Assembly: GCF_001921215.1 (NCBI RefSeq)
Contig: NZ_MSIF01000010.1
Span: forward strand, 62,001-126,000
Direction of reading: 5' to 3'
Origin: Actinophytocola xinjiangensis
Lineage (GTDB): Bacteria; Actinomycetota; Actinomycetes; Mycobacteriales; Pseudonocardiaceae
Length of the DNA stretch: 64,000 nucleotides
In this document: positions 1-64,000 of the stretch, one piece after another
Layout: each line of letters starts with the position of its first letter
Position numbering within the stretch: position 1 is the stretch's first letter
Translations under genes and position numbers: made by a program
Notes under the pieces: model-generated
Database searches by the model: none
What the model saw: the letters and a program-made list of their open reading frames with translations, nothing else
Told to the model about the DNA's origin: nothing

Positions 1-47
1 AGGATCAGGCCCTTGGCGGCTCTGGTCGCGGGCAAGGCGGTGGTCAT
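1..47 (-). CDS. ABC sugar permease, second subunit (5' fragment)
   Basis: Only the first 15 or so codons are in the window (MTTALPATRAAKGLI) and the gene continues past the left edge. Its ATG overlaps the TGA of the upstream permease gene in an ATGA junction, which is typical of translationally coupled permease pairs. From position and spacing it should be the second membrane subunit of the same sugar importer. The family assignment is inference because no membrane segment is visible. Confidence 0.6.
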   Translation of the reverse strand, partial: MTTALPATRAAKGLI

Positions 48-961
48 CGCTGGTACACCCCCCGCTCGCCGAACAGATGGGCGACCTTGTTGGCGCCCAG
101 GACCAGAGCCACGCCGACGACCCCCTTGACCAGGCCGGCGGCGGCCGACGCGCCCCACGATCCGGCGCCGACCGCGTTGTTGAACACATAGGTGTCGAGG
201 ACCTCCGACGCGACGGGGCCGACCGCGTTCTGCTGGAGCAGGATCTGTTCGAAACCGACGCTCAACACGTCACCCAGGCGCAGGATCAGCAGCAGGGCCA
301 CCACCGACCTGATGCCGGGCAGCGTCACGTGCCAGAGCTGACGCAGGCGGGACGCGCCGTCGACGGCGGACGCCTCGTACAGCGCCGGGTCGATCCGCGA
401 CATCGCCGCCAGGAACAGGATCGTGCCCCAGCCGGTGTCCTTCCAGATCACCTGGGCGACCACGAGTTCCTTGAACAGCTCGGGGTTGCCGATGATGTTC
501 ACGCTGCCCAGGTCGTGATCGGTGAGGAAACCGTTGAGCAGACCGGTGTTGCCCAGCATGTGCTGGAAGATCGCGACGATGATCACCCAGGACAGGAAGT
601 GCGGCAGGTACAGGATCGACTGCACCGTGCGTTTCATCCGCTCGGAGACCAGCGAGTTGAGCAGCAGCGCCAGCGCGATCGGGACGGGGAACACGAACAG
701 CAGCTGCAGCAGGGAGATGACCAGCGTGTTGGTCAGCGCGTTGAGGAACGCCGGGTCACCGTTGACGATGATCCGGAAGTTGTCCAGGCCCACCCACGGC
801 GCCTCGGCGATCCCCACATACGGCTGGTAGTCCTTGAACGCGATGACGTTGCCCAGCAGCGGCGCGTAGTGGAACACCAGCAGCCACACCAGGCCCGGCG
901 CCGCGCACGCGAGCAGCAGCCAGTCCCGGCGCAGCCGACGCCCCCTGCCCAGCACGGCCAT
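44..961 (-). CDS. ABC transporter permease, LplB/UgpA type
   Basis: This 305-residue protein is an inner-membrane subunit of a carbohydrate ABC importer. A hydrophobic segment near residues 13-30 opens into a FHYAPLLGNVIAFKDY stretch typical of LplB-type permeases. The cytoplasmic EAA loop that docks the ATPase is visible near residues 195-220 (EASAVDGASRLRQLWHVTLP). It starts one base after the stop of the flavoprotein gene and overlaps the next permease gene, so it sits in one operon with the LacI regulator. No ATP-binding subunit is encoded nearby; an MsiK-like shared ATPase elsewhere is likely. Confidence 0.9.
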   Translation of the reverse strand: MAVLGRGRRLRRDWLLLACAAPGLVWLLVFHYAPLLGNVIAFKDYQPYVGIAEAPWVGLDNFRIIVNGDPAFLNALTNTLVISLLQLLFVFPVPIALALLLNSLVSERMKRTVQSILYLPHFLSWVIIVAIFQHMLGNTGLLNGFLTDHDLGSVNIIGNPELFKELVVAQVIWKDTGWGTILFLAAMSRIDPALYEASAVDGASRLRQLWHVTLPGIRSVVALLLILRLGDVLSVGFEQILLQQNAVGPVASEVLDTYVFNNAVGAGSWGASAAAGLVKGVVGVALVLGANKVAHLFGERGVYQR

Positions 962-962
962 C

Positions 963-2564
963 TCAGTTGTACTTCTTCTGCGCGCGGACCTCGACCGGCC
1001 AGCTCAGCTCGACCCCGAGCCCGGTCAGCGTGTTCTGGTAGTCCTCAAGCCGGGCCGCGTCCGCCCGCACCTGGCGCGGCACCGCGCCGGTGTCCAGGCA
1101 GTGCGCCGCGAGCGCGCCGGCCGCCTCGCCGATGTTCCACTCGACCGGGTGCAGCCGGTAGCAGCCGTTGGAGATGTGTGTCGAGCCGATGTTCTTGTTG
1201 GCCGGTAACAGGTTCTCCAGCCGGACCGGCAGCAGCGAGCCGAGCGGGATCTGGAACGGCCAGCTCGCCACGTCCACGTACTGGCGCGGTCCGCCCGGCC
1301 CGCCGGTCGACGGGTGCAGGTCGATGCGGTAGCTGCCGATGCCGACGCTGTCGCGGAACTCCTCGGCGCCCAGCAGGTCACCGCGCGCCTCCACGCCGAC
1401 GTGCAGTTCGGACACGGTGAACTCGGCGCGGATGCGCCGCGACTCCCGGACATAGGGGTACTTGGCCAGGCCGTCGGCGGTGTCGGTGACGTCGGGGCGC
1501 AGCCGCAGGCCGGGGTGGCCGGTGCCGCCGAGATGGTTGGGCGCCTCGGTCTGCATCCAGTACAGGAACGACAGGCTCAGCTGCCGGGCGCCCTCGAGGT
1601 GCCGGTCCCGCTCGGCGTCGTCCACGCCGATCAGCGGGCCGAGCCAGTAGTCGATCTGCTGCCAGTTGACCAGCGTGATGTCGCCGCCGCCGTACTCGTC
1701 GGTCAGGTGCGGCCGGTGCAGGATCCGGCGGAAGCGCCACAGGTCGAAGTCCTCGTCGGGCTCGAAGACCCGCTTGGTGTAGGGCTGGAGCGTCTCCGGG
1801 GCGACCTGCCGCCAGCTCAGCAGCGGCGCCGGCCAGAACTCCGGGGCGTAGGAGCGCCAGAAGTCGTAGGTCGCCGGCCGGCCGATGGTGTGGTCCTCGC
1901 CCGGCCGGTGGTCCAGGGCGAAGCAGAACGTGAACGACTGCTGGTCCAGCGGCTGCGCGGGCCCCGGCAAGGCGTGCGGCTCGCCGGTGTCCTCGCGGCT
2001 CTCCGACCCGACGACGTGCTCGACGCCGGCCAGGTCGAGCAGGTCCCCGAGTTCGGTGGCGTCCAGGACGTAGGGCGCGGACACCGTCACCTCCTCGCCG
2101 CGGTCGGTGTCCAGCAGACGCACGGCGGTGACCCGGTCGCCGTCGACGTGCGCGGCGACCGGGCGGTGGCGCACCAGGATCCGCAGCCGGCTGCTGGACC
2201 GGTAGGGGGCGAGCATCTCCTCGATGGCGGCGACGGCTACCCGTGGCTCGTGGCAGATCCGGCTGACGTGGCCCTTGCCGGGGTTGAGGTTCGCGGTCGC
2301 CGCGGCCTGGTCGGTCAGCGGGTAGGCGCGGCGGTAGTAGTCGCGGATGGTCTCGCGCAGCCGCCGGTAGGTGGCGGTGGCGCCGAACCGTTCGATCCAC
2401 GGGTGCTCGTCGGGCGGCACCGCCTGCGAGGTCAGCTGGCCGCCCAGCCAGTCGGTTTCCTCGGTGAGGACGACGGTGCGGCCCAGCCGCAACGCGGCCA
2501 GCGCGGCGGCGACCCCGCCGAGTCCGCCGCCGACGACGAGGATGTCGCAGGTCTGCTCGTGCAT
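963..2564 (-). CDS. FAD-dependent oxidoreductase
   Basis: The 533-residue product opens with a Rossmann dinucleotide fold (DILVVGGGLGGVAAALAAL, residues about 5-23) and the TDWLGGQLTSQ segment typical of the FAD_oxidored family found with polysaccharide-degrading loci. The start is the ATG at 2564, which overlaps the TGA of the LacI gene; the open frame continues upstream but only as a shadow of lacI. It lies between the regulator and the permeases, so it probably oxidises a sugar or sugar derivative taken up by this importer. The substrate cannot be read from sequence. There is no signal peptide, so it should be cytoplasmic. Confidence 0.85.
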   Translation of the reverse strand: MHEQTCDILVVGGGLGGVAAALAALRLGRTVVLTEETDWLGGQLTSQAVPPDEHPWIERFGATATYRRLRETIRDYYRRAYPLTDQAAATANLNPGKGHVSRICHEPRVAVAAIEEMLAPYRSSSRLRILVRHRPVAAHVDGDRVTAVRLLDTDRGEEVTVSAPYVLDATELGDLLDLAGVEHVVGSESREDTGEPHALPGPAQPLDQQSFTFCFALDHRPGEDHTIGRPATYDFWRSYAPEFWPAPLLSWRQVAPETLQPYTKRVFEPDEDFDLWRFRRILHRPHLTDEYGGGDITLVNWQQIDYWLGPLIGVDDAERDRHLEGARQLSLSFLYWMQTEAPNHLGGTGHPGLRLRPDVTDTADGLAKYPYVRESRRIRAEFTVSELHVGVEARGDLLGAEEFRDSVGIGSYRIDLHPSTGGPGGPRQYVDVASWPFQIPLGSLLPVRLENLLPANKNIGSTHISNGCYRLHPVEWNIGEAAGALAAHCLDTGAVPRQVRADAARLEDYQNTLTGLGVELSWPVEVRAQKKYN

Positions 2565-3637
2565 CAGGCTCCTTGGGGTGCGGTCAGGGTGGCGCCGGCG
2601 TGGAAGCCGCAGTCGATGACGACCCGGCGCGGGGTGGCGTCGGCCGGGTTGTCCAGCAGGTCGGCCAGCAGCCGCACGGCCTCGGCGCCCATCTCCCGGC
2701 CGGGGGTGGTGATGGTGGTGATGTCCCAGCGTTCGACGGAGTTGTCGACGTAGACGTACTCGCTGAGCGCGGCGACCGACAGGTCCCGGGGCACCGACAG
2801 GCCCAGCGCCGTGGCGGCGGCGCACACGTCGCCGGCCCGCTCCCGGTCGTCGGTGACCAGGCAGGTGTAGCCCTGCTCGACCAGGCCGGGCACGACCGCG
2901 GCGATGGACTCGGCCCTGGGCGGGACGAACACCTCCGTGGTGTCGACCCGGTCGCCGAGCTGGTCGCGGGCGGCGGCGAAACCGGCGTCGCGGTCGAGGA
3001 TCGACTCGTGGTCGGACCCGCCGCGCAGCCGGGCGACGCGGCGGTGGCCCAGCCCGCTGATCCGCTCCACCAGCTCGCGGGTGGCGGTGGCGTAGTCGGC
3101 GGCGGCGTAGGACACCTCGGCGCCGGGCAGTTCGCGGCGGCCGATGAACACGGCCGGGTACCCGTCGCGGACCAGCTCGGCGAGCTCGGCGCGGTCCTCG
3201 GACTGTCCGATGAGGACCGAGCCGTCGGCGACCTGAAGGGAGTTGGTGCCGTTCTTGTAGATCGAGCGGCGGCGGTCGTCGGTGTGCGAGCCGGTGAACA
3301 GCAGCAGGTGGCAGTCGAGTTCCTCGACGGCCTCCTCGACGCCCACCAGGAACGGGTGGTAGTAGCTCATGGCCTGCAACGGGAACAGTGCCTCGTAGGT
3401 GAACACGCCGATGATCCCGTTGCGGCCGCGGGCGAGGCTGCGCGCGGCCACGTTCGGCACGTACCCGAGCTGGCGGATCGCCTCCTCGACGCGCGCGGCC
3501 GTCCGGTCGCCGACCCGGACGCCGTTGGCGCCGCCGCGCCCGTTGACCACCGCCGAGACGACGGCCGGCGACACGCTCGCCAGTCGCGCGACGTCGGCCT
3601 GGGTCGGTCGCTTCCTCGGCCGTTCCGGGGCCTTCAT
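2564..3637 (-). CDS. LacI-family transcriptional regulator of the glucan locus
   Basis: This 357-residue repressor has an N-terminal LacI helix-turn-helix (PTQADVARLASVSPAVVSAV, then VRQLGYVPN-type hinge helix and AARSLARGRNGIIGV) and a periplasmic-binding-protein-like ligand domain. The ATG at 3637 is preferred over an upstream in-frame ATG at 3667 because GAGGTGAG lies just before it, while the longer start would fall inside the operator. It heads the operon with the flavoprotein and permeases and diverges from the solute-binding protein. Two matching palindromes in the shared intergenic region suggest it controls both directions and itself, with a glucan oligosaccharide as likely inducer. 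Confidence 0.93.
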   Translation of the reverse strand: MKAPERPRKRPTQADVARLASVSPAVVSAVVNGRGGANGVRVGDRTAARVEEAIRQLGYVPNVAARSLARGRNGIIGVFTYEALFPLQAMSYYHPFLVGVEEAVEELDCHLLLFTGSHTDDRRRSIYKNGTNSLQVADGSVLIGQSEDRAELAELVRDGYPAVFIGRRELPGAEVSYAAADYATATRELVERISGLGHRRVARLRGGSDHESILDRDAGFAAARDQLGDRVDTTEVFVPPRAESIAAVVPGLVEQGYTCLVTDDRERAGDVCAAATALGLSVPRDLSVAALSEYVYVDNSVERWDITTITTPGREMGAEAVRLLADLLDNPADATPRRVVIDCGFHAGATLTAPQGA

Positions 3638-3654
3638 TTCGTGCTCACCTCGAT

Positions 3655-3672
3655 TGATATAGCGCATTATCA
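3655..3672. promoter_or_regulatory. LacI operator, lacI side
   Basis: The imperfect palindrome TGATATAGCGCATTATCA is centred on GCGC and shares TTGAT, GCGCAT and ATCA with the perfect palindrome at 3765-3784. It lies between the putative lacI promoter and its start codon, as expected for autorepression. Binding is inferred from symmetry and position. Confidence 0.65.
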
Positions 3673-3684
3673 GTTGGTGTCCGG

Positions 3685-3714
3685 AGAGTAGTCAGCAGAT
3701 CGTCCTTCGGTCAA
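3685..3714 (-). promoter_or_regulatory. Putative lacI promoter
   Basis: On the minus strand TTGACC (3714-3709) is followed after 18 bases by TACTCT (3690-3685). The downstream operator at 3655-3672 would fall at about +6 to +23. The -10 match is weak. Confidence 0.4.
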
Positions 3715-3725
3715 CTGCATGGGTG

Positions 3726-3754
3726 TTGACAGGTGATTCACGTCGACCTACAGT
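3726..3754 (+). promoter_or_regulatory. Promoter of the solute-binding protein operon
   Basis: A consensus -35 TTGACA (3726-3731) is separated by 17 bases from TACAGT (3749-3754), a good vegetative sigma-factor promoter. The perfect operator at 3765-3784 begins about ten bases after the -10 box, so a bound repressor would block initiation or escape. Confidence 0.65.
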
Positions 3755-3764
3755 CCGTCAGCAC

Positions 3765-3784
3765 TTGATGATGCGCATCATCAA
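3765..3784. promoter_or_regulatory. LacI operator, importer side (perfect palindrome)
   Basis: TTGATGATGCGCATCATCAA is a perfect 20-bp palindrome with the central CG typical of LacI-family operators. It lies directly downstream of a TTGACA/TACAGT promoter and 38 bases before the GTG start of the solute-binding protein. Confidence 0.8.
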
Positions 3785-3822
3785 ACCCTCTCCGATACCG
3801 CCTGAGAACGGAAGTCCTCGCC

Positions 3823-5460
3823 GTGACCCAGCACAGAGTTGTGAGCCGCCGCGCGCTGCTGCGCGGCATGGGCGCGATGACCGTCGCGGCCGCCTCGACG
3901 CCGTTGCTCGCGGCCTGCGGCGGTGGCGGCGGCGCCGTCAACACCGCCGAGGCCAACGCCCGCGTCACGCTGCCGACCCACGTCCCCTACGCCGGGGTCA
4001 CCCCGGACCTGCCGGCCGGCCAGGACCTGCTGCCCGGGTTCTACCGCTACCCCGACTCCCTGGTCACCGCGATCACCGACAAGCCCGGCGCCGGCGCCGG
4101 GCGGGTCGCCATCCTCGTCGACACCTTCACCCCGGTGCCGCCGCCGCTGACCGACAACGCGTACTGGCAGGCGCTCAACGACCGGATCGGTGCGGACCTG
4201 GCGTTCAACATGGTCCCCGACAGCGACTACAGCACCAAGGTCACCACGACCATCGCCGGCGGCGACCTGCCCGACATCGTGATGCTGCCGTCCTGGACGC
4301 CGGACCTGCCCGGCGTGCTGCGCGCCAAGTTCGCCGACCTCACCCCGTACCTGTCCGGCGACGCGGTCAAGGAATACCCTTTCCTGGCCAACATCCCGGA
4401 GTTCTCCTGGCTGCCGATGATCGCCAACGGCGGCATCGGTGGCCTGCCGACCCCGCGCGCCAGCATCGGCGAGATCATGTTCGTCCGCGACGACCTGGTC
4501 GCGCAGCGCTCGCTCAACCCGAACCCCGCCAACCACGACGAGTTCGTCGAACTGTGCGCGGGGCTGACCGACGCGAAGGCCGGCCACTGGGCGCTGGGCG
4601 ACACCGGCCTGGGCGGCGGCGGCGCGCTGCTGTACCTGCTGGAGATGTTCGGCGTGCCCAACGGCTGGTCCGAACAGGACGGAAAGTTCACCAACGCCGT
4701 CGAGACCGACCAGTACACCGAGGCACTCGCCGCACTCGTCGACATGCTCGGCAAAGGACTGTTCCACCCGGACAGCTTCAGCGCGACCTTCCAGCAGGGC
4801 CGCGACTGGTTCGGCACCGGCACGATCGCGCTGAAGGTCGACGGCTACGCGGCCTGGGACATCCTGCTCTCCACCTACCAGGGCATCGACGTCGGCGCCC
4901 TGCTCGCCCCCGCCCACGACGGCGGCGGCGATGGCCGGCACTTCACCGGCAAGGGCAGCTTCGCGGTCACCGCCATCAAGAAGGGTGACGAGAAGCGGGT
5001 CCGCCAGATGCTCTCGATCGCCAACTGGATGGCCGCGCCGATCGGCACCGCCGAGCACCTGTTCCGCAAGTTCGGCGTCGACGGGGTCGACCACACGATG
5101 AGCGCCGGTCTGCCCACCCTGACCAGAGCCGGCGAGACCAACGTGAAGATCCCCATGCAGTACCTCGTCGACCAGCCGGCGGTGCTCGGCCCAGGGGACC
5201 GGGCCGTGGTCGACAAGCAGTACGCCTTCCACCAGCGGGTCGCGCCGCTGCTGGTGCCCGACCCGACCGTCGGCCTGTACTCGCCGGTCAACGCCAGCAA
5301 GGGCTCGGTGCTGTCCAAGGCGCTCAACAACGCCCGCAGCGAGATCGTGCGCGGCAACCAGCCGGTGTCCAGCTGGGCGCAGGTCGTGCGCCAGTGGCGC
5401 CAGGGCGGCGGCGACCAGGTCCGGGGCGAGTTCGAGAAGGCGTACGCCCAGCAGCGGTAG
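3823..5460 (+). CDS. Extracellular solute-binding lipoprotein of a sugar ABC importer
   Basis: This 545-residue lipoprotein should capture oligosaccharides outside the membrane for the permeases at the left of the window. The N-terminus carries a twin-arginine motif (SRRALLRG, residues 8-15) and a lipobox LLAAC with Cys32 as the lipidated residue. The length fits the large LipO-like binding proteins that pair with LplB-type permeases. The GTG at 3823 gives the correct signal. It is the first gene of the plus-strand operon with GH16 and GH3 enzymes and has a LacI operator between promoter and start. Beta-glucan oligosaccharide as ligand is inferred from the neighbours. Confidence 0.92.
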   Translation: MTQHRVVSRRALLRGMGAMTVAAASTPLLAACGGGGGAVNTAEANARVTLPTHVPYAGVTPDLPAGQDLLPGFYRYPDSLVTAITDKPGAGAGRVAILVDTFTPVPPPLTDNAYWQALNDRIGADLAFNMVPDSDYSTKVTTTIAGGDLPDIVMLPSWTPDLPGVLRAKFADLTPYLSGDAVKEYPFLANIPEFSWLPMIANGGIGGLPTPRASIGEIMFVRDDLVAQRSLNPNPANHDEFVELCAGLTDAKAGHWALGDTGLGGGGALLYLLEMFGVPNGWSEQDGKFTNAVETDQYTEALAALVDMLGKGLFHPDSFSATFQQGRDWFGTGTIALKVDGYAAWDILLSTYQGIDVGALLAPAHDGGGDGRHFTGKGSFAVTAIKKGDEKRVRQMLSIANWMAAPIGTAEHLFRKFGVDGVDHTMSAGLPTLTRAGETNVKIPMQYLVDQPAVLGPGDRAVVDKQYAFHQRVAPLLVPDPTVGLYSPVNASKGSVLSKALNNARSEIVRGNQPVSSWAQVVRQWRQGGGDQVRGEFEKAYAQQR

Positions 5461-5491
5461 GGCTTCACCCATCCAACGAAGGAGACAGTGA

Positions 5492-6307
5492 ATGCGACGA
5501 CTACGGCCACTGCTCGCGATAGTCGGCCTGCTCGCGGCGGCGACGATGCCGGTCACCACCGGGTCGGCCGCCGCCGAACGGGCCACCGGCGGGGCCAGCG
5601 CCTACGACTGGCAGTTCGTCTGGGGCGACACGTTCGACAGCCTCGACCACCAGAAGTGGGGTGTCATCGAGGGCCTGCTCTCGCCCGGTTCCGACCAGGC
5701 GTACACGTCCTTCGCGGTCACCGCCGCCAACAGCAACCTGGTGCTGACCACCGAGAAACGCCAGTACGGCAGCAAGGCCTACACCTCGGGCATGGTGTGG
5801 ACGAAGGGCCGGTTCTCGTTCACCTACGGCAAGATCGAGGTCCGGGCGAAGATGCCGGTGATGGGCAAGGGCATCTGGCCGGCGCTGTGGTTGCAGGGCG
5901 ACGTCACCGGCAACTGGCCCGGCCCCGGCGGCAACGAGATCGACTTCGCCGAGCTGTGGAACACCCCGACGAAGGTGCACCACGCCCTGCACTACGCCGA
6001 CACCCCCAACGGCCCCGACCTGGGCGCCAACCAGGGCTGTGAGTACACGAGCCCGGTCGACCTGTCGGCCGACTACCACGTCTACAGCCTCATCTGGGAG
6101 CCGGGGCCGAAGCTGACCTACTTCGTCGACGGGCAGCAGACCTGCCAGTTCTCCCCGGCCGGCGCCTACTTCGACAAGCCCATGCACATCATCATGAACA
6201 CCGCGGTCGGCGCGTCGTGGATCGGGCATCCCGACGCGAGCGTCCCGTTCCCGCAACGGTTCATGATCGACTATGTGCGGGTGTACCAGGACGCCGCCGT
6301 CGGCTGA
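5492..6307 (+). CDS. Secreted GH16 endo-beta-glucanase
   Basis: The 271-residue protein begins with a Sec signal (MRRLRPLLAIVGLLAAATMPVTTGSAAA) followed by a single GH16 jelly-roll domain. The catalytic signature EIDFAE lies at residues 149-154: Glu149 is the expected nucleophile and Glu154 the acid/base. The extra residue between Asp and the second Glu marks the laminarinase-like branch, so endo-1,3-beta-glucanase is likeliest, although specificity cannot be proved from sequence. AAGGAG precedes the ATG. It follows the binding protein by 31 bases, implying that secreted cleavage products are taken up by the same operon. Confidence 0.92.
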   Translation: MRRLRPLLAIVGLLAAATMPVTTGSAAAERATGGASAYDWQFVWGDTFDSLDHQKWGVIEGLLSPGSDQAYTSFAVTAANSNLVLTTEKRQYGSKAYTSGMVWTKGRFSFTYGKIEVRAKMPVMGKGIWPALWLQGDVTGNWPGPGGNEIDFAELWNTPTKVHHALHYADTPNGPDLGANQGCEYTSPVDLSADYHVYSLIWEPGPKLTYFVDGQQTCQFSPAGAYFDKPMHIIMNTAVGASWIGHPDASVPFPQRFMIDYVRVYQDAAVG

Positions 6308-6309
6308 GC

Positions 6310-6346
6310 CCGTGGGTGGCACGCGCCGCCCGCGTGCCACCCACGG
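6310..6346 (+). terminator. Strong hairpin between GH16 and GH3 genes
   Basis: A perfect 16-bp stem (6310-6325 with 6331-6346) and a 5-base loop starts two bases after the GH16 stop and ends just before the GH3 ribosome-binding site. No U-run follows, so it may act as a partial terminator or an RNA stabiliser that sets GH16 above GH3 expression. Confidence 0.65.
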
Positions 6347-6367
6347 CCCCGCATCACCAGGAGGACC

Positions 6368-8509
6368 ATGACCACCGACCACGAACCCGCGATCGCCCGG
6401 CTGCTCGCCAGGATGACCCCGGCGGAGAAGTTCGGCCAGCTCCAGCAGCTCGCGTGGGGGTGGAACACCGGCCCGGGCGGCCCCGGCTCCGAGACCGTCG
6501 AGGCCGCCGCCCGCGCCGGCCGGGTCGGGTCGGTGCTCAACCTGGCCGGCGCGGAACAGGCCAACGCCCTGCAACGCGTCGCCGTGGAGGAGTCCCGGCT
6601 GGGGATCCCGCTGGTGTTCGGCCTGGACGTCATCCACGGCTACTGGACGACCTTCCCCATCCCACTGGCCCAGGCCGCCGCCTTCGACCCGGACGTCGCC
6701 GAGACCGACGGCGCCGTGTCGGCCCGCGAGGCCCGCGCCGACGGGATCCACTGGGCGTTCTCACCGATGGTGGACCTCACCCGCGACCCCCGCTGGGGCC
6801 GCATCGCCGAGGGGCACGGCGAGGACCCCTACCTGACCGCCCGCTACGCGCAGGCCAAGGTGCGCGGCTACCAGGGCCGGTCGCTGGCCGACCCGGACCG
6901 GGTCGCCGCCTGCGCCAAGCACTTCGTCGCCTACGGCGGCGCGGAGGGCGGCCGCGACTACAACACCGTCGACGTGTCCGAACACCGCCTGCGTGACCTG
7001 TACCTGCCGCCGTTCCTGGCGGCGGTGGAGGCGGGCGCGGCGACGGTGATGGCCGCGTTCAACACGGTCAACGGCGTGCCGGCGCACGCCAACACGCACA
7101 CCCTGACCGAGGTCCTCAAGGGGGAGTGGGGTTTCGACGGCGTGGTGGTCAGCGACTGGGCGGCGGTGGCCGAACTGGTCGCGCACGGCCACGCCGCCGA
7201 CGGCGCCGACGCGGCCCGGCTGGCGCTGGCGGCCGGCACGGACGTGGAGATGGCCAGCACCACCGTCGTCGAGCACGGCGAGGACCTGCTGGCCAGGGGC
7301 CTGATCAGCGAGCAGCGCCTGGACGACGCGGTCGCGCGGGTGCTGCGGCTGAAGTTCCGCCTCGGCCTGTTCGACCGCCCCTACACCGACCCCGACGCGG
7401 TGATCGGCGAACCGACCCCGGCCGCCAGGGCCGCGGCGCGCACGGCGGCGGCCCGGTGCCTGGTCCTGCTGCGCAACTCCCCGGCCGTCCTGCCGCTGTC
7501 CCCGACGGCCGCGACGGTGGCCGTGGTGGGCCCGTTCGCCGGCTCGACCGACCTGCTCGGCACGTGGGTCCTGGGCGAGACCCAGCGCCGTTTCCCCGCC
7601 GGAACCGTGCACGACGCCCTGCGCGCGGCCCTGCCGGACACCACGGTCCTGCACGCCGACGGGATCCCGGAGTCGGTGGCGGCGGCGCTGGCGGCCGACG
7701 TGACCGTCGTGGTCGTCGGCGAACCGTCCGACCTCAGCGGCGAGGCCGCCACCCGCTCGGAGCTGACCCTGCCCGGCGACCAGGAGGACCTGATCGCCGC
7801 CGTGGCCGCGACCGGCCGGCCCTACGCCGTGGTCCTGATCGGCGGTCGCCCGCTGACCGGCGCCTGGCTGGACACCGCGCCGGCGGTGCTGCTGGCCTGG
7901 CACCCGGGGATCGAGGGCCACCACGCGATCGCCGACGTCCTCACCGGCGCGGTGAACCCCGGCGGCAAGCTGCCGGTGACGTTCCCGCGCACGGTCGGCC
8001 AGGTGCCGATCTACTACAACCGGGAGAACACCGGGCGCCCGTACGACCCGGAGCACCCGGACAACCCGTTCGTCTCCGCCTACCTCGACCTGCCCGACGG
8101 TCCGCGTTTCCCGTTCGGCCACGGGTGCAGCTACACCACGTTCACCGTCGGTGGGCCGACCCTCACCCCGACCGCCGTGACCGCCGACGCCCTGCGCGCC
8201 GGCGCCACCGTCGAGGTCACCGTGGCGGTCCACAACACCGGTGACCGCGCCGGCGACGAGGTCGTCCAGCTGTACGTGCGCGACCGGGTGGCGAGCATCG
8301 TGCAGCCTGTTCGGCGGCTGCGTGGCTTCCGGCGCGTGCCGCTGGCGGCGGGCGAGTCGACGGAGGTCCGCTTCACCCTGTCCGCCGACGACCTCGGCTT
8401 CTGGACCGGTGACCCGACGGGCCGGTTCGTGGTGGAACCGGGTGAGGTCGACGTCGTCACCGGCGCCACCTCGACGACCACCACGGCCAGCACGCTGACC
8501 ATCGGGTGA
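6368..8509 (+). CDS. GH3 beta-glucosidase, cytoplasmic
   Basis: This 713-residue enzyme should hydrolyse imported beta-glucan oligosaccharides to glucose. It shows the GH3 TIM-barrel, with the nucleophile Asp263 in GVVVSDWAAV, an alpha/beta sandwich domain, and a C-terminal fibronectin-III-like domain (from about residue 590, ending near RFVVEPGEVDVVTG). There is no signal peptide, unlike the GH16 enzyme, which fits outside cleavage, import, then inside hydrolysis. A perfect AGGAGG stands before the ATG. It is the last gene of the operon. Confidence 0.93.
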   Translation: MTTDHEPAIARLLARMTPAEKFGQLQQLAWGWNTGPGGPGSETVEAAARAGRVGSVLNLAGAEQANALQRVAVEESRLGIPLVFGLDVIHGYWTTFPIPLAQAAAFDPDVAETDGAVSAREARADGIHWAFSPMVDLTRDPRWGRIAEGHGEDPYLTARYAQAKVRGYQGRSLADPDRVAACAKHFVAYGGAEGGRDYNTVDVSEHRLRDLYLPPFLAAVEAGAATVMAAFNTVNGVPAHANTHTLTEVLKGEWGFDGVVVSDWAAVAELVAHGHAADGADAARLALAAGTDVEMASTTVVEHGEDLLARGLISEQRLDDAVARVLRLKFRLGLFDRPYTDPDAVIGEPTPAARAAARTAAARCLVLLRNSPAVLPLSPTAATVAVVGPFAGSTDLLGTWVLGETQRRFPAGTVHDALRAALPDTTVLHADGIPESVAAALAADVTVVVVGEPSDLSGEAATRSELTLPGDQEDLIAAVAATGRPYAVVLIGGRPLTGAWLDTAPAVLLAWHPGIEGHHAIADVLTGAVNPGGKLPVTFPRTVGQVPIYYNRENTGRPYDPEHPDNPFVSAYLDLPDGPRFPFGHGCSYTTFTVGGPTLTPTAVTADALRAGATVEVTVAVHNTGDRAGDEVVQLYVRDRVASIVQPVRRLRGFRRVPLAAGESTEVRFTLSADDLGFWTGDPTGRFVVEPGEVDVVTGATSTTTTASTLTIG

Positions 8510-8618
8510 GTGTCCGGCGGACGGACGAACCACCCCTGGTCTGTCCGGCGGCTTCCGTCGGCCCCTGACCACACGTACGGTGATCATGGCTCGGGGCCGA
8601 AGGATCACTGGGGGCTTC

Positions 8619-10925
8619 GTGCGTCGCGTGACGTTGCTGGTCGTGTTCGTCCTGGCCGTGTTCGGCCTCACCCCGGCACAGGCGGAACCGGTCGCCGTGG
8701 CCGGGGCGGTGGACGAGGGGTTGACGTTCGTGCCGACCTCACCGGTCCGGGTGCTCGACACCAGGGCCGGCATCGGGACCGGCGGGTCAACCAGTCCCAT
8801 CCAGGGTGGGCTGTTCCTCGACCTGACAGCGCGGGTACCGGCGTCGGCGTCGGCGGTGGTGCTCAACCTGACCGGTACCCAGCCGACCGTGGTCACCAGC
8901 GTGTTGGTGGCCTCGACCAACGTCAACGTCCCCGACAACCCCGCCCTGCACCTGCTGGCCGGGGAGACCCGGGCCAACCAGGTCACGGTCAGCCTGGGCC
9001 GAGGGGACTCGGCGCAGCGTCGGATCTTCCTGTCCAACCGCAACCCCGCCGGCACCGTGCACCTGATCGCGGACCTGGCCGGGTACTACACCAGCGACAC
9101 CGCCTCCCGGTTCACGTCGGTCGCGCCCCGGCGGATGCTGGACACCCGAACCACCGCGCCCGTCGGCGCCGGCTCGACCATCGAGGTGAACCTGTCGGGG
9201 GTGCTGTCCGCCGGGGCGACCGCGGTGACGGTCAACCTGACCGGCATCACCCCGACCAGCTCCACCTACGTCACCGCCTATCCGTCGGGCACCACCCGGC
9301 CCACCGCGTCGAGCCTCAACCTGGATCCCGGGGCGATCACGCCGAACCTGGTCACGGTCGCCGTCGGCGCCGACCGCCGGATCACCCTGTACAACCACAT
9401 CGGCCGCGTGCACCTGGTCGTCGACCTCGCCGGCTACTACGCCCCGGACCGGGGCGCCCGGTTCATCCCGGTCACGTCCCTGCGTGTCGCCGACACCAAC
9501 ACCAGCGGCGGGCCGCTGGGCACCGGCGCCACCCGGACGGTCGACCTCGCCAGCCGGATCCCCGCCACCGCGACCGCCGTCGTGCTGAACCTGACCGGCA
9601 ACCCGACCACCAGCACGTACGTCACCGCGTATCCCGCCGGTGGCAGCCGGCCGCTCGCCTCGAACCTGAACCTGGTGCCCCAACGGGACACCGCGAACGG
9701 CGCGGTCGTCGCCCTGGGCACCGGTGCGCGGGTGACGGTGTACAACAACACGGGGTCGACGAACCTGCTCGTCGACGTCACCGGGTTCTTCGCCACCCCC
9801 ACGTCGTGCGTCGAGGACTGCCTGTACGGGTGGGGCGGGGACCTGGCCTACGGCCTGTCGCCGACCCGGCGGCCGTGGCTGTCCGACGTCACCGACCTGG
9901 CCGCCCTCACCAACACCGCGTTCGCGCTGCGGTCCGACGGCACGGTGTGGTCCTGGGGAGACAACCAGTGGGGCCAGTTGGGCGCCGGCGCCACCGGCGG
10001 GAGCTCGACCGTGCCGCTGCGTGTGGCCGGCCTGACCGGCGTGACCGCCGTCGCGGCCGGCAACTGGTCGGGCTACGCGTTGCGGTCCGACGGCACCGTG
10101 TGGTCGTGGGGCTGGGGAGAGGCGGGCCAACTGGGCCGGGGCGGCACGAGCGACTCGAACGTCCCGGTCCAGGTCTGGGGGCTGACCGACGCGACGGCGA
10201 TCGCCGCCACCAGCCAGACGGCGTACGCGCTGCGCGCCGACGGCACCGTGTGGGCCTGGGGCAGTGACGTGTGGCGGGGTCGCGGCAACGGGTCCTGCCC
10301 GGCCGGCCAGACCTGCCCGGCGGGCACGCCGGTGCGCGTGGCGCTGCCCCTGCCGGCTTCCACGACGATCACCGCGATCGCGGCCGGCGGCTCGGAGACC
10401 GCGTACGCGCTGCGTTCGGACGGCACGATGTGGGCCTGGGGCCGCAACTGGCTCGGCGAGACCGGCACCGGCTCCCCGGACAGGACCTCGGTCAGCCCGC
10501 GCCAGGTCGTCGGCCTGACCGGTGTGGTGACGATCGGCGGCGGCGACGAGAACGGCTACGCCGTCACCGCCGACGGCCGGGTGTGGTCCTGGGGCGCCGA
10601 CTACTGGGGCGCGCTGGGCACCGGCGCCCCGTGCACCGAGCCGGAGCAGTGCCGGACCAACGTCCCGGTCCTGGTCTCCGGACTGACCGCGGCGGTCGCC
10701 ATCGACAGCGCCAACGGCACGGCCGTCGCCCTCGGCGCGGACGGCACGGTGTGGACGTGGGGCCGCAACGCCGAGAACGGGAACCTGGGCAACGGCACCC
10801 CGGGCGCGTGCGTCGGCGGCCTGCCCCTCCCGGAGACCTGCCGCCAGCCCACCCCGGCCCGCATCGCGGTCGCCGGCGCCACCGCGGTCGAGGCCGCCAA
10901 CCTTGGCCAGTTCGCGATCGCCTGA
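8619..10925 (+). CDS. Secreted RCC1-repeat protein with three VLDTR-type domains
   Basis: I chose the GTG at 8619 because it gives a compact Sec signal (VRRVTLLVVFVLAVFGLTPAQA) and follows GGGGG; in-frame starts at 8580 and 8586 add 13 or 11 residues without a ribosome site. The mature protein has three domains of about 120 residues, each with a R(V/M)LDTR-like start, a VVLNLTG core and a DLAGYY or DVTGFF end. They are followed by about seven RCC1-like blades with the repeating ALRSDGTVWSWG motif. A seven-bladed propeller exposed outside the cell is likely. Ligand and role are unknown. It is separate from the glucan operon. Confidence 0.85.
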   Translation: MRRVTLLVVFVLAVFGLTPAQAEPVAVAGAVDEGLTFVPTSPVRVLDTRAGIGTGGSTSPIQGGLFLDLTARVPASASAVVLNLTGTQPTVVTSVLVASTNVNVPDNPALHLLAGETRANQVTVSLGRGDSAQRRIFLSNRNPAGTVHLIADLAGYYTSDTASRFTSVAPRRMLDTRTTAPVGAGSTIEVNLSGVLSAGATAVTVNLTGITPTSSTYVTAYPSGTTRPTASSLNLDPGAITPNLVTVAVGADRRITLYNHIGRVHLVVDLAGYYAPDRGARFIPVTSLRVADTNTSGGPLGTGATRTVDLASRIPATATAVVLNLTGNPTTSTYVTAYPAGGSRPLASNLNLVPQRDTANGAVVALGTGARVTVYNNTGSTNLLVDVTGFFATPTSCVEDCLYGWGGDLAYGLSPTRRPWLSDVTDLAALTNTAFALRSDGTVWSWGDNQWGQLGAGATGGSSTVPLRVAGLTGVTAVAAGNWSGYALRSDGTVWSWGWGEAGQLGRGGTSDSNVPVQVWGLTDATAIAATSQTAYALRADGTVWAWGSDVWRGRGNGSCPAGQTCPAGTPVRVALPLPASTTITAIAAGGSETAYALRSDGTMWAWGRNWLGETGTGSPDRTSVSPRQVVGLTGVVTIGGGDENGYAVTADGRVWSWGADYWGALGTGAPCTEPEQCRTNVPVLVSGLTAAVAIDSANGTAVALGADGTVWTWGRNAENGNLGNGTPGACVGGLPLPETCRQPTPARIAVAGATAVEAANLGQFAIA

Positions 10926-10948
10926 GCGGCGGGCCGGCTGGCCGGTGC

Positions 10949-11758
10949 TCAGCCCCGGACGGCGAGGTCGATCGCCGGGCGGTGGGCGTCGAGCTGGTCG
11001 GGGGTCCAGCCGGTGGGGCCGAAGACCGTGTCGTGGGTGACGATGCGGAAGATCAGTGCCCGCAGCAGCATCTGGTCCCAGTCCGGCAGGTGTGACCAGC
11101 GGGCCGCGAGCGCGGGTGACGCGCCGTACCAGCACAGCGCGTCGGCGACCGCGATCGCGTAGGCCCACGCGGGCGGTCGCCAGTAGACCGGCCAGTCGAT
11201 GATCGCCGGTGGCAGGCCGTCGGCGAACAGGACGTTGCCGGGCAGGTCGCCGTGTACGACCTGGGCGGCGAGGGTCACCGGCCGGCGGGCGCGCACCAGC
11301 GGTTCCAGCAGGCGGGTCGCGGGTGGACTGGTGCGGGCGGGAAGCTCGTTCCAGGCGACGCGGTCGCCGACCGACCACGGGTTGTCCCGCCGGTCGAGGA
11401 AGACCGGCCGGCGCAGGTGCGCGAGGGCGGCGTGGAAGGCGTGGGCGGCGCGCAGCACGTCGTCGGTCCGGCTGACGTCCGGGGCGCCCACGACGAGCCG
11501 GCCGGCCTCCCAGCCGTGCGCGATCCAGGCGCCGTCCACGGTCCGCACCGGGCGGGAGATCCGGAACTCGGGCGAGTCCGGCAGTGCCGCGAGGACCTGC
11601 GAGCGCCACTGGGTCTCGGCCGCGAACTCCACCGGTTTGAGCACGAGCGCGCCGGCCCGCCACGTCCCGCCCTGGCCGCCGGGCAGCGGGACCGGATCAC
11701 CGGAGATGCCGAACGCGGCCAGCACGGCTGGCGCGGGACCGGGGTTCGACGTTGCCAC
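10949..11758 (-). CDS. Aminoglycoside phosphotransferase-fold protein
   Basis: The 269-residue protein has the kinase-fold motif HGDLPGNVL, with catalytic Asp and Asn, followed by IIDWP, the metal-binding Asp region. This matches the small actinobacterial family related to aminoglycoside phosphotransferases. The N-terminal lobe is short (LPGGQGGTWRAGALVLKP). It starts with GTG and converges on the RCC1 gene with 23 bases between the stops. Real substrates for this family are unknown; antibiotic resistance should not be assumed. Confidence 0.75.
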   Translation of the reverse strand: MATSNPGPAPAVLAAFGISGDPVPLPGGQGGTWRAGALVLKPVEFAAETQWRSQVLAALPDSPEFRISRPVRTVDGAWIAHGWEAGRLVVGAPDVSRTDDVLRAAHAFHAALAHLRRPVFLDRRDNPWSVGDRVAWNELPARTSPPATRLLEPLVRARRPVTLAAQVVHGDLPGNVLFADGLPPAIIDWPVYWRPPAWAYAIAVADALCWYGASPALAARWSHLPDWDQMLLRALIFRIVTHDTVFGPTGWTPDQLDAHRPAIDLAVRG

Positions 11759-11887
11759 GGAAGGATCCTAGGCGCACCCGGACAACCTTTCGGCGGTATA
11801 CCAGGGAATGACCGGTCTGCTTGGCTGTGCGCGGTTCGTTCGTCGCCCGGTGCGGGGCCTGGCCTGACACAGCTCCGGGAGAATCCC

Positions 11888-12229
11888 ATGAACCTGTTTC
11901 GGCGTCTCGCGGCCTCGACGGGTGTCGCCGCGCTCGCGGCCGTCACGATCGTGACCGGCGGGCCGGCCGCCACGGCCGAGGTCGGCGTCCAGACGCTGCA
12001 CCACACGTGGTCCTGTTCGGTGCCTGGCGGCTACACGTGGTCGCAGGTCAGGTCGGGTTCCTCGTGCGCCTACGAGTACTACCTGCTCGACGGCGTCACC
12101 TACGACCTCACCGGGCAGTGGGCGTGCAACCCGCCGTCGGGCTACACGTTCACCCAGTCCCGGACGGGCAGCAACTGCGCGGTCGCGTCCGGTCAGTCGC
12201 CCTACGAGTACCGGCTCGCCAAGCTCTGA
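11888..12229 (+). CDS. Small secreted protein with internal duplication
   Basis: This 113-residue protein has a Sec signal (MNLFRRLAASTGVAALAAVTIVTGGPAATA) and GGGAGAA before its ATG. The mature part is two copies of one module of about 35 residues: W(S/A)C..P.GYT(W/F).Q.R.GS.C followed by YEY(Y/R)L. Each copy has two cysteines, suggesting one disulfide per module. I do not recognise a named family. Its 3' end overlaps the convergent EAL/GGDEF gene by 28 bases. Confidence 0.75.
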   Translation: MNLFRRLAASTGVAALAAVTIVTGGPAATAEVGVQTLHHTWSCSVPGGYTWSQVRSGSSCAYEYYLLDGVTYDLTGQWACNPPSGYTFTQSRTGSNCAVASGQSPYEYRLAKL

Positions 12230-13881
12230 GGGTCGGCTCCGCGCAGCACGTCGACCCGGTCGGTGCCCGGCCGGCCCATCACCCAGCTCGACCCGTCCAC
12301 CGCCTTGGCGCGCCGCGTGAGCGGGGCCAGCAGCCGGGACGCGTCGCGGTGGGAGGCGACCGAGCCGACCGCGCACACCAGCGACGCGAGCGACACGCAC
12401 GCCGCCGTGCCGTCCACCTGCCACGGGTGGTCCACCACCTCGGCGGCGAGCACGCCGACCTCGTCGACGTCGGTGAGCACCAGGAAGTCGTCGCCGCCGA
12501 CGTGGGCGACGCGGGTGGCCGGCAGCCTGGCCGTGAGGTCGGCCAGGCGCCGGCCGAGGGCGCGGATCAGGTCGTCGCCGGCGGCGAACCCGGCGGTCTC
12601 GTTGACGTCGGTGAACCCGTCGACGTCCAGCCAGCTGACCACGAACGTCTCCGAGCGTTCGACGCGCCGGTCGATCTCGCGGGTGACCTCGGCGGTGCCG
12701 GGCAGCCGGGTGAGCGGGTTGAGCGCGACCGCCTGCTCCACCTTCGCCTCCGCCACCCCGCGGATCACCTCCGCCAGCCGGACGATCCCCACGCACCGGC
12801 CGACCGCGTCGACCACCACCACGTCGTCGCCGGCGCGGGCGCCCTCGGTCTCGCCGACGGCCGCCAGCAGTTGCAGGCCCGAGGCGTCGGCGCGGATCGT
12901 GCGCGGCGGGTCGGCGTGCCGGGCGGCCGGGCGGCTCGCGTGCAGCGCGTGCCCGTAGGGGCCGGTGACCGCGAGCAGGAACCGGTTGCGGGACAACGAC
13001 CAGCGTGGCCGGCCGGTCGAGTCGAGCAGCACAACACCGGTCACGTCCGGGGCCTGCGCGAACACCCGCCGGACCTCGTCGGAGGCGGCCGACTCGGGCA
13101 GGGTCACGGCCGGCTGCACCAGGTCGGCGACCAGCGGGCCGCCTGGCCCGGCCGGCATCCCGTCGAGCCGGGTGATCTCGGGGGCGGTGAACGTCGCCGT
13201 GCCGGTCCGCGCGGGCGCGATCAGGTTGCCCTGGGCGACCGGCACCCCGAGCCGGCTGAGCACCGCCAGCTGGTCCTCGGTCTCGACGCCGACCGCGGCC
13301 AGCCGGATCCCGGTCCTGGTCCCGAGGTGCCCGAGCGCCTCGATCAGCGCGACGACCGCCGGGTTGCCGGGGACGCCGGCCAGCAGGTAGGCGTCGAGCT
13401 TGACCATGTCCGGCAGGGCGTCGGCGATGATCGACAGCGGTAGGTCGCCGTCGCCGGCACCGTCGAACGCGAGCCGGAAACCGTGGTGCCGCACGGTTTT
13501 CAGCCCGTCGAACAGCGCCTCGCGGGACAGCCCGCCGAACGGGGGCGTGATCTCGACGGTGACGTCGGCCGGTTCGCGGCCGGTGGCGCGCAGGGCGGCC
13601 AGCAGCGGGTCGAGCAGGGTGTCGGGGTGGGTCGCGGTCCTGGCCAGGACGTTCACGTGCAGCGGCAGTTCGGCGTTGCCGGCCGCGTGGACCGCGCCGG
13701 CGGCGAGCGCGGTGTCGACCTCGACGAGCTGGCGGCGGCGGGCGGCGTCGGCCAGCAGGTCGTGCACGGTGCCGGTGTCGGGTCGGGCGAGGGCCTCGAG
13801 CGCGAGCAACCGGCCCGTGCGCGTGGACAGCAGGGGTTGGAAGGCGTAGGAGACACCCGGGACGGCGGCCACGTGGTTCAT
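12202..13881 (-). CDS. EAL plus GGDEF protein with degenerate active sites
   Basis: The 559-residue protein reads EAL (about 10-240), a middle CBS-like region (DDVVVVDAVGRCVGIVRLAEVIRGV) and GGDEF (about 390-540). The EAL domain keeps EALAR, the Asn of PLHVN and VKLD. It has DGAG where DDFG is expected and AVGVET where AEGVET is expected, so key acidic residues are missing. The GGDEF signature is GGDDF. It is therefore more likely a c-di-GMP or nucleotide sensor than a full-activity enzyme. It has no membrane segment and no signal peptide. Confidence 0.82.
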   Translation of the reverse strand: MNHVAAVPGVSYAFQPLLSTRTGRLLALEALARPDTGTVHDLLADAARRRQLVEVDTALAAGAVHAAGNAELPLHVNVLARTATHPDTLLDPLLAALRATGREPADVTVEITPPFGGLSREALFDGLKTVRHHGFRLAFDGAGDGDLPLSIIADALPDMVKLDAYLLAGVPGNPAVVALIEALGHLGTRTGIRLAAVGVETEDQLAVLSRLGVPVAQGNLIAPARTGTATFTAPEITRLDGMPAGPGGPLVADLVQPAVTLPESAASDEVRRVFAQAPDVTGVVLLDSTGRPRWSLSRNRFLLAVTGPYGHALHASRPAARHADPPRTIRADASGLQLLAAVGETEGARAGDDVVVVDAVGRCVGIVRLAEVIRGVAEAKVEQAVALNPLTRLPGTAEVTREIDRRVERSETFVVSWLDVDGFTDVNETAGFAAGDDLIRALGRRLADLTARLPATRVAHVGGDDFLVLTDVDEVGVLAAEVVDHPWQVDGTAACVSLASLVCAVGSVASHRDASRLLAPLTRRAKAVDGSSWVMGRPGTDRVDVLRGADPQSLASRYS

Positions 13882-14084
13882 CCTGACGATCCGGCGGCGT
13901 CACCTCAGCACATGTCACCGACTGTTCATGTTGATCGCGGGAAATCACTGGTCCGAGGGGTTTTCCGCGCTCGTCCGATCACCGGTCGTGACGGTCACCC
14001 GGTGTGCTCCGGTGACGGACGGTGAACGTCCGAGTCGCCGGAACGCCGGGCGTTTGCCAGGGTCAGCAGGTGATCCGCCGATCA

Positions 14085-14129
14085 GTCCACTGTGGTGAGT
14101 CGGGGCGTCCACGAACGACCACAGTGGAC
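14085..14129. promoter_or_regulatory. Perfect 12-bp inverted repeat upstream of the DHA2 exporter
   Basis: GTCCACTGTGGT (14085-14096) and ACCACAGTGGAC (14118-14129) are perfect inverted copies 21 bases apart, just before the preferred exporter start. It could be an operator for a dimeric repressor or an RNA hairpin. The rest of 13882-14151 shows nothing I can name. Confidence 0.45.
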
Positions 14130-14151
14130 GGCACCGCGGCCGGGACCAGAC

Positions 14152-15657
14152 GTGGCTAGTTCCACCGCCGGGCACCCGGACCGGCTCGACCGGGAGGTGA
14201 TCGTCACCGGGCTCGTCGTCGTCGCCGGCATGATCATGGTCGCGCTGGACACCACGATCGTGAACGTGGCCCTGGACTCGCTGAGCACCGAGCTGGACGC
14301 GCCGCTGTCCACGACGCAGTGGGTGGTCACCGGCTACCTGCTCGCGGTCGCCGTCGTCATCCCGCTGTCCGGCTGGTTCATGGACCGGTACGGGGCGAGG
14401 ACGGCGTGGATCACGGCGGTGAGCCTGTTCGTGGCGGGCTCGGCGCTGTGCGCGGCGGCGTGGTCGATCGAGAGCCTGATCGCGTTCCGGATGGTGCAGG
14501 GCCTGGGCGGCGGCATGCTGCTGCCCGGCGGTCAGACGATCATCACCCGGTCCGCCGGTCCGGACCGCCTGGGGCGGGCGATGTCCATCATCGGCGTGCC
14601 GATGCTGTTGGGCCCGGTGTTCGGGCCGGTGCTCGGCGGGCTGCTCGTCGAGTACACCAGCTGGCACTGGATCTTCCTGGTCAACGTCCCCGTCGGCATC
14701 CTCGCCGTCGTCCTCGCGGTCTGGAAACTCCCCGGCGGGGGAGCGGTCGCCGACCCGGGGCGGATCGACCTGCGCGGCCTGGTCCTGCTCTCGGTGAGCC
14801 TCGCGTGCCTGCTGTACGGGCTGTCGGAGGCCAGCACCCACGGCGGGTTCGGCGAGTGGGACGTGATCGGCTGGCTCATCGGCGGGGTGGTGGGCCTGGC
14901 CCTCTACACCTGGCACAGCCTGCGCCGGGGCGCCGCGTCGATCATCGACGTGCGCCTGCTGACCAACCGGGTGTTCGCCAGCGGCACCATCGCCGTGTTC
15001 CTGGTCGCCATGGGGATGTTCGGGGGCATGCTGCTGCTCCCGCTGTACTACCAGACCGTGCGCGGTCAGGGCGCGCTGCACGCCGGCCTGCTGCTCGCCC
15101 CCCAGGGCCTTGGCGCGATCGTGGCGATCGTGATCGGCGGCCGGCTCACCGACCGGATCGGTGCCGGCTACGTCGTGCCCGTCGGTCTCGTGCTGGCGCT
15201 GCTCGGCACGTTCCCGTTCACCCAGGTCGGCGTCGACACGTCCTACGTGTGGCTCAGCGTGGCCCTGTTCGTGCGCGGCATGGGCCTGGGCGCGGTGATG
15301 ATGCCGACGATCTCCGCCGCGTACACCAAGCTCAGCAAGGAGGCCGTCTCCCGGGCGGCGCCGACCCTGTCGGCCATGCAGCAGGTCGGCGCGTCACTGG
15401 GCAGCGCGCTGCTGGTGACCGCCCTGACCCAACGTCTCACCGACCAACTCAGTGACCGGGGCCTGCACGCCCCGGGCGGTGGCGAACAGGTCAGCGACGT
15501 CCAACCCGACATGATCCCGGTCGTGGGGCCACTGCTGGCCAACGCGTTCGGCTTCGCGTTCTGGATCGCCTTCGGCCTCACCGCCCTGATCATCTTCCCG
15601 GCCCTCGCCCTGCCCCGCCACGCCCGCCGCGACCGGGAAGGCACCCCCGCCCCCTGA
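14152..15657 (+). CDS. DHA2-family MFS multidrug exporter
   Basis: This 501-residue protein has the EmrB/QacA pattern of about 14 membrane helices. Helix 1 carries the DHA2 motif MIMVALDTTIVNVALDSL, followed by TTQWVVTGYLLAVAVVIPLSGW, the WFMDRYGARTAW loop (motif A) and GPVFGPVLGGLLVEYTSWHWIF (motif C). The GTG at 14152 is preferred; an in-frame GTG at 14092 would fall inside the inverted repeat. Proton-driven export of drugs or metabolites is the family role; the substrate is unknown. An AraC-family regulator follows directly. Confidence 0.9.
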   Translation: MASSTAGHPDRLDREVIVTGLVVVAGMIMVALDTTIVNVALDSLSTELDAPLSTTQWVVTGYLLAVAVVIPLSGWFMDRYGARTAWITAVSLFVAGSALCAAAWSIESLIAFRMVQGLGGGMLLPGGQTIITRSAGPDRLGRAMSIIGVPMLLGPVFGPVLGGLLVEYTSWHWIFLVNVPVGILAVVLAVWKLPGGGAVADPGRIDLRGLVLLSVSLACLLYGLSEASTHGGFGEWDVIGWLIGGVVGLALYTWHSLRRGAASIIDVRLLTNRVFASGTIAVFLVAMGMFGGMLLLPLYYQTVRGQGALHAGLLLAPQGLGAIVAIVIGGRLTDRIGAGYVVPVGLVLALLGTFPFTQVGVDTSYVWLSVALFVRGMGLGAVMMPTISAAYTKLSKEAVSRAAPTLSAMQQVGASLGSALLVTALTQRLTDQLSDRGLHAPGGGEQVSDVQPDMIPVVGPLLANAFGFAFWIAFGLTALIIFPALALPRHARRDREGTPAP

Positions 15658-15738
15658 TCCGCCTGGTTCCGGTGTTTGGCAACGGGCCTGACGTGGCGCT
15701 ACGGTGCGGGCGCCGTTGGGGCGTTGGCGGGAGGCGGG

Positions 15739-16518
15739 TTGACACACCTGTGGCGGGGTTGGTGCCTGCTGCGCCCCGGCCTGCTGCTCTACGGCGGCAC
15801 CATCGGCACCAACCAGGTCCACGCCCACCACGCGGTCCACCTGATCGTCGCCGACGAGCCGTTCACCCTGGCGGACGCGTGGGGCCGGTCGTTGACCACC
15901 CGGCTCGCGGTCGTTCCGCACGACACGCCGCACACGCTGACCACCGGCGCGCACGGCGCGATCCTCGCCCAGCTCGAACCCAGCAGCGCGCCCGGCCGTT
16001 TCCTGCTGGCCCGCTCCGGCGCGGGAGCCGGCGCGCGGACCTGGGGGCCGCCCTTCGCCGACCGTTCGCGTGGTGGTCGGTCGGCGCCGTTCACCTTCGC
16101 GCGGCCGGCGGACGGGCACGCGGGGGCCTGCGCCGCGCTGGCCGTTGTCGAGGACTGGGCCGGGCACGACCGGGACGCGCGGCCGGTGATCCATCCGGCC
16201 GTGGAGCGGGCCGTCGCGGTGATCCCGACGCTGCTGGCCAGGGGGCCGGTCCGGCTCGGGGCGGTGGCCGCCGAGGTGCATCTGTCGCCGAGCCGGTTGG
16301 CGCACCTGTTCAGTGCGCAGGTGGGGATCCCGCTGCGGCCCTACGTGCGCTGGCAGCGGCTCCAGCACGCGATCCGCCTGGTGGCCGACGGCCACACGTT
16401 GACCGCCGCCGCGCACAGTGCCGGGTTCACCGACGGGCCGCACTTCAGCCGGGTCTTCCGGCACAACTTCGGCAGCGCGCCGTCCACGCTGGCCGCCGCC
16501 ATCGACTGGGTGCCGTGA
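15739..16518 (+). CDS. AraC-family transcriptional regulator
   Basis: The C-terminus has the two helix-turn-helix units of AraC proteins (VRLGAVAAEVHLSPSRLAHL and TAAAHSAGFTDGPHFSRVFR followed by the GSAPS signature). The N-terminal half looks like a cupin ligand domain with HAHHAVHLIV. The TTG at 15739 is chosen because GGGAGGCGGG stands before it; an upstream in-frame TTG at 15676 would add 21 residues of low likelihood. It lies on the same strand just after the exporter and may control it. The effector is unknown. Confidence 0.85.
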   Translation: MTHLWRGWCLLRPGLLLYGGTIGTNQVHAHHAVHLIVADEPFTLADAWGRSLTTRLAVVPHDTPHTLTTGAHGAILAQLEPSSAPGRFLLARSGAGAGARTWGPPFADRSRGGRSAPFTFARPADGHAGACAALAVVEDWAGHDRDARPVIHPAVERAVAVIPTLLARGPVRLGAVAAEVHLSPSRLAHLFSAQVGIPLRPYVRWQRLQHAIRLVADGHTLTAAAHSAGFTDGPHFSRVFRHNFGSAPSTLAAAIDWVP

Positions 16519-16570
16519 GTCGGCACGTTCGTACAAGCGCTCGCGGGCAGGGCCGTCCCATGCTTGGGCG

Positions 16571-18121
16571 ATGCTCAATCTGTCGGTCATCCTCGAAGAC
16601 AGTGCCCGCGCCGTACCGGACCGCACCGCCGTGGTCTTCGGGGATCTGCGCCTGCCCTACTCCCTGGTGGACTCGGTCGCCAACCAGGTGGCGAACCTGT
16701 TGGTGGCCAGGGGGATCGGCCGGGGCGACAAGGTCGCGCTGCTGTGCCCGAACGTGCCGTACTTCCCGTTCGTCTACTTCGGAATCCTCAAGGCGGGCGC
16801 CACGGTGGTGCCGCTCAACGTGCTGCTCCAGCCCCGCGAGATCGAGTACCACCTGACCGACAGCGACAGCAAGGCGTTGTTCTGCTTCGAGGGCACCGCC
16901 GAGCTGCCGATGGGCGAGCGCGGGCGGGCGGGGTTCGACGCCGCCGCCGGCTGCGAGCAGTTCGTCGTCCTGCCCGCCGATCCGCTGGCGACCGGGTCGG
17001 AGCACGGGGAGGTGTTCTGGGCGGCTCTGGGGGGCATGTCCAGTGAGTTCGAGACGGTGCGGACCGGCGCGGACGACACGGCGGCCATCCTCTACACCTC
17101 CGGCACCACCGGCCAGCCCAAGGGCGCCGAGCTGACCCACGCGAACATGCTGATCAACGCCCTGGTCAGCGACGAGATGTTCCCCGCCGACCCGGCCGGG
17201 GACGTCGCGCTCGGCGTGCTGCCGCTGTTCCACTCGTTCGGCCAGACCTCGGTGATGAACGTGTGCCTGCGCCGGCGCGGCACGCTGGTGCTGCTGCCGC
17301 GCTTCGAGCCGGGCGAGGCGCTGGACCTCATGCGCCGCGAGAACGTGACGATGTTCGCCGGCGTGCCGACGATGTACTGGGCGATGCTGTCCACGATCCA
17401 CTCCGAGGGCGCGGAGGTGCCCACGACGCTGCGCCTGGCGGTGTCCGGCGCCGCGTCCTGCCCGGTCGAGGTCCTCAAGGACTTCGAGTCGACGTTCGGC
17501 ATCCCGATCCTGGAGGGCTACGGCCTGTCGGAGACCTCCCCGGCGGTGTGCTTCAACCAGCTCAGCCGCCCCACCAAGCCCGGCACGATCGGCTTCCCGC
17601 TGTGGGGCGTGCGGATGCGCCTGGTCGACGACGACGGCAACCCGATCGAGGGCGAGGGGCCCGGCGAGATCGCGGTGCGCGGCCACAACGTCATGAAGGG
17701 CTACTACGGCCGGCCCGAGGAGACCGCCGAGGTCCTGCGCGACGGCTGGTTCCGCACCGGTGACATCGCCACCCGCGACGAGGACGGCTACTACGCGATC
17801 ATCGACCGCACCAAGGACATGATCATCCGGGGTGGCTTCAACGTCTATCCGCGTGAGCTGGAGGAGGTGCTGATGACCCACCCCGCCGTCTCCCTGGTCG
17901 CGGTGGTCGGCGTGCCCCACGACTCGCACGGCGAGGAGGTCAAGGCGTACGTGATCCCCGCTGGCCCGGTCACCGCCGACGAGCTCGTGGCCTGGTGCAA
18001 GGAGAACATGGCGGCCTACAAGTACCCCCGGATCGTCGAGCTGCGCGACACGCTCCCGATGACGGCCACCGGCAAGATCCTCAAACGCGAACTGCGGACG
18101 TCGGGCCCCGCTGATTCGTGA
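16571..18121 (+). CDS. Long-chain fatty acid-CoA ligase (AMP-binding)
   Basis: The 516-residue protein is a member of the ANL adenylating superfamily. The phosphate loop ILYTSGTTGQPKGAELTH lies near residues 175-192, GYGLSETSP forms the adenine-binding motif, and GWFRTGDIA and the C-terminal PMTATGKILKREL carry the conserved hinge and catalytic lysine. Length and order fit FadD-like acyl-CoA synthetases that activate fatty acids with ATP. The chosen ATG gives the usual short N-terminus before YSLVDSVANQVAN. No pathway partner is next to it, so the acyl substrate is open. Confidence 0.9.
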   Translation: MLNLSVILEDSARAVPDRTAVVFGDLRLPYSLVDSVANQVANLLVARGIGRGDKVALLCPNVPYFPFVYFGILKAGATVVPLNVLLQPREIEYHLTDSDSKALFCFEGTAELPMGERGRAGFDAAAGCEQFVVLPADPLATGSEHGEVFWAALGGMSSEFETVRTGADDTAAILYTSGTTGQPKGAELTHANMLINALVSDEMFPADPAGDVALGVLPLFHSFGQTSVMNVCLRRRGTLVLLPRFEPGEALDLMRRENVTMFAGVPTMYWAMLSTIHSEGAEVPTTLRLAVSGAASCPVEVLKDFESTFGIPILEGYGLSETSPAVCFNQLSRPTKPGTIGFPLWGVRMRLVDDDGNPIEGEGPGEIAVRGHNVMKGYYGRPEETAEVLRDGWFRTGDIATRDEDGYYAIIDRTKDMIIRGGFNVYPRELEEVLMTHPAVSLVAVVGVPHDSHGEEVKAYVIPAGPVTADELVAWCKENMAAYKYPRIVELRDTLPMTATGKILKRELRTSGPADS

Positions 18122-18128
18122 ACCGGGG

Positions 18129-18220
18129 GACGGTCAACGGAATCGCGCGTGATGAAAGCGCACACATTTCTCGTATCGAGTGGGTTGGTGCGCGGACACT
18201 CCCAGATTCCGTTGACCGTC
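18129..18220. other. Nested-hairpin element, candidate structured RNA
   Basis: Starting eight bases after the acyl-CoA ligase stop, GACGGTCAACGGAATC (18129-18144) pairs perfectly with GATTCCGTTGACCGTC (18205-18220). Inside lie a GCGCAC/GTGCGC stem and a CTCG-TAT-CGAG hairpin. An alternative GAGTG/CACTC pairing could compete with the middle stem. Such a long stem with internal stems suggests an RNA element or a small mobile remnant rather than a simple terminator. It matches no riboswitch I know. Confidence 0.5.
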
Positions 18221-18569
18221 GCCCCGGCGGCTCCCGGCACGTCAGGTCAGCGTCCTGATCGGTCGGATTCGTGGTGCCCCACCCGATCCGACCGCGCCGA
18301 TTAATCCTGACGGTGCCGGTGACACCGGCCACCGATTCCCCCACCCCGCCGGATGTCCTTCCTGGCCAGCGAAGACGCCCCATCGCCGTCGGCCTTCCCC
18401 AATGCCAGCCCCGGATTCGTTGTCGCAACGGTGAGTAGCCAGGTGCTCCGTTGGGGTACTTTTGGCCGATAGCTACTGAGCGGTCGCAGTCGGTGCCCTT
18501 ACTGTCGATCGCACTCGGCGTCTGGGGATGTCCAGGGGGCGTCCGTCGGGACTGGGGAATGGGGACGGA
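18221..18569. other. Non-coding region upstream of the MFS-GGDEF gene
   Basis: No convincing gene is visible. A 6-bp inverted pair AGTAGC/GCTACT brackets a stretch near 18433-18477 that includes GGGGTACT, which could hold a promoter or operator for the next gene. I could not match it to a c-di-GMP riboswitch. Confidence 0.3.
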
Positions 18570-21308
18570 ATGGCGCGTCAGGCACGATTCCGGGCGGTTC
18601 TCGCGGTTCGCGAGTTCCGTGCGTTATGGGTGGCCGAGTTGCTGTCGATCTTCGGCGACCAGCTGGCCAGGGTGGCGTTGGCGGTACTGGTCTTCCGGGA
18701 GACGGACTCGGCCGGCCTCACGGCGTTGACCTACGCGTTCACCTACCTCCCCGCCCTGCTCGGCGGCGCCCTGCTGTCCGGGCTCGCCGACCGCTACCCC
18801 CGACGCGAGCTGATGGTCGTCGTCGACCTGTTCCGGGCGATCGCCGCCGCCGCCATGGCGCTGCCCGTCCTTCCGCTGCCCGTGCTGATGGGGCTCGTGT
18901 TCGTGCTGGCGCTGGCCGGCGGCCCGTTCAAGGCCGCACAGCAGGCGCTGCTGCCCACCGTGCTGGAGGGCGACCTCTACGTCTCCGGGCTCGCCCTGCG
19001 CACCGTCACCAACCAGTCCGCCCAGCTGGCCGGGTTCCTCGGCGGCGGAGCGCTGCTCGTGGTGCTCGACCCGTACCTGGCACTGGGGTTGAACGCGGCG
19101 ACGTTCCTGGTCGCCACCGTCGTGGTGTGGGTGGGGGTGCGCCACCGCCCGGCCGCGCGCGCCAGCGCCCCCGACGACGACCCGGACTCCCAGGGAACGC
19201 GCGCGGCCCTGCGGCTGATCTGGCGCGACCGGCACCTGCGCTGGCTGGTCGGGGTGTCCTGGCTGGTCGGCCTCTACGTCGTCCCCGAAGGGCTGGCCGC
19301 CCCCTACGCGGCGAGCCTGGGCGCCTCGACGATCGTGGTCGGGCTGCTGCTGGCGGCCGACCCGATCGGCAGCATCGTCGGCGCCTGGCTGGTCGGGCGG
19401 ATCCCGGAGAAGGCCAGTACGGCCCTGATCACCCCGTTCGCCGTCGCGGCGGGGATTCCGCTGGCGGTGTGCGTGATCCGGCCCGACGTGGCCGTGTCGG
19501 TGGCGTTGTGGGCGGTGTCCGGCGCGTTCTCCACCGCCTACCTGATCCTCGCGCAGGCCTCGTTCACCCGCCGGGTTCCCGACCACCGCCGGGCGGCGGC
19601 CGTCGGCATCGCCAGCACCGGCCTGCTCACCTCGCAGGGACTCGCGATGCTCGCCGCCGGTGGGCTCGCCGAGCTGACCGACCCGCCCACGGCGATCGCG
19701 ATCGCCGGTGCCGCCGGGGCGTTGCTGTCCTGGCTGATGGGTGCGTCATGGCGCGACCCCCACGCCGACGAGCCCGCCGCCGCTGACGACATCGCTGACG
19801 ACACCGCCGCCGACACCGACGACGGTGCCCGCGACGGTGCCCGCGACGATGACGGGATCGACCCCGGCATCGATGGCGCCACGACGCACCCCGACATCAC
19901 CAGTCCTTACCCATCATCGTCGGCACCTCCTCTCGATGGACCCGCCGCCGAGCGTGGCTCAGGGGGCGCTACCCCGACCATTGTCACCCGAAGGCCGCTA
20001 CTGACCCTGCCGGAAGTCAGCACGGCCCCAGCGATCGCGCCGTCACGGTGGCCGAGGGGGTGGCCGTTGTGGCGGGCGCCGGGCCGCGCGCTGGCGTTCA
20101 TCGTCGCCGTCGACGTGGCGGCGGTCGGGGTCACGGCGTACATCGGACTCGGCACCGGAATCACGGCCGGCGCGCTGACCGTGTTCGCGGTCATCGTCGT
20201 GCTGGGCCTGGTGGTCGCGGAGCTGACCCGGGAGGTGGAACGGGTCCGCCGCCGGTTCAACGACTCGCCGCACGTCAACTTCACGTCGGTGTGGGTGATT
20301 CCCGCGGGTGTGCTGCTGCCGCCGATTCTGGTCACCTCGGTCGTCGCCGTGCTCTACCTGCATCTGTTCTGGCGGAGTTGGTACCGGGTCCGGGGTGTGC
20401 ACGCGTACCGGCTGATCTTCTCCGCCATGAGCATGATTCTGGCCGCGCACACCGTCGGAATGATCACGAACGGCATCAACACCACCGAGATGGCCCAGTG
20501 GAGCGAACTCGCGACCGTCGGCACGGTCCTCGCCGCGCTGCTCGCGTTCGCCGTCGTGAACTCCGGTCTGGTCGGTGCCGCCATCTGCCTCTACGAGGGG
20601 CGCCTTGACCTGCGCCGCGCCTACGGCAGCGGCCGGGAGAACGCGCTGGAACTCGGCACGCTGGGCCTGGGCGCGATCACCACGCTGCTGTTCGTGGCGT
20701 ACCCCGCCTGGCCGGTGCTGATGGTGCCGGCCCTGCTGGTCCTGCACCGCAGTGTGCTGTTGCGCCAACTGGAGGAGGCGGCGGCCACCGACCCCAAGAC
20801 CGGTCTCACCAACGCCACGGCGTGGGCGAACGTCGCGACCCGCGAGATCGAACGGGCCAGGGGCGGCGACACCGTCGTCGGCGTGCTGATGATCGACCTG
20901 GACCACTTCAAGTCGGTCAACGACGCCCACGGCCACGTCGTCGGCGACCATGTCCTCAAGACCCTCGCCGAAACCCTGTCCCGATCCGTGCGCCGCGACG
21001 ACCTGGTCGGACGCTGGGGCGGTGAGGAGTTCGTCGTCCTGTGCCCCCAGACCACCGAGGAGGATCTGGTCGGGCTCGGCGAACGCCTCTGCGCGCTGAT
21101 CCGCACCCTGCGCATCCCGGTGGCGGTTCCGGGTCACGCGGGCATCATCGACGGCCTGACGGTGTCCATCGGCGCGGCCACCTATCCGGCCGTCGGGCCC
21201 CACTTCCAGGACGTGCTGCTGGCCGCCGACGACGCGCTGTTCGTGGCCAAGGACCGGGGCCGCAACCAGGTCCGGACCGTCGCCGTCGCCGAGGACCGCA
21301 CGGCGTGA
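18570..21308 (+). CDS. MFS transporter fused to a membrane diguanylate cyclase
   Basis: One continuous 912-residue frame. Residues 1 to about 393 form an MFS transporter of the MFS_3 type (FRALWVAELLSIFGDQLARVAL; LADRYPRRELM loop). Residues about 394-490 are an acidic, low-complexity linker. Residues about 490-725 hold further membrane helices like a MASE sensor, and 745-905 are a GGDEF domain. The cyclase site GGEEF (817-821) is intact, and RRDD five residues before it fits the inhibitory RxxD site. Codon 19 is TTA, rare in such genomes and often bldA-dependent. It likely makes c-di-GMP in response to a transported or bound ligand. Confidence 0.85.
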   Translation: MARQARFRAVLAVREFRALWVAELLSIFGDQLARVALAVLVFRETDSAGLTALTYAFTYLPALLGGALLSGLADRYPRRELMVVVDLFRAIAAAAMALPVLPLPVLMGLVFVLALAGGPFKAAQQALLPTVLEGDLYVSGLALRTVTNQSAQLAGFLGGGALLVVLDPYLALGLNAATFLVATVVVWVGVRHRPAARASAPDDDPDSQGTRAALRLIWRDRHLRWLVGVSWLVGLYVVPEGLAAPYAASLGASTIVVGLLLAADPIGSIVGAWLVGRIPEKASTALITPFAVAAGIPLAVCVIRPDVAVSVALWAVSGAFSTAYLILAQASFTRRVPDHRRAAAVGIASTGLLTSQGLAMLAAGGLAELTDPPTAIAIAGAAGALLSWLMGASWRDPHADEPAAADDIADDTAADTDDGARDGARDDDGIDPGIDGATTHPDITSPYPSSSAPPLDGPAAERGSGGATPTIVTRRPLLTLPEVSTAPAIAPSRWPRGWPLWRAPGRALAFIVAVDVAAVGVTAYIGLGTGITAGALTVFAVIVVLGLVVAELTREVERVRRRFNDSPHVNFTSVWVIPAGVLLPPILVTSVVAVLYLHLFWRSWYRVRGVHAYRLIFSAMSMILAAHTVGMITNGINTTEMAQWSELATVGTVLAALLAFAVVNSGLVGAAICLYEGRLDLRRAYGSGRENALELGTLGLGAITTLLFVAYPAWPVLMVPALLVLHRSVLLRQLEEAAATDPKTGLTNATAWANVATREIERARGGDTVVGVLMIDLDHFKSVNDAHGHVVGDHVLKTLAETLSRSVRRDDLVGRWGGEEFVVLCPQTTEEDLVGLGERLCALIRTLRIPVAVPGHAGIIDGLTVSIGAATYPAVGPHFQDVLLAADDALFVAKDRGRNQVRTVAVAEDRTA

Positions 21309-21309
21309 G

Positions 21310-24192
21310 TCACCGTTCGCGCAGGTACGCGGCGCGCGGGTCGCCCAGTTCCTCGAAGATGCCCAGGGCTTGGGCGAGGGACTCGTTGGCCTGGTCGGTG
21401 TGCCCGAGGTCGAGCAGCACCTGGCCGCGTTTGTAGAGGGTGTCGCCCTCGCCCCAGCGGTCGGCCGACTTGCGGGTCGCCTCCAGCGCGAGGTGGAAGC
21501 AGGCCAACGCGTTCGCCGGCTGTTCCAGTTCGCGGTAGGTGTCCCCGAGCTTGACCAGGGTGTAGCCCTCGCCCCAGTGGGCGGCCAGGCCGCGGAAGAC
21601 CTCCAGGCCGGCGCGCAGCGACTCCAGCGCCATCTCGTAGCGGCGGGACGCGCGGTGGACGTCACCGACGTTGGCCAGGGAAATGGCCTCACCGTCACGG
21701 TTCCCTGCGGTGTCGTGGAAGATCTCCAGTGACTGCCGGAAGTACTCGGCGGCGTCGTCGACGGCCGTCAGTTCCATGTCCAGGAACCCGATGCCGGTGA
21801 GGGTCCACGCCTCGCCGACCCGGTCGTTGATGTCGCGCCGGATGGCCAGGGCCTCCAGGTAACACGTCCGGGACTCGTCGAAGTCGCGCAGTTCGCGGTG
21901 GGCGATGGCGAGGTTGTTGAGCACCCACGCCTCACCGAACCGGTCCCCGGCCCGGCGGGCGCCGAGCAACCCGATCTCGTGCGTGGCCACCCAGCGGGGC
22001 CAGCGCTTGCGCAGGTACAGGAAGTTGAAACACCCGACCGGCAGCTTCCACGCGGCGACGTTCTCGCCGGCGTCCAGGGCCATTCTGGTGGCCAGGGCGA
22101 TGTTCTCCAGCTCGGTCTCACACCAGCGCAGCGCGGTCTCGTAGCGGAAGTCGATGACCTCGACGTCGAACTCGGAGTCCGCGAGCGGCGGGTCGGTGCG
22201 CTGCGGGGCGAGGGTGTGGTTGGCGGCGTAGGTGTTGCGCAGGTACCAGTCGACGACGCGCCGCACGGCCAGGGTCCGCACGTGCGGCGGGTCCTCCAGG
22301 ACGGCCTGCTCGGCGGCGTAGGCGCGCAGCAGGTCGTGCATCCGGTAGCGGTCGCCGTCGAGACCCTCCAGCAGGTGGGCCTTGGTGAGCCGGTCCAGCA
22401 GCCGGCGCGCGTCGCGGCGGGGGAGTCCGGCGAGGGCGGCGGCGGCGCCGGTGCTCACGTGGGCGCCGGCGTGCAGTCCGGCGAGCCGGAACATCCGCGC
22501 CTCGTCGGGGCCGAGGTCGCGGTAGGACCAGGAGAAGACGGCCCGCAGCGGCGCAGGGTCGTCGGTGGTGAGCGCGTCCAGGCGGCGTTCCTCGCAGGCC
22601 AGCGCGTCGGCCAGGTCGCCGACGGGCAGGTGTGGGTGCAGTACCACCCGTTCGCCGGCGATCCGCAGTGCCAGCGGCAGGTGCCCGCACCGCTGGGCCA
22701 GTGCCCGTACGGCGTGTGGCTCGGTCGTTGCCCGTTCGGCGCCGATGGCCCGTTCCAGCAGGGCGATCGACTCGCTCTCGGCCATCGGGCCCACGCTGAC
22801 GCGCTGGTCCCCGCCGATCGGCAGCCCGCCGAGGCGGTGGCGGCTGGTGACCACGACCGCGCAGCTCGCCGACGCCGGCAGCAGCGGCAGCAGCTGCGGC
22901 GAGTCGGCCGCGTTGTCCAGCACGACCAGCACCTGCCGGTCGGCGAGCACCGAGCGGAACAGCGCCGCGCGCGGCTCCAGCCCGGCGGGAACCAGGTCGA
23001 TGCCCAGCGCGGTCAGGAAGTCCTCCAGGACGTCCTCGGCGACCCTGGGGCGCCCGTCCGGCGCGTGCCCGCGCAGGTCGACGTAGAGCTGGCCGTCGGG
23101 GTGGTGGGGGGCGATCTCGCGGGCCAGGCGCAGCGCCAGCGCGGTCTTGCCGACACCGGGCGGGCCGTCGATCGCGACCAGGCGCGGTGTGCCGGGCATT
23201 CCCGGCCGTGCCAACACCTCGGTCACCCTGTCCAGCAGTGCTTCGCGCCCGACGAACGTCGCCGCCGGGGCTGGCAGGCGTGCCGCCCGCACGGGTCCGG
23301 CCGACGGGACCAGGGCGGCCAGCCGCCCGCCGGCCTCCAGCACCTGGTCGACCCGCTGGGCCAGTTCGGCCGAGGGCGGCGCGCCGTTCTTGATCTTGCT
23401 CAGCCAGCCGGGTGTGTAGCCGGCCAGTTCGGCCAACCGCCGCCACGACATCCGGCGCTGCTCGAGCATCCGCCCCAGCGCCTCGGCGAAGGACACCGGG
23501 GCGTCCCCGGCGAGCAGCAGCTGGTGCGCCGCGCGCAGCTGCTCGCCCGGCTCGGCACCGCCCAGGATCCGGCGGCCACGCTCGTACACCTCGATCGCGT
23601 CGCCCCGGCGGCCGGTCCGGTGCAGCGCCACCATCAGCAAGGCCCGCAACGGTTCCCGCGACGGATGCTCGGCCACCAGCTCGGCCAGCTCACCGACGAC
23701 CGCGTCCGGCGGGCCGATGGTCAGTCGGGCCCGGAACAGCGCCTCGATCCCCGTGAGGCGCTGTTGCGCGAGCTGTCGCGACCACTCGGCGAGCTCGGGC
23801 ACCTCGACGTCGGCCAGGACGTCGGCGAACGCCGCCCCGCGCCACAACGCCAGCGCGGCCCCGACCGTGTCGACGGCCCGCTGCGGTTCGCCTTCCTCGA
23901 TGCCGGCCCGGATCAGCGCGTCGAACCGGTGCGCGTCGATCTCCTCCGGCCGGGCCCGCAGCCGGGCGCCGGTGGTGTCGAAGGAGAGCCGGTCGCCGAG
24001 CAGGTCGGCCAACTGTCGCATGTGGACCTGAAGGGAGTCCGGCGCCAGCGCGCGGGCGAGCACGTCGGCGGGGACCCACTGGCCTGCCCGCGCCAGCAGA
24101 ACACCCAACAGGATCAGCCGTGGCCGCCCGGAAAGAACCGTCACCCGCCCGTCGGCGCGGACTTCCACCGGCCCCAACACCCGAAAATCCAT
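21310..24192 (-). CDS. AfsR/SARP-type regulator with inserted XRE helix-turn-helix, NB-ARC and TPR domains
   Basis: This 960-residue regulator begins MDFRVLGPVEV, the classic SARP winged-helix start, followed by a BTAD domain (to about residue 245). A separate Cro/C1-like helix-turn-helix follows (RMSWRRLAELAGYTPGWLSK, about 265-310), then an NB-ARC ATPase with P-loop GPPGVGKTALA, and TPR repeats (about 690-955). The ATG at 24192 is preferred over one five codons earlier. SARPs usually activate secondary metabolism or development; no biosynthetic cluster is visible here. It converges on the MFS-GGDEF gene with one base between the stops. Confidence 0.9.
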   Translation of the reverse strand: MDFRVLGPVEVRADGRVTVLSGRPRLILLGVLLARAGQWVPADVLARALAPDSLQVHMRQLADLLGDRLSFDTTGARLRARPEEIDAHRFDALIRAGIEEGEPQRAVDTVGAALALWRGAAFADVLADVEVPELAEWSRQLAQQRLTGIEALFRARLTIGPPDAVVGELAELVAEHPSREPLRALLMVALHRTGRRGDAIEVYERGRRILGGAEPGEQLRAAHQLLLAGDAPVSFAEALGRMLEQRRMSWRRLAELAGYTPGWLSKIKNGAPPSAELAQRVDQVLEAGGRLAALVPSAGPVRAARLPAPAATFVGREALLDRVTEVLARPGMPGTPRLVAIDGPPGVGKTALALRLAREIAPHHPDGQLYVDLRGHAPDGRPRVAEDVLEDFLTALGIDLVPAGLEPRAALFRSVLADRQVLVVLDNAADSPQLLPLLPASASCAVVVTSRHRLGGLPIGGDQRVSVGPMAESESIALLERAIGAERATTEPHAVRALAQRCGHLPLALRIAGERVVLHPHLPVGDLADALACEERRLDALTTDDPAPLRAVFSWSYRDLGPDEARMFRLAGLHAGAHVSTGAAAALAGLPRRDARRLLDRLTKAHLLEGLDGDRYRMHDLLRAYAAEQAVLEDPPHVRTLAVRRVVDWYLRNTYAANHTLAPQRTDPPLADSEFDVEVIDFRYETALRWCETELENIALATRMALDAGENVAAWKLPVGCFNFLYLRKRWPRWVATHEIGLLGARRAGDRFGEAWVLNNLAIAHRELRDFDESRTCYLEALAIRRDINDRVGEAWTLTGIGFLDMELTAVDDAAEYFRQSLEIFHDTAGNRDGEAISLANVGDVHRASRRYEMALESLRAGLEVFRGLAAHWGEGYTLVKLGDTYRELEQPANALACFHLALEATRKSADRWGEGDTLYKRGQVLLDLGHTDQANESLAQALGIFEELGDPRAAYLRER

Positions 24193-24292
24193 GCCCCACC
24201 CGTCCACTGGCTCAGCGGGCCCGCCCCCAGCCTACGGGAGATTTCTCCTACCGTGCGCATCATGAATATTCACTGGGTGATCGTCGTGGGGT

Positions 24293-24318
24293 GCCGGCGC
24301 ACGTCGCCGTGCGCCGGC
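24293..24318 (-). terminator. Hairpin terminator after the first NDH-2-like gene
   Basis: A perfect 11-bp GC stem (24293-24303 with 24308-24318) and TCGC loop lies 8 bases beyond the minus-strand gene's stop at 24326. There is no U-tract, which is common for actinobacterial terminators. Confidence 0.7.
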
Positions 24319-24325
24319 GTGGGGG

Positions 24326-25495
24326 TCAGACGATCTCGGCGGGGGTGCGCAGCACGTTCGGCCGGAACTTCTCGTCCTTGGGCCAGGTGTGCGAACCGGG
24401 CTTGCCCGCCTCGGTGACCAGGTGCTTCACGCTCGACTCGCAGGAGAACTCCTTGAGTTTCCTGCCCAGCGCCCCCCGGAAGTAGACCCGCGTCGACGTC
24501 TCGTCCCGGCGGCCGATCTGGAAGATCGCCGTCCGCCGGCCGAAACTGATGCACATCGCCGGGAACGCCAGGTTGACCGGCGCCGGCCGCTCACCGGCGA
24601 TCCGGCTCAGGACCGTGTCGGCCGCGTGCGCGCCCAGGCACCCGGCGATGTACGCGCTCATCCGGAACGGCAGGTCCGACGGCGCCGACGAGTCACCGGC
24701 CGCGACGATCCGCTCGTCGTCGACGCTGGTCAGGGTTTCGTCGGTGAGCAGCCGGCCGGCGGTGTCGGTGCGCAGCCCCGACGTGGCCGCCAGGTCCGGC
24801 ACACCGAACCCCGCGGTCCACACGGTCACCTGGCTCGCCAGCGTGCGACCGTCGCCCAGTTCCACCGTCTCGCCGGTCACCTCGGTGACCGGCGCGTTCT
24901 CCACCACGTCGGCCCCCAGCCCGGCCAGGTACCGGTGCGCGGTGCGCCGGGCGTGCGGATGCAGGTACGGGCCAAGCACCCCACCGCAGACCAACGTCAC
25001 CGACCGCCCCTGCTCGGCCAGCTCGGCGGCGACCTCGATCCCGGTCGGGCCACCGCCGACGACCGTCACCTCGGCCGACATCGGCCGGTCCATCAGCGCC
25101 GACTTCAGCCGCCGCGCCGACTCCAGCGTGGCGACCGGGTAGGCGAACTCGGCCGCACCCGGCACCCGCGGCAGGGGCGCGCCGCTGCCCACCGCGTACA
25201 CCAGGTGGTCGTAGTGGAGGTTGCCGTGCTCGGACAGCGTCACCCGGCGCCCGGCGGCGTCGATGCGGGTGGCGTTGTCAACGACCAGGCCGACGCGCTC
25301 GGCGAGCACCTCCTGGTAGTCGACGACCGCGTCGTGGGTGCCGGCGACCAGTTGGTGCAGCCGTAGCCGGGGGACGAAGACCGGGCGCGGGTTGACCACG
25401 GTGATCGTCAGGTCCGTGCGCCTGGTCAGCCGGTTCGCCGCCATGACCCCGGCGTACCCGCCACCGATCACGACGACCTCTGTGTTCCTGCTCAT
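24326..25495 (-). CDS. NAD(P)/FAD-dependent oxidoreductase, NDH-2-like
   Basis: The 389-residue flavoprotein has an N-terminal FAD Rossmann motif (VVVIGGGYAGVMAANRL), a second NAD(P) motif (VTVVGGGPTGIEVAAEL), and the RLRLHQL segment of the type II NADH dehydrogenase family. GAGGGAG precedes the ATG at 25495. It is a tandem paralogue of the next gene (25574-26731), 78 bases away on the same strand. The C-terminus lacks a clear membrane anchor. Electron acceptor and role are unknown; quinone reduction is only the family possibility. Confidence 0.85.
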   Translation of the reverse strand: MSRNTEVVVIGGGYAGVMAANRLTRRTDLTITVVNPRPVFVPRLRLHQLVAGTHDAVVDYQEVLAERVGLVVDNATRIDAAGRRVTLSEHGNLHYDHLVYAVGSGAPLPRVPGAAEFAYPVATLESARRLKSALMDRPMSAEVTVVGGGPTGIEVAAELAEQGRSVTLVCGGVLGPYLHPHARRTAHRYLAGLGADVVENAPVTEVTGETVELGDGRTLASQVTVWTAGFGVPDLAATSGLRTDTAGRLLTDETLTSVDDERIVAAGDSSAPSDLPFRMSAYIAGCLGAHAADTVLSRIAGERPAPVNLAFPAMCISFGRRTAIFQIGRRDETSTRVYFRGALGRKLKEFSCESSVKHLVTEAGKPGSHTWPKDEKFRPNVLRTPAEIV

Positions 25496-25573
25496 GATGT
25501 CTCCCTCGTTCCATGGGGTTCGGGCACCAGACACCGCGCCGGAGAAGAACGTGACAACATAGGACGCACGCCA

Positions 25574-26731
25574 CTATTCGGCGGCGGCGTAGTTGTGGCC
25601 CGGCTTCCCGAAGGTCGGGTGGCTCACGGCCCAGGCGGCGGTGTCGAGGATCGCGGACTTCACCCGCGCGGCGGTGCGACCGCGCAGCGCCCCCGGCTTG
25701 GACCGCGCCTGCTTGTCGACCAGTTGGTAGACCGCGTCCTTGCGGCCCAGGCTGATGTGATTGCCCACATAGGACATCGAGATCGTCGGAATCCTGCGCC
25801 CGGTGCGGTCACCGATGATCGCCGCGGCGGCCTGCTTGCTGGTCGGACCCGCCGAGGCGCAGGACATCGGCAGCGGCTGGCCGTTGTTGCCGATGATGAA
25901 CACGCTGTCGCCGGCGACGTAGACGTCCGGGTGCGACACCGACCGCATCTGCCGGTCGACGGTGATCTGGCCGTTGGGCTCCACCGCGAGGCCGCTGGCG
26001 GCGGCGATCGGGTGGACGGCGAAACCGGCGGCCATCACGGTCGCGTCGGAGACGAACGCGGTGCCGTCGGTGGCGACCGCCGCCGACGCCTCGACGCGTT
26101 CGATCGTGGTGTTCTCGTGGACGGTGATGCCGAAACGGTCGACCGCGCGCAGCAGGTGACGGCGGGCCTTCTGGCCCAGCCAGCCACCGAGTTCGCCGCT
26201 GGTGACCAGGCTGATCCGAAGCCCAGGGCGGGACTCGGCGATCTCGGTGACGGCCTCGATCGCTGTCAGGTTGCCACCGACGACGAGCACCTTGCCGTCG
26301 TCGCCGAGTTCGTCCAGGCGGGCGCGCAACCGCAGCGCGGCCGGCCGGGCCGCCACGTGGAAGGCGTGCTCGGCGACGCCGGGGATGCCGTGGTCGGCGG
26401 CGGTGCTGCCCAGCGCGTAGAGCAGGGTGTCGTAGCGGATCTGGTCGCCGCCGGTGTCGTCGACGACGGAGACGGTTCGCTGGCCGGGGTCGATGCCGGT
26501 GATCCTGGCGACCCGCAACCGGATGTCGGTGCCGGCGAAGACGTCGGTGAGCGGCCGGTGGCGCAACTCCTGCCCGGCGGCGAGTTGGTGCAGCCGCAGG
26601 CGTTCGACGAAGTCGGGTTCGGCGTTGACGACGGTGATCGTGAAGTCGTCGGGGTCGAGCTGGCGGGCGAGGTAGTTGGCGGAGAACGCGCCGGCGTACC
26701 CGGCCCCGAGAACGACGATGCGGTGCGGCAT
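25574..26731 (-). CDS. NAD(P)/FAD-dependent oxidoreductase, NDH-2-like (paralogue)
   Basis: The 385-residue protein shares the fold and landmarks of its neighbour: an N-terminal FAD motif (IVVLGAGYAGAFSANYL), RLRLHQLAAG, a second nucleotide motif (VLVVGGNLTAIEAVTEI) and GDSVFIIGN near the flavin. It probably arose by tandem duplication followed by divergence. It is the upstream member of the pair and may be co-transcribed with it. The second glycine motif is GGNLTAIE rather than GGGPTGIE, so cofactor preference may differ. Confidence 0.85.
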   Translation of the reverse strand: MPHRIVVLGAGYAGAFSANYLARQLDPDDFTITVVNAEPDFVERLRLHQLAAGQELRHRPLTDVFAGTDIRLRVARITGIDPGQRTVSVVDDTGGDQIRYDTLLYALGSTAADHGIPGVAEHAFHVAARPAALRLRARLDELGDDGKVLVVGGNLTAIEAVTEIAESRPGLRISLVTSGELGGWLGQKARRHLLRAVDRFGITVHENTTIERVEASAAVATDGTAFVSDATVMAAGFAVHPIAAASGLAVEPNGQITVDRQMRSVSHPDVYVAGDSVFIIGNNGQPLPMSCASAGPTSKQAAAAIIGDRTGRRIPTISMSYVGNHISLGRKDAVYQLVDKQARSKPGALRGRTAARVKSAILDTAAWAVSHPTFGKPGHNYAAAE

Positions 26732-26827
26732 GGGCTCGCTCCTGTCTGGTTCGGTTGTTCCCTGAACGAGACAGTGGCCGGCGGCCTGACACCGCCGCCC
26801 GTGACGTGCGTCATCCCCCGCGATGTC

Positions 26828-28126
26828 CTAAGTGGACTGCTCCGGGCGTTGGTAGACGTCCGGGATGCCGTCGTGGTCGGCGTCGACCTGTTCCTCCTCG
26901 TGCAGCCGGCGGTACACCCGGTTGCGCAACCGCAGGACGATCGTGGCCAGCGCAGCGGCGGTGAGCGAGCCGAGCAGCACGGCGATCTTGACGTCGTCGT
27001 CGGCCGCGGTGCCGCTGCCGAAGGCCAGTTCGCCGATCAGCAGCGACACCGTGAAGCCGATCCCGGCGAGCAGTCCGAGCCCCAGCACGTCCCACCAGCT
27101 CAGACCCTCGGCCAGGCGGGCGCGGGTGAACCGCTGGACCAGATAGGTGGCGCCGACGACCCCCACGACCTTGCCCAGCACCAGGCCACCCATGACCCCG
27201 AGGGTGATGGTCTCGCCGAGGGCCTTGCCGAGCCCACCGGCGTCCGCGACCGACACCCCGGCGGCGAAGAACGCGAACACCGGCACCGCGAACCCGGCCG
27301 ACAGCGGCCGCCACCGGTGCTCGAAGTGCTCGGCCAGCCCCGGCCCGCTCTCCTGGTCGCGCCGGCGGACCGGCACGGTGAAGCCGAGCACCACACCCGC
27401 GACCGTGGCGTGCACACCGGACTCGTGCACCAGCACCCAGGCGGCGACCGCCAGCGGGAGCAGCGCCCACCACGACCGCACCCGCAGCCGCACCAGCAGC
27501 GCGAACACCGCGATCGGCACCAACGCCAGCAGCAGCGGGGTCGTCGCCAGGTCGCTGGTGTAGACGATCGCGATGATCAGGATCGCCAGCAGGTCGTCCA
27601 CCACGGCCAGCGTCAGCAGGAACATCCGCAGCGCCGAGGGCAGATGGCTGCCGATCAACGCCAGCACGGCCAGCGCGAACGCGATGTCGGTGGCGACCGG
27701 GACCGCCCACCCGTCCAGGTAACGCGGCGACCCGCTGTTCACCGCGACGTAGATCAACGCCGGCACGATCATCCCGCCGACGGCGGCCGCCACCGGCAGC
27801 AGCGCGCGCCGGGGATCCCGCAGGTCACCGGCGACGAACTCCCGCTTGAGCTCCAGCCCGACGACGAAGAAGAAGATCGCCAGCAGCCCGTCGGCCGCCC
27901 ACTGGGCCAGCGTCAGGTCCAGGTGCAGCGCCGCCGGCCCGACCCGCAGTTCCGCGAGCGAGGCGTACCCGTCTCGCCACGGTGAGTTGGCCCACAGCAA
28001 CGCCACCAGCGCGGCGATCGCCAGCAGGACCCCGCCGACGGTCTCGGCCCGCAGGATGTCGCCGATGCGCCGGGCCTCCGGCCACGACCCACGACGGAAC
28101 AACCGGGACTGTGCGGCGGGTGACAT
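26828..28126 (-). CDS. nhaA: Na+/H+ antiporter NhaA
   Basis: This 432-residue membrane protein exports sodium in exchange for protons. It shows [38 protein letters not shown], the [15 protein letters not shown] helix with the two paired aspartate positions of the NhaA ion site (the second in [14 protein letters not shown]), and [15 protein letters not shown]. The ATG at 28126 is favoured by CTGGAGGACC just before it; an in-frame upstream start exists at 28177. It is a single gene on the minus strand with no obvious partner. Confidence 0.93.
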
Positions 28127-28236
28127 GGTCCTCCAGACGGGTCGGTCCAACGCTTCGCCGACCAGTCTTCCCGGCACACCACCTGCGACTTTACTCGATC
28201 ATCCCAGCTCCCGCGCCGTCACTGGGCGTGTCGGGC

Positions 28237-28572
28237 TCAGAAGCTGATGCCGCCCTGGATGTCACGCGCCTGCACGACCTTGCCGGACACCGTGCCGGTG
28301 ATCTGGTTGACCACCCCGCCGTCGGTGGCGCCGACCTGTCCCCAGATGCCCCGCAGCTCCGTGGCGAACTCGGGATCCGCCCGCTCGGCCGCCGCGAGCT
28401 GGTCGGCCAGTGCCGCCACCTCCGCCGAGTCCGGCGCGGCGCCCTCGGCGGCGGTCAGCGCCGCCTCGGCGTCCTCGCGCCCGGCGAACGTCCGCCTGAC
28501 CAGTTCGTACAGCGACGTCGCCGCCTTCGCCGCGAGCGCGGCCGCGATGGACACCAGAACGGGTTCCGCCAT
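28237..28572 (-). CDS. Candidate Bell-like effector with C-terminal amyloid signalling motif
   Basis: The 111-residue protein has an N-terminal helical region (MAEPVLVSIAAALAAKAATS followed by LYELVRRTF), a charged Ala/Glu-rich helix, and a short C-terminal tail NQITGTVSGKVVQARDIQGG. That tail has the N..xG.V.G.VVQA..I.GG pattern of RHIM/PP-like bacterial amyloid signalling sequences (BASS). The helical start resembles the Bell domains that carry such tails. By that analogy it would be a membrane-acting cell-death effector triggered by amyloid templating. It lies 15 bases after the LysR-like gene and has AAGGGAG before its ATG. No partner receptor with the same tail is visible here. Confidence 0.6.
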   Translation of the reverse strand: MAEPVLVSIAAALAAKAATSLYELVRRTFAGREDAEAALTAAEGAAPDSAEVAALADQLAAAERADPEFATELRGIWGQVGATDGGVVNQITGTVSGKVVQARDIQGGISF

Positions 28573-28587
28573 GACGTTCTCCCTTGT

Positions 28588-29304
28588 CTAGCCGCGCCTG
28601 CGGCGGGTGTTGGCACGCCGGCCGCCTCGCCGCTGGTCGGCGTTCGGCCTCGCCCTGACGACCTTGACGGCCCTATCCGGGGCCTGGCGTCCCCGCGAGC
28701 TGTTGACGGTCCGCCCCCGGACGATCCCGACGAACGTCTCGATGTCGTCGGTGGTCTCCTCGGCCAGCCAGCTCAGCGCGACCTGGGAGGCCGGCACGCC
28801 GGCCACCGCCCGATAGGTGAGGTCGCGCCGGTGGTGCAGCCGCGCGAGGGACTGCGGCACGACCAGCAGCCCGACCCCCGCGGCGACCAGCGCGACGGCG
28901 TCACCGGTCGTGGCCGGCCGCTCGACCGCCGGCCGCCCCGGCGGGCCGTCCCAGTCCAGGACGTCGTCGCGCGGGTGCAGCACGACGTCGTCGGCGATGT
29001 CCTCGACCGCCAGCTCGGCGTCGGCGTCGGCGGCGGCCAGGTGGTGGTCCTTCGGGAACACGACCACGGTCGTCTCGGTGTAGAGCGGGATGGCGGACAG
29101 GCCGGTCCGGTCGATCGGCAGCCGCAGCAGGACGGCGTCGGCGCCCCGCTCACGCACCAGCGCCTCGGCCTCGGCGGCGGCGACCTGGAGCAGGACCAGC
29201 TCGACCTCGGGCTGCCGCTCCCGCCAGGTCCGAACCCACTTGCCGGGGCTGACCCCGGGTACATGGGCGAGCCGCAACGGTGAAGGTACGTCCGAGCCCG
29301 CCAC
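28588..29304 (-). CDS. LysR substrate-binding-domain protein without helix-turn-helix
   Basis: The 238-residue protein corresponds to the ligand-binding half of LysR regulators: LRLAHVPGVSPGKWVRTWRE opens subdomain I, and GDAVALVAAGVGLLVVPQSLA is typical of the fold. No DNA-binding helix-turn-helix is encoded at the N-terminus, and the C-terminus ends in an Arg-rich tail. It diverges from the DUF5997 gene across 59 bases, a pairing I know from other actinomycetes. It may sense a small molecule through a protein partner. It is probably co-transcribed with the amyloid-motif gene downstream. Confidence 0.8.
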   Translation of the reverse strand: MAGSDVPSPLRLAHVPGVSPGKWVRTWRERQPEVELVLLQVAAAEAEALVRERGADAVLLRLPIDRTGLSAIPLYTETTVVVFPKDHHLAAADADAELAVEDIADDVVLHPRDDVLDWDGPPGRPAVERPATTGDAVALVAAGVGLLVVPQSLARLHHRRDLTYRAVAGVPASQVALSWLAEETTDDIETFVGIVRGRTVNSSRGRQAPDRAVKVVRARPNADQRRGGRRANTRRRRG

Positions 29305-29363
29305 GTGCGCAGACTATCGGGTACGGCCGGGCCCCGGGTACCCGAGGCGATACCCTCGACTCC

Positions 29364-29741
29364 ATGACGTCGCGCAAGAAACCCCAGACGATGAAGCCCG
29401 CGACCGCGGCGAAGAAGCTGGGTGTCCTCCTCGACGCCACCCCGGCCGAGTTCCGCGACGGCGTCGTGTCCCGTGACGAGCTGAACGCCCTGCAGTCCGA
29501 CCCGCCGACCTGGCTGCGCGACCTGCGCCGCGATGGCCCGCACCCCCGGCAGGTCGTCGCGGCGAAGCTGCGCGTGTCGATCAGCGGCCTCACCCGGGCC
29601 GGCCTCACCGAGCCGCTCACCACCGCCCAGATCGACGAGCTGAAGGCCACCAACCCGGACTGGCTGGCCCGCGAACGCGCCACCCAGACCGAGGTCAGGA
29701 ACGAACTGGCCCGGCTGCGGGTCCGGGGCGGCAACGCCTAG
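29364..29741 (+). CDS. DUF5997 family protein
   Basis: This 125-residue protein starts MTSRKKPQTMKPATAAKKLG and contains ATPAEFRDGVVSRDELNALQ and GPHPRQVVAAKL, the hallmark segments of DUF5997. It is soluble and helical, with no catalytic motif visible. The segment VVAAKLRVSISGLTRAGL could be a small helix-turn-helix-like unit, so a role together with the divergent LysR-like ligand-domain protein is plausible. Function is not established. Confidence 0.8.
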   Translation: MTSRKKPQTMKPATAAKKLGVLLDATPAEFRDGVVSRDELNALQSDPPTWLRDLRRDGPHPRQVVAAKLRVSISGLTRAGLTEPLTTAQIDELKATNPDWLARERATQTEVRNELARLRVRGGNA

Positions 29742-29766
29742 CCCTTCCCCGGTTTCACCCGGCGCC

Positions 29767-29799
29767 TTTCGAAATCAATTCCTCCTCCCGTTTTCGAAA
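29767..29799. repeat. Two TTTCGAAA palindromes 25 bp apart
   Basis: TTTCGAAA occurs at 29767-29774 and 29792-29799, both followed by T and then G or C. They lie in the AT-richer gap before the XRE gene and may be operator half-sites. No gene is visible between 29742 and 29979. Confidence 0.35.
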
Positions 29800-29831
29800 T
29801 GGGCTCCCGGAATGGTGGCTGATCAGGGTCG

Positions 29832-29861
29832 TTGACAGCCAGTACATGCGGTGAGCACACT
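29832..29861 (+). promoter_or_regulatory. Putative promoter of the XRE gene
   Basis: TTGACA (29832-29837) is a consensus -35 box; CACACT, 18 bases later, is a weak -10. It would drive the small leader frame and the XRE gene. Confidence 0.35.
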
Positions 29862-29979
29862 CTGGGTAGGTCCTCGTGCGCGGGACGGAGGTGGCGACCA
29901 GCAGCTGACTACCTTGCGCGCCAGTGGATTCGCTGGTGAATTACTGATCTCCTTACCCTGCATCGTCAAGGAGAATGTC

Positions 29980-30039
29980 ATGTTTTCATTCGGTAGAATG
30001 CTCGCGGGCGTTCTAGGCGGGGGTACAGATGTCCCGTGA
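29980..30039 (+). CDS. Possible 19-residue leader peptide
   Basis: MFSFGRMLAGVLGGGTDVP follows a strong AAGGAG site with ideal spacing and overlaps the start of the XRE gene (ATG at 30029) by 11 bases. The arrangement suggests translational coupling or a leader/signal peptide. It is too short for codon statistics, so reality is uncertain. Confidence 0.4.
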   Translation: MFSFGRMLAGVLGGGTDVP

Positions 30040-30430
30040 TCTGCAACCCTCCGCATCGTTGTGTTCCTATTTCGGATGGCGGCTGCGGTTCTGGCGCCAA
30101 CGCAGCGGCCTGACCCAGCAGGAACTCGGCGAGCTGCTCGGCTACGACCATTCCCATTTGAGCAAGGTGGAAACCGGGGACCGGTGGCCACCTGAGGACC
30201 TGCCCGCACGGGCGGACCGGCTGCTGGGCGCGGGTGGCGAACTCGCCACGCTCTGGCCGCTGGTGGAGCGGGAGCGTCAGCAGATGATCCGGCGGGGTCA
30301 GGCCGTCGGTCGGGAGCGGTTCGGCGACGACGCGGGCCCGTCGCCGCAACCGACGAGGGCGGAAGTGGTCATGGCGATCGACTGGTTGTTGGCGCGTGCC
30401 TACAGCGATCTGGAGACCAGGTTCGGGTGA
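30029..30430 (+). CDS. XRE-family regulator
   Basis: This 133-residue protein has a Cro/C1-type helix-turn-helix at about residues 15-65 (LRFWRQRSGLTQQELGELLG, then YDHSHLSKVETGDRWPPEDL). The rest is helical with Trp/Leu-rich segments but lacks the DUF5753 ligand domain seen in the XRE proteins near 38000-40000. It has no DUF397 partner. It follows the possible 19-residue leader peptide and ends at a strong bidirectional hairpin. Confidence 0.85.
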   Translation: MSRDLQPSASLCSYFGWRLRFWRQRSGLTQQELGELLGYDHSHLSKVETGDRWPPEDLPARADRLLGAGGELATLWPLVERERQQMIRRGQAVGRERFGDDAGPSPQPTRAEVVMAIDWLLARAYSDLETRFG

Positions 30431-30434
30431 GACG

Positions 30435-30473
30435 GAGTTGGTGCCCTGCCGGTTCGCGGCAGGGCACCAACTC
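30435..30473. terminator. Bidirectional hairpin terminator
   Basis: A perfect 17-bp stem (30435-30451 with 30457-30473) with loop GTTCG lies between the convergent XRE gene and the serine protease gene, four bases after one stop and six before the other. Confidence 0.85.
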
Positions 30474-30478
30474 GGACG

Positions 30479-31705
30479 TCACCCGTTGTCGATGAGGCTC
30501 TGGATCTGTTGGTAGATCAGGTTCATCTTGGCGCCCTGGTTGTTGGGGCACCCGCCGAGGTGGTGCAGCCCGATGACCCGGTGTGACGACGACGCGAGGA
30601 CCGGTGAGCCGGAGTTGCCACCCGAGGTGTCACAGCTGTAGCTCATGTTCCACGTGTTGTAGTTGCCGTTGCCGACGGTGCAGTACGACGTCTGGCCGGA
30701 CTCCTGGTACAGCGACAGGCGTTTCGGGCTGGCGTCGCCGTGGCCGGGGATGTAGATGCGCTCGCCGCTGGACGGTGCCCTGGTCTCCAGGAACAGCGTG
30801 CCGAAGCCCTGGATGGTGCTGAAGCTGTTCACCGAGTAGAGGGTGTAGTCCAGTTGGCCGGAACCGCCGGTGCTGGTCTTGACCAGCGTCGCGCCGCTGA
30901 CCTTGGTGACGGTGCCCGGGTTGTTGCCGCCGCACGTTGCGCACTGGTAGCCGAACTGCACCTCGGAGCCGGCGACCGCGGACTGGGTGGACATGCAGTG
31001 GTTGTTGGTCAGCAGCCGGTTGGTGTTGCCGACCCGCCACGTCGTGCACGCCCCGCCGCCCATGAGGAGCCGCGCCACGGCCCCTGAACGAGTGAACTCG
31101 GTCGGGTGACTGGTGCGGTAGCAGACCACGTCGCGGCGGCCGTCGGAGGAGCAGACGCTGTAGAGGCCGGGGTTGGCGGCCACCACCTCGTCCTGGGTGA
31201 ACCCACGCCAGTACCGGTCGATGGTCAGCCCCAGGCCCTTGGTGGCCGAGGCGGACCGGGCGGCGGTGCGGTGCAGGGTGACCACGGCGGTGTCCCCGTC
31301 GACCGACATCGCGGCGAAACCCCGGGTGCCGTGCTCGGTGACGTCGGCGTCGCCGGCCTCGGCGGCACCCAGCGCCGGGTCACCGTGGTAGGTGTGGACC
31401 TCGCGGCCGTCCGGGCTGGCCACCGTCACGTAGTCACCGGGGGCGAGCCGCATCGACGCGAAGTGCACCTTGATGTAGGTGGCGCCGGGGTGGCTGATCG
31501 TCTGCTGGTCGGCGCTGGCGTAACCCAACGCCTGACTGACGGCGATCTCGTCACCGACCTTGGTCGCCGCCTGCTTCGGCGCGGGTGCCGGTGCCGGCGC
31601 GATGGCGGAGCCGGCGCTGGTGGATGCGGAGGCCACTGACGTCAGGGCGCCCGCGGCAAGCGCTGCCACGGCCAGCGCCAACAACATTCTGCTCGGTCTC
31701 CCCAT
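30479..31705 (-). CDS. Secreted trypsin/V8-like serine protease
   Basis: The 408-residue protein starts at the ATG at 31705 (GAGGAG before it), with a Sec signal (MGRPSRMLLALAVAALAAGA and on to ASAS), a Pro/Ala linker, and a pro-region of about 150 residues. The chymotrypsin-fold triad is visible: His236 in LLTNNHCM, Asp286 in GQLDYTLYSV and Ser365 in GGNSGSPVL. Several cysteine pairs (CATC, YCTV/YSCD) suggest disulfides. The peptidase would act outside the cell after propeptide removal. The frame stays open upstream to 32110, but that part lacks signal-peptide sense. Confidence 0.92.
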   Translation of the reverse strand: MGRPSRMLLALAVAALAAGALTSVASASTSAGSAIAPAPAPAPKQAATKVGDEIAVSQALGYASADQQTISHPGATYIKVHFASMRLAPGDYVTVASPDGREVHTYHGDPALGAAEAGDADVTEHGTRGFAAMSVDGDTAVVTLHRTAARSASATKGLGLTIDRYWRGFTQDEVVAANPGLYSVCSSDGRRDVVCYRTSHPTEFTRSGAVARLLMGGGACTTWRVGNTNRLLTNNHCMSTQSAVAGSEVQFGYQCATCGGNNPGTVTKVSGATLVKTSTGGSGQLDYTLYSVNSFSTIQGFGTLFLETRAPSSGERIYIPGHGDASPKRLSLYQESGQTSYCTVGNGNYNTWNMSYSCDTSGGNSGSPVLASSSHRVIGLHHLGGCPNNQGAKMNLIYQQIQSLIDNG

Positions 31706-31860
31706 GGCTGCTCCTCGACATCTGTTTCTGGTACGCGGTCTCTTCAGATCTACGCGACCGAGAACGAGGAGGGGAGTGGTTGCGACTTGGCAGTTGATTT
31801 GTCGAGTTTCGCGGCCTTTTCGAGATGTCCGGCCTTCGCGCTCGCCGGCCAGCTCATCGA

Positions 31861-32127
31861 TCAGCACGCCGGTCGGGTGCCGCGCCGACCGCCGGCCGAC
31901 GTTCTCCACGAGGCCCAGGCGTGCCGCGCCCGCTGTTGCCAGTTCGGGCCGTGTGCACGGTCGTCGGCGCAGTGCCCGGCGCGGGCTTCCACCCAGATGT
32001 CGCAGGAGGACGCCGAGCACTTCTCGGCGATGGCCTCGGCCTCGCGGAGCCTGGCCCGTAGCGCCCGGTGCGACGGCGGTGACGTGCGCCAGAGCGTGAC
32101 GCCGGGGCATTGGCCCCCGCCGGACAC
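31861..32127 (-). CDS. Small cysteine-containing hypothetical protein (uncertain)
   Basis: From a GTG at 32127 the frame gives 88 residues with natural composition (LREAEAIAEKCSASSCDIWV, then EARAGHC) and GC-rich third positions. It lies 44 bases after the F420-type reductase on the same strand. The plus strand also has an open frame here, so the choice is not secure. Otherwise the stretch 31706-32171 holds nothing I recognise. Confidence 0.35.
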   Translation of the reverse strand: MSGGGQCPGVTLWRTSPPSHRALRARLREAEAIAEKCSASSCDIWVEARAGHCADDRAHGPNWQQRARHAWASWRTSAGGRRGTRPAC

Positions 32128-32171
32128 CAGGCGTTGTCGGACCTGGTGCCCGCGGCGCGGCGGCGGCGTGG

Positions 32172-32600
32172 TCAGTTCACCGGTTGGAGCCGGATCATCG
32201 GGAACTTGCGGGAGGTGTGGGTCTCGTACTCGGCGGCGGCGGGCCAGTAGGCGGCCCAGATGCCGTAGAGCCGTGCCCAGTCGGCGGAGTCGGGGCGGAC
32301 GACGGTGGTGCGGGCCCGCAGTGTGCGCCCGCCGAGTTCGATGGTGGTGGTGCCCGGTCCGGCCTCGATGTTGCCGACCCAGGCCGGGTCCTTGGGCGCG
32401 CCGCCCAGCGAGCCGCACACGAGGTAGTCGTCCCCGTCACGGGCGGCGACCAGCGGCGCGACCCGCTCACGGCCGGAGGTGCGACCGACGTGGTGCAGCA
32501 GTACGAGCTCCTTGCCCTCGAAGGGCCCGCCGACGACGCCGTCGTTGGCGCGGAAGGTGTCGATCACCTGGGTGTTGAAGTCCGTGGCCTGCTCGGTCAT
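32172..32600 (-). CDS. F420-dependent nitroreductase/quinone reductase family protein
   Basis: The 142-residue protein is a short split-barrel of the Ddn-like deazaflavin-dependent family (ELVLLHHVGRTSGRERVAPL, then GSLGGAPKDPAWVGNIEA and the ending RKFPMIRLQPV). Members use reduced F420 to reduce quinones or nitro compounds. It is divergent from a TetR regulator with a likely shared operator between them, so the pair looks like a regulated detoxification unit. No signal peptide or anchor is present. Confidence 0.9.
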   Translation of the reverse strand: MTEQATDFNTQVIDTFRANDGVVGGPFEGKELVLLHHVGRTSGRERVAPLVAARDGDDYLVCGSLGGAPKDPAWVGNIEAGPGTTTIELGGRTLRARTTVVRPDSADWARLYGIWAAYWPAAAEYETHTSRKFPMIRLQPVN

Positions 32601-32637
32601 GGCTGTTCTCCTCTCGTCTCGTCGTCTCGTCGAGGCA

Positions 32638-32661
32638 GTAAACGGACTTCACCCCGCTTAC
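32638..32661. promoter_or_regulatory. Putative TetR operator
   Basis: GTAAACGG (32638-32645) and CCGCTTAC (32654-32661) form an inverted repeat with one mismatch and an 8-base spacer. It lies between the divergent reductase and TetR genes, where a TetR dimer would be expected to bind. Confidence 0.55.
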
Positions 32662-32685
32662 ATTCCCGGGACGTAGAGTCGCCCC

Positions 32686-33282
32686 GTGGACCTCACGAGT
32701 CGCCCGCCGCGCGCCGACGCCTCCCGCAACAGGAATCACCTGCTGGCGACCGCCCGCACGATGCTCACCGACCACGGGCCCGACCGGATCACCATGGACG
32801 CCCTGGCCGACTGTTCTGGCCTCGGCAAAGGCACGGTGTTCCGCCACTTCGGCACAAGGTCAGGCATCTTCCAGGCCCTCCTGGACGACAACGAACGCGC
32901 CTTTCAGGAAGGGGTGCTGTCCGGCCCGCCGCCGCTGGGCCCCGGTGCTTCGCCGCGTGAGCGTCTGATCGCCTACGGCCAGGCCCGGATCCGTTTCCTC
33001 CTGGAACACCACGACATCGCCCGCGCCGCCCTCGACGGACGCCAACCGGCGCCGGCGGGGTCCGCGACACCACTCTCCCGGATCCACATCCGAATGCTCC
33101 TCACCCAACTGGACCTCGGCCCGGTCGACCTCGACCTGCTCGCCATCCAACTCACCGCCGCACTGGACGGGCCGCTGCTGCTGTACCTGTCGAAGTCCGA
33201 ACTGGACGCCACCACCTGCCCAACGGAACAACGCCTCACCACCGGCTGGCAGAACCTCATCCACCGCATCTGCCACCCCTGA
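32686..33282 (+). CDS. TetR-family regulator
   Basis: This 198-residue repressor starts with GTG and has the TetR helix-turn-helix at about residues 17-63 (LATARTMLTDHGPDRITMDA, ADCSGLGKGTVFRHFGTRSG). The C-terminal part is the helical ligand and dimer domain. It diverges from the F420-type reductase gene and probably represses it and itself through the palindrome at 32638-32661. The ligand is unknown, likely a toxic aromatic or quinone given the target. Confidence 0.9.
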   Translation: MDLTSRPPRADASRNRNHLLATARTMLTDHGPDRITMDALADCSGLGKGTVFRHFGTRSGIFQALLDDNERAFQEGVLSGPPPLGPGASPRERLIAYGQARIRFLLEHHDIARAALDGRQPAPAGSATPLSRIHIRMLLTQLDLGPVDLDLLAIQLTAALDGPLLLYLSKSELDATTCPTEQRLTTGWQNLIHRICHP

Positions 33283-33326
33283 CCGGCCTTGTCACATCGT
33301 CAACGCCACCTCACCCGAACCCACAC

Positions 33327-33591
33327 AAACCAACCCCGCTCACGCGGGACGACACCGCCGCGACCCGAGAGATCGACGGAGAGGCGGACCCCGCTCACGC
33401 GGGGACGACTGGGACCGCGTTGCCGTAGCCACGGACCTCGTGGAACCAGCCCCGCTCGCGCGGGGACGACCACACCCCGACGTAGCGGGTGTGGATCGGG
33501 GTGGGACCAGCCCCGCTCGCGCGGGGACGACTTCGGCAGACGGTGGAGGCTGCTCTCCGTCCAGGACCAGCCCCGCTCGCGCGGGGACGAC
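33327..33591 (-). CRISPR. CRISPR array 1 (type I-E), 5 repeats
   Basis: There are five 28-nt repeats ending at 33353, 33409, 33470, 33531 and 33591 with period about 61. In the transcribed (minus) sense the repeat begins GTCGTCCCCGCGCG and ends GGGGCTGGTCC. The two left-most copies are degenerate, as expected for the leader-distal end. The leader is on the right (33592-33668). Spacers are about 32-33 nt; the distal one is 28 nt. Confidence 0.95.
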
Positions 33592-33668
33592 ACTTGCTGA
33601 GCTGGGATGATATCCCGGTTTCTCCCAATTCAGCTTCACTTCTGTCTTTTTTCTTCGCTAGTTGAATT
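33592..33668 (-). promoter_or_regulatory. Leader of CRISPR array 1
   Basis: In minus-strand sense it starts AATTCAAC, has AAGTGAAGC at positions 28-36, and ends ATCCCAGCTCAGCAAGT next to the first repeat. It is exactly 77 nt and collinear with the leaders of arrays 3 and 4. Beyond it, 33669-33904 holds no gene that I can see. Confidence 0.8.
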
Positions 33669-33904
33669 GTGTTTGTGTCCCAACAATCGCCGTCCAGGTC
33701 AACCCGAACGGCGCAAGGACATCAGGCTGACCGGCGACAGGATTCGCCGCCCCGCCGAGCGAAGCCAGTAACCGGACTCGCTGGCAACCGAACGGACCAC
33801 CCGGGTCAAGGCCGGAACCGACCCCGGCACGGCTCGGATACGCCAACTCCCCACCGCCCCACCCACTGTCGACCGATCGCGCGGCGGGACGAAGCGAAGC
33901 GCGA

Positions 33905-33932
33905 CAGGGCCCGGCCACGCGGCCGGGCCCTG
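33905..33932 (-). terminator. Hairpin terminator of the PA14/DUF1080 gene
   Basis: A perfect 12-bp stem (33905-33916 with 33921-33932) and ACGC loop lies 11 bases beyond the minus-strand stop at 33944. Confidence 0.75.
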
Positions 33933-33943
33933 CCACCGGTCAC

Positions 33944-36907
33944 CTACAGCCGCTCGATCCAGATGTTGCGGAATCTCGGGTTCTCACCCGGATCACCGTG
34001 GTCCTGCAACCGGATCGCGCCCGGCGCGGGGTTCTCCGGTTGTCCCGCCCCGGTCTGGCTGTCGATCTCCACGTTGTTGTGGACCAGCACGCCGTTCCAC
34101 CGGACGGTGACCCGGGCGTTCGCGATCTTGACCCCGGCGTCGTCGAACCGGGCGGCCCGGAACTCGATGTCGTAGGTCTGCCACTGGCCGGATGGCCGCG
34201 CGGCGTTCACGTCCGGCGCTTTCTTCGTGTAGATGGCGCCGGCCGTGTTGTTCGCCGGGGGCAGGCCGTGGGACTCCAGGACCTGGATTTCGTACCGCTC
34301 CTGGATGTACACGCCGCTGTTGCCGCGCGCCTGCCCGGTGACCTCCGGCGGGTAGTGCGGCTGGTACCACTCGGCGTGCATCCGGAAGTCGCCGAACTTC
34401 TCCTTGGTGCGGATGTCGCCGCCGAGGGACTCGACGCTGCCGTTGGCGATCGGCCACGTCGCCGGTTCGCCGGTGGTCTTCTCCCAGGCGTCGAGGCTCG
34501 TCCCGTCGAACAGCGTGATCCGTTTCGTCGGCGTGACCGTGATCTTGTCGAAATTGACGTGACCCGTGTCGGTGGGTTCGTACCGGTAGGAGATCGTGTT
34601 CACGCCGTTACGCAACGGCACGGTTTCCACCTGGGTCGCCCACCGGTTCCAGGCGACCGTGCTGGCCAGCCAGATCTGTTTCACCTTGGTGCCGTTGACG
34701 TACAGGCTCATCGACCGGGGGACCGGCTGCGGGTCGTTGTTCTGCCCGTTGGCGTACCGCAGGGCGATGTCGTGCCGACCCGCCCGGTTGGTGCGCACGG
34801 CGAACGTGGTGCTGCTGCCGGGTTCCCAGTTGCGGTCGACGAACCCGGCGCCGGAGTAGCCGGTGTGGTTGGTGTTCCACCCGGTGCCCCCGGCCAGCTG
34901 CGCGGACTCCGCCTCGTACTCGGGTGGGGCGACGGTGCCGTCGGGCAGCCGGGTGAGCGTGTACCACGCCTCGGTGCTCCACAGCTCCTCGCCGGTGGCT
35001 GACTCGAACGGGCGCGGCGAGTGCACGTACACCACGTGCCCCGGCTTGAGCCCGTCCATCCTCAACGTGACCTTCTTGCGATCTTCCGACAGCGAAGCGG
35101 AGGTGATGTCGAGGGTCTCCTGATCGATCTTCGGCCCGCCGTACTGCGGGGTGGCGACGTAGCGCCACTGCTCCGCCCGGTACTTGCTGACCAGATCGTC
35201 GACGGTCGCGTCGGACAGTGGCTGGGTGTAGGTGAGTTCGAACCCGCCCGGGACGGCCTTCATCGAGTGGATGTCGAACGCGCGTGCCTGGTCGTAGGAC
35301 AGTTTCTGCAGCCCGTACTTGAGTTTGCCGGTCTGCCCCCAGTTCCCTTCCCAGCCGATGCCGCCGGTGTAGATGGCCCCGTCGGGCCCGAGGCTGATCC
35401 GGCTGACGCCGGACTCGAGGCCCTGGGTCATGCGGAACACCGCGCCCTGGTACTCGCCGCCGACTTTTTCGAGGTAGGCGCGCTGGAGCCCGCCGTAGGT
35501 GACGTCCCCGAACACCATCTGCCCCGCGAAGGTGCCGTTGGGCAGCATGATCGGGTTGCTGGGCGAGTTGGAGATCTCGCCGTGCGGCAGCCAGAGGACC
35601 GGCTCGGTCACCGGCTGGTCGTCGTAGGGGCCGTCGGGGTTGGTGTGGTGGTTGTAGAAGGCGCCCTGCTTGATCCGCACGAGTTTCGAGGTCGGCACGT
35701 ACATGCCCTGGTTGTCGGTGACGAACAGGTCGCCGCCGGGGCCCCACCCGAGACCGTTGGGCGTGCGCAGCCCACCGGCCATATAGGACACTTCACCGGT
35801 ACTCTTGTTGATTTTCAACGTGGAGCCTCGGTTCGGCACCGGCTGCGGATCGGCGGTGGCCCCACCGGGAACCATCGCGATGCCCGTGGTGACGTAGAAG
35901 TACCCCTCCTCGTACAGCAGCCCGAACGCGAACTCGTGGTAGTTCCCGCCGAACGGCCAGGTGGCGATCGTGCGGTACTCGTCGGTGACCTCGTCACCGT
36001 TGGTGTCGACGAGCGCGGTCAACCCGTCCTTCTCGGACACGTAGATCGTTCCGTCGACGTACTTGAGCCCCATCGGCTCCTGAAGATCGGTGGCGATCTT
36101 CTTGTACGAAACCCTGGACGGATCGGTGTTCCCGGCGACCCCGTCGACCAGGTACACCTCGCCGAGCACGGTCTCCCGGTCCCCGCCCCAGGTGCTGATG
36201 GCCAACCGGTTGTCCGGCAACCAGTCCATCCCGGTCACCTGCGGCTCGAACCCCTCGGGCCGCAGGTTCGTCAGGGCGTAGTCCGGATGCACGGCGTTGA
36301 GCGGCAACCCGTCCCCGGGCGAGTCGGTGATCCCCTCGCACTCCTTGCGCCCGGGCGAGGTGACCCGGGTGACGTCGGCGTCGGTGCTCAACACCGAGTT
36401 CGGCACCAGCGTGAACCCGTCGGCGCCGGGTGGCTGCCACTCGAGTTTGAGCCGCTGGTCGAACTCCCCGTCGAAGTGGTCGATGCGCAGCGCCCGGGGC
36501 CCGGTGTCGAGTTGGGCCGCCCCGTCCTTGGGCGTGGCCCCGTGCCGCCCAGGATGATCGACGACGGTCTCCCCGTCGAGCAGCAGCCGTGCGCCATCGT
36601 CGCTGGTCAGCCGGAAGTGGTACTCCCCGGCGGTGGAGATGTTGAGGTAACCGCTTACCTCGGTGACGAACAGGTCCGCCATCCCGAAGTCGGCGGCGGT
36701 GGTCCAGTCGATCGTGGGCATGAGCTTGTCGACGTTGGGGGTTTGTCCGGTCTTGAGCGTGCAGTAGTCGTCCAGGATGACCTGCACGTCGAAGACCCGC
36801 ATCGTCACCCCCGGCTCCTGGGGCGGGATGTCAACCTGGGCAGAGGCCTGAACGGATACGAGCGGAATCAAGGTGACGGCGGCGAGCATGGCGAGTAACG
36901 GCCGCAT
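33944..36907 (-). CDS. Secreted PA14 / sugar-dehydrogenase-like propeller / CBM / DUF1080 protein
   Basis: This 987-residue protein has a Sec signal (MRPLLAMLAAVTLIPLVSVQASA). A PA14 domain follows (about 60-165; YLNISTAGEYHFRLTSDDGA), then a six-bladed propeller like PQQ glucose/sorbosone dehydrogenases (about 210-560), a CBM6/35-like module (about 665-790; YEAESAQLAGGTGWN) and a C-terminal DUF1080 (3-keto-disaccharide hydrolase fold, about 795-987). It probably binds and processes oxidised glycans or disaccharides outside the cell. A LacI-type operator lies about 150 bases upstream. It is monocistronic. Confidence 0.85.
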   Translation of the reverse strand: MRPLLAMLAAVTLIPLVSVQASAQVDIPPQEPGVTMRVFDVQVILDDYCTLKTGQTPNVDKLMPTIDWTTAADFGMADLFVTEVSGYLNISTAGEYHFRLTSDDGARLLLDGETVVDHPGRHGATPKDGAAQLDTGPRALRIDHFDGEFDQRLKLEWQPPGADGFTLVPNSVLSTDADVTRVTSPGRKECEGITDSPGDGLPLNAVHPDYALTNLRPEGFEPQVTGMDWLPDNRLAISTWGGDRETVLGEVYLVDGVAGNTDPSRVSYKKIATDLQEPMGLKYVDGTIYVSEKDGLTALVDTNGDEVTDEYRTIATWPFGGNYHEFAFGLLYEEGYFYVTTGIAMVPGGATADPQPVPNRGSTLKINKSTGEVSYMAGGLRTPNGLGWGPGGDLFVTDNQGMYVPTSKLVRIKQGAFYNHHTNPDGPYDDQPVTEPVLWLPHGEISNSPSNPIMLPNGTFAGQMVFGDVTYGGLQRAYLEKVGGEYQGAVFRMTQGLESGVSRISLGPDGAIYTGGIGWEGNWGQTGKLKYGLQKLSYDQARAFDIHSMKAVPGGFELTYTQPLSDATVDDLVSKYRAEQWRYVATPQYGGPKIDQETLDITSASLSEDRKKVTLRMDGLKPGHVVYVHSPRPFESATGEELWSTEAWYTLTRLPDGTVAPPEYEAESAQLAGGTGWNTNHTGYSGAGFVDRNWEPGSSTTFAVRTNRAGRHDIALRYANGQNNDPQPVPRSMSLYVNGTKVKQIWLASTVAWNRWATQVETVPLRNGVNTISYRYEPTDTGHVNFDKITVTPTKRITLFDGTSLDAWEKTTGEPATWPIANGSVESLGGDIRTKEKFGDFRMHAEWYQPHYPPEVTGQARGNSGVYIQERYEIQVLESHGLPPANNTAGAIYTKKAPDVNAARPSGQWQTYDIEFRAARFDDAGVKIANARVTVRWNGVLVHNNVEIDSQTGAGQPENPAPGAIRLQDHGDPGENPRFRNIWIERL

Positions 36908-37053
36908 GGAGGCCTACCTCCTGGGTGCCTGACGTCTCTGTCTCCCCCAGAAGAAGCCAACTTTCGCCAGAAGTCAACAAAAGATCGCACACGATCCACG
37001 AAAGTGCCACCGATTGGAGCATGTTTACAGCAGAAGCTCCGCCATATAGCCTA

Positions 37054-37067
37054 GGTAAGCGCTTGCC
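37054..37067. promoter_or_regulatory. LacI/GalR-type operator upstream of the PA14/DUF1080 gene
   Basis: GGTAAGCGCTTGCC is a near-perfect palindrome with the AAGCGCTT core common to LacI-family operators. Its sequence differs from the operators at 3655-3784, so a different LacI regulator is implied. The remaining bases of 36908-37222 show no gene. Confidence 0.5.
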
Positions 37068-37222
37068 TGATCCCTGGAGGTGCTCAACCGCCATCGAGAG
37101 TGTTGGTACCAAAGGATCTGCGGCCGTTGACAGGGCCTCGCCGGGGCCTGGAGGTCGCCGTGCGTTTGACCAGGACCGCGTTCACCGCGCGGCCCGGGTG
37201 AACTGGGCGGCTCGTCCTCTCG

Positions 37223-38050
37223 TCACGTGATGGTGGGATGGCGTAGCAGGGCGCTGCTCTCCTCGGCGGAGTAGGCGAGGTCGCTGAGGGCGGTGATCTG
37301 CCTGTCGAACACGTCCGTTCGGGCGGCGTGGAAGTAGAAACGGCCCTCGACCGCCTCGACGTTCACGATCGGGCCCGCGTTGGGGAAGGTCAGGCGCTGC
37401 CAGTTGTGCAGCAGGGCACCCACGGGGACGTTGTCGCGCACGATGCGCACGCCGATTCCCCGGTCGCGTGCTCGGGCCAGGTGGTGGAGCTGTTCACGGT
37501 GGACGATCGGGCCGCCGAACGGCCGACGGAGGGCGTTCTCGCACACGAACGCGGTGTAGTCGACGGTGCCGAGTTTCCGTTGGGCTTGTTCGCGTGCTTT
37601 CTAGGCTGTGTGTGCTTCGCCGGGAGTTCGTCCGGCCGCCAGGAGCAGCGCTTTCGCGTAGCCCTCGATCTGGAGGAGTCCGGGAATCAGTGTCGCCGAC
37701 CAGTCGGTAATGGTGTTCGCGTCGTCGAAATACGACGACAGTGCGCTCATTTCGTGGGGGATGCCGGGTAGTGGTGGATCCCACCACACGGTTTGGTCCC
37801 CGTGGGTGGCGAACTGGATGAGGGTGTTCCGCTCGGCGACCGGAATTCGGTAGACGGCCGTGACGGCCGCGACGTCGTCGGACGTGATGTGACATTTGCC
37901 GTTCTCGAAGCGGGACATCTTCGCCAGTGACCACTGCAACAGCCGCGCCGCCTTCTCCAACGACAGGTCGGTTCGGATCTTGCGCACGGCACGGAGGGTC
38001 GCGCCCAACTGTCGGGCTCGTGGCTGTGTCCGGTGTGTCGTGCTGGTCAT
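37223..38050 (-). pseudogene. XRE-DUF5753 regulator interrupted by an in-frame TAG
   Basis: The frame from MTSTTHRTQPRARQLGATLR reads a helix-turn-helix (LSLEKAARLLQWSLAKMSRF) and the start of DUF5753 (DWSATLIPGLLQIEGYAKAL) until TAG at 37603-37601. The same frame then continues KAREQAQRKLGTVDYTAFVC and ALRRPFGGPIVHREQLHHLA to 37223, matching the rest of DUF5753 when compared with the intact paralogue at 39232. No shift is needed, so this is one nonsense mutation, about 276 codons in all. A short truncated HTH protein might still be made. It overlaps the upstream gene by an ATGA junction. Confidence 0.8.
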
Positions 38051-38412
38051 GACGAGGCTCCGGATGACCGTGTCGCGTCGTGGGTGTGCGCGTCCGGATC
38101 GTAGGGGTCGTCCGCCCAGTCGCCGGTCCATTCGACCTCGACCGGCGTGGTGTGACCGAACGCCATTATCGCCCGGTCGATCGTGGTGAAGAACGCGGTT
38201 ACTGCCTGCTCGCCGAACAGGGAGGGCCGGTGCGCCACCACATGCTGTTCGCCGCACGGCCGGACGAACGACATGCCGACCGCGACGATTCTGTCGACGG
38301 CGTTCCGGGTCTTTCGGCCGTGGAAATCCTGGACGCCATGGTCGCGTGTTCTCGGTTCGGTCAGGTAATCAGAATCGTCGACGGCGACGAGGTAGAAGTT
38401 CCGCACATCCAT
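38047..38412 (-). CDS. Hypothetical protein coupled to the broken XRE gene
   Basis: This 121-residue protein (MDVRNFYLVAVDDSDYLTEP at the start, TPVEVEWTGDWADDPYDPDA near the end) has GGAGAAACC before its ATG. It ends in an ATGA overlap with the XRE-DUF5753 gene, so the two were co-transcribed. I do not recognise a family. It is soluble and acidic at the C-terminus with no signal or membrane segment. It may be the partner in which the broken regulator's function was lost. Confidence 0.6.
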   Translation of the reverse strand: MDVRNFYLVAVDDSDYLTEPRTRDHGVQDFHGRKTRNAVDRIVAVGMSFVRPCGEQHVVAHRPSLFGEQAVTAFFTTIDRAIMAFGHTTPVEVEWTGDWADDPYDPDAHTHDATRSSGASS

Positions 38413-39065
38413 GGTTTCTCCAGAAGCGGTTCTTGACGGTTTTCGTTGTTCGCGGCGTCGGGCTGCGCCAGTTCACGACCGGCGGCGACGCGGCAGCGGC
38501 CAGTGCGACGCCAGCCGCCAGGTGTTGGGTCCGCTCCGCGGGGTGCGGGCGCCCGGGGCAGGCGATCCAGGTGTGCGAGTGAGCGGTGCCAGGCGGGGAG
38601 CGCGTCGGGGCTGGCGCGTCGCAGGTTCCGTGCGGTCCACCGGCCGTCGAGGTCGGGGAAGGCCACCGCGCCGCAGGCGCACCACAGGACCGCCTCGACG
38701 CGGTGGGCGAGCGTCCACACCAGTGCGGACTGTGCGGCGCAGAGGTGCAGCTGGTGTGGGAGGCGGACGTGGTCCCAGCGGTTGCCGCCCCGGTGTTTGA
38801 GGCCGGCGCGTTCCGGGTCGGGCGTCCAGGGGCCGCCCCGACGAGGTGCTCGACGGTCGCGGTGCGGGGTGTCGGTCGCGCGGTCCGGTCGTTCGTCGGT
38901 GGGGCGGGGGAGCGGGCACGGGTGGGATCGAGAGAGTCGTGGAGAAGCCGCTCGTCCACCCGTGCCGCCCCGAGCGACGGCGCGGCCGCCGCTGTCCGTG
39001 TGGCGGCCGGCCGATGCGCGCGTGCGCCAGGAGTCGCGCCGTCCGGCGTTGGCGAAGCATGTCAT
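38361..39065 (-). CDS. Hypothetical protein (uncertain)
   Basis: The central part reads like a real protein: HRGGNRWDHVRLPHQLHLCA then AHRVEAVLWCACGAVAFPDL and DGRWTARNLRR. It is rich in Trp and His with a CxCG pair, which suggests a small metal-binding module. Three consecutive ATGs start at 39071, 39068 and 39065, with GAGAGG upstream. The N- and C-terminal parts are Arg/Pro-rich and could be shadow translation, so true ends are unclear. It overlaps the next gene by 52 bases. Confidence 0.35.
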   Translation of the reverse strand: MTCFANAGRRDSWRTRASAGRHTDSGGRAVARGGTGGRAASPRLSRSHPCPLPRPTDERPDRATDTPHRDRRAPRRGGPWTPDPERAGLKHRGGNRWDHVRLPHQLHLCAAQSALVWTLAHRVEAVLWCACGAVAFPDLDGRWTARNLRRASPDALPAWHRSLAHLDRLPRAPAPRGADPTPGGWRRTGRCRVAAGRELAQPDAANNENRQEPLLEKPWMCGTSTSSPSTILIT

Positions 39066-39110
39066 CATCATCCCTCTCGCCGCCAGCGGTTCTGGTCCAA
39101 CGTCAACAAC

Positions 39111-39146
39111 GTGACACAAATTGCAAAGGCCTGCAAGATCTGTCAC
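39111..39146. promoter_or_regulatory. 36-bp imperfect palindrome upstream of the XRE-DUF5753 gene
   Basis: GTGACA at 39111-39116 mirrors TGTCAC at 39141-39146, and TTGCA at 39121-39125 mirrors TGCAA at 39132-39136 about the same centre; 12 of 18 base pairs are symmetric. It lies 86 bases before the regulator's ATG and in the divergent gap, a natural operator position. TAGGAT at 39187-39192 may be the -10 box. Confidence 0.5.
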
Positions 39147-39231
39147 CCGAAGGTTGGTTGTCCGGTGGACTGACGCGGATTGCTCTAGGATCGCTCCGAT
39201 CGGGTTCCGACGACGTGAATGAGGAAGTGTC

Positions 39232-40080
39232 ATGGCCAAGCAGCTGTCCGGTGTGAACGCCCGGGGCATCGGGCTGGAGCTGTACCGGCTCCGTAAGGAC
39301 AGTGGGCTGAGCGTGAAGGCGGTAGGGGACGCGCTCGGGACCTCGGCCAGCACCATCAGCCGGATCGAGACCGGCAAGCGCGAGCCGACCAGCGAGGAGG
39401 TCGCGTCGATCCTCACGCTGGTCGGCGTCACGGGTGTGGAGCGCGAGCGGTTGATCGAGCGCGCCCGCCGGCGGGGCGAGCCGGACATGATGGAGTCGGC
39501 GACCTCGACCGAACAGAGCCGCAACTTCCTCAACTTCGAGCAGCGCGCCACGAAGCTGATCGATTTCGAGCTGATGCTGGTGCCCGGCCTGGCGCAGACC
39601 GCCGACTACGCGCACGCCTCGCTCTCGGCACTACGGGTCCGGGACCGCGACGAGGACCTGGAGCCGTGGGTGGGGTTGCGGATGCGTCGTCAGGCGATCC
39701 TGACCCGGCGCAAGCCGCCGGAGCTGCACCTGATCATGACCGAACTGGGTCTGCGTCAACCTGTCGGCGGCCGCAAGGTGATGGCCAGGCAGGTGCGGCA
39801 CCTGGTCGACCTGGCCGAACGCCCGATGGTGACGATCAACGTGATTCCCGCGTCGGTCGCCGAGCACCCGGGGCTGCTGGGGCAGTTCCTGATCATGGAG
39901 TTCGCGTCCGACCCGACCGTCGTTCACGTGGAGGACCGCACGACCGGTCTGTTCCTCGACGATCCGGACAAGGTCTCGCTCTATAAGCTGACCTCGGAGA
40001 AGCTGACGGGTCTCGCGCTGGACGAAGGGCGCTCGGTGCGCCTGCTGCGGTCCATCGCGGGTGATCTGGACGGAGAGTGA
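39232..40080 (+). CDS. XRE-family regulator with DUF5753 domain
   Basis: The 282-residue protein has a Cro/C1 helix-turn-helix (LRKDSGLSVKAVGDALGTSA, STISRIETGKREPTSEE, about 20-65) followed by the DUF5753 ligand-like domain (IDFELMLVPGLAQTADYAHA through LYKLTSEKLTGLALDEGRS). GAGGAAG precedes the ATG. A DUF397 gene follows after 7 bases. Such XRE-DUF5753/DUF397 pairs are abundant in actinomycetes, influence development and antibiotic production, and have been likened to toxin-antitoxin pairs. Confidence 0.92.
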   Translation: MAKQLSGVNARGIGLELYRLRKDSGLSVKAVGDALGTSASTISRIETGKREPTSEEVASILTLVGVTGVERERLIERARRRGEPDMMESATSTEQSRNFLNFEQRATKLIDFELMLVPGLAQTADYAHASLSALRVRDRDEDLEPWVGLRMRRQAILTRRKPPELHLIMTELGLRQPVGGRKVMARQVRHLVDLAERPMVTINVIPASVAEHPGLLGQFLIMEFASDPTVVHVEDRTTGLFLDDPDKVSLYKLTSEKLTGLALDEGRSVRLLRSIAGDLDGE

Positions 40081-40087
40081 AACGATC

Positions 40088-40315
40088 ATGGCGGAGGCAA
40101 CGTTCGGCCGGTGGCGCAAGAGCAGCCGCAGCGGCAACGAAAGCAACTGTGTCGAGCTGGCCTGGCGCAAGAGCAGCCGCAGCGGCAACGAAGGAGCCTG
40201 TGTCGAACTGGCGCACACCGCCACGTCCGGCGCGATCCGCGACAGCAAGAACCCCGACGGCGGTCGCCTTGAGGTTCCGCTGGCCACCCTGATCGCCGCG
40301 ATCATGACCTGGTGA
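40088..40315 (+). CDS. DUF397 protein with duplicated core motif
   Basis: The 75-residue protein is the DUF397 partner of the upstream XRE regulator. The family core W.KSS.S...CVE.A appears twice in tandem: WRKSSRSGNESNCVELA and WRKSSRSGNEGACVELA. The usual second half (IRDSKNPDGGRLEVPLATL) follows once. A typical family member has one copy and about 60 residues. The duplication is in frame (51 bases) and nearly identical in DNA, so recent. Whether the product is active is unknown. Confidence 0.85.
   Translation: MAEATFGRWRKSSRSGNESNCVELAWRKSSRSGNEGACVELAHTATSGAIRDSKNPDGGRLEVPLATLIAAIMTW
40112..40213 (+). repeat. 51-bp tandem duplication inside the DUF397 gene
   Basis: Units 40112-40162 and 40163-40213 begin with 30 identical bases and differ only at a few later positions. 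They encode two 17-residue copies of the DUF397 core. Confidence 0.9.
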
Positions 40316-40332
40316 CCGACCCGGATCACCCA

Positions 40333-40367
40333 CCTGGTCAGGCCGTCCCCACGACGGCCTGACCAGG
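40333..40367 (+). terminator. Hairpin terminator after the DUF397 gene
   Basis: A perfect 15-bp stem (40333-40347 with 40353-40367) and CCCAC loop begins 18 bases after the DUF397 stop and separates it from CRISPR array 2. Confidence 0.8.
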
Positions 40368-40404
40368 ACCCGCACGTCCAGCCTGCCGCAACCCTCAAGT
40401 CGTC

Positions 40405-41169
40405 AACAGACCCCGTGCATGCGGTACGACACGGTGGCCGAACCGTCGGCGTCGCGGTGTCGGGACCAGCCTCCGGCTCGCGCGGGGACGACAGCATCGG
40501 ATCGCCCTGGGCGGGCACGACCTTGGACCACCCCCGCTCACGCGGGGACGACACGCCGTCGCATGGATTGACAGCGATAAGCCGGGGACCACCCCCGCTC
40601 GCGCGGGGACGACGACGGCCCGTGGAACGTGATCGACACCGTGCAGGGACCACCCCCGCTCGCGCGGGGACGACCCGAGCGCCGGCATGACGCCGTCGGA
40701 CAGGACGGGACCACCCCCGCTCGCGCGGGGACGACCACACCGACGTGAAGGTGTACGCCAAGGGCGCGGGACCACCCCCGCTCGCGCGGGGACGACGGTG
40801 CGGTTCGCGCCGAACTGGTGGATTGTCCATGGACCACCCCCGCTCGCGCGGGGACGACGACCTGGACACCGCCACGGCCCAGTTCGGCGACGGACCACCC
40901 CCGCTCGCGCGGGGACGACTGCTCGACGTACCGCACGCCGGGGGCGCCGTCCGGACCACCCCCGCTCGCGCGGGGACGACCCCGAGTGAGTTCGGTAACC
41001 GGACGAACCGGCCGTTGGGGGACCACCCCCGCTCGCGCGGGGACGACGCGCTCTCGCCGGTGCTCCTCTGGGGAGCCCGCGGACCACCCCCGCTCGCGCG
41101 GGGACGACTGCTTCGTTGTCGACTACGTGGACGGCGATAAGGGACCACCCCCGCTCGCGCGGGGACGAC
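40405..41169 (-). CRISPR. CRISPR array 2 (type I-E), 13 repeats
   Basis: Repeats of 28 nt begin near 40405 (degenerate), 40463, 40525, 40586, 40647, 40708, 40769, 40831, 40892, 40953, 41020, 41081 and 41142. The period is mostly 61. In minus sense each starts GTCGTCCCCGCGCG and ends GGGGGTGGTCC, one base different from arrays 1, 3 and 4. The leader is at the right. The copy at 40463 carries a 2-base insertion, and the left-most copy is strongly decayed. The spacer 40981-41019 is 39 nt rather than 32-34. Confidence 0.97.
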
Positions 41170-41246
41170 ACTTGTTGACCTGCGATGATATCGGCGGTGT
41201 GGCCGTTTTTGCATCACTTTCCGATTTTTTCATCGGCTGATGAATC
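41170..41246 (-). promoter_or_regulatory. Leader of CRISPR array 2
   Basis: It occupies the same 77-nt frame as the other three leaders, with AAGTGATGC at the same offset and CAGGTCAACAAGT at the repeat border. The distal end is GATTCATC instead of AATTCAAC, so it is the most diverged copy. It also forms the divergent upstream region of cas3. Confidence 0.75.
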
Positions 41247-41335
41247 GCTGCTCTCCATGTTCACTGCTACGGCGACATCATCGTGAGTCTGTTGGGCTGT
41301 TGGAACGGTGGGGGCCGGGTCGTCGATGTCAGGGC

Positions 41336-44056
41336 ATGAACACTGGGGGTGGCGTGGGTTCGTGGTGGTCGGTGTGGGCGAAGTCGTGGCCTCATTCGCC
41401 GGCGGAGGTGGAGCAGTGGTTGCCGCTCCACCAGCATCTTGACGATGCGCAGGGCGTGGCGGGGTTGTTGTTCGACGACTGGGTTCCCGGCCCGGTGGTG
41501 CGCACGATCGCCGAGGATGCCGGGATCTCCGGGGCCGATGTTCGTGACCTGGTGGTGTGGCTGGCCGCTGTGCATGACGTCGGGAAGGCGAGTCCGGCGT
41601 TCGCTGTTCAGGTGCCGACGCTGTGTCAGGCGATGGCTGGTGACGGGTTTCGGGTGGACCCCGGCATGGTCGCCGCCGCGAAGGACGACCGGACTCGGTC
41701 GCGGGTGAACCACGCGTTGGTGGGGCATGTCGCGGTGTTCGACTGGTTGTCGGCGCGGGGCGTGGACGCTGACGACGCGTGTGCGTTGGCGTCGGTGGTC
41801 GGGTCGCATCACGGGGTCGCGCCGGAGTGGACACGGCTGACGGAAGTCATCGAGCAGATCCCCTACGCCGGTGGCGGACCGTGGAGCCAGGCCAGGGCCG
41901 AGGTGCTGACCCGCGCGGCACACCGGTGTGCGCCGACGTTCCCTCGACTGTCCACGCCGAGCCTGGTGTTGCTGACGGCGTTGGTGATCGTCGCGGATTG
42001 GATCGCGTCCAACGCGGAGTACTTTCCGTTGTGGTCGCTGGGAAGGACGGGTGGGCCGGACGACACGCGGACGCAGCGGCGGCTCACCGAGGGCTGGTCG
42101 CGGCTGGGGTTGCCGCGTCGGTGGGTGGCGCCGGTGCCGGGGGAGGCGCGGGCGACGTTCGCGACACGGTTCGGGTTCGCCGGGGAGGACATCCGGGACG
42201 TGCAGGTCGGCGCGGTCGAGGCGGCGCGGGCGATGTGCGGGTCCGGGTTGGTGATCGTCGAGGCGCCGATGGGGGAGGGGAAGACGGAGGCGGCGTTGCT
42301 GGCCGCCGAGGTGTTGGCGCACGACGCCGATGCCAACGGGTGTTTCGTGGCGCTGCCGACCCAGGCGACCACCGACGCGATGTTCGACCGCGTCCGGTCG
42401 TGGCTGGACCGCCTGCCGGGCGGGGCGACGATGGCGCTGGCCCACGGGAAAGCGCACCTCAACGACCGGTACCGGGGGCTGGCCCGGCGGGCGCGGGTGG
42501 TGAGCGAGAGCGGCGCGGTGGCGCACGACTGGCTGCGGGGACGGAAGAAAGCCGGTCTGGCCAGCTTCGTCGTCGGAACGATCGACCAGGTGCTGTTCGC
42601 CGGGTTGAAGACGCGGCACGTCATGCTGCGGCATCTCTCGCTGGTCGGCAAGGTCGTGATCATCGACGAGGTGCACGCCTACGACGTGTACATGTCCCAG
42701 TACCTGCACCGGGTGTTGCGGTGGCTGGGCGCCTACCGGGTGCCGGTGATCCTCCTGTCGGCGACGCTGCCCGACGCGCGGCGCGCGGAACTGCTCCGTG
42801 CCTACGATCCCGCCGCCGACGTGCCGGCCGCCCATCCCGGCTATCCGGTGATCACCGCGACGAACCAGCCCCCGAGAACGTTCCCGATGCCCGACCGCGC
42901 GGTGCCCGTCGTGCTGGACCGCTTGGATGACAACCTGGAGACTCTGTCGGCCTACCTGCGGGAACATCTGCGGGACGGCGGCTGCGCGGTGGTGGTGCGC
43001 AACACGGTCGGCAGGGTGCAGGAGGCCGCCGCGCACCTGGCGAACGAATTCGACGTGACGATCAACCACGCCCGGTTCCTTGCCTGCGACCGGGCGGCGA
43101 AGGACCAGGATCTACTGCGACGGTTCGGCCCGCCCGGCAGGTCCGAGGAGCGGCCGTCCTGTCATGTGGTCGTTGCTTCCCAGGTGGTGGAACAGTCGTT
43201 GGACATCGACTTCGACCTCATGGTGACCGATCTCGCGCCGGTCGACCTTGTGCTGCAACGCATGGGGCGGCTGCACCGGCATACCCGCGAACGACGTCCG
43301 GACGCGGTGATGCGGGCGCGGTGCGCGATCACCGGCGTCGACTGGTTGGCGACGCCGCCCGCGCCGGTGCGCGGCTCGACCGCCGTCTACGAGGAACACC
43401 ACCTGCTGCGCGCTGCCGCGCTGATCGACCGCGACACCGTCACCCTGCCACGGGACATCGCCCCTCTGGTCCAGGCCGCCTACGGCGACGACCCCCTCGG
43501 CCCACCGAACTGGCGCCCAACCATGGACGACGCCCGTCAGCGCGCCGACCACCGAGCCCAACGCCGCCACGACGCCGCCACAACCTACCTGCTGGGCGAA
43601 CCCGGCCCGGGTGACCTGGTCGACTGGCTCCAAGCCCACGCCGGCGAGGCACACGACGAAGGCCCCCGCGCCCTGGCCCAGGTCCGCGACGGCGCGGAAT
43701 CCCTGGAAGTCCTCGTCGTACAACGCGACGTCGACGGTGGACTGCGCACGCCGGACTGGGTACCCGGCGGCGGCCAGCAGATTCCCCTGCTGGGAGAACT
43801 GGAATGGCGACTGGCACGGATTCTCGCCTCGTGCACCCTACGTCTGCCCCGCGCGTTGAGCCACGAAGGCGTGATCGACGCCGTGATCGATGAACTGGTA
43901 CAGACGAAGATCGACAGTTTCCAGCAGACCCCCACCCTGTCCGGCCACCTCATCCTCCCGCTCGACGATGACCGCCACGCCGTGCTCCACGACCACCACC
44001 TCACCTACGACCTCGCATGCGGCCTCCTCCACGAACCGGTCGACGGCTCCCGCTGA
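41336..44056 (+). CDS. cas3: CRISPR-associated helicase/nuclease Cas3 (type I-E)
   Basis: The 906-residue protein joins an N-terminal HD nuclease and a C-terminal SF2 helicase. HD residues are seen in AAVHDVGKASPAF (about 79), NHALVGH and VGSHHGVAP. Helicase motifs are the Walker A GEGKTEAAL (about 312), DEVH in VIIDEVHAYD (about 442), SATLP (about 474) and the late VEQSLDIDFD and QRMGRLHRH. The ATG at 41336 is chosen since the frame before it is leader DNA. It would nick and unwind DNA marked by Cascade. It stands 690 bases before casA, with array 3 in between. Confidence 0.96.
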   Translation: MNTGGGVGSWWSVWAKSWPHSPAEVEQWLPLHQHLDDAQGVAGLLFDDWVPGPVVRTIAEDAGISGADVRDLVVWLAAVHDVGKASPAFAVQVPTLCQAMAGDGFRVDPGMVAAAKDDRTRSRVNHALVGHVAVFDWLSARGVDADDACALASVVGSHHGVAPEWTRLTEVIEQIPYAGGGPWSQARAEVLTRAAHRCAPTFPRLSTPSLVLLTALVIVADWIASNAEYFPLWSLGRTGGPDDTRTQRRLTEGWSRLGLPRRWVAPVPGEARATFATRFGFAGEDIRDVQVGAVEAARAMCGSGLVIVEAPMGEGKTEAALLAAEVLAHDADANGCFVALPTQATTDAMFDRVRSWLDRLPGGATMALAHGKAHLNDRYRGLARRARVVSESGAVAHDWLRGRKKAGLASFVVGTIDQVLFAGLKTRHVMLRHLSLVGKVVIIDEVHAYDVYMSQYLHRVLRWLGAYRVPVILLSATLPDARRAELLRAYDPAADVPAAHPGYPVITATNQPPRTFPMPDRAVPVVLDRLDDNLETLSAYLREHLRDGGCAVVVRNTVGRVQEAAAHLANEFDVTINHARFLACDRAAKDQDLLRRFGPPGRSEERPSCHVVVASQVVEQSLDIDFDLMVTDLAPVDLVLQRMGRLHRHTRERRPDAVMRARCAITGVDWLATPPAPVRGSTAVYEEHHLLRAAALIDRDTVTLPRDIAPLVQAAYGDDPLGPPNWRPTMDDARQRADHRAQRRHDAATTYLLGEPGPGDLVDWLQAHAGEAHDEGPRALAQVRDGAESLEVLVVQRDVDGGLRTPDWVPGGGQQIPLLGELEWRLARILASCTLRLPRALSHEGVIDAVIDELVQTKIDSFQQTPTLSGHLILPLDDDRHAVLHDHHLTYDLACGLLHEPVDGSR

Positions 44057-44160
44057 GCCCTGTTCGTTCTCTCGCCGCCGTGCGTGGGGTGGAGCGCCGC
44101 GAGGCTGGGGCATGGGATGGTTGGGGTGCCGCACGTGGAACCAGGACCGCAGCGGGCGGT

Positions 44161-44237
44161 AATTCAACTGCCAGGGAAAAGATGAGAAAGTGATGCTGGA
44201 ATCGGAGTTCCAGTGCTATCGCCCCAGGTCAGGAAGT
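44161..44237 (+). promoter_or_regulatory. Leader of CRISPR array 3
   Basis: It is 77 nt in plus sense, starting AATTCAAC, with AAGTGATGC at positions 28-36 and ending CAGGTCAGGAAGT at the first repeat. It shows that array 3 is transcribed on the plus strand, opposite to the other arrays. Confidence 0.8.
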
Positions 44238-44449
44238 GTCGTCCCCGCACACGCGGGGCTGGTCCCCACCCAGCGAAGGTGAGCGGGGCGCCAGACACGT
44301 CGTCCCCGCGCACGCGGGGCTGGTCCCGTGCGCGAGGTGACTGTGCCGCGTCGCCAGCCTGTCGTCCCCGCGCACGCGGGGCTGGTCCGACCTGTCGGAC
44401 ATGCTCGCTGGCATCGGCCGCGTCGTCCCCGCGCACGCGGGGCTGTGTC
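44238..44449 (+). CRISPR. CRISPR array 3 (type I-E), 4 repeats, between cas3 and casA
   Basis: Repeats start at 44238, 44299, 44361 and 44422; spacers are 33-34 nt. The plus-strand repeat starts GTCGTCCCCGCGCAC and ends GGGGCTGGTCC. The last copy ends GTGTC instead of GGTCC, the expected decay at the leader-distal end. Placement between cas3 and casA is unusual. Confidence 0.95.
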
Positions 44450-44749
44450 GCCCGGTGCGGTTCCGGGGTGTGCGGCCTGTGGGACAACTGCGGGGCTGGG
44501 GCGGATCGGCTTCTGGCGGCTGAGTGTGCGGTGGGGCCGTCAGGGCTGGCGAGATTGCCGCTGAGTTGGCCGGGGCGGGGCTCGCGTCCGAACCCGGTCA
44601 ACTCAGCGAACATTCGTCGCGGTTCAGTGAAACGAAAGGCTACGGCCGGTCGATGACGTTCACGTGAGATGACGTCGATGTCGTCGTTAATATTCACCGA
44701 CAGGTCAGACCTTCGAGAACTCTGTGGATGCTGATGTGAGGCTTTCTGT
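44450..44749. other. Non-coding region upstream of casA
   Basis: No gene is visible. TAATAT at 44698-44703 is a possible -10 box for the Cascade operon, without a clear -35. GATGACGTCGATGTCGTCG nearby has short symmetric parts. Confidence 0.3.
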
Positions 44750-46372
44750 ATGAGTGGGTTCGACCTGGTCGTGCGGCCGTGGTTGTTGGCGCGGGATCAG
44801 GACGGCGATGTCGTCGAACTGTCGATGGGTGAGATCTTTGGGTCCGCTCATCGGTTGTTGGGGCTGGTCGGGGACGTGCCGACACAGGTTTTCGCGCTGA
44901 CGCGGTTGCTGTTGGCCGTGCTGCACCGGTCGGTTGGCGGGCCTCGGGATGTCGCGGCCTGGCGGGAGTTGTGGCGTGCGGAAACGTTGCCAGTAGACGA
45001 TATTGACCGGTACCTCCAGGCGCACCGGCACCGGTTCGATCTCGCGGACCAGACGGAGCCGTTCTTCCAGGTGGCCGGGTTGCGGGTCGCGGACGGGTCG
45101 GTGTCGGACCTGTCGAAGCTGATTGCCGACGTTCCCAACGGGGCGCCTTTCTTCACCACACGAATCGGCGGGAGGCTGACGCTCGCGGCCGCCGAGGCGG
45201 CGCGCTGGCTGGTGCACTGTCAGGCGTTCGACACCTCCGGGATCAAATCCGGTGATCCGAGCGATCCGCGCACCAAGAATGGAAAAGGCTATCCCATCGG
45301 TGTTTCCTGGTCGGGACATCTCGGTGGTGTCCTCGTGGGTGGCCGAACTCTGCGCGAGACCCTGTTGCTGAATCTGATTCCGCGTGATTTCACGCAAGCG
45401 GCGGACGCGGATGATCGACCGCCGTGGGAGCGACCCCAATTGGGAGCCGCGGAGGAGGTGCCGGGCGGGCGTGCGCCGACAGGTCCGGTCGAGCTGTTCA
45501 CCTGGCAGTCCCGGCGGGTGCGGTTGGCGTGGGACGACGGCCTGGTCACCGGGGTGCTGATCGGCAACGGAGACCGCCTCACACCGCAGAACATGCACCC
45601 GTTCGAGCCGCACACGCTGTGGCGGCGCAGCGAGACCCAGGAGAAGAAGCTGCGGTCGTCGGTGCCGGTCTACATGCCGCTGGAACACAACCCCGAGCGC
45701 GACATCTGGCGCGGACTGCAGTCGATGCTGCCGGACACCGGGGCCGCCACCGTCGAGAACCGGTTGACAGCGACGGTGTTGCGGTGGGTCAGCTCCCTCG
45801 CCATGAGGCGGGTGCTGGACACCGGGTATCCGCTGGAACTGCGCGCGATCGGCATGCACTACGGCGCCCAGAGCTCCACTGTCGCCGACATCGTGGACGA
45901 CGCGTTGAGTCTGCGGGCGATCTTGTTCGCGCAGGACGCCGCTGCGTTGATCGGGTCGGTGAAACAAGCGGTGGAGCACAGCGAGGCCGGCGCGAACGCG
46001 GTGGGCCGGCTCGCGGAGAACCTCGCCGTCGCGGCCGGATCGCGGGACATCACCGGCGGGCACCGGCTTCGCGCCACGGAACAGGCCTACAGCGTGTTGG
46101 ACCCGCTGTTCAGGACCTGGCTGGCCGGGCTCGACGAGAACACCGACGCGTCGACCTGTCTCGCCCAGTGGCATCGCACGGCGCTGGACGCACTGCGTGA
46201 ACTGGCCGACGACCTGGCCGCGACGACCCCGCCGGTGGCGTGGGTTGGTCGCGACGACCGTCAGGGACGCCGGATCACCTCGGTGCATGCCCGCAAGTGG
46301 TGCGGGGACGCCCTGCGCAAGACCTTCCAGTACGCCGCACCGTCACCATCGAGAACCCCCGTCGGGAGTTGA
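44750..46372 (+). CDS. casA: Cascade large subunit Cse1/Cas8e
   Basis: The 540-residue protein is the type I-E large subunit that reads the PAM and recruits Cas3. Its N-terminus shows the usual FDLVVRPWLLARDQDGDVVE, followed by LADQTEPFFQVAGLR and the HTMHPFEPHT-like stretch NMHPFEPHTLWRR. Length fits the family (about 500-560). It heads a tight operon casA-casB-cas7-cas5-cas6-cas1-cas2 in which most genes overlap by a few bases. Confidence 0.95.
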   Translation: MSGFDLVVRPWLLARDQDGDVVELSMGEIFGSAHRLLGLVGDVPTQVFALTRLLLAVLHRSVGGPRDVAAWRELWRAETLPVDDIDRYLQAHRHRFDLADQTEPFFQVAGLRVADGSVSDLSKLIADVPNGAPFFTTRIGGRLTLAAAEAARWLVHCQAFDTSGIKSGDPSDPRTKNGKGYPIGVSWSGHLGGVLVGGRTLRETLLLNLIPRDFTQAADADDRPPWERPQLGAAEEVPGGRAPTGPVELFTWQSRRVRLAWDDGLVTGVLIGNGDRLTPQNMHPFEPHTLWRRSETQEKKLRSSVPVYMPLEHNPERDIWRGLQSMLPDTGAATVENRLTATVLRWVSSLAMRRVLDTGYPLELRAIGMHYGAQSSTVADIVDDALSLRAILFAQDAAALIGSVKQAVEHSEAGANAVGRLAENLAVAAGSRDITGGHRLRATEQAYSVLDPLFRTWLAGLDENTDASTCLAQWHRTALDALRELADDLAATTPPVAWVGRDDRQGRRITSVHARKWCGDALRKTFQYAAPSPSRTPVGS

Positions 46373-46373
46373 C

Positions 46374-47003
46374 GTGACCACGAGGACCACACCAGACGCG
46401 GACACCGAGCCGGGCGCCGACCGGCCGATCGCGGTCATCGTCGGCGCGCGGGTCACCCAGTTGCAGGGTGGGTACCTGCGTGACGACGCCTCGGCGGTCG
46501 CCGCGTTGGCGCGGCTGCGGCGGGGGGCGGGCAAGCCGGCGGGCAGCGTCCTGGACATCCTGGAGTTCACCCACGCCGAGGAGTTCGCCCGGGACTGGCA
46601 TCGGGACGAGCCGAGCTACGCCGAGAACGCCGCGCATGTCGCCATGACACTCTTCGCGCTGCACCAGCAGTCCCAGCGTCGCGCGGTCCACGTGCAGGGC
46701 CGTCCGTTCGGCAGCGCGGTGCGTGCGCTCGACAAGGACGCGCGGTCGGACGGGCCGGTCGCGCGCCGGTTCGCCGCCCTGGGCACCGCCGACAGCTTCG
46801 CCGAGCTGACCCACCACCTGCGGGGACTGGTGCAGCTGATGCGAGCGGCGAACGTCCAGTTCGACTACGGGCAGCTGGCCCGCGACCTGTGGGTCTGGCA
46901 GCTGCCCGGCCGGGCTCCCCAGGTGCAGAACCGGTGGGGGCGCGACTACCACTTCCCCCGCACCAGCAGGATCGACGCCGAGCAGAAGGACGCCGCGCAG
47001 TGA
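46374..47003 (+). CDS. casB: Cascade small subunit Cse2
   Basis: The 209-residue helical protein begins with a GTG one base after the casA stop. Recognisable segments are LQGGYLRDDASAVAALARLR near the start and FDYGQLARDLWVWQLPGRAP then VQNRWGRDYHFPR at the end, typical of Cse2. Two copies stabilise the Cascade backbone and displaced DNA strand. The frame stays open far upstream, but that part lies inside casA. Confidence 0.93.
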   Translation: MTTRTTPDADTEPGADRPIAVIVGARVTQLQGGYLRDDASAVAALARLRRGAGKPAGSVLDILEFTHAEEFARDWHRDEPSYAENAAHVAMTLFALHQQSQRRAVHVQGRPFGSAVRALDKDARSDGPVARRFAALGTADSFAELTHHLRGLVQLMRAANVQFDYGQLARDLWVWQLPGRAPQVQNRWGRDYHFPRTSRIDAEQKDAAQ

Positions 47004-48124
47004 ACCGAACGATCATCGACATCCACGTCGTGCAGACCGTGCCGCCGAGCAACATCAACAGGGACGACACGGGTAGTCCGAAAAGTGCGGTTTACGGCGG
47101 TGTGCGGCGGGCCCGGGTGTCGAGTCAGGCGTGGAAGCGCGCGACCAGGGACGCCTTCGACGACCTGCTCGACCGCTCGGAGCTGGGGGTGCGCACCAAG
47201 CAGGTGGTCGAGCTGCTGACCGAGCGGATCACCGAGCGCGCGCCGGAACTGGCGGAGCGGGCGGTCGAGCTGGCCACGGCGGTGCTCGGTGCCGCCGGCG
47301 TGAAGCTGAAGGCGCCGCGCAACAAGAAGGACGGCCCGGAGGAGTCGGAGTTCCTGCTGTTCCTGAGCAACCACCAGCTCGACGGGCTGGCCGAACTCGC
47401 CGTCGAGGCCGCCGGTGACGAGACGCCGAAGATCGACAAGGCCGCCGCCAGGGGGCGGGCCGACCGGGAGCACTCGGTCGACGTGGCGTTGTTCGGGCGG
47501 ATGCTGGCGAACCTGCCCGACCTCAATGTCGAGGCGGCCGCGCAGGTGGCGCACGCGATCAGCGTGCACGCCGTCGCCAACGAGTACGACTACTTCACCG
47601 CCGTGGACGACCACAAGGCCGCCGACGTGACCGAGGACGCCGGCGCCGGCATGATCGGCACCGTCGAGTTCAACTCCGCCACCCTGTACCGGTACGCCAA
47701 CGTCGACGTCGACCGGCTGCACGGCACGCTCGGCGACGCCACGGCGACGCGGCGCGCGGTGGAGGCGTTCGTGCGCGCCTTCGTCACCAGCATGCCCACC
47801 GGCAAGCAGAACACCTTCGCCAACCGTACGCTGCCCGACGCGGTGCTGGTCGTGGCGCGCGAGACCCAGCCGATCAACCTCGCCGGCGCCTACGAGGAGG
47901 CGATCCGCGAGGGCGAGAAGGGCGGGCGGGTCACCGGCGCGGTGGCGCGGCTTGCCCGGCACGCCGACGAACTGCACGCCGCCTACGACGAGACCCCGGT
48001 CGCGGCGTGGGCCGTGGGGGTGGGGGAGCGTGGCGAACTGCTCGCCGAGATCGCCAGCCCGGTGTCGCTGGACGGCCTGGTCGGAGGCGTGGGAGAACTG
48101 GTCGCAGAGCGGTCGGTGCGGTGA
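47000..48124 (+). CDS. cas7e: Cascade backbone Cas7e
   Basis: This 374-residue RAMP protein forms the six-copy crRNA-binding backbone of Cascade. The start is the GTG at 47000 overlapping the casB TGA. It has the family opening IDIHVVQTVPPSNINRDDTG, then SAVYGGVRRARVSSQAWKRA and RHSVDVALFGRM-like REHSVDVALFGRMLA. Length is normal. Nothing suggests loss of function. Confidence 0.95.
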   Translation: MNRTIIDIHVVQTVPPSNINRDDTGSPKSAVYGGVRRARVSSQAWKRATRDAFDDLLDRSELGVRTKQVVELLTERITERAPELAERAVELATAVLGAAGVKLKAPRNKKDGPEESEFLLFLSNHQLDGLAELAVEAAGDETPKIDKAAARGRADREHSVDVALFGRMLANLPDLNVEAAAQVAHAISVHAVANEYDYFTAVDDHKAADVTEDAGAGMIGTVEFNSATLYRYANVDVDRLHGTLGDATATRRAVEAFVRAFVTSMPTGKQNTFANRTLPDAVLVVARETQPINLAGAYEEAIREGEKGGRVTGAVARLARHADELHAAYDETPVAAWAVGVGERGELLAEIASPVSLDGLVGGVGELVAERSVR

Positions 48125-48825
48125 CCGCGTTGGTGCTGCGGCTGGCGGCGCCGTTGCAGTCGTGGGGCACGAGCAGCCGGTTCGTGCGCCGGGGCACCGG
48201 CCGTGCGCCGAGCCGCAGCGGGGTGATCGGCATGCTCGCCGCCGCCCAGGGCCTGCGGCGCACCGACTCGCTGCAACAACTGCTGGGGCTGCGGATCTGG
48301 GTCCGCACCGAGCAGAACGGCCGCGTGGAGCGTGACTTCCAGACGGCCCGATCCCGTGACGGGTCCGAGGTGATGCCGTTGTCCTACCGCTACTACCTGG
48401 CCGACGCGGTGTTCGCCGTCGCCGTCGAAGGGCCGGTGGAGGTGCTGGACGGGCTGCGGGAGGCGTTGCGTCGCCCGGTGTTCCCCGTGTACCTGGGGCG
48501 TCGTTCCTGCCCGCCCGCCGGCAGGCTCGACCACGGTCTGCACGACGGTGACGTGGAGAGCGTCCTGGAAACGTTGCCGTGGCTGGCCTCACCCGCCGTG
48601 CGGCGAGCGGCCGGGCCCACGGCAGAACTGACCGTCCACCGCGACTGCGACCCCGGCACTCCGGGCAGCGAACTCGTACACGACGTGCCGGTCTCGTTCG
48701 ACCCCGCCCACCGCCAGTGGGGGTGGCGGTCGGTGATCCGCTACCCGGTGACGGTGCCCAACCCGGCGGCCGAGCCGGTCGCCGACCCGCACGATCCGAT
48801 GGACCTGCTCGGAGATGCTGTCTGA
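48121..48825 (+). CDS. cas5e: Cascade subunit Cas5e
   Basis: The 234-residue RAMP protein caps the 5' handle of crRNA. It starts with GTG overlapping the cas7 stop (GTGA). The N-terminal LVLRLAAPLQSWG and RAPSRSGVIGMLAAAQGL segments, and the SYRYYLADAVFAVAVEG strand, are typical. Length is normal for the family. Confidence 0.94.
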   Translation: MTALVLRLAAPLQSWGTSSRFVRRGTGRAPSRSGVIGMLAAAQGLRRTDSLQQLLGLRIWVRTEQNGRVERDFQTARSRDGSEVMPLSYRYYLADAVFAVAVEGPVEVLDGLREALRRPVFPVYLGRRSCPPAGRLDHGLHDGDVESVLETLPWLASPAVRRAAGPTAELTVHRDCDPGTPGSELVHDVPVSFDPAHRQWGWRSVIRYPVTVPNPAAEPVADPHDPMDLLGDAV

Positions 48826-49478
48826 TGTACCTGACGCAGTTCGAGATCAACCCCGTCCGGCGGGGCGCGCGCAGTCTGCTGTCCTCGCCGCAACGGATGC
48901 ACGCGGCGGTGCTCGCGGCGTTCACCGCCGAGGAACGCGAACCCACCGACGCGGGCCGCATCCTGTGGCGGGTCGACCAGCGCGGAACCCAGACACTGCT
49001 CTACCTGGCCAGCCCGCACCGGCCCGACCTGACCCACCTCGTCGAACAGGCGGGCTGGCCGACCAAGACCACCTGGCGCAGCGGCGACTACCAGCGCCTG
49101 CTGGACCGACTCATCGCCGGTGAGCAATGGGCCTTCCGGCTCACCGCCAATCCTGTCCACAGTGGACGTAAGGAGGGTGCGGGACGTTCGCAGCGGTTCG
49201 GGCACGTCACCGCCGCCCAGCAGCACGGATGGCTGACCGGTCGCGCCGAACGTCACGGCTTCGCGATCGTCACCGGCGACCACAAGGAACCCGACCTGAT
49301 CGTGCGTGACCGCAAGATCGTGCGGTTCGCCCGCCAGGGCCGCCAGGTCAGCATCGCCACCGCGACCTTCGAAGGACGCCTGACCGTCACCGATCCAGAC
49401 GCGCTGAGGAATGCGCTTACCCGGGGGATCGGCCCCGCCAAGGGCTACGGCTGCGGACTGCTCACGCTGGCCCGCTGA
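48825..49478 (+). CDS. cas6e: crRNA endoribonuclease Cas6e
   Basis: The 217-residue protein cuts the CRISPR transcript in each repeat. The catalytic His is seen in PQRMHAAVLAAF (His26), and the C-terminal Gly-rich RNA-binding loop reads GPAKGYGCGLLTLA. It overlaps cas5 by one base (TGATG) and cas1 likewise. The repeat stem CCCCGCGCG..CGGGG is a suitable substrate. Confidence 0.95.
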   Translation: MYLTQFEINPVRRGARSLLSSPQRMHAAVLAAFTAEEREPTDAGRILWRVDQRGTQTLLYLASPHRPDLTHLVEQAGWPTKTTWRSGDYQRLLDRLIAGEQWAFRLTANPVHSGRKEGAGRSQRFGHVTAAQQHGWLTGRAERHGFAIVTGDHKEPDLIVRDRKIVRFARQGRQVSIATATFEGRLTVTDPDALRNALTRGIGPAKGYGCGLLTLAR

Positions 49479-50170
49479 TGCCCGAGATCCCGGGCGCCAA
49501 ACCCGTCCCGCTCGGCCAACTCACCCGAGCGTCGGACCGGTTGAGCTTCGTGTACCTCGAACACTGTGTTGTGCACCGCGATTCCAACGCGATCACCGCC
49601 CGCGACGCCCGGGGCACCGTGCACCTGCCGGCGGCGACGCTCGGCGCGTTGCTGCTCGGCCCCGGCACCACCGTCAGCCAACAGGCGATGGTCCTGCTCG
49701 CCGAGTCCGGCTCCACGGCGGTGTGGGTCGGTGAGCGCGGCGTGCGGTACTACGCGCACGGCCGCACCCTCACCCAGTCCTCGCGGCTGCTGGAACGCCA
49801 GGCCGAACTGGTGTCCAACCGCAACTCCCGCCTGACGGTCGCGCGGCGGATGTATGCGATGCGGTTTCCCGGTGAGGACGTCAGTGGATCGACCATGCAG
49901 CAGCTCCGTGGGCGCGAAGGAGCCCGAGTCCGGCGTCTGTACCGGGCACACTCCCAACGCACCGGTGTCGAATGGGACGGCCGGGACTACGACCCGATGA
50001 ACTTCGACGACGGAACCCCGGTCAACAAAGCGCTTTCCGCCGCGAACACCAGCCTTTACGGTGTGGTGCACGCCAATGACCGTCATCGTCGTCACCGCCT
50101 GCCCCGTCGGCCTGCGCGGACACCTCACCCGGTGGCTCATGGAGATATCGCCAGGGGTGCTCGTCGGTGA
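49478..50170 (+). pseudogene. cas1: Cas1e, C-terminally deleted
   Basis: The first 199 codons are good Cas1e: ASDRLSFVYLEHCVVHRDSN near the start, QQLRGREGARVRRLYRAHSQ with the first catalytic Glu, and NKALSAANTSLYGVVHA. Directly after that the sequence becomes the cas2 start (ATG at 50076), and the cas1 frame runs through cas2 as Arg/His-rich nonsense to 50170. Family proteins are about 300 residues and continue with the GF(I/V)HTG..SFVYDIADLYK region that holds the catalytic His and Asp. About 100 codons are missing, so integration activity should be lost. The gene is otherwise in place in the operon. Confidence 0.85.
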
Positions 50171-50417
50171 GATCACCGCTCGCGTCCGCTCGCTGGTCTG
50201 GACGCGGGTCACCGAGATGGCCAAAACCGGACGCGCCATCATGGTGTTCTCCGCCGACAATGAGCAAGGTCTCGACTTCGCCGTCCACAACCACGACTGG
50301 ACACCTGTCGATCACGAAGGCCTCCACCTCATGCTCCGTCCCGACGGTGGAGCTCCGGTCGTGCGGAAGACCGGGTGGAGCGATGCCGCCAAACGGCGCC
50401 GCTACGGGAGAAGCTGA
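50076..50417 (+). CDS. cas2: CRISPR-associated Cas2e
   Basis: The 113-residue protein keeps the Cas2e pattern: MTVIVVTACPVGLRGHLTRW, then LMEISPGVLVGEITARVRSL and VFSADNEQGLDFAVHNHDW. It is the structural dimer bridging Cas1 in the integrase complex. It is intact, but its partner Cas1 is truncated immediately upstream. A start at 50061 would lie in cas1 sequence; 50076 is the normal start. Confidence 0.93.
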   Translation: MTVIVVTACPVGLRGHLTRWLMEISPGVLVGEITARVRSLVWTRVTEMAKTGRAIMVFSADNEQGLDFAVHNHDWTPVDHEGLHLMLRPDGGAPVVRKTGWSDAAKRRRYGRS

Positions 50418-50515
50418 AACCCTTCGCCGGCATGCCGAGGTTCCTGCCGTTCCGGGCAGGCTGCCTGCGCCGAAACGAGCGTCTACGCCCGTTCACGGCC
50501 TCCGCAGCGGTGGCG

Positions 50516-50604
50516 TAACCAGCCCCGCTCGCGCGGGGACGACCCGCCGGCCGTGCCGTACACGGAGTCCGCCGCGGGACCAGCCCCGCTCGCGCGGGGA
50601 CGAC
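50516..50604 (-). CRISPR. CRISPR array 4 (type I-E), 2 repeats
   Basis: Repeats at 50516-50543 and 50577-50604 flank one 33-nt spacer. In minus sense they start GTCGTCCCCGCGCG and end GGGGCTGGTCC or, in the distal copy, GGGGCTGGTTA. The leader is on the right. It lies 98 bases after cas2. Confidence 0.9.
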
Positions 50605-50681
50605 ACTTCTTGAGCTGGGACGATACCTCTGGTTCGGCAGTTCTGGCATCACTTTGGAATTTATTCTCTGATTGTTGAATT
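50605..50681 (-). promoter_or_regulatory. Leader of CRISPR array 4
   Basis: It is 77 nt in minus sense, starting AATTCAAC, with AAGTGATGC at positions 28-36 and ending TCCCAGCTCAAGAAGT at the repeat. It is collinear with leaders 1 and 3. The following 50682-50801 contains no gene. Confidence 0.8.
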
Positions 50682-50801
50682 GAGGGCGCGTGTTGGGGTG
50701 GTGTCTGCTCGGATCGTGGCGGGTGCTGCCCGGGACCGGTTCGCCACCCGGCCCGCCAGGACAGGGAGTCGCACGGGCTTTGGTTGCGCGGTGAACCCCG
50801 G

Positions 50802-51239
50802 TCAGCGGGTGGTGGCCAGGATGACGAGGAACTGACCGCCGCCCGGTTCGATCTTGGCGTTCACCGGTAGGCCGGGGACCAGGCGGGAGAAGCGGTCGAC
50901 CAGCCAGTCCGCCGCGTCCTGGGCGTCCTGCCTGGTGGGGCAGCGGGCGACCATTTCCCGGCCGCCTTTGCGTTCCAGTCTGGTGGCCACGGTGATCAGC
51001 GGCGCGGGGTCGACCACGTGCAGACGGTCCGGCCACGCGATGACGACCTTGACCGCGCCCTTGCGGGTGTTGCACGCGCGGTGCGCGAGTCGTTCGGGCA
51101 CCTTGGCCTTGCGGTCGGTGGTGCGGCTGTCGACGCTGGGGCCCCTCGGGTCGTTCACCGATCTGTCGAGGTCGACGGGCTCGTCGCACACCCAGCAGCG
51201 GCCGCCGTCCCGGGCGGCCACGTCGTCGAGGAGAGTCAC
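50802..51239 (-). CDS. HNH-like zinc-binding protein
   Basis: The 145-residue protein has a CWVCDEPVD knuckle near residue 15 and LAHRACNTRKGAVK near residue 50, the C..C / H..CN arrangement of the HNH fold. The catalytic first His of a true HNH nuclease is not obvious, so it may bind DNA or have another role. The C-terminal half (QDAQDAADWLVDRFSRLVPG) looks like a separate alpha/beta unit. It is adjacent to the CRISPR island but not part of the cas operon. Defence function is only possible. Confidence 0.65.
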   Translation of the reverse strand: MTLLDDVAARDGGRCWVCDEPVDLDRSVNDPRGPSVDSRTTDRKAKVPERLAHRACNTRKGAVKVVIAWPDRLHVVDPAPLITVATRLERKGGREMVARCPTRQDAQDAADWLVDRFSRLVPGLPVNAKIEPGGGQFLVILATTR

Positions 51240-51289
51240 CGGGAGAAACTAGCCTGCGCGGGCCCGACACCGACCCTAGGGTGGCTGTC

Positions 51290-52207
51290 GTGATCACCGA
51301 GGAACAGCGGGCCGCCCGTTCGCGGCGGGCCCGGGACGCCGCTGTCGACGCCGGGACCGCGCTGGGGCTGGACGCCTCCGAGGCAGAGGTCGTGTACGAC
51401 GTGTTCTCGGTGGTGGTGGATCTCGCGCCCGCACCCGTCGTCGCCCGGGTGCCGGTGGTGACGCCCCGAGGTACCTCGTCGGCGGGGTTCCAGCGCACCG
51501 AGCTGGACGTGGCGCGGTGGTTGGCGTCGGTCGGGGTGCCGACCGTGGTGCCCAGTGGGCTCGTGCCGGCGGAGCCGGTGGTGCGGGACGGGTTCGCGAT
51601 GACCTTCTGGGAGAAGGTCGTCGATATCGTTCCCAGTGACTACGACCCGGTGCGGCGGATGCCCGACGTCGCCCGGCTGCACTCGGTGCTGGCCCGCTAC
51701 CCGGGCGAGACCGGGTTCTTCCCGGGCATGCGGGGGTACGTCGACCTCGCCTTCGACGACCTCGAAGGCAGTGACCTGCTGGCCGCCGACGATCTGGCCC
51801 GGGCCCGCGCCGAGTGGCGGCTGCTGTCACCGGCCGTCGAGTCGCCGGCGGGGTTCGCCGCGATGTTCCCAGGCGTGTCCGTGCAGGTGGTGCACGGGGA
51901 CGCGCCGTTCTACAACCTGATCGAGACCGGTGACACCACCCTGTACTCCGACTACGAGCACGTCGGGGTCGCGCCGGTCGAGTGGGACCTCGCGCACACC
52001 GGCGAGGAGGCGATCGCCGCGTACGAGGACGCCGCGGTCGACCTGGGACTACGGACGGTCGACCGCGGCGTGCTGTCGGCGATGGAACGTGTGCGCGACC
52101 TGCAGATGGTCGCCTGCCTCGCGCTGGTGCCCCAACTCCCGCTGCTGGTCGAGGGACTGTCCTCGACCGTCGAGACCTGGCGGGCCAGCGCACCCTGGCC
52201 GGGCTGA
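51290..52207 (+). CDS. Aminoglycoside phosphotransferase-family protein
   Basis: The 305-residue protein has the APH/choline-kinase motifs VVHGDAPFYNLI (catalytic Asp and Asn) and LYSDYEHVGVAPVEWDL (metal-binding Asp). The GTG at 51290 follows AGGGTGG at good spacing; one at 51281 is three codons earlier. The N-terminal lobe (VARVPVVTPRGTSSAGFQRT) lacks an obvious lysine motif. Substrate is unknown. It is a different subfamily from the phosphotransferase at 10949. Confidence 0.8.
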   Translation: MITEEQRAARSRRARDAAVDAGTALGLDASEAEVVYDVFSVVVDLAPAPVVARVPVVTPRGTSSAGFQRTELDVARWLASVGVPTVVPSGLVPAEPVVRDGFAMTFWEKVVDIVPSDYDPVRRMPDVARLHSVLARYPGETGFFPGMRGYVDLAFDDLEGSDLLAADDLARARAEWRLLSPAVESPAGFAAMFPGVSVQVVHGDAPFYNLIETGDTTLYSDYEHVGVAPVEWDLAHTGEEAIAAYEDAAVDLGLRTVDRGVLSAMERVRDLQMVACLALVPQLPLLVEGLSSTVETWRASAPWPG

Positions 52208-52210
52208 CCC

Positions 52211-53107
52211 TCAGCAGTACAGGTTGCCGCCGGGGGACACCCCGAGCAGCTGGGTGAACTGCTGGTACTTCGTCACTCGGCTCTGGACCTGGCCCGGGTT
52301 GCCGCCGTCGCACTCCAGCGCACCGTTGATACTGCGGATCGACTGACCGAAACCGTGCCCGCCGGTCATCGCCGTGTGGCCCGACATCGAGCCCGGCCCG
52401 CTCTGGGTCATCCAGTACCACAGCCCGGTCTTCCACGCCACGGCCGCGTCGTTCTGCACCAGCCACGGGTTGGTCAGCAGCGGCAGGCCCAACGCGTTGC
52501 CGGCCGCGTTGTAGTTGAAGTTCCAGCTCAGCTGGATCGGGCCGCGCCCGTAGTACGCCGCCTGCCCGGCCGGACAACCGTAGGGCTGGTTCGGGTCGCA
52601 GTAGTGCGGGTAGTTGTCCTGGTTCTGCTCCACGATGTGCACCAGGCCACCGGTCTCGTGGGACACGTTCGCCAGGAACGCCGCCGCTTCCTGCCGCCGG
52701 ACCGTGTCGCTGCCGGTGTTCGCGAACGCCGGGAACGCGCTCATCGCGGTCCGCAGACCACTGTAGGTGTAGAACGGGTTCCGGCTCGGGAACATCTGGT
52801 TGAACTGGGCCTCGCTGACCACGAACCCGCCGGGGTCGGGGTCACCGCCGCCGTCACAGCTGTACGGGTCCCAGAACCAGTGGCTGATCACCGGGTCGTA
52901 GCCGGGATTCGCGTGCACGGTGATGTAGTAGTTGCCGTCGGTGTAGCGCACGATGTCGCCGGGGTTGTACTGCCTGCCGGCCTGCCAGGCCGGATAGTCG
53001 CAGGCGGCGGCCGGTGCCGGTGCGGGCGGGGCGGCCGAGGCCGGGGTGCCCAGGACCACCGAGGTCGCCAACACCGCGACGAGGACCAGTATGCGACGCA
53101 ACGCCAT
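52211..53107 (-). CDS. Secreted chitinase: CBM5/12 plus GH19
   Basis: The ATG at 53107 (GAAGGAG before it) gives a 298-residue protein with a Sec signal (MALRRILVLVAVLATSVVLG through TPASA). A chitin-binding CBM5/12 module follows (YPAWQAGRQYNPGDIVRYTD, about 32-80), then a Gly/Asp linker and a GH19 domain of about 205 residues. GH19 hallmarks are FLANVSHETGG with the catalytic Glu, YYGRGPIQLSWNFNYNAAG and the ending VQSRVTKYQQFTQLLGV. It cleaves chitin to oligomers outside the cell. Two DasR-type sites in the promoter suggest N-acetylglucosamine control. Confidence 0.95.
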   Translation of the reverse strand: MALRRILVLVAVLATSVVLGTPASAAPPAPAPAAACDYPAWQAGRQYNPGDIVRYTDGNYYITVHANPGYDPVISHWFWDPYSCDGGGDPDPGGFVVSEAQFNQMFPSRNPFYTYSGLRTAMSAFPAFANTGSDTVRRQEAAAFLANVSHETGGLVHIVEQNQDNYPHYCDPNQPYGCPAGQAAYYGRGPIQLSWNFNYNAAGNALGLPLLTNPWLVQNDAAVAWKTGLWYWMTQSGPGSMSGHTAMTGGHGFGQSIRSINGALECDGGNPGQVQSRVTKYQQFTQLLGVSPGGNLYC

Positions 53108-53161
53108 TGTTACTCCTTCGCGCAGGGGAACGATCGGAGCTGACGTCACCAGACAAGCATG

Positions 53162-53177
53162 ATTGGTCTAAACCAGT
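53162..53177. promoter_or_regulatory. DasR-type operator (dre), site 1
   Basis: ATTGGTCTAAACCAGT differs only slightly from the dre consensus ACTGGTCTAGACCAGT. On the minus strand it lies within the spacer after TTGACT, 55 bases before the chitinase start. Confidence 0.75.
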
Positions 53178-53184
53178 CAAGGCA

Positions 53185-53196
53185 TGGTACAGACCA
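53185..53196. promoter_or_regulatory. DasR-type operator (dre), site 2
   Basis: TGGTACAGACCA matches the TGGTCTAGACCA core with two changes. Its centre is 21 bp, two helical turns, from site 1, which would allow two dimers on the same face. Confidence 0.55.
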
Positions 53197-53238
53197 CCCA
53201 TGGCCTGTCGGGGGCGCGGCGTCGGCCGCGCCCCCGCC

Positions 53239-53874
53239 TCACCCCCGGTCCTGGTCGACACCCGCGAAGGTGGCGAAGGCGATGATGTTGTCGCGGTAGC
53301 TGTCGGCGTCGTCGTCGAACGAGCCGCCGCAGGTGATCAGGCGTAGTTCCGGTTCGGCGGTGTTGCCGTAGACCGCGTCGGCCGGGAACTCCTTCTTCGG
53401 GATCTGCTCGGTGCGGTCCACGACGAATCGGGCCACCTGGCCGTCCTCGCGGCCGACGCGGATCTCGTCGCCCGGCTTCAGCTCGTGCAGGCGGGCGAAG
53501 ATGCCGTCCTGGCCGCCGCCGTTGACGTGGCCGAGCACCACCGACGGGCCGGTCTGGCCCGGCGTCGGACTGTGCTCGTACCAGCCGGCCTGCATCGGCT
53601 GCTCCACCGGCGGGACCTCGACCGTGCGGTCGTCGTTGAGGCCCAACGGGACCAACGACGAGTGCGTGGCGATCGCCGGCACGTCGATCCACAGTGGACG
53701 CGACGCCGGCAGACCGGCGACCGTGGTCTGCTCCGGCGCGGAGGACGTCGAGGTCACCTCGCGCGGGGTGGAATCGGACGTCGGCGACGGCGTCGGTGAC
53801 GAGCAGGCGGTCAGGGCGGCGAGCAGCAGGGAGACCGCGGCCACGCCGCGGCCTCCCCAGGTGCGCAAGCCCAC
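53239..53874 (-). CDS. Class F sortase
   Basis: The 211-residue protein has an N-terminal hydrophobic segment ending in a lipobox-like LTAC and a Ser/Thr/Pro linker, followed by a sortase domain from about residue 50. Catalytic landmarks are VVLGHVNG (His) and LRLITCGGSFD (Cys), with a later Arg near SYRDNIIAF. It follows the LAPETG-like anchored protein gene by two bases, so the two probably work as enzyme and substrate on the cell surface. Confidence 0.92.
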   Translation of the reverse strand: MGLRTWGGRGVAAVSLLLAALTACSSPTPSPTSDSTPREVTSTSSAPEQTTVAGLPASRPLWIDVPAIATHSSLVPLGLNDDRTVEVPPVEQPMQAGWYEHSPTPGQTGPSVVLGHVNGGGQDGIFARLHELKPGDEIRVGREDGQVARFVVDRTEQIPKKEFPADAVYGNTAEPELRLITCGGSFDDDADSYRDNIIAFATFAGVDQDRG

Positions 53875-53876
53875 GA

Positions 53877-54269
53877 TCAGTGCGAGCCCGCGCGACGACG
53901 GCGCAGCGCCAGCACGATCCCACCGGCCGCGACGACCGCGGCACCGGCGGCGCCACCGGCCACCGCCAGGTCCGTGCCGGAGTCAACGGGTCCCCCGCCG
54001 GTCTCCGGGGCGCCGTCCGGGCGCTCCCTGACCTGGGGACTCGCGCCCTCGAGCTTCTCGTCCCTGGCCTTCTCGTCCTCGGCCGGCACGGCCTCCGGCG
54101 GCTCGGCGTCACCCGGGGCGGGCGGCTTCGGCGCGGCCGTCGGGTCCTCGGCGGGCGTGGTCGCCACCGGCGCGGATGGCGTCTCGTCGGCCAGCGCGGT
54201 TCCCGTGGTCAGCGGCAGCGCCACCGCCCACAGCACGGCTCCGGCGGCCAAGGCTCGGCCCAGCTTCAT
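53877..54269 (-). CDS. Secreted Pro/Ala/Glu-rich protein with C-terminal membrane anchor
   Basis: This 130-residue protein has a signal peptide (MKLGRALAAGAVLWAVALPL through ALA), a disordered Pro/Ala/Glu-rich middle part, GAPETGGGP near residue 89, a C-terminal hydrophobic helix (LAVAGGAAGAAVVAAGGIVL) and an Arg-rich tail. That layout resembles sortase substrates, although PETGG is not a canonical LPXTG. It is directly upstream of a class F sortase and may be its substrate or accessory protein. Confidence 0.75.
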   Translation of the reverse strand: MKLGRALAAGAVLWAVALPLTTGTALADETPSAPVATTPAEDPTAAPKPPAPGDAEPPEAVPAEDEKARDEKLEGASPQVRERPDGAPETGGGPVDSGTDLAVAGGAAGAAVVAAGGIVLALRRRRAGSH

Positions 54270-54409
54270 GGATGTCCTTCCCTCAGGGGTCTCCGGCGAC
54301 TGCCGGACGGCGCCCAGTCTGGCGAGCCGATTTCAGGATCCTGTGTGCCGAATATGAAGAACCTGTTCGGATTCCGGGCCCGGGTACGCCCACCAGGGAT
54401 ACTGCGGGG

Positions 54410-55117
54410 GTGTACGCACAGGTACTGGTCGCCGAGGACGACCCCAAGCAGGCCGAGCTGATCCGGCGCTACCTGGTGCACGACAACCACACGGTGATCG
54501 TCGTGCACGACGGGCGGGCCGCCATCGACGAGGCCCGCCGCCGCAGACCCGACCTGGTGGTCCTCGACGTGATGATGCCCCGGGTCGACGGGCTGGACGT
54601 GTGCCGCGTGCTGCGCGCCGAGTCCGACGTGCCGATCGTGCTGCTCACCGCCCGCACCACCGAGGACGACGTACTGCTGGGCTTCGACCTGGGCGCCGAC
54701 GACTACATCACCAAGCCCTACAGTCCCCGCCAGCTCGCCGCCAGGGTGCGTGCCGTGCTGCGCCGCTCGCACCGCGCCGGCGACCGGGCCCATCCGGTGC
54801 TCACCGCCGGTGACCTGGTCGTCGACCAGCAGCGGCACGAGGTCACGCTGCGCGGCGCCCCGCTGGACTGCACGCCGGCCGAGTTCCGGCTGCTGGCGGT
54901 GCTGGTCGCCGAGCCTGGACGCACCTTCAGCCGGGGGCAGCTGCTCAGCCAGGCGTTCGGCATGGACAAGTTCGTCACCGAACGAACCGTGGACGTGCAC
55001 GTGATGAACCTGCGGCGCAAGCTCGAACCCGACCCGCGCAACCCCGTCCACCTGCTGACCGTGTACGGGGTCGGCTACAAACTCAGCGACAGCGGCGCCG
55101 ATGACCCGACGGCATAG
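54410..55117 (+). CDS. OmpR/PhoB-family response regulator
   Basis: The 235-residue regulator has a receiver domain (VLVAEDDPKQAELIRRYLVH) with phosphoacceptor Asp53 in VVLDVMMPRVDG and the KPYSPRQL lysine. A winged-helix DNA-binding domain follows (FRLLAVLVAEPGRTFSRGQL, VTERTVDVHVMNLRRKLEPD). The GTG start follows GCGGGG. It overlaps the histidine kinase gene by 17 bases and diverges from the sortase pair, a likely target. Confidence 0.92.
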   Translation: MYAQVLVAEDDPKQAELIRRYLVHDNHTVIVVHDGRAAIDEARRRRPDLVVLDVMMPRVDGLDVCRVLRAESDVPIVLLTARTTEDDVLLGFDLGADDYITKPYSPRQLAARVRAVLRRSHRAGDRAHPVLTAGDLVVDQQRHEVTLRGAPLDCTPAEFRLLAVLVAEPGRTFSRGQLLSQAFGMDKFVTERTVDVHVMNLRRKLEPDPRNPVHLLTVYGVGYKLSDSGADDPTA

Positions 55118-57008
55118 CCTGCTCACCCGGCTGCTGGCGATGTCGGTCGTCGTCGCCGGCTGCTCGGTCGGCGCGTCGGCGTGGCTGGCCGCGCAGAGCA
55201 CCACCGGGGCCATCAACCAGGAGATCGGCGAGTCGTTGGCCACCGACGCCGAGATCTACGACCGGCTCCTCGGCCACGCCGCGACCCACGCCGACTGGGC
55301 CGGCGTGCGCGCGCTGGTGGACACCGTCGCCGAGGAGACCGGGCGGCGGATCACCGTGACCACCCCGTCCCGGAAGGTGATCGCCGACTCCGGCGGCAGC
55401 ACCGACACCACGCTGCCCAGCACACCGACCGCCGTGGTCGACCCGCTGGCGGTCGACCCGGTGCTCAAGCCCGACGCCGGCAAGGCCGGGATCGACGCGC
55501 GCGCCGTCGGCCCGTACCGGCTGCCCGCCGTCGAACGCGCCCAGCTGCGCCGGGTCGCCCAGTCGCGGTTGGACTGCCTGCGCAAGTACGGCCGCGACGG
55601 CGTGATCGTCGAGAAACCCAACGGCCGCCTGGCCGTCGAGGAGGTCACCGGCGCGCCGAGGGAGGAGTCGGTCCCGGAGGCGCCGGTCGCCGACACCACC
55701 CCGGCCGAGGGCGTGGCGGAGCGGGAGGCACCCCAGGCCGAACCGGATCGTCCCCCCGGCGACGACGTGGCGATCCCGGGGGACCCCAAGATGACTGGCG
55801 ATGCCGGCGTGACCCCGGGCTGTGACGAACAGGTCACGGCGACCAGGACCGAGCAGGCGGCGAGCACCGAGCTGCTGACCCTGGTCAACGCCTGCCTGGA
55901 CCGGCAGGGCAAGGCGCCGCTGCTGCCCAAGGTCGCCGACCTGCCCTCCCCGGACGAGCTCCGGCCGGCACCCGACGACCAGCGCTGTGTCGACTCCGCC
56001 CGCCGTGAGCAGCTCGCCGCCCACGTGTCCGAGCCCGCGTACCTGTACATCGCGCGGCCGGGCGGGAAGGCCGCCCCGGTCGACCTGTCCACGGTGGGCT
56101 ACTCGCGGATCGCGTGGACCGCGCTGGCGGTGCTGGTGCTGACCGTCGGCGTGACCGCGCTCGCCGCGACCCGGCTCGTGCGGCCCATCCACGCGATCAC
56201 CTCCGCCGCCCGCAAGATGGGCGAGGGCGACCGGTCCGCGCGCGTGCGGACCAGGGCGCGCGGCGAGATCGGCGAGCTGGCCGCCACGTTCAACCGGATG
56301 TCCGAGCAGATCGAGACCGCCGAGCGGCAACGCCGGACCATGGTCAGCGACGTCGCCCACGAGCTGCGGACCCCGCTGGTGAACATCCGGGGCTGGCTGG
56401 AAGCCTCCCAGGACGGGATGGCGAAGCTGGAACCGGCGCTGGTCGCCTCGCTGGTCGAGGAAACCGTGCTGCTCCAACACATCATCGACGATCTGCAGGA
56501 CCTGGCGCTGGCCGACGCCGGCAAGCTGCGGATGCACCCCGAGCAGGTGCACGTCCGGTCGATCCTCGCGCAGGTCGCCTCCGCCCACCAGAGCCAGGCC
56601 AACGCCTCGGCCGTCGAACTGCGGGTCGTCGTCGCCGGCGAGCCCGACCTGTCGGCCGACCCGACGCGGCTGCGTCAGGCGCTGGGCAACCTGGTGTCCA
56701 ACGCCGTGCGGCACACCCCGGCCGGTGGCCGGGTGACGTTGTCGGCGCGCCAGGAGGACGGGGTGGTGATCGAGGTCGCCGACACCGGGTCGGGGATCGA
56801 CGCGGCGTCGCTGCCGCACGTGTTCGACCGGTTCTGGCGGGCGGACCGCTCGCGCAGCCGCGCGTCCGGGGGCAGCGGGCTGGGGTTGGCGATCACCCAC
56901 CACCTGGTGGCGGCGCACGGCGGCCGGATCCAGGTGCGCAGTGCGGTGGACGTGGGGACGACGTTCACCATCCACCTGCCGCCACGGCCGATCGGTGACG
57001 GATCGTGA
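55101..57008 (+). CDS. Membrane sensor histidine kinase with large extracytoplasmic domain
   Basis: The 635-residue kinase has membrane helix 1 (about 10-30), an unusually long extracytoplasmic sensor (about 31-330) with several cysteines, helix 2 (about 335-355), HAMP, and HisKA with phosphorylated His420 in VAHELRTPL. The HATPase domain shows NLVSNAVRHTP, EVADTGSGID and the GSGLGLAI loop. It pairs with the overlapping OmpR-type regulator. The acidic, Pro-rich insert in the sensor (about 170-235) is probably flexible. The signal is unknown. Its 3' end overlaps a convergent gene by 44 bases. Confidence 0.93.
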   Translation: MTRRHSLLTRLLAMSVVVAGCSVGASAWLAAQSTTGAINQEIGESLATDAEIYDRLLGHAATHADWAGVRALVDTVAEETGRRITVTTPSRKVIADSGGSTDTTLPSTPTAVVDPLAVDPVLKPDAGKAGIDARAVGPYRLPAVERAQLRRVAQSRLDCLRKYGRDGVIVEKPNGRLAVEEVTGAPREESVPEAPVADTTPAEGVAEREAPQAEPDRPPGDDVAIPGDPKMTGDAGVTPGCDEQVTATRTEQAASTELLTLVNACLDRQGKAPLLPKVADLPSPDELRPAPDDQRCVDSARREQLAAHVSEPAYLYIARPGGKAAPVDLSTVGYSRIAWTALAVLVLTVGVTALAATRLVRPIHAITSAARKMGEGDRSARVRTRARGEIGELAATFNRMSEQIETAERQRRTMVSDVAHELRTPLVNIRGWLEASQDGMAKLEPALVASLVEETVLLQHIIDDLQDLALADAGKLRMHPEQVHVRSILAQVASAHQSQANASAVELRVVVAGEPDLSADPTRLRQALGNLVSNAVRHTPAGGRVTLSARQEDGVVIEVADTGSGIDAASLPHVFDRFWRADRSRSRASGGSGLGLAITHHLVAAHGGRIQVRSAVDVGTTFTIHLPPRPIGDGS

Positions 57009-58056
57009 GGGCGGCGGTGACGAGCAACAGAGCGGCCGCCTGCGCCACGCCCAGGGAGATCAGCAGCGCCGGCCGGTCCTGTGCGGTGGTGAACCGGGCG
57101 TAGTCGACGAGGGTGAGGACCCGCTCGGCGAGGACGGCCACCGCCAGGACGGGCAGGGCACCGGTCCACGGGCCGACGCGGCCGGTCGCGAGGCAGCCCA
57201 CACCGGCGACGACCACCGCGACACAGAGCATGCCCGGCCAGTCCAGCGGAACCGGGCCCGGTGTCTGGGTGGCGAACGCCACCGCCGCCACCAGCACGAT
57301 CCCCACCGGCAGGGCGACCAGCCACGGCCTGGCCCGCACCGGCGGGGCGTCGCGGTGGAAGGCGGCCAGGGCCAGCACCGGCAGCGCGGCGCTCAGCACC
57401 AGGCCGGCGGCGCTCGCGACCGACAGGCCACCGGCGACCACGTCGGTCACGGTCATCGCCACGAGCGGGGCCAGTGCCGCCACGCCGAGCCAGCCGGCGG
57501 CACGCCGGTGGCCGGCCAGCAGGGTCAGGTAACACACCGTCCACAGCAGACCGACGAGGACTTCCACGGTGTCCAGATCGGACACCCGGTAGGTCGGGAA
57601 CCTGGCCTGCGCCACCACCAACGACACCACGGCGACGACCGAGGCGACCGCGTGCACCAGCAGCCCGGCGAGGGCGACGTGCCGCACGACCTCCCCTCGG
57701 GCGACCGAGCGGGCCGGCGCGCCGGCTCCGCCCAGACGCAGCCGCACGGCCAGGCCCGCGACGCTCGCGACCTCCCGCCAGTCCGGCCACCCGTACTCGG
57801 CATCGAACTCGTCGTCGGACAGGGCGTCGGACAGGGCGTCGGACAGGGCGTTGTCGGATCCGGCGTTGGTGGACTCGGGGTCGCCGGGCTGGGGGTTGTC
57901 GGATTCGGCGTTGTCGAGCACGCGGGCGTCGGGCTCGCGGGCGGTGGATTCGCGGGTGAGGAGGAAGGTGTCGACCATGTCGTCGGCCCACCGGGCGCGG
58001 TGGTCGGCGGGCAGCAGGCGCAGGACCTGGCGGTAGCGGCGTTCGAGCGGGGTCAT
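56965..58056 (-). CDS. Multi-pass membrane protein coupled to a PadR regulator
   Basis: The 363-residue protein begins with a soluble part (MTPLERRYRQVLRLLPADHR, then ARWADDMVDTFL) typical of actinobacterial membrane proteins that follow PadR genes. An Asp/Ser-rich stretch encoded by 12-bp tandem repeats comes next, and about eight hydrophobic helices fill residues 115-355. The ATG at 58056 overlaps the PadR TGA (ATGA). It probably serves cell-envelope homeostasis under PadR control, but function is not established. Confidence 0.75.
   Translation of the reverse strand: MTPLERRYRQVLRLLPADHRARWADDMVDTFLLTRESTAREPDARVLDNAESDNPQPGDPESTNAGSDNALSDALSDALSDDEFDAEYGWPDWREVASVAGLAVRLRLGGAGAPARSVARGEVVRHVALAGLLVHAVASVVAVVSLVVAQARFPTYRVSDLDTVEVLVGLLWTVCYLTLLAGHRRAAGWLGVAALAPLVAMTVTDVVAGGLSVASAAGLVLSAALPVLALAAFHRDAPPVRARPWLVALPVGIVLVAAVAFATQTPGPVPLDWPGMLCVAVVVAGVGCLATGRVGPWTGALPVLAVAVLAERVLTLVDYARFTTAQDRPALLISLGVAQAAALLLVTAALTIRHRSAVAAGGW
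57814..57849. repeat. 12-bp tandem repeat, three units
   Basis: GTCGGACAGGGC is repeated three times head to tail and encodes LSDA units inside the membrane protein. A 12-bp unit keeps frame, so copy number could vary without breaking the gene. Confidence 0.85.
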
Positions 58057-58385
58057 GCCGTGCCCTCCGCGCGGTGCCACGACCGCAGCCGGTCACGGGC
58101 GACGCGGGCGTTGGCGGCCTGCCGGTCGACCTCGTCGGCCAGGCGCTGCCGGCCGGTGTCGGTGAGGCGGTAGTAGCGGCGCAGCCGGCCGTTGGCGATC
58201 TCCTCGCGGTCGTGCTCGGCCAGGCCGTCGGTGACCAGGCGGTCGAGCACGCCGTAGAGGGTGCCGACCCGCAGGCGCACCCGCCCGTCGGACAGGTCGG
58301 TCACCTCGCGGACGATCCCGTAGCCGTGTCGGGGCTCGTCGACCAGTGCCGTGAGCACGAAGAACGCCTGTTCACTGACCGTCAT
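58053..58385 (-). CDS. PadR-family regulator
   Basis: This 110-residue winged-helix repressor has MTVSEQAFFVLTALVDEPRH, YGIVREVTDLSDGRVRLRVG, TLYGVLDRLVTDGL and RRYYRLTDTGRQRLADEV, the complete PadR pattern with a short C-terminal helix for dimerisation. The start is the ATG at 58385. It overlaps the membrane protein gene it precedes. TATATCG and CGAGCTATA near 58395-58415 make an AT-rich partly symmetric site that may be its operator. Confidence 0.9.
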   Translation of the reverse strand: MTVSEQAFFVLTALVDEPRHGYGIVREVTDLSDGRVRLRVGTLYGVLDRLVTDGLAEHDREEIANGRLRRYYRLTDTGRQRLADEVDRQAANARVARDRLRSWHRAEGTA

Positions 58386-58486
58386 GCGAGGAGTATATAT
58401 CGGCTGGCGAGCTATAGCCGTCACGGACCCCGCGGACGCGGCGACACTCGGATGACATCGCACCGACAACCCATGGGGGACAAGGA

Positions 58487-59656
58487 ATGCGCAGCAGATC
58501 AGCGGTGCTGGCGGTGGTGGTCGCCGCGGCCTGGCTCGTCGCGCCGCCGGCGGCCACGGCCCAGGCGGCCGACTGCGGGCCGATGGACGTGGCGCTGGTG
58601 CTGGACACCACGGCCAGCATGGACGCGGCACTCGACGACCTCAAGGCGGGGATCGGCGGGGTCACCTCGGCGATCGAGACGGCGTCGGGGGGTGACTACC
58701 GGATCGGGCTGATCACGTTCGACAACGAGGTCCAGGTGCGGTCGGCGTTCGTCCCCGGGAACAAGGCGGCCATCGACACGGTGGTGCCCACACTGTCCGG
58801 GCCGACGGGGACCAACCTGCCGGAGGCCTCGGACGAGGCCGTGCACACGGCGGTGCGGACGTTGGGGGTGCGTCCGCACCAGAGCGGTGGGTTCACGGCC
58901 GGATGGCGGTCGCAGGCGACCAAGGCCGTCGTTCTCGTGACCGACGCGTTGCCCGGTGGGTTCGATGACCTGCACGGGCCCGCGGATCTTGCCAGTGCGC
59001 AGGCGGCGGGGCAGGCCGCGTTCGACCGGGGGATCAGGATCCACGCGGTGCATCCGCCGAATCCCGCCGACGACCCGGTCGCCGTGGGTGCGGTGATGGC
59101 CGGGTACGCGGGCTCCACCGGTGGAATCTCGGTGACCGGTACGGAGATCGCGGACCTGATCACGGGTGTGGTGACCACCTGCCGGCGGACCGACGCCTTC
59201 GTCCGGGACGCTGTCGCGGATGTGGGGGCCGAGCCGGGGGCGGTGGCCTCACAGAGTCCGGATATCAGTCTGTGTCCTGGCCAGGTGTGGTGTGCGCCGG
59301 CTGCCGAGGTCACGGCCGATCCGGGGACCGGTGTGTTCGTTCACGTGCGGATGAGCAACGCCGGCGGCGGTACGTCCGTTGGTGTGCTGAAGCTCTATCG
59401 GTCGTTGTTCCACGGGAACGGACAGTGGCCGTTGCAGTGGTCCCAGATCGGTGCGGTGCCGGTGTCCGTGCCTGCCGGCGGGAAGACCGTTGTCCTTCCC
59501 TGGGCGAGCGTGGTCGCTGACCAGAGCTTCCTGGTGCGCTGGGTCAGTGGATCGGATCCGATGGCGTTCGCCGAGGGCAGTGGGATCTCGTTCAACGTCC
59601 GGAGCAACAACAACGTGGCGTGGCGCCGGATCGTGGTCAATCCCGAGCCTGGGTGA
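58487..59656 (+). CDS. Secreted von Willebrand factor A-domain protein
   Basis: The 389-residue protein has a Sec signal (MRSRSAVLAVVVAAAWLVAP through ATAQA) and a VWA domain (about 30-240). The metal site DTTAS stands where DxSxS is usual, followed by TGTNLPEA and VLVTDALPGG. The C-terminal 130 residues (FVHVRMSNAGGGTSVGVLKL) look like a beta-sandwich. It likely binds proteins or glycans outside the cell. ACAAGGA precedes the ATG. It is followed by the subtilisin gene on the same strand, 103 bases on. Confidence 0.85.
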   Translation: MRSRSAVLAVVVAAAWLVAPPAATAQAADCGPMDVALVLDTTASMDAALDDLKAGIGGVTSAIETASGGDYRIGLITFDNEVQVRSAFVPGNKAAIDTVVPTLSGPTGTNLPEASDEAVHTAVRTLGVRPHQSGGFTAGWRSQATKAVVLVTDALPGGFDDLHGPADLASAQAAGQAAFDRGIRIHAVHPPNPADDPVAVGAVMAGYAGSTGGISVTGTEIADLITGVVTTCRRTDAFVRDAVADVGAEPGAVASQSPDISLCPGQVWCAPAAEVTADPGTGVFVHVRMSNAGGGTSVGVLKLYRSLFHGNGQWPLQWSQIGAVPVSVPAGGKTVVLPWASVVADQSFLVRWVSGSDPMAFAEGSGISFNVRSNNNVAWRRIVVNPEPG

Positions 59657-59759
59657 TGGGCCGAACGGAGCAATCGGGAACGGGTTTCCTCGTCGTGCCA
59701 ACGCGTTCTGGAGCGTCGTAGTTCTAGGGGACAGGGATTTCCGACGTGAAGGAGACGTG

Positions 59760-62700
59760 GTGGGTCTACGGAGACTGTGGGTGGTTGGTGCGGTGACCGC
59801 ACTGGCCGCTGTGCTGGTGGCGGGTGTGTCACCGGGGGCGGTGGCCCAGGAGCGGGCCGCCGCGAACCCCGGCCTGGGTGAGCCGGTGTCGGTGACGTTG
59901 GTCAGTGGGGACCGGGTCCTGTGGTGGGGCGACCGGCCGTCCGATCCGTTGCGGATCGAGCCGGCGCCCCGGCCCCATCCCGTGCCCTACCAGGACCTGT
60001 GGGATGGCGGGGATCGTTACCTCATCCCGGGGGACGCGGCCGGGCTGGTGGGTCGCGGGATTCTGGACCGGGAGTTGTTCAACGTCAGTGGGCTGGTTCG
60101 GCAGCGCTACGACGACGCGCACACCAATGCCGTGCCGTTGCTGGTGGAGACCTCGGGGCGCACCGCCGCCCCGGCCGGTGCCACGGTGCGGCGGGCACTG
60201 CCGGAGTTCAACCTCACCGCCCTGGACCAGGGCAAGAACACCACGTCCGGGTTCTTCCAGGGGCTGGATCGGCCGGCCGCCCGCAGCGCCTCGGGTGTGC
60301 GGCGGGTGTGGTTGAACAAGCGGGTTCGGGCCACCCTGGACCAGAGTGTGCCGCAGGTGGGGGCGCCGGCCGCGTGGGAACGCGGCGCCACCGGGGACGG
60401 GGTCCGGGTCGCGGTGCTGGACACCGGGATCGACACCGATCATCCCGATCTCGCGGGGAAGACAGTGGTCAGCAAGGACTTCACCGGGGGCGGTGGGGTT
60501 GAGGACGGACACGGGCACGGGACGCACGTCGCGTCGATCGTGACCGGGTCCGGGGCGGCGTCGCAGGGGCGCTACCGAGGGGTGGCTCCGGACGTCTCGC
60601 TCGCGGTCGGCAAGGTGCTTGACGACAGCGGGTGGGGCACGGACGACGGTGTGCTCGCCGGAATGCGGTGGGCCGCCGCCGAATCCGGTGCGAAGGTGGT
60701 CAACATGAGCCTCGGTGGGCAACCCACCGACGGGCAGGACCCCATGTCCATCGCGGTGAACACGCTCAGCCGCGAGTACGGGACGCTGTTCGTGATCGCC
60801 GCCGGGAACTACGGGCAGGACCAGTCGGTCGGCTCACCGGCAACCGCGGATGACGCGTTGTCGGTGGGCAGTGTGTCCAAGACCGACTCGCCGAGCGACT
60901 TCTCCAGTCGGGGACCGCGGCTCGGCGACGGCGCGGTCAAGCCGGAGATCAGCGCGCCGGGCGGTGCCATCGTCGCCGCCCGGCCAGGGGGTGTCGAGCC
61001 GATCGGGGAGCCGGTCGGGGACGGGTACCAGCGGCTCGACGGCACGTCGATGGCCGCTCCGCATGTTGCCGCCGCTGCGGCAATGCTGGCCCAGCAGCAT
61101 CCGGACTGGTCCGTCCAGGAGCTGAAGTCGGCGCTGGTGTCCAGTGCCGCTGAGGTGCCCGGGGCGACCGTGTCGCAGGTCGGTGCGGGGCGCCTCGACC
61201 TGGATCGGGCGAGCGCCACGTCCGTCATCGCCACCGGGGCGGTGTCGGCGTATCTGCCGTGGCCCAACGCCGGAGCGGTCGAGCGGCGCACGGTGACCTG
61301 GACGAACTCCGGGGACGCGCCGGTCACCCTGGCGTTGGAGGCCGCCCTGGTCGACGACGCCGGCGAGCCGGCACCCGCCGGACTGGTGGCGCTTGCCGAG
61401 GACAGTGTCACCGTTCCGGCTGGCGGCAACGCGTCGGTCGACCTGGTCGTCACCGGGCAGGACGGGCACACCGGGATCCACACCGGGGTGCTCGTCGCCG
61501 ACGACGGGACCGTGCGCACCCGCACGGCGATCTCGGTGTACCAGCAGGAACAGCGGCACGCCTTCACCCCCACCCTGGTCGGCCGCGACGGCGGCCAGGT
61601 GGACCAGCGGTCGGCGGCCTACCTCTACAACCTGGACACCGGCGAGGAAACCGTCGCCGCCTCCGGCCAGACGATCAGCCTGCCGGGCGGCCGCTACGCC
61701 GTGCACGCGTGGATCATGACCGACGTCCCGGGCGGCGAACCGACCGGCGCGATGATCAGCCACCCGGAACTGACCCTGGACCAGGACCTCACCCAGGTCT
61801 TCGACGCCAGGATCGGCCAGCCCGTCACCGCCGAACCGGACGACCCGGACGCCAACGGCGGCACGCACGAACTGCGCGTGCTGTCCACCGTGGACGCGTG
61901 CGACTGCCCGTACGGGCTCTACAGCGACGTCGACGCCCGGTTCGTGCGGCTGTTCGCCGCGACCCTGCCCGGCACGTCGTCCGACACCTACGTCATCACC
62001 CACGCCCGCCGGGCCATCCAGCCGAGGCTGGAGATGCTGGCCGACGACGGCGAGCCGTTCGCCGTCAAGCTGGAGCAGCTGATCGACGAGCCACCGGCGG
62101 AGGACGGCACGTTCACCCTCGTCCACGGCGGCTCTGGCACCGAGGAGGACCTCGCCGGGATCGACGCCACCGGCAAGATCGTGGCCATCGAGTACGACCC
62201 GATGATCGGCCGCGCCGAGTGGCTGCGCCGGAGTGTGAACATCGCCAAGGCCGGCGGCACGCTGGCGGTGGTCCGCTTCCTGGACACGGGTGCGGCGCCG
62301 CCGGCCGCGACCAGCGAACCGGTCGACGGCGAGCCGGCGCCGACCCTGTTCGGCACCGGCAACGGCACCGTGGCGCGGCTGGTGGAGCTGGCCGAACGCG
62401 GCGAGACCACCGTCGAGTACGCCAGCCGGCCCTCCACCGACCTGCGCTACGAGCTCGCGCACAGCGCCCAGCGGCAGGTCACCGGCCCGCTCACCTACCG
62501 GCCGAGGACCGAGGACCTGGCGACCCTGCGCTCGTCCTACCACGACAGCGCGCCGAACCTGGCCGGCTTCGCCGCCTACCCCACGCTGTTCGGCACCAGC
62601 GTCGGCACCGGGTGGATCGGGTTCACCACCGCGCAGCGGGAACGCACGGAGTACTTCACCCCGGGCGACTGGGACCTGCTCTGGACCGGCGGCCCGAGCG

Positions 62701-63434
62701 ACCTGTCCGACCGGGCGACGCTCACCGTGGACCAGCCGTCCCGGATCGCCTGGAACAAGGCGGTGATCGGTCCCACCCTGCGCGGCCTGACGCAGAACTA
62801 CCTGGGCGAGGCGCCGCACCCGTGGGGCTGGCGCGACGACGGCAAGATCGTCGTCTCGCTGCCGATGTACGGGGACTCGGCCGGCCGGCCACGCCGGCCC
62901 GACTCGCTGACCAGCGCCACCGGCTCGCTGACCGTGTACCGGGAGGGCACCGAACTGGGCACGGTCCCGGTGACCGAGTTCGCCGAGTACCCGGTGCCGG
63001 CCGACGACGCGGCCTACCGCGTGGTGGCCGACGCACGACGCGACGACGCGGGCTGGACGCAGTCCACAGTGGTCAGCGCGGAGTGGGCGTTCCGGTCGTC
63101 GTCGGCCGGTGAGGGCTCGGCGCTGCCGATGCTGACCACACGGTTCGACCCGGCGGTCGACCTGCACAACAGCGCACCCGGCGACCGCACGTTCAGCTTC
63201 GCCGCCCACGCCGAACGTCAGGACGGCCCGGCCAGGATCAGGTCCCTGTCGGTCGAGGTCTCCTACGACGACGGCGCGACCTGGCAACGCGCCGAGGTCA
63301 CCCGCGGCAAGGACCGGTGGCGGGTGACCGTGCGCCACCCCGCCAGCGGATACGCGTCGCTGCGGTCCACCGTGTCCGACGTGGACGGAAACCGGATGAC
63401 GCAGACGATCGTCCGCGCCTACCGGATCGGCTGA
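59760..63434 (+). CDS. Large secreted S8 subtilisin-like protease
   Basis: From the GTG at 59760 (AAGGAG five bases before) the protein has 1224 residues with a Sec signal. The triad is clear: Asp221 in VAVLDTGIDTDHPD, His253 in GHGHGTHVAS and Ser430 in DGTSMAAPHVA. A propeptide of about 150 residues precedes the catalytic domain. After residue about 480 come some 740 residues of beta-rich domains, including a PA-like insert region (LAGIDATGKIVAIEYDPMIG). It resembles large actinomycete extracellular subtilisins. A GTG one codon upstream is also possible. Confidence 0.92.
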   Translation: MGLRRLWVVGAVTALAAVLVAGVSPGAVAQERAAANPGLGEPVSVTLVSGDRVLWWGDRPSDPLRIEPAPRPHPVPYQDLWDGGDRYLIPGDAAGLVGRGILDRELFNVSGLVRQRYDDAHTNAVPLLVETSGRTAAPAGATVRRALPEFNLTALDQGKNTTSGFFQGLDRPAARSASGVRRVWLNKRVRATLDQSVPQVGAPAAWERGATGDGVRVAVLDTGIDTDHPDLAGKTVVSKDFTGGGGVEDGHGHGTHVASIVTGSGAASQGRYRGVAPDVSLAVGKVLDDSGWGTDDGVLAGMRWAAAESGAKVVNMSLGGQPTDGQDPMSIAVNTLSREYGTLFVIAAGNYGQDQSVGSPATADDALSVGSVSKTDSPSDFSSRGPRLGDGAVKPEISAPGGAIVAARPGGVEPIGEPVGDGYQRLDGTSMAAPHVAAAAAMLAQQHPDWSVQELKSALVSSAAEVPGATVSQVGAGRLDLDRASATSVIATGAVSAYLPWPNAGAVERRTVTWTNSGDAPVTLALEAALVDDAGEPAPAGLVALAEDSVTVPAGGNASVDLVVTGQDGHTGIHTGVLVADDGTVRTRTAISVYQQEQRHAFTPTLVGRDGGQVDQRSAAYLYNLDTGEETVAASGQTISLPGGRYAVHAWIMTDVPGGEPTGAMISHPELTLDQDLTQVFDARIGQPVTAEPDDPDANGGTHELRVLSTVDACDCPYGLYSDVDARFVRLFAATLPGTSSDTYVITHARRAIQPRLEMLADDGEPFAVKLEQLIDEPPAEDGTFTLVHGGSGTEEDLAGIDATGKIVAIEYDPMIGRAEWLRRSVNIAKAGGTLAVVRFLDTGAAPPAATSEPVDGEPAPTLFGTGNGTVARLVELAERGETTVEYASRPSTDLRYELAHSAQRQVTGPLTYRPRTEDLATLRSSYHDSAPNLAGFAAYPTLFGTSVGTGWIGFTTAQRERTEYFTPGDWDLLWTGGPSDLSDRATLTVDQPSRIAWNKAVIGPTLRGLTQNYLGEAPHPWGWRDDGKIVVSLPMYGDSAGRPRRPDSLTSATGSLTVYREGTELGTVPVTEFAEYPVPADDAAYRVVADARRDDAGWTQSTVVSAEWAFRSSSAGEGSALPMLTTRFDPAVDLHNSAPGDRTFSFAAHAERQDGPARIRSLSVEVSYDDGATWQRAEVTRGKDRWRVTVRHPASGYASLRSTVSDVDGNRMTQTIVRAYRIG

Positions 63435-63440
63435 CGAACC

Positions 63441-63476
63441 GGGGTCGCGGCGGCCCGCCCGTGCCGCCGCGACCCC
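63441..63476. terminator. Bidirectional hairpin terminator
   Basis: A perfect 14-bp stem (63441-63454 with 63463-63476) with an 8-base loop lies between the subtilisin stop and the stop of the convergent gene at the right edge. Confidence 0.85.
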
Positions 63477-63477
63477 G

Positions 63478-64000
63478 TCAGGCCGTGCCGTAGGTCGCGG
63501 CGAACAGCAGATCGGTGTGCCGCTCCCAGAGCCGGGCCACGTCGAACACGTCGACCGTGCGCGCCCACACGCCCGGCTCGGTCTGGACGAACCCGTCCCG
63601 GGCGGCCCGTGACTTGTCCGGACCGAGGTAGTACAGGCCGGTCGCCCCGTCCGCCTCGATGGCCACCACCTGGCACTCGTGGCCCCGGTAGAGCCCGTGC
63701 GTGGTGACCTCGTCGAGCCGTTCGCACTGCTCGACCAGGACCTCCGCCCGCCACCGCCCGCCCGCGCCGGCCTCGAACAGTTCCGGGTCCGGGTTGGCCG
63801 CCGCGTCACTGACCAGCGTGATCACCCCACGGTCGGGCAGCGACTCCGCGCGGTACTCCCGCCCGCCGACCGTCGCGAACAAGCCCGCCCTTGGCCGCTG
63901 TCCCGCCACCGGAAACAGCAGGTCGCTCTGGCACTCGTACACCTCGCGCAGCTCCCACACGGGCACCTGCCGCAGCCACACGTACTTGTCGACCTGCGCG
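63478..64000 (-). CDS. Hypothetical protein, 5' end beyond the window
   Basis: At least 167 residues are visible (VPVWELREVYECQSDLLFPV; ECQVVAIEADGATGLYYLGP; WERHTDLLFAATYGTA at the end). The frame remains open to the right edge, so the true start may be outside. I do not recognise a family. It is mixed alpha/beta with no signal or membrane segment seen, and repeats a (C/T)DLLF motif near both ends. Confidence 0.6.
   Translation of the reverse strand, partial: AQVDKYVWLRQVPVWELREVYECQSDLLFPVAGQRPRAGLFATVGGREYRAESLPDRGVITLVSDAAANPDPELFEAGAGGRWRAEVLVEQCERLDEVTTHGLYRGHECQVVAIEADGATGLYYLGPDKSRAARDGFVQTEPGVWARTVDVFDVARLWERHTDLLFAATYGTA

Follow-up and report, generated by a model that had tools for sequence, protein, structure and literature searches.

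A type I-E CRISPR-Cas operon with a truncated cas1 in Actinophytocola xinjiangensis: a predicted interference-only system

Introduction

Actinophytocola xinjiangensis carries a type I-E CRISPR-Cas operon in which cas1 is cut short directly before cas2, while the interference genes are whole. The truncation, found in a 64,000-nucleotide stretch of the genome (hereafter the window; C2:62001-126000 of the assembly), is real and far beyond chance. This arrangement is very probably an interference-only type I-E system made by one recent cas1 deletion of about 350 nt.

Results

The interference genes and cas2

The operon spans 41240-50417, with its genes arranged as cas3, cas8e, cas11, cas7, cas5, cas6, cas1, cas2. 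Gene completeness was scored with HMMs built from named relatives, and each of the following genes lies on the plus strand in one frame. The helicase-nuclease gene cas3 (41240..44056; TIGR01587, TIGR01596; HMM positions 13-925 of 927) is full length and is the sole cas3_core match over the cut-off in the genome. Full length was also found for cas8e, or casA/cse1 (44750..46372; TIGR02547, 1.4e-69; HMM 3-532 of 536). The genes cas11, or casB/cse2 (46407..47003; TIGR02548, 2.5e-38; HMM 4-194 of 196), cas7, or casC (46985..48124; TIGR01869, 1.3e-94; HMM 3-376 of 378), and cas6, or casE (48825..49478; TIGR01907, 1.8e-20; HMM 2-221 of 221; ATG at 48825), are whole, with start codons that are not settled. 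Between the latter two, cas5, or casD (48121..48825; TIGR01868, 1.3e-42; HMM 1-231 of 232), is whole, and the operon closes with a full-length cas2 of 113 aa (50076..50417; PF09707, 6e-32; TIGR01873; HMM 1-114 of 115). The original prediction that casA to cas6 and cas3 are intact thus holds in both the TIGR models and the HMMs, and extends to cas2.

The locus accordingly has cas3, the Cascade genes cas8e, cas11, cas7, cas5 and cas6, and a cas2e, together with the 28-29 nt repeats, spacers of about 32-33 nt and leader of type I-E; a full-length cas1e with the E/H/D active site is absent. Judged by sequence, and within a draft assembly, it belongs with adaptation-defective I-E systems, which combine a whole interference module with no working cas1 in the genome. 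It is not a minimal I-E variant devoid of cas3, cas1 and cas2, since cas3 and cas2 are whole, and the subset of neighbouring ORFs given to Pfam had no match to tnsB/tnsC. In a tree, the Cascade end branch of the window is short (0.12, compared with 0.38 for the sister row).

The cas1 lesion and its junction

The Cas1e model TIGR03638 matches the cas1 frame, which starts at 49478, with an E value of 9e-72, covering only model positions 3-189 of 269, and alignments with solved Cas1 chains reach residue 199 and none beyond. Homology therefore ends at codon 199, where a usual Cas1 has 310-345, and only one base separates this codon from the cas2 ATG at 50076; this is the loss from codon 200 to the cas2 start that had been proposed. 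The remnant (49478..50075, plus strand; delimited with TIGR03638, relatives and solved chains) comprises codons 1-199 plus one base, the part with the catalytic histidine and aspartates being deleted. The protein had been said to end at ..SLYGVVHA; homology does stop there, but the frame does not stop at the junction (50075..50076). According to the ORF list it runs out of frame into cas2 on the plus strand for 31 further, unrelated codons and a stop (50075..50170), giving a 230-aa ORF that overlaps cas2 by 95 nt including the stop. An in-frame Cas1-Cas2 fusion is ruled out, the two frames being one base apart.

The size of the missing piece was estimated from relatives. The 80 best of 503 candidates, named loci L013-L092, all have an interval of 338-437 nt from codon 199 to the cas2 start. 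This interval measures 359 nt in Actinokineospora sp. NBRC 105648, owner of the nearest Cas1, and 344 nt in Thermocrispum agreste, taken as the nearest Cascade row of the tree, so the window has lost about 343-358 nt, more than the "300 or so bases" first suggested. Among the same best 80 of 503 candidates, the Cas1 frame measures 310-345 aa in 76; the exceptions are overlong frames of 435-451 aa in L014, L020 and L061 and a broken one of 236 in L051. None of the 80 has the same truncation. In the nearest relative, cas1 (319 codons plus stop) ends in a 4-nt overlap with the start of cas2. One genome of the host's order, G390, has a cas1 cut at a similar model position (2-199 of 269), but the remainder of its locus is also fragmented. 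A single deletion, as read earlier from the clean junction, is the simplest account of it. Comparison by eye with Actinokineospora and Thermocrispum, neither of which is a close relative, gave no microhomology longer than about one base.

Active-site residues and conservation of the retained part

Alignment with the E. coli Cas1 chains 5ds4/3nkd places the counterpart of E141 in the retained part and those of H208, D218 and D221 in the lost part; E141, H208 and D221 are catalytic residues of E. coli Cas1. The claim that the region with the catalytic His and Asp is gone is borne out, with the catalytic glutamate kept. Of the positions at which 95% or more of 79 relatives agree, 69 fall in the retained part, all of them unchanged (69/69), and 29 in the lost part. 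At the 90% level, there are 0 changes at 87 positions of the retained part.

The search for a second Cas1

The assembly is a 9.5-Mb draft of 72 contigs with 99.26% completeness, and the junction sits within a 301-kb contig. Searches of the assembly with PF01867 and TIGR00287 match only the window locus, so the check for another Cas1 that could act in trans came out in favor of the original prediction. A search with the C-terminal 120 residues of the nearest Cas1 gave nothing convincing in the assembly (best E 0.09), and relocation of the Cas1 C-terminus elsewhere in the genome was rejected on that search. Furthermore, the Cas1 fragment had no match in five other genomes of the genus, in which the DNA of the locus finds short matches only.

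CRISPR arrays, spacers and neighbouring genes

The genome contains eight arrays, four of them inside the window. Array A1 (33382..33591, minus strand) has 4 repeats and a leader at about 33592-33668; A2 (40465..41169, minus) has 12 repeats and a leader at about 41170-41246. Array A3 (44238..44449, plus), with 4 repeats, lies between cas3 and cas8e, where it and its leader (about 44161-44237) occupy the gap 44057-44749. Array A4 (50516..50604, minus; leader about 50605-50681), which follows cas2, has 2 repeats and one spacer. The eight are scattered over the assembly (G000 C2:95k, 102k, 106k, 112k and 173k; C6:31k; C16:116k and 119k) and short (2-12 repeats), and they share one leader type, of about 77 nt with invariant motifs at 8/8 arrays, with repeat variants specific to each array. 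Spacer intervals over all eight number 41 by one count and 40 by another. Oddities include spacers of 34 and 39 nt and one A5 repeat that is 2 nt short and lies within a spacer interval.

An array inside the operon (locus positions 3000-10900) was found in none of 55 named loci of at least 20 kb. The array beside cas2 also runs against the usual orientation, which among relatives is '+' in 54/58, '-' in 3 and unclear in 1.

The first, leader-proximal repeat equals the second in 5/7 arrays having more than two repeats and differs in 2/7 (A3 and A8), the two-repeat A4 being left out. The split array L137 was dropped from this count because its first repeat is not leader-proximal (with it, 3/6). 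The same difference occurs in 12/109 arrays where cas1 is whole (76 named loci) and in 2/9 arrays at four other cas1-broken loci. Such private leader-proximal changes were compared as a sign that acquisition ended long ago; 2/7 against 12/109 gives a Fisher P of 0.20, with seven arrays here.

No convincing protospacer emerged for A1-A4 against phages or for A2 against plasmids. An A4 match to Gordonia phage lysin genes (E 1e-4) runs into the next repeat, and when one such phage was compared with the A4 spacer without gaps, no site matched at 24 or more of the 33 bases. The A2 plasmid search returned 121 records with many places per record, which look like arrays with similar repeats.

Next to array A2 lie an HTH/DUF5753 regulator and, after it, a protein matching DUF397 (39232-40315), with a 50-nt tandem duplication, 90% identical. 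A second HTH/DUF5753 gene (37601-38257, minus strand) looks truncated, its DUF5753 match covering only positions 9-46 of 178. Adjoining A4, a small minus-strand ORF (50802-51239) shows an HNH-like Cys/His pattern by eye and has no match in Pfam or PADLOC.

Lesions of cas1 across the order

Among 397 genomes of the host's order, cas8e is over the cut-off in 59 and cas1e in 46, and 18/59 cas8e genomes are without an intact one-frame cas1e; in two of these 18 (G199, G398) the stretch read contains just part of cas8e and no further cas gene. Every one of the 69 cas8e loci above the cut-off was read (the window, L143-L146, L148 and L149-L211). The comparison set consisted of the 38 that resemble the window (cas7 of at least 390 bits); the 31 excluded, with cas7 below 390 bits or not found, are divergent I-E loci and also cas8e-alone loci (L201, L209, L210). 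In thirteen divergent loci among the 31, neither cas1 nor cas2 was matched within the 20 kb read (L171, L173, L181, L182, L186, L189-L191, L194, L195, L198, L206, L208), and several of them, with similar cas7 scores, may form a sub-lineage.

Lesions in the 38 loci number 7 in cas1, 4 in cas2, 1 in cas3, 1 in cas8e and 0 in cas11, cas7, cas5 and cas6, so cas3, cas11, cas5 and cas6 together have one. The seven cas1 cases take several forms: the 3′ deletion of the window; loss of cas1 with half of cas2 (G359); replacement of the 5′ part by a stretch with apparently decayed arrays (G144); frameshifts at different places that could be sequencing errors (G291, G368); and a 20-kb stretch in which neither cas1 nor cas2 was found (G255, G028). 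The last genome is without cas3, cas1 and cas2 together, so its two lesions are perhaps one event. A C-terminal frameshift in G261 was counted as whole under the 85% rule. In G144, decayed-looking arrays follow cas6 immediately, in the place expected for the 5′ end of cas1 (L143 7300-9650), so that arrays may be participants in operon breakage.

On a quick tree of Cas7+Cas5+Cas6, which cannot tell gain from loss, the seven cas1-broken loci need at least 6 changes; with G261 added there are 7, of which 6 are forced by well-supported branches. The cas1-broken label clusters on this tree no more than in shuffles. Under a model in which lesions fall on cas1, cas3, cas11, cas5 and cas6 in proportion to gene length, cas1 would receive at least six of seven with a P of about 1.3e-4; cas7 and cas8e were left out of the test because those genes chose the loci. 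Counter to the asymmetry, G243, G390 and G412 have a cas1e but no cas8e over the cut-off. Median repeat counts are 24 at the 7 cas1-broken loci and 31 at the 31 whole loci (P 0.07), from a repeat finder that undercounts (15 at the window, 18 by a fuller count).

Discussion

Comparison with known systems

The systems of Actinokineospora sp. NBRC 105648 (L013) and Thermocrispum agreste (L017) resemble the window in gene order, interference genes and repeat type, and Cas1 residues 1-199 are 86% and 82% identical to it, respectively. Unlike the window, both complete systems retain the C-terminal part of cas1. Their cas2-adjacent arrays have 23 and 15 repeats by the same undercounting finder, compared with 2 here; this array is reversed in the window and in Thermocrispum, not in Actinokineospora. 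The cas8e frame of Thermocrispum is split, unlike that of the window (survey row G286, taken as the same genome). Of these two, Actinokineospora has the Cas1 more similar to that of the window, whereas for cas3, cas8e, cas7 and cas6 the nearer one is Thermocrispum; parts of the operon may have recombined, or the genes may only have evolved at uneven rates.

In the literature, type I-E variants of Streptomyces without cas1-cas2 (Shmakov 2018; Faure 2019b, as described in the review PMC12231136) are like the window in having interference genes and no working adaptation module. As that review describes them, neither of the two genes is present and certain variants are also devoid of cas3 or encode tnsB/tnsC, whereas the window has a whole cas3, a whole cas2 and most of cas1. 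The same review describes a C. diphtheriae I-E variant with an array between cas3 and cse1, a layout similar to that of A3, and a plasmid-borne I-E system with seven arrays. PMC10333696 and PMC5310062 report cas1/cas2 loss from the type III-A system of Beijing-type M. tuberculosis, also an actinomycete and one that has likewise lost its adaptation genes naturally; there, an insertion-element transposase replaces cas1 and cas2, whereas the window has a type I-E system and a clean deletion. A truncated cas1 in the type I-B system of B. fragilis, cut in its authors' view probably by a single deletion event (PMC5704556), is like the window in this respect and unlike it in that the system also lost most effector genes. 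In S. avermitilis, a type I-E system shows active interference and weak spacer acquisition even with cas1-cas2 overexpressed (PMC4762764). Among the open-licence papers listed, titles and abstract openings yielded no description of the exact case of the window, which is a new instance; systems without a working cas1 are already in print.

Proposed origin and alternative explanations

The proposed course of events is that one deletion removed the 3′ third of cas1 and brought codon 199 next to the base that precedes the cas2 start. The fragment would then comprise the N-terminal part with one catalytic glutamate and without the active-site histidine and aspartates. The biochemistry of Cas1-Cas2 is well established, and we infer from it that a Cas1 without its C-terminal part cannot integrate spacers. 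Existing crRNAs would still load Cascade and guide Cas3, so that the system would act against already recorded invaders and make no new records. Translation of cas2 may in addition have lost its coupling, as the cas1 frame crosses the cas2 start and ends 95 nt on. The loss of the Cas1 C-terminus, the whole interference genes and the absence of another Cas1 from the assembly together make interference without acquisition a well-supported prediction at the level of gene content. Against the interference-only reading count the whole cas2, which has no known use in acquisition without Cas1, and the absence of a confident protospacer for A1-A4, so that nothing shows these arrays to match real invaders. 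Either a recent deletion or a fragment that is still constrained would explain why the N-terminal part is unchanged and the Cascade branch short.

An error of assembly or gap closing, with a whole cas1 in the strain and its flanks wrongly joined, could arise in a draft of 72 contigs, and the N-terminal part is conserved as perfectly as in a working gene; yet the junction lies within a long contig, the two places in relatives share no long direct repeat by eye, and the missing 120 aa are found nowhere in the assembly. We consider such an error improbable. Still less credible is continued acquisition with a Cas1 supplied in trans, for example from a plasmid or element that the assembly lacks. 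Given their single leader type, the eight arrays could all be served by one integrase, and the leader-proximal repeat equals the second in most of those compared, but no second Cas1 is found in the assembly by either of two families. The fragment so perfectly kept may still do something, and its invariance at the 87 conserved positions, its open frame with no stop before the junction and the whole cas2 could all speak for a regulatory or structural function of its own, with or without Cas2, rather than for a pseudogene. A very recent deletion explains the same facts, however, and the same truncation at an otherwise whole locus appears in none of the best 80 named loci and in no other of the 397 genomes, so we attach very little probability to this explanation.

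The cause of the deletion is a separate matter. The original prediction added that it was possibly selected to freeze the memory, that is, that loss of acquisition was favoured, for instance against self-targeting, with interference kept. The excess of cas1 lesions (7 of 38 loci, fewest changes 6, compared with 1 in cas3, cas11, cas5 and cas6 together; P about 1.3e-4) fits such selection, but weaker purifying selection on cas1 than on the interference genes gives the same pattern. Loci with a broken cas1 tend, if at all, towards fewer repeats, and cas1e occurs without cas8e over the cut-off in three genomes. Selection of this kind is doubtful. Equally doubtful is its extension to the whole order, in which type I-E systems would be locked repeatedly, acquisition being shed under selection and interference staying under purifying selection, with the window a freshly locked case that still has a perfect N-terminal Cas1 part and Cas2. 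Recurrent and lopsided as they are, the cas1 lesions agree as well with weak selection to retain acquisition as with selection against it.

Conclusions

A deletion that left interference without acquisition remains the preferred reading for the window. Because cas1 loss recurs in related bacteria, the case is real but not exotic. As a natural loss of acquisition with everything else in place, the locus would be useful as an interference-only system. Our survey puts a number on the pattern, 18 of the 59 cas8e genomes of the order being without an intact one-frame cas1e, and in the clade compared, lesions strike cas1 more often than cas3, cas11, cas5 or cas6. It is this imbalance of lesions across the order that deserves to be followed.
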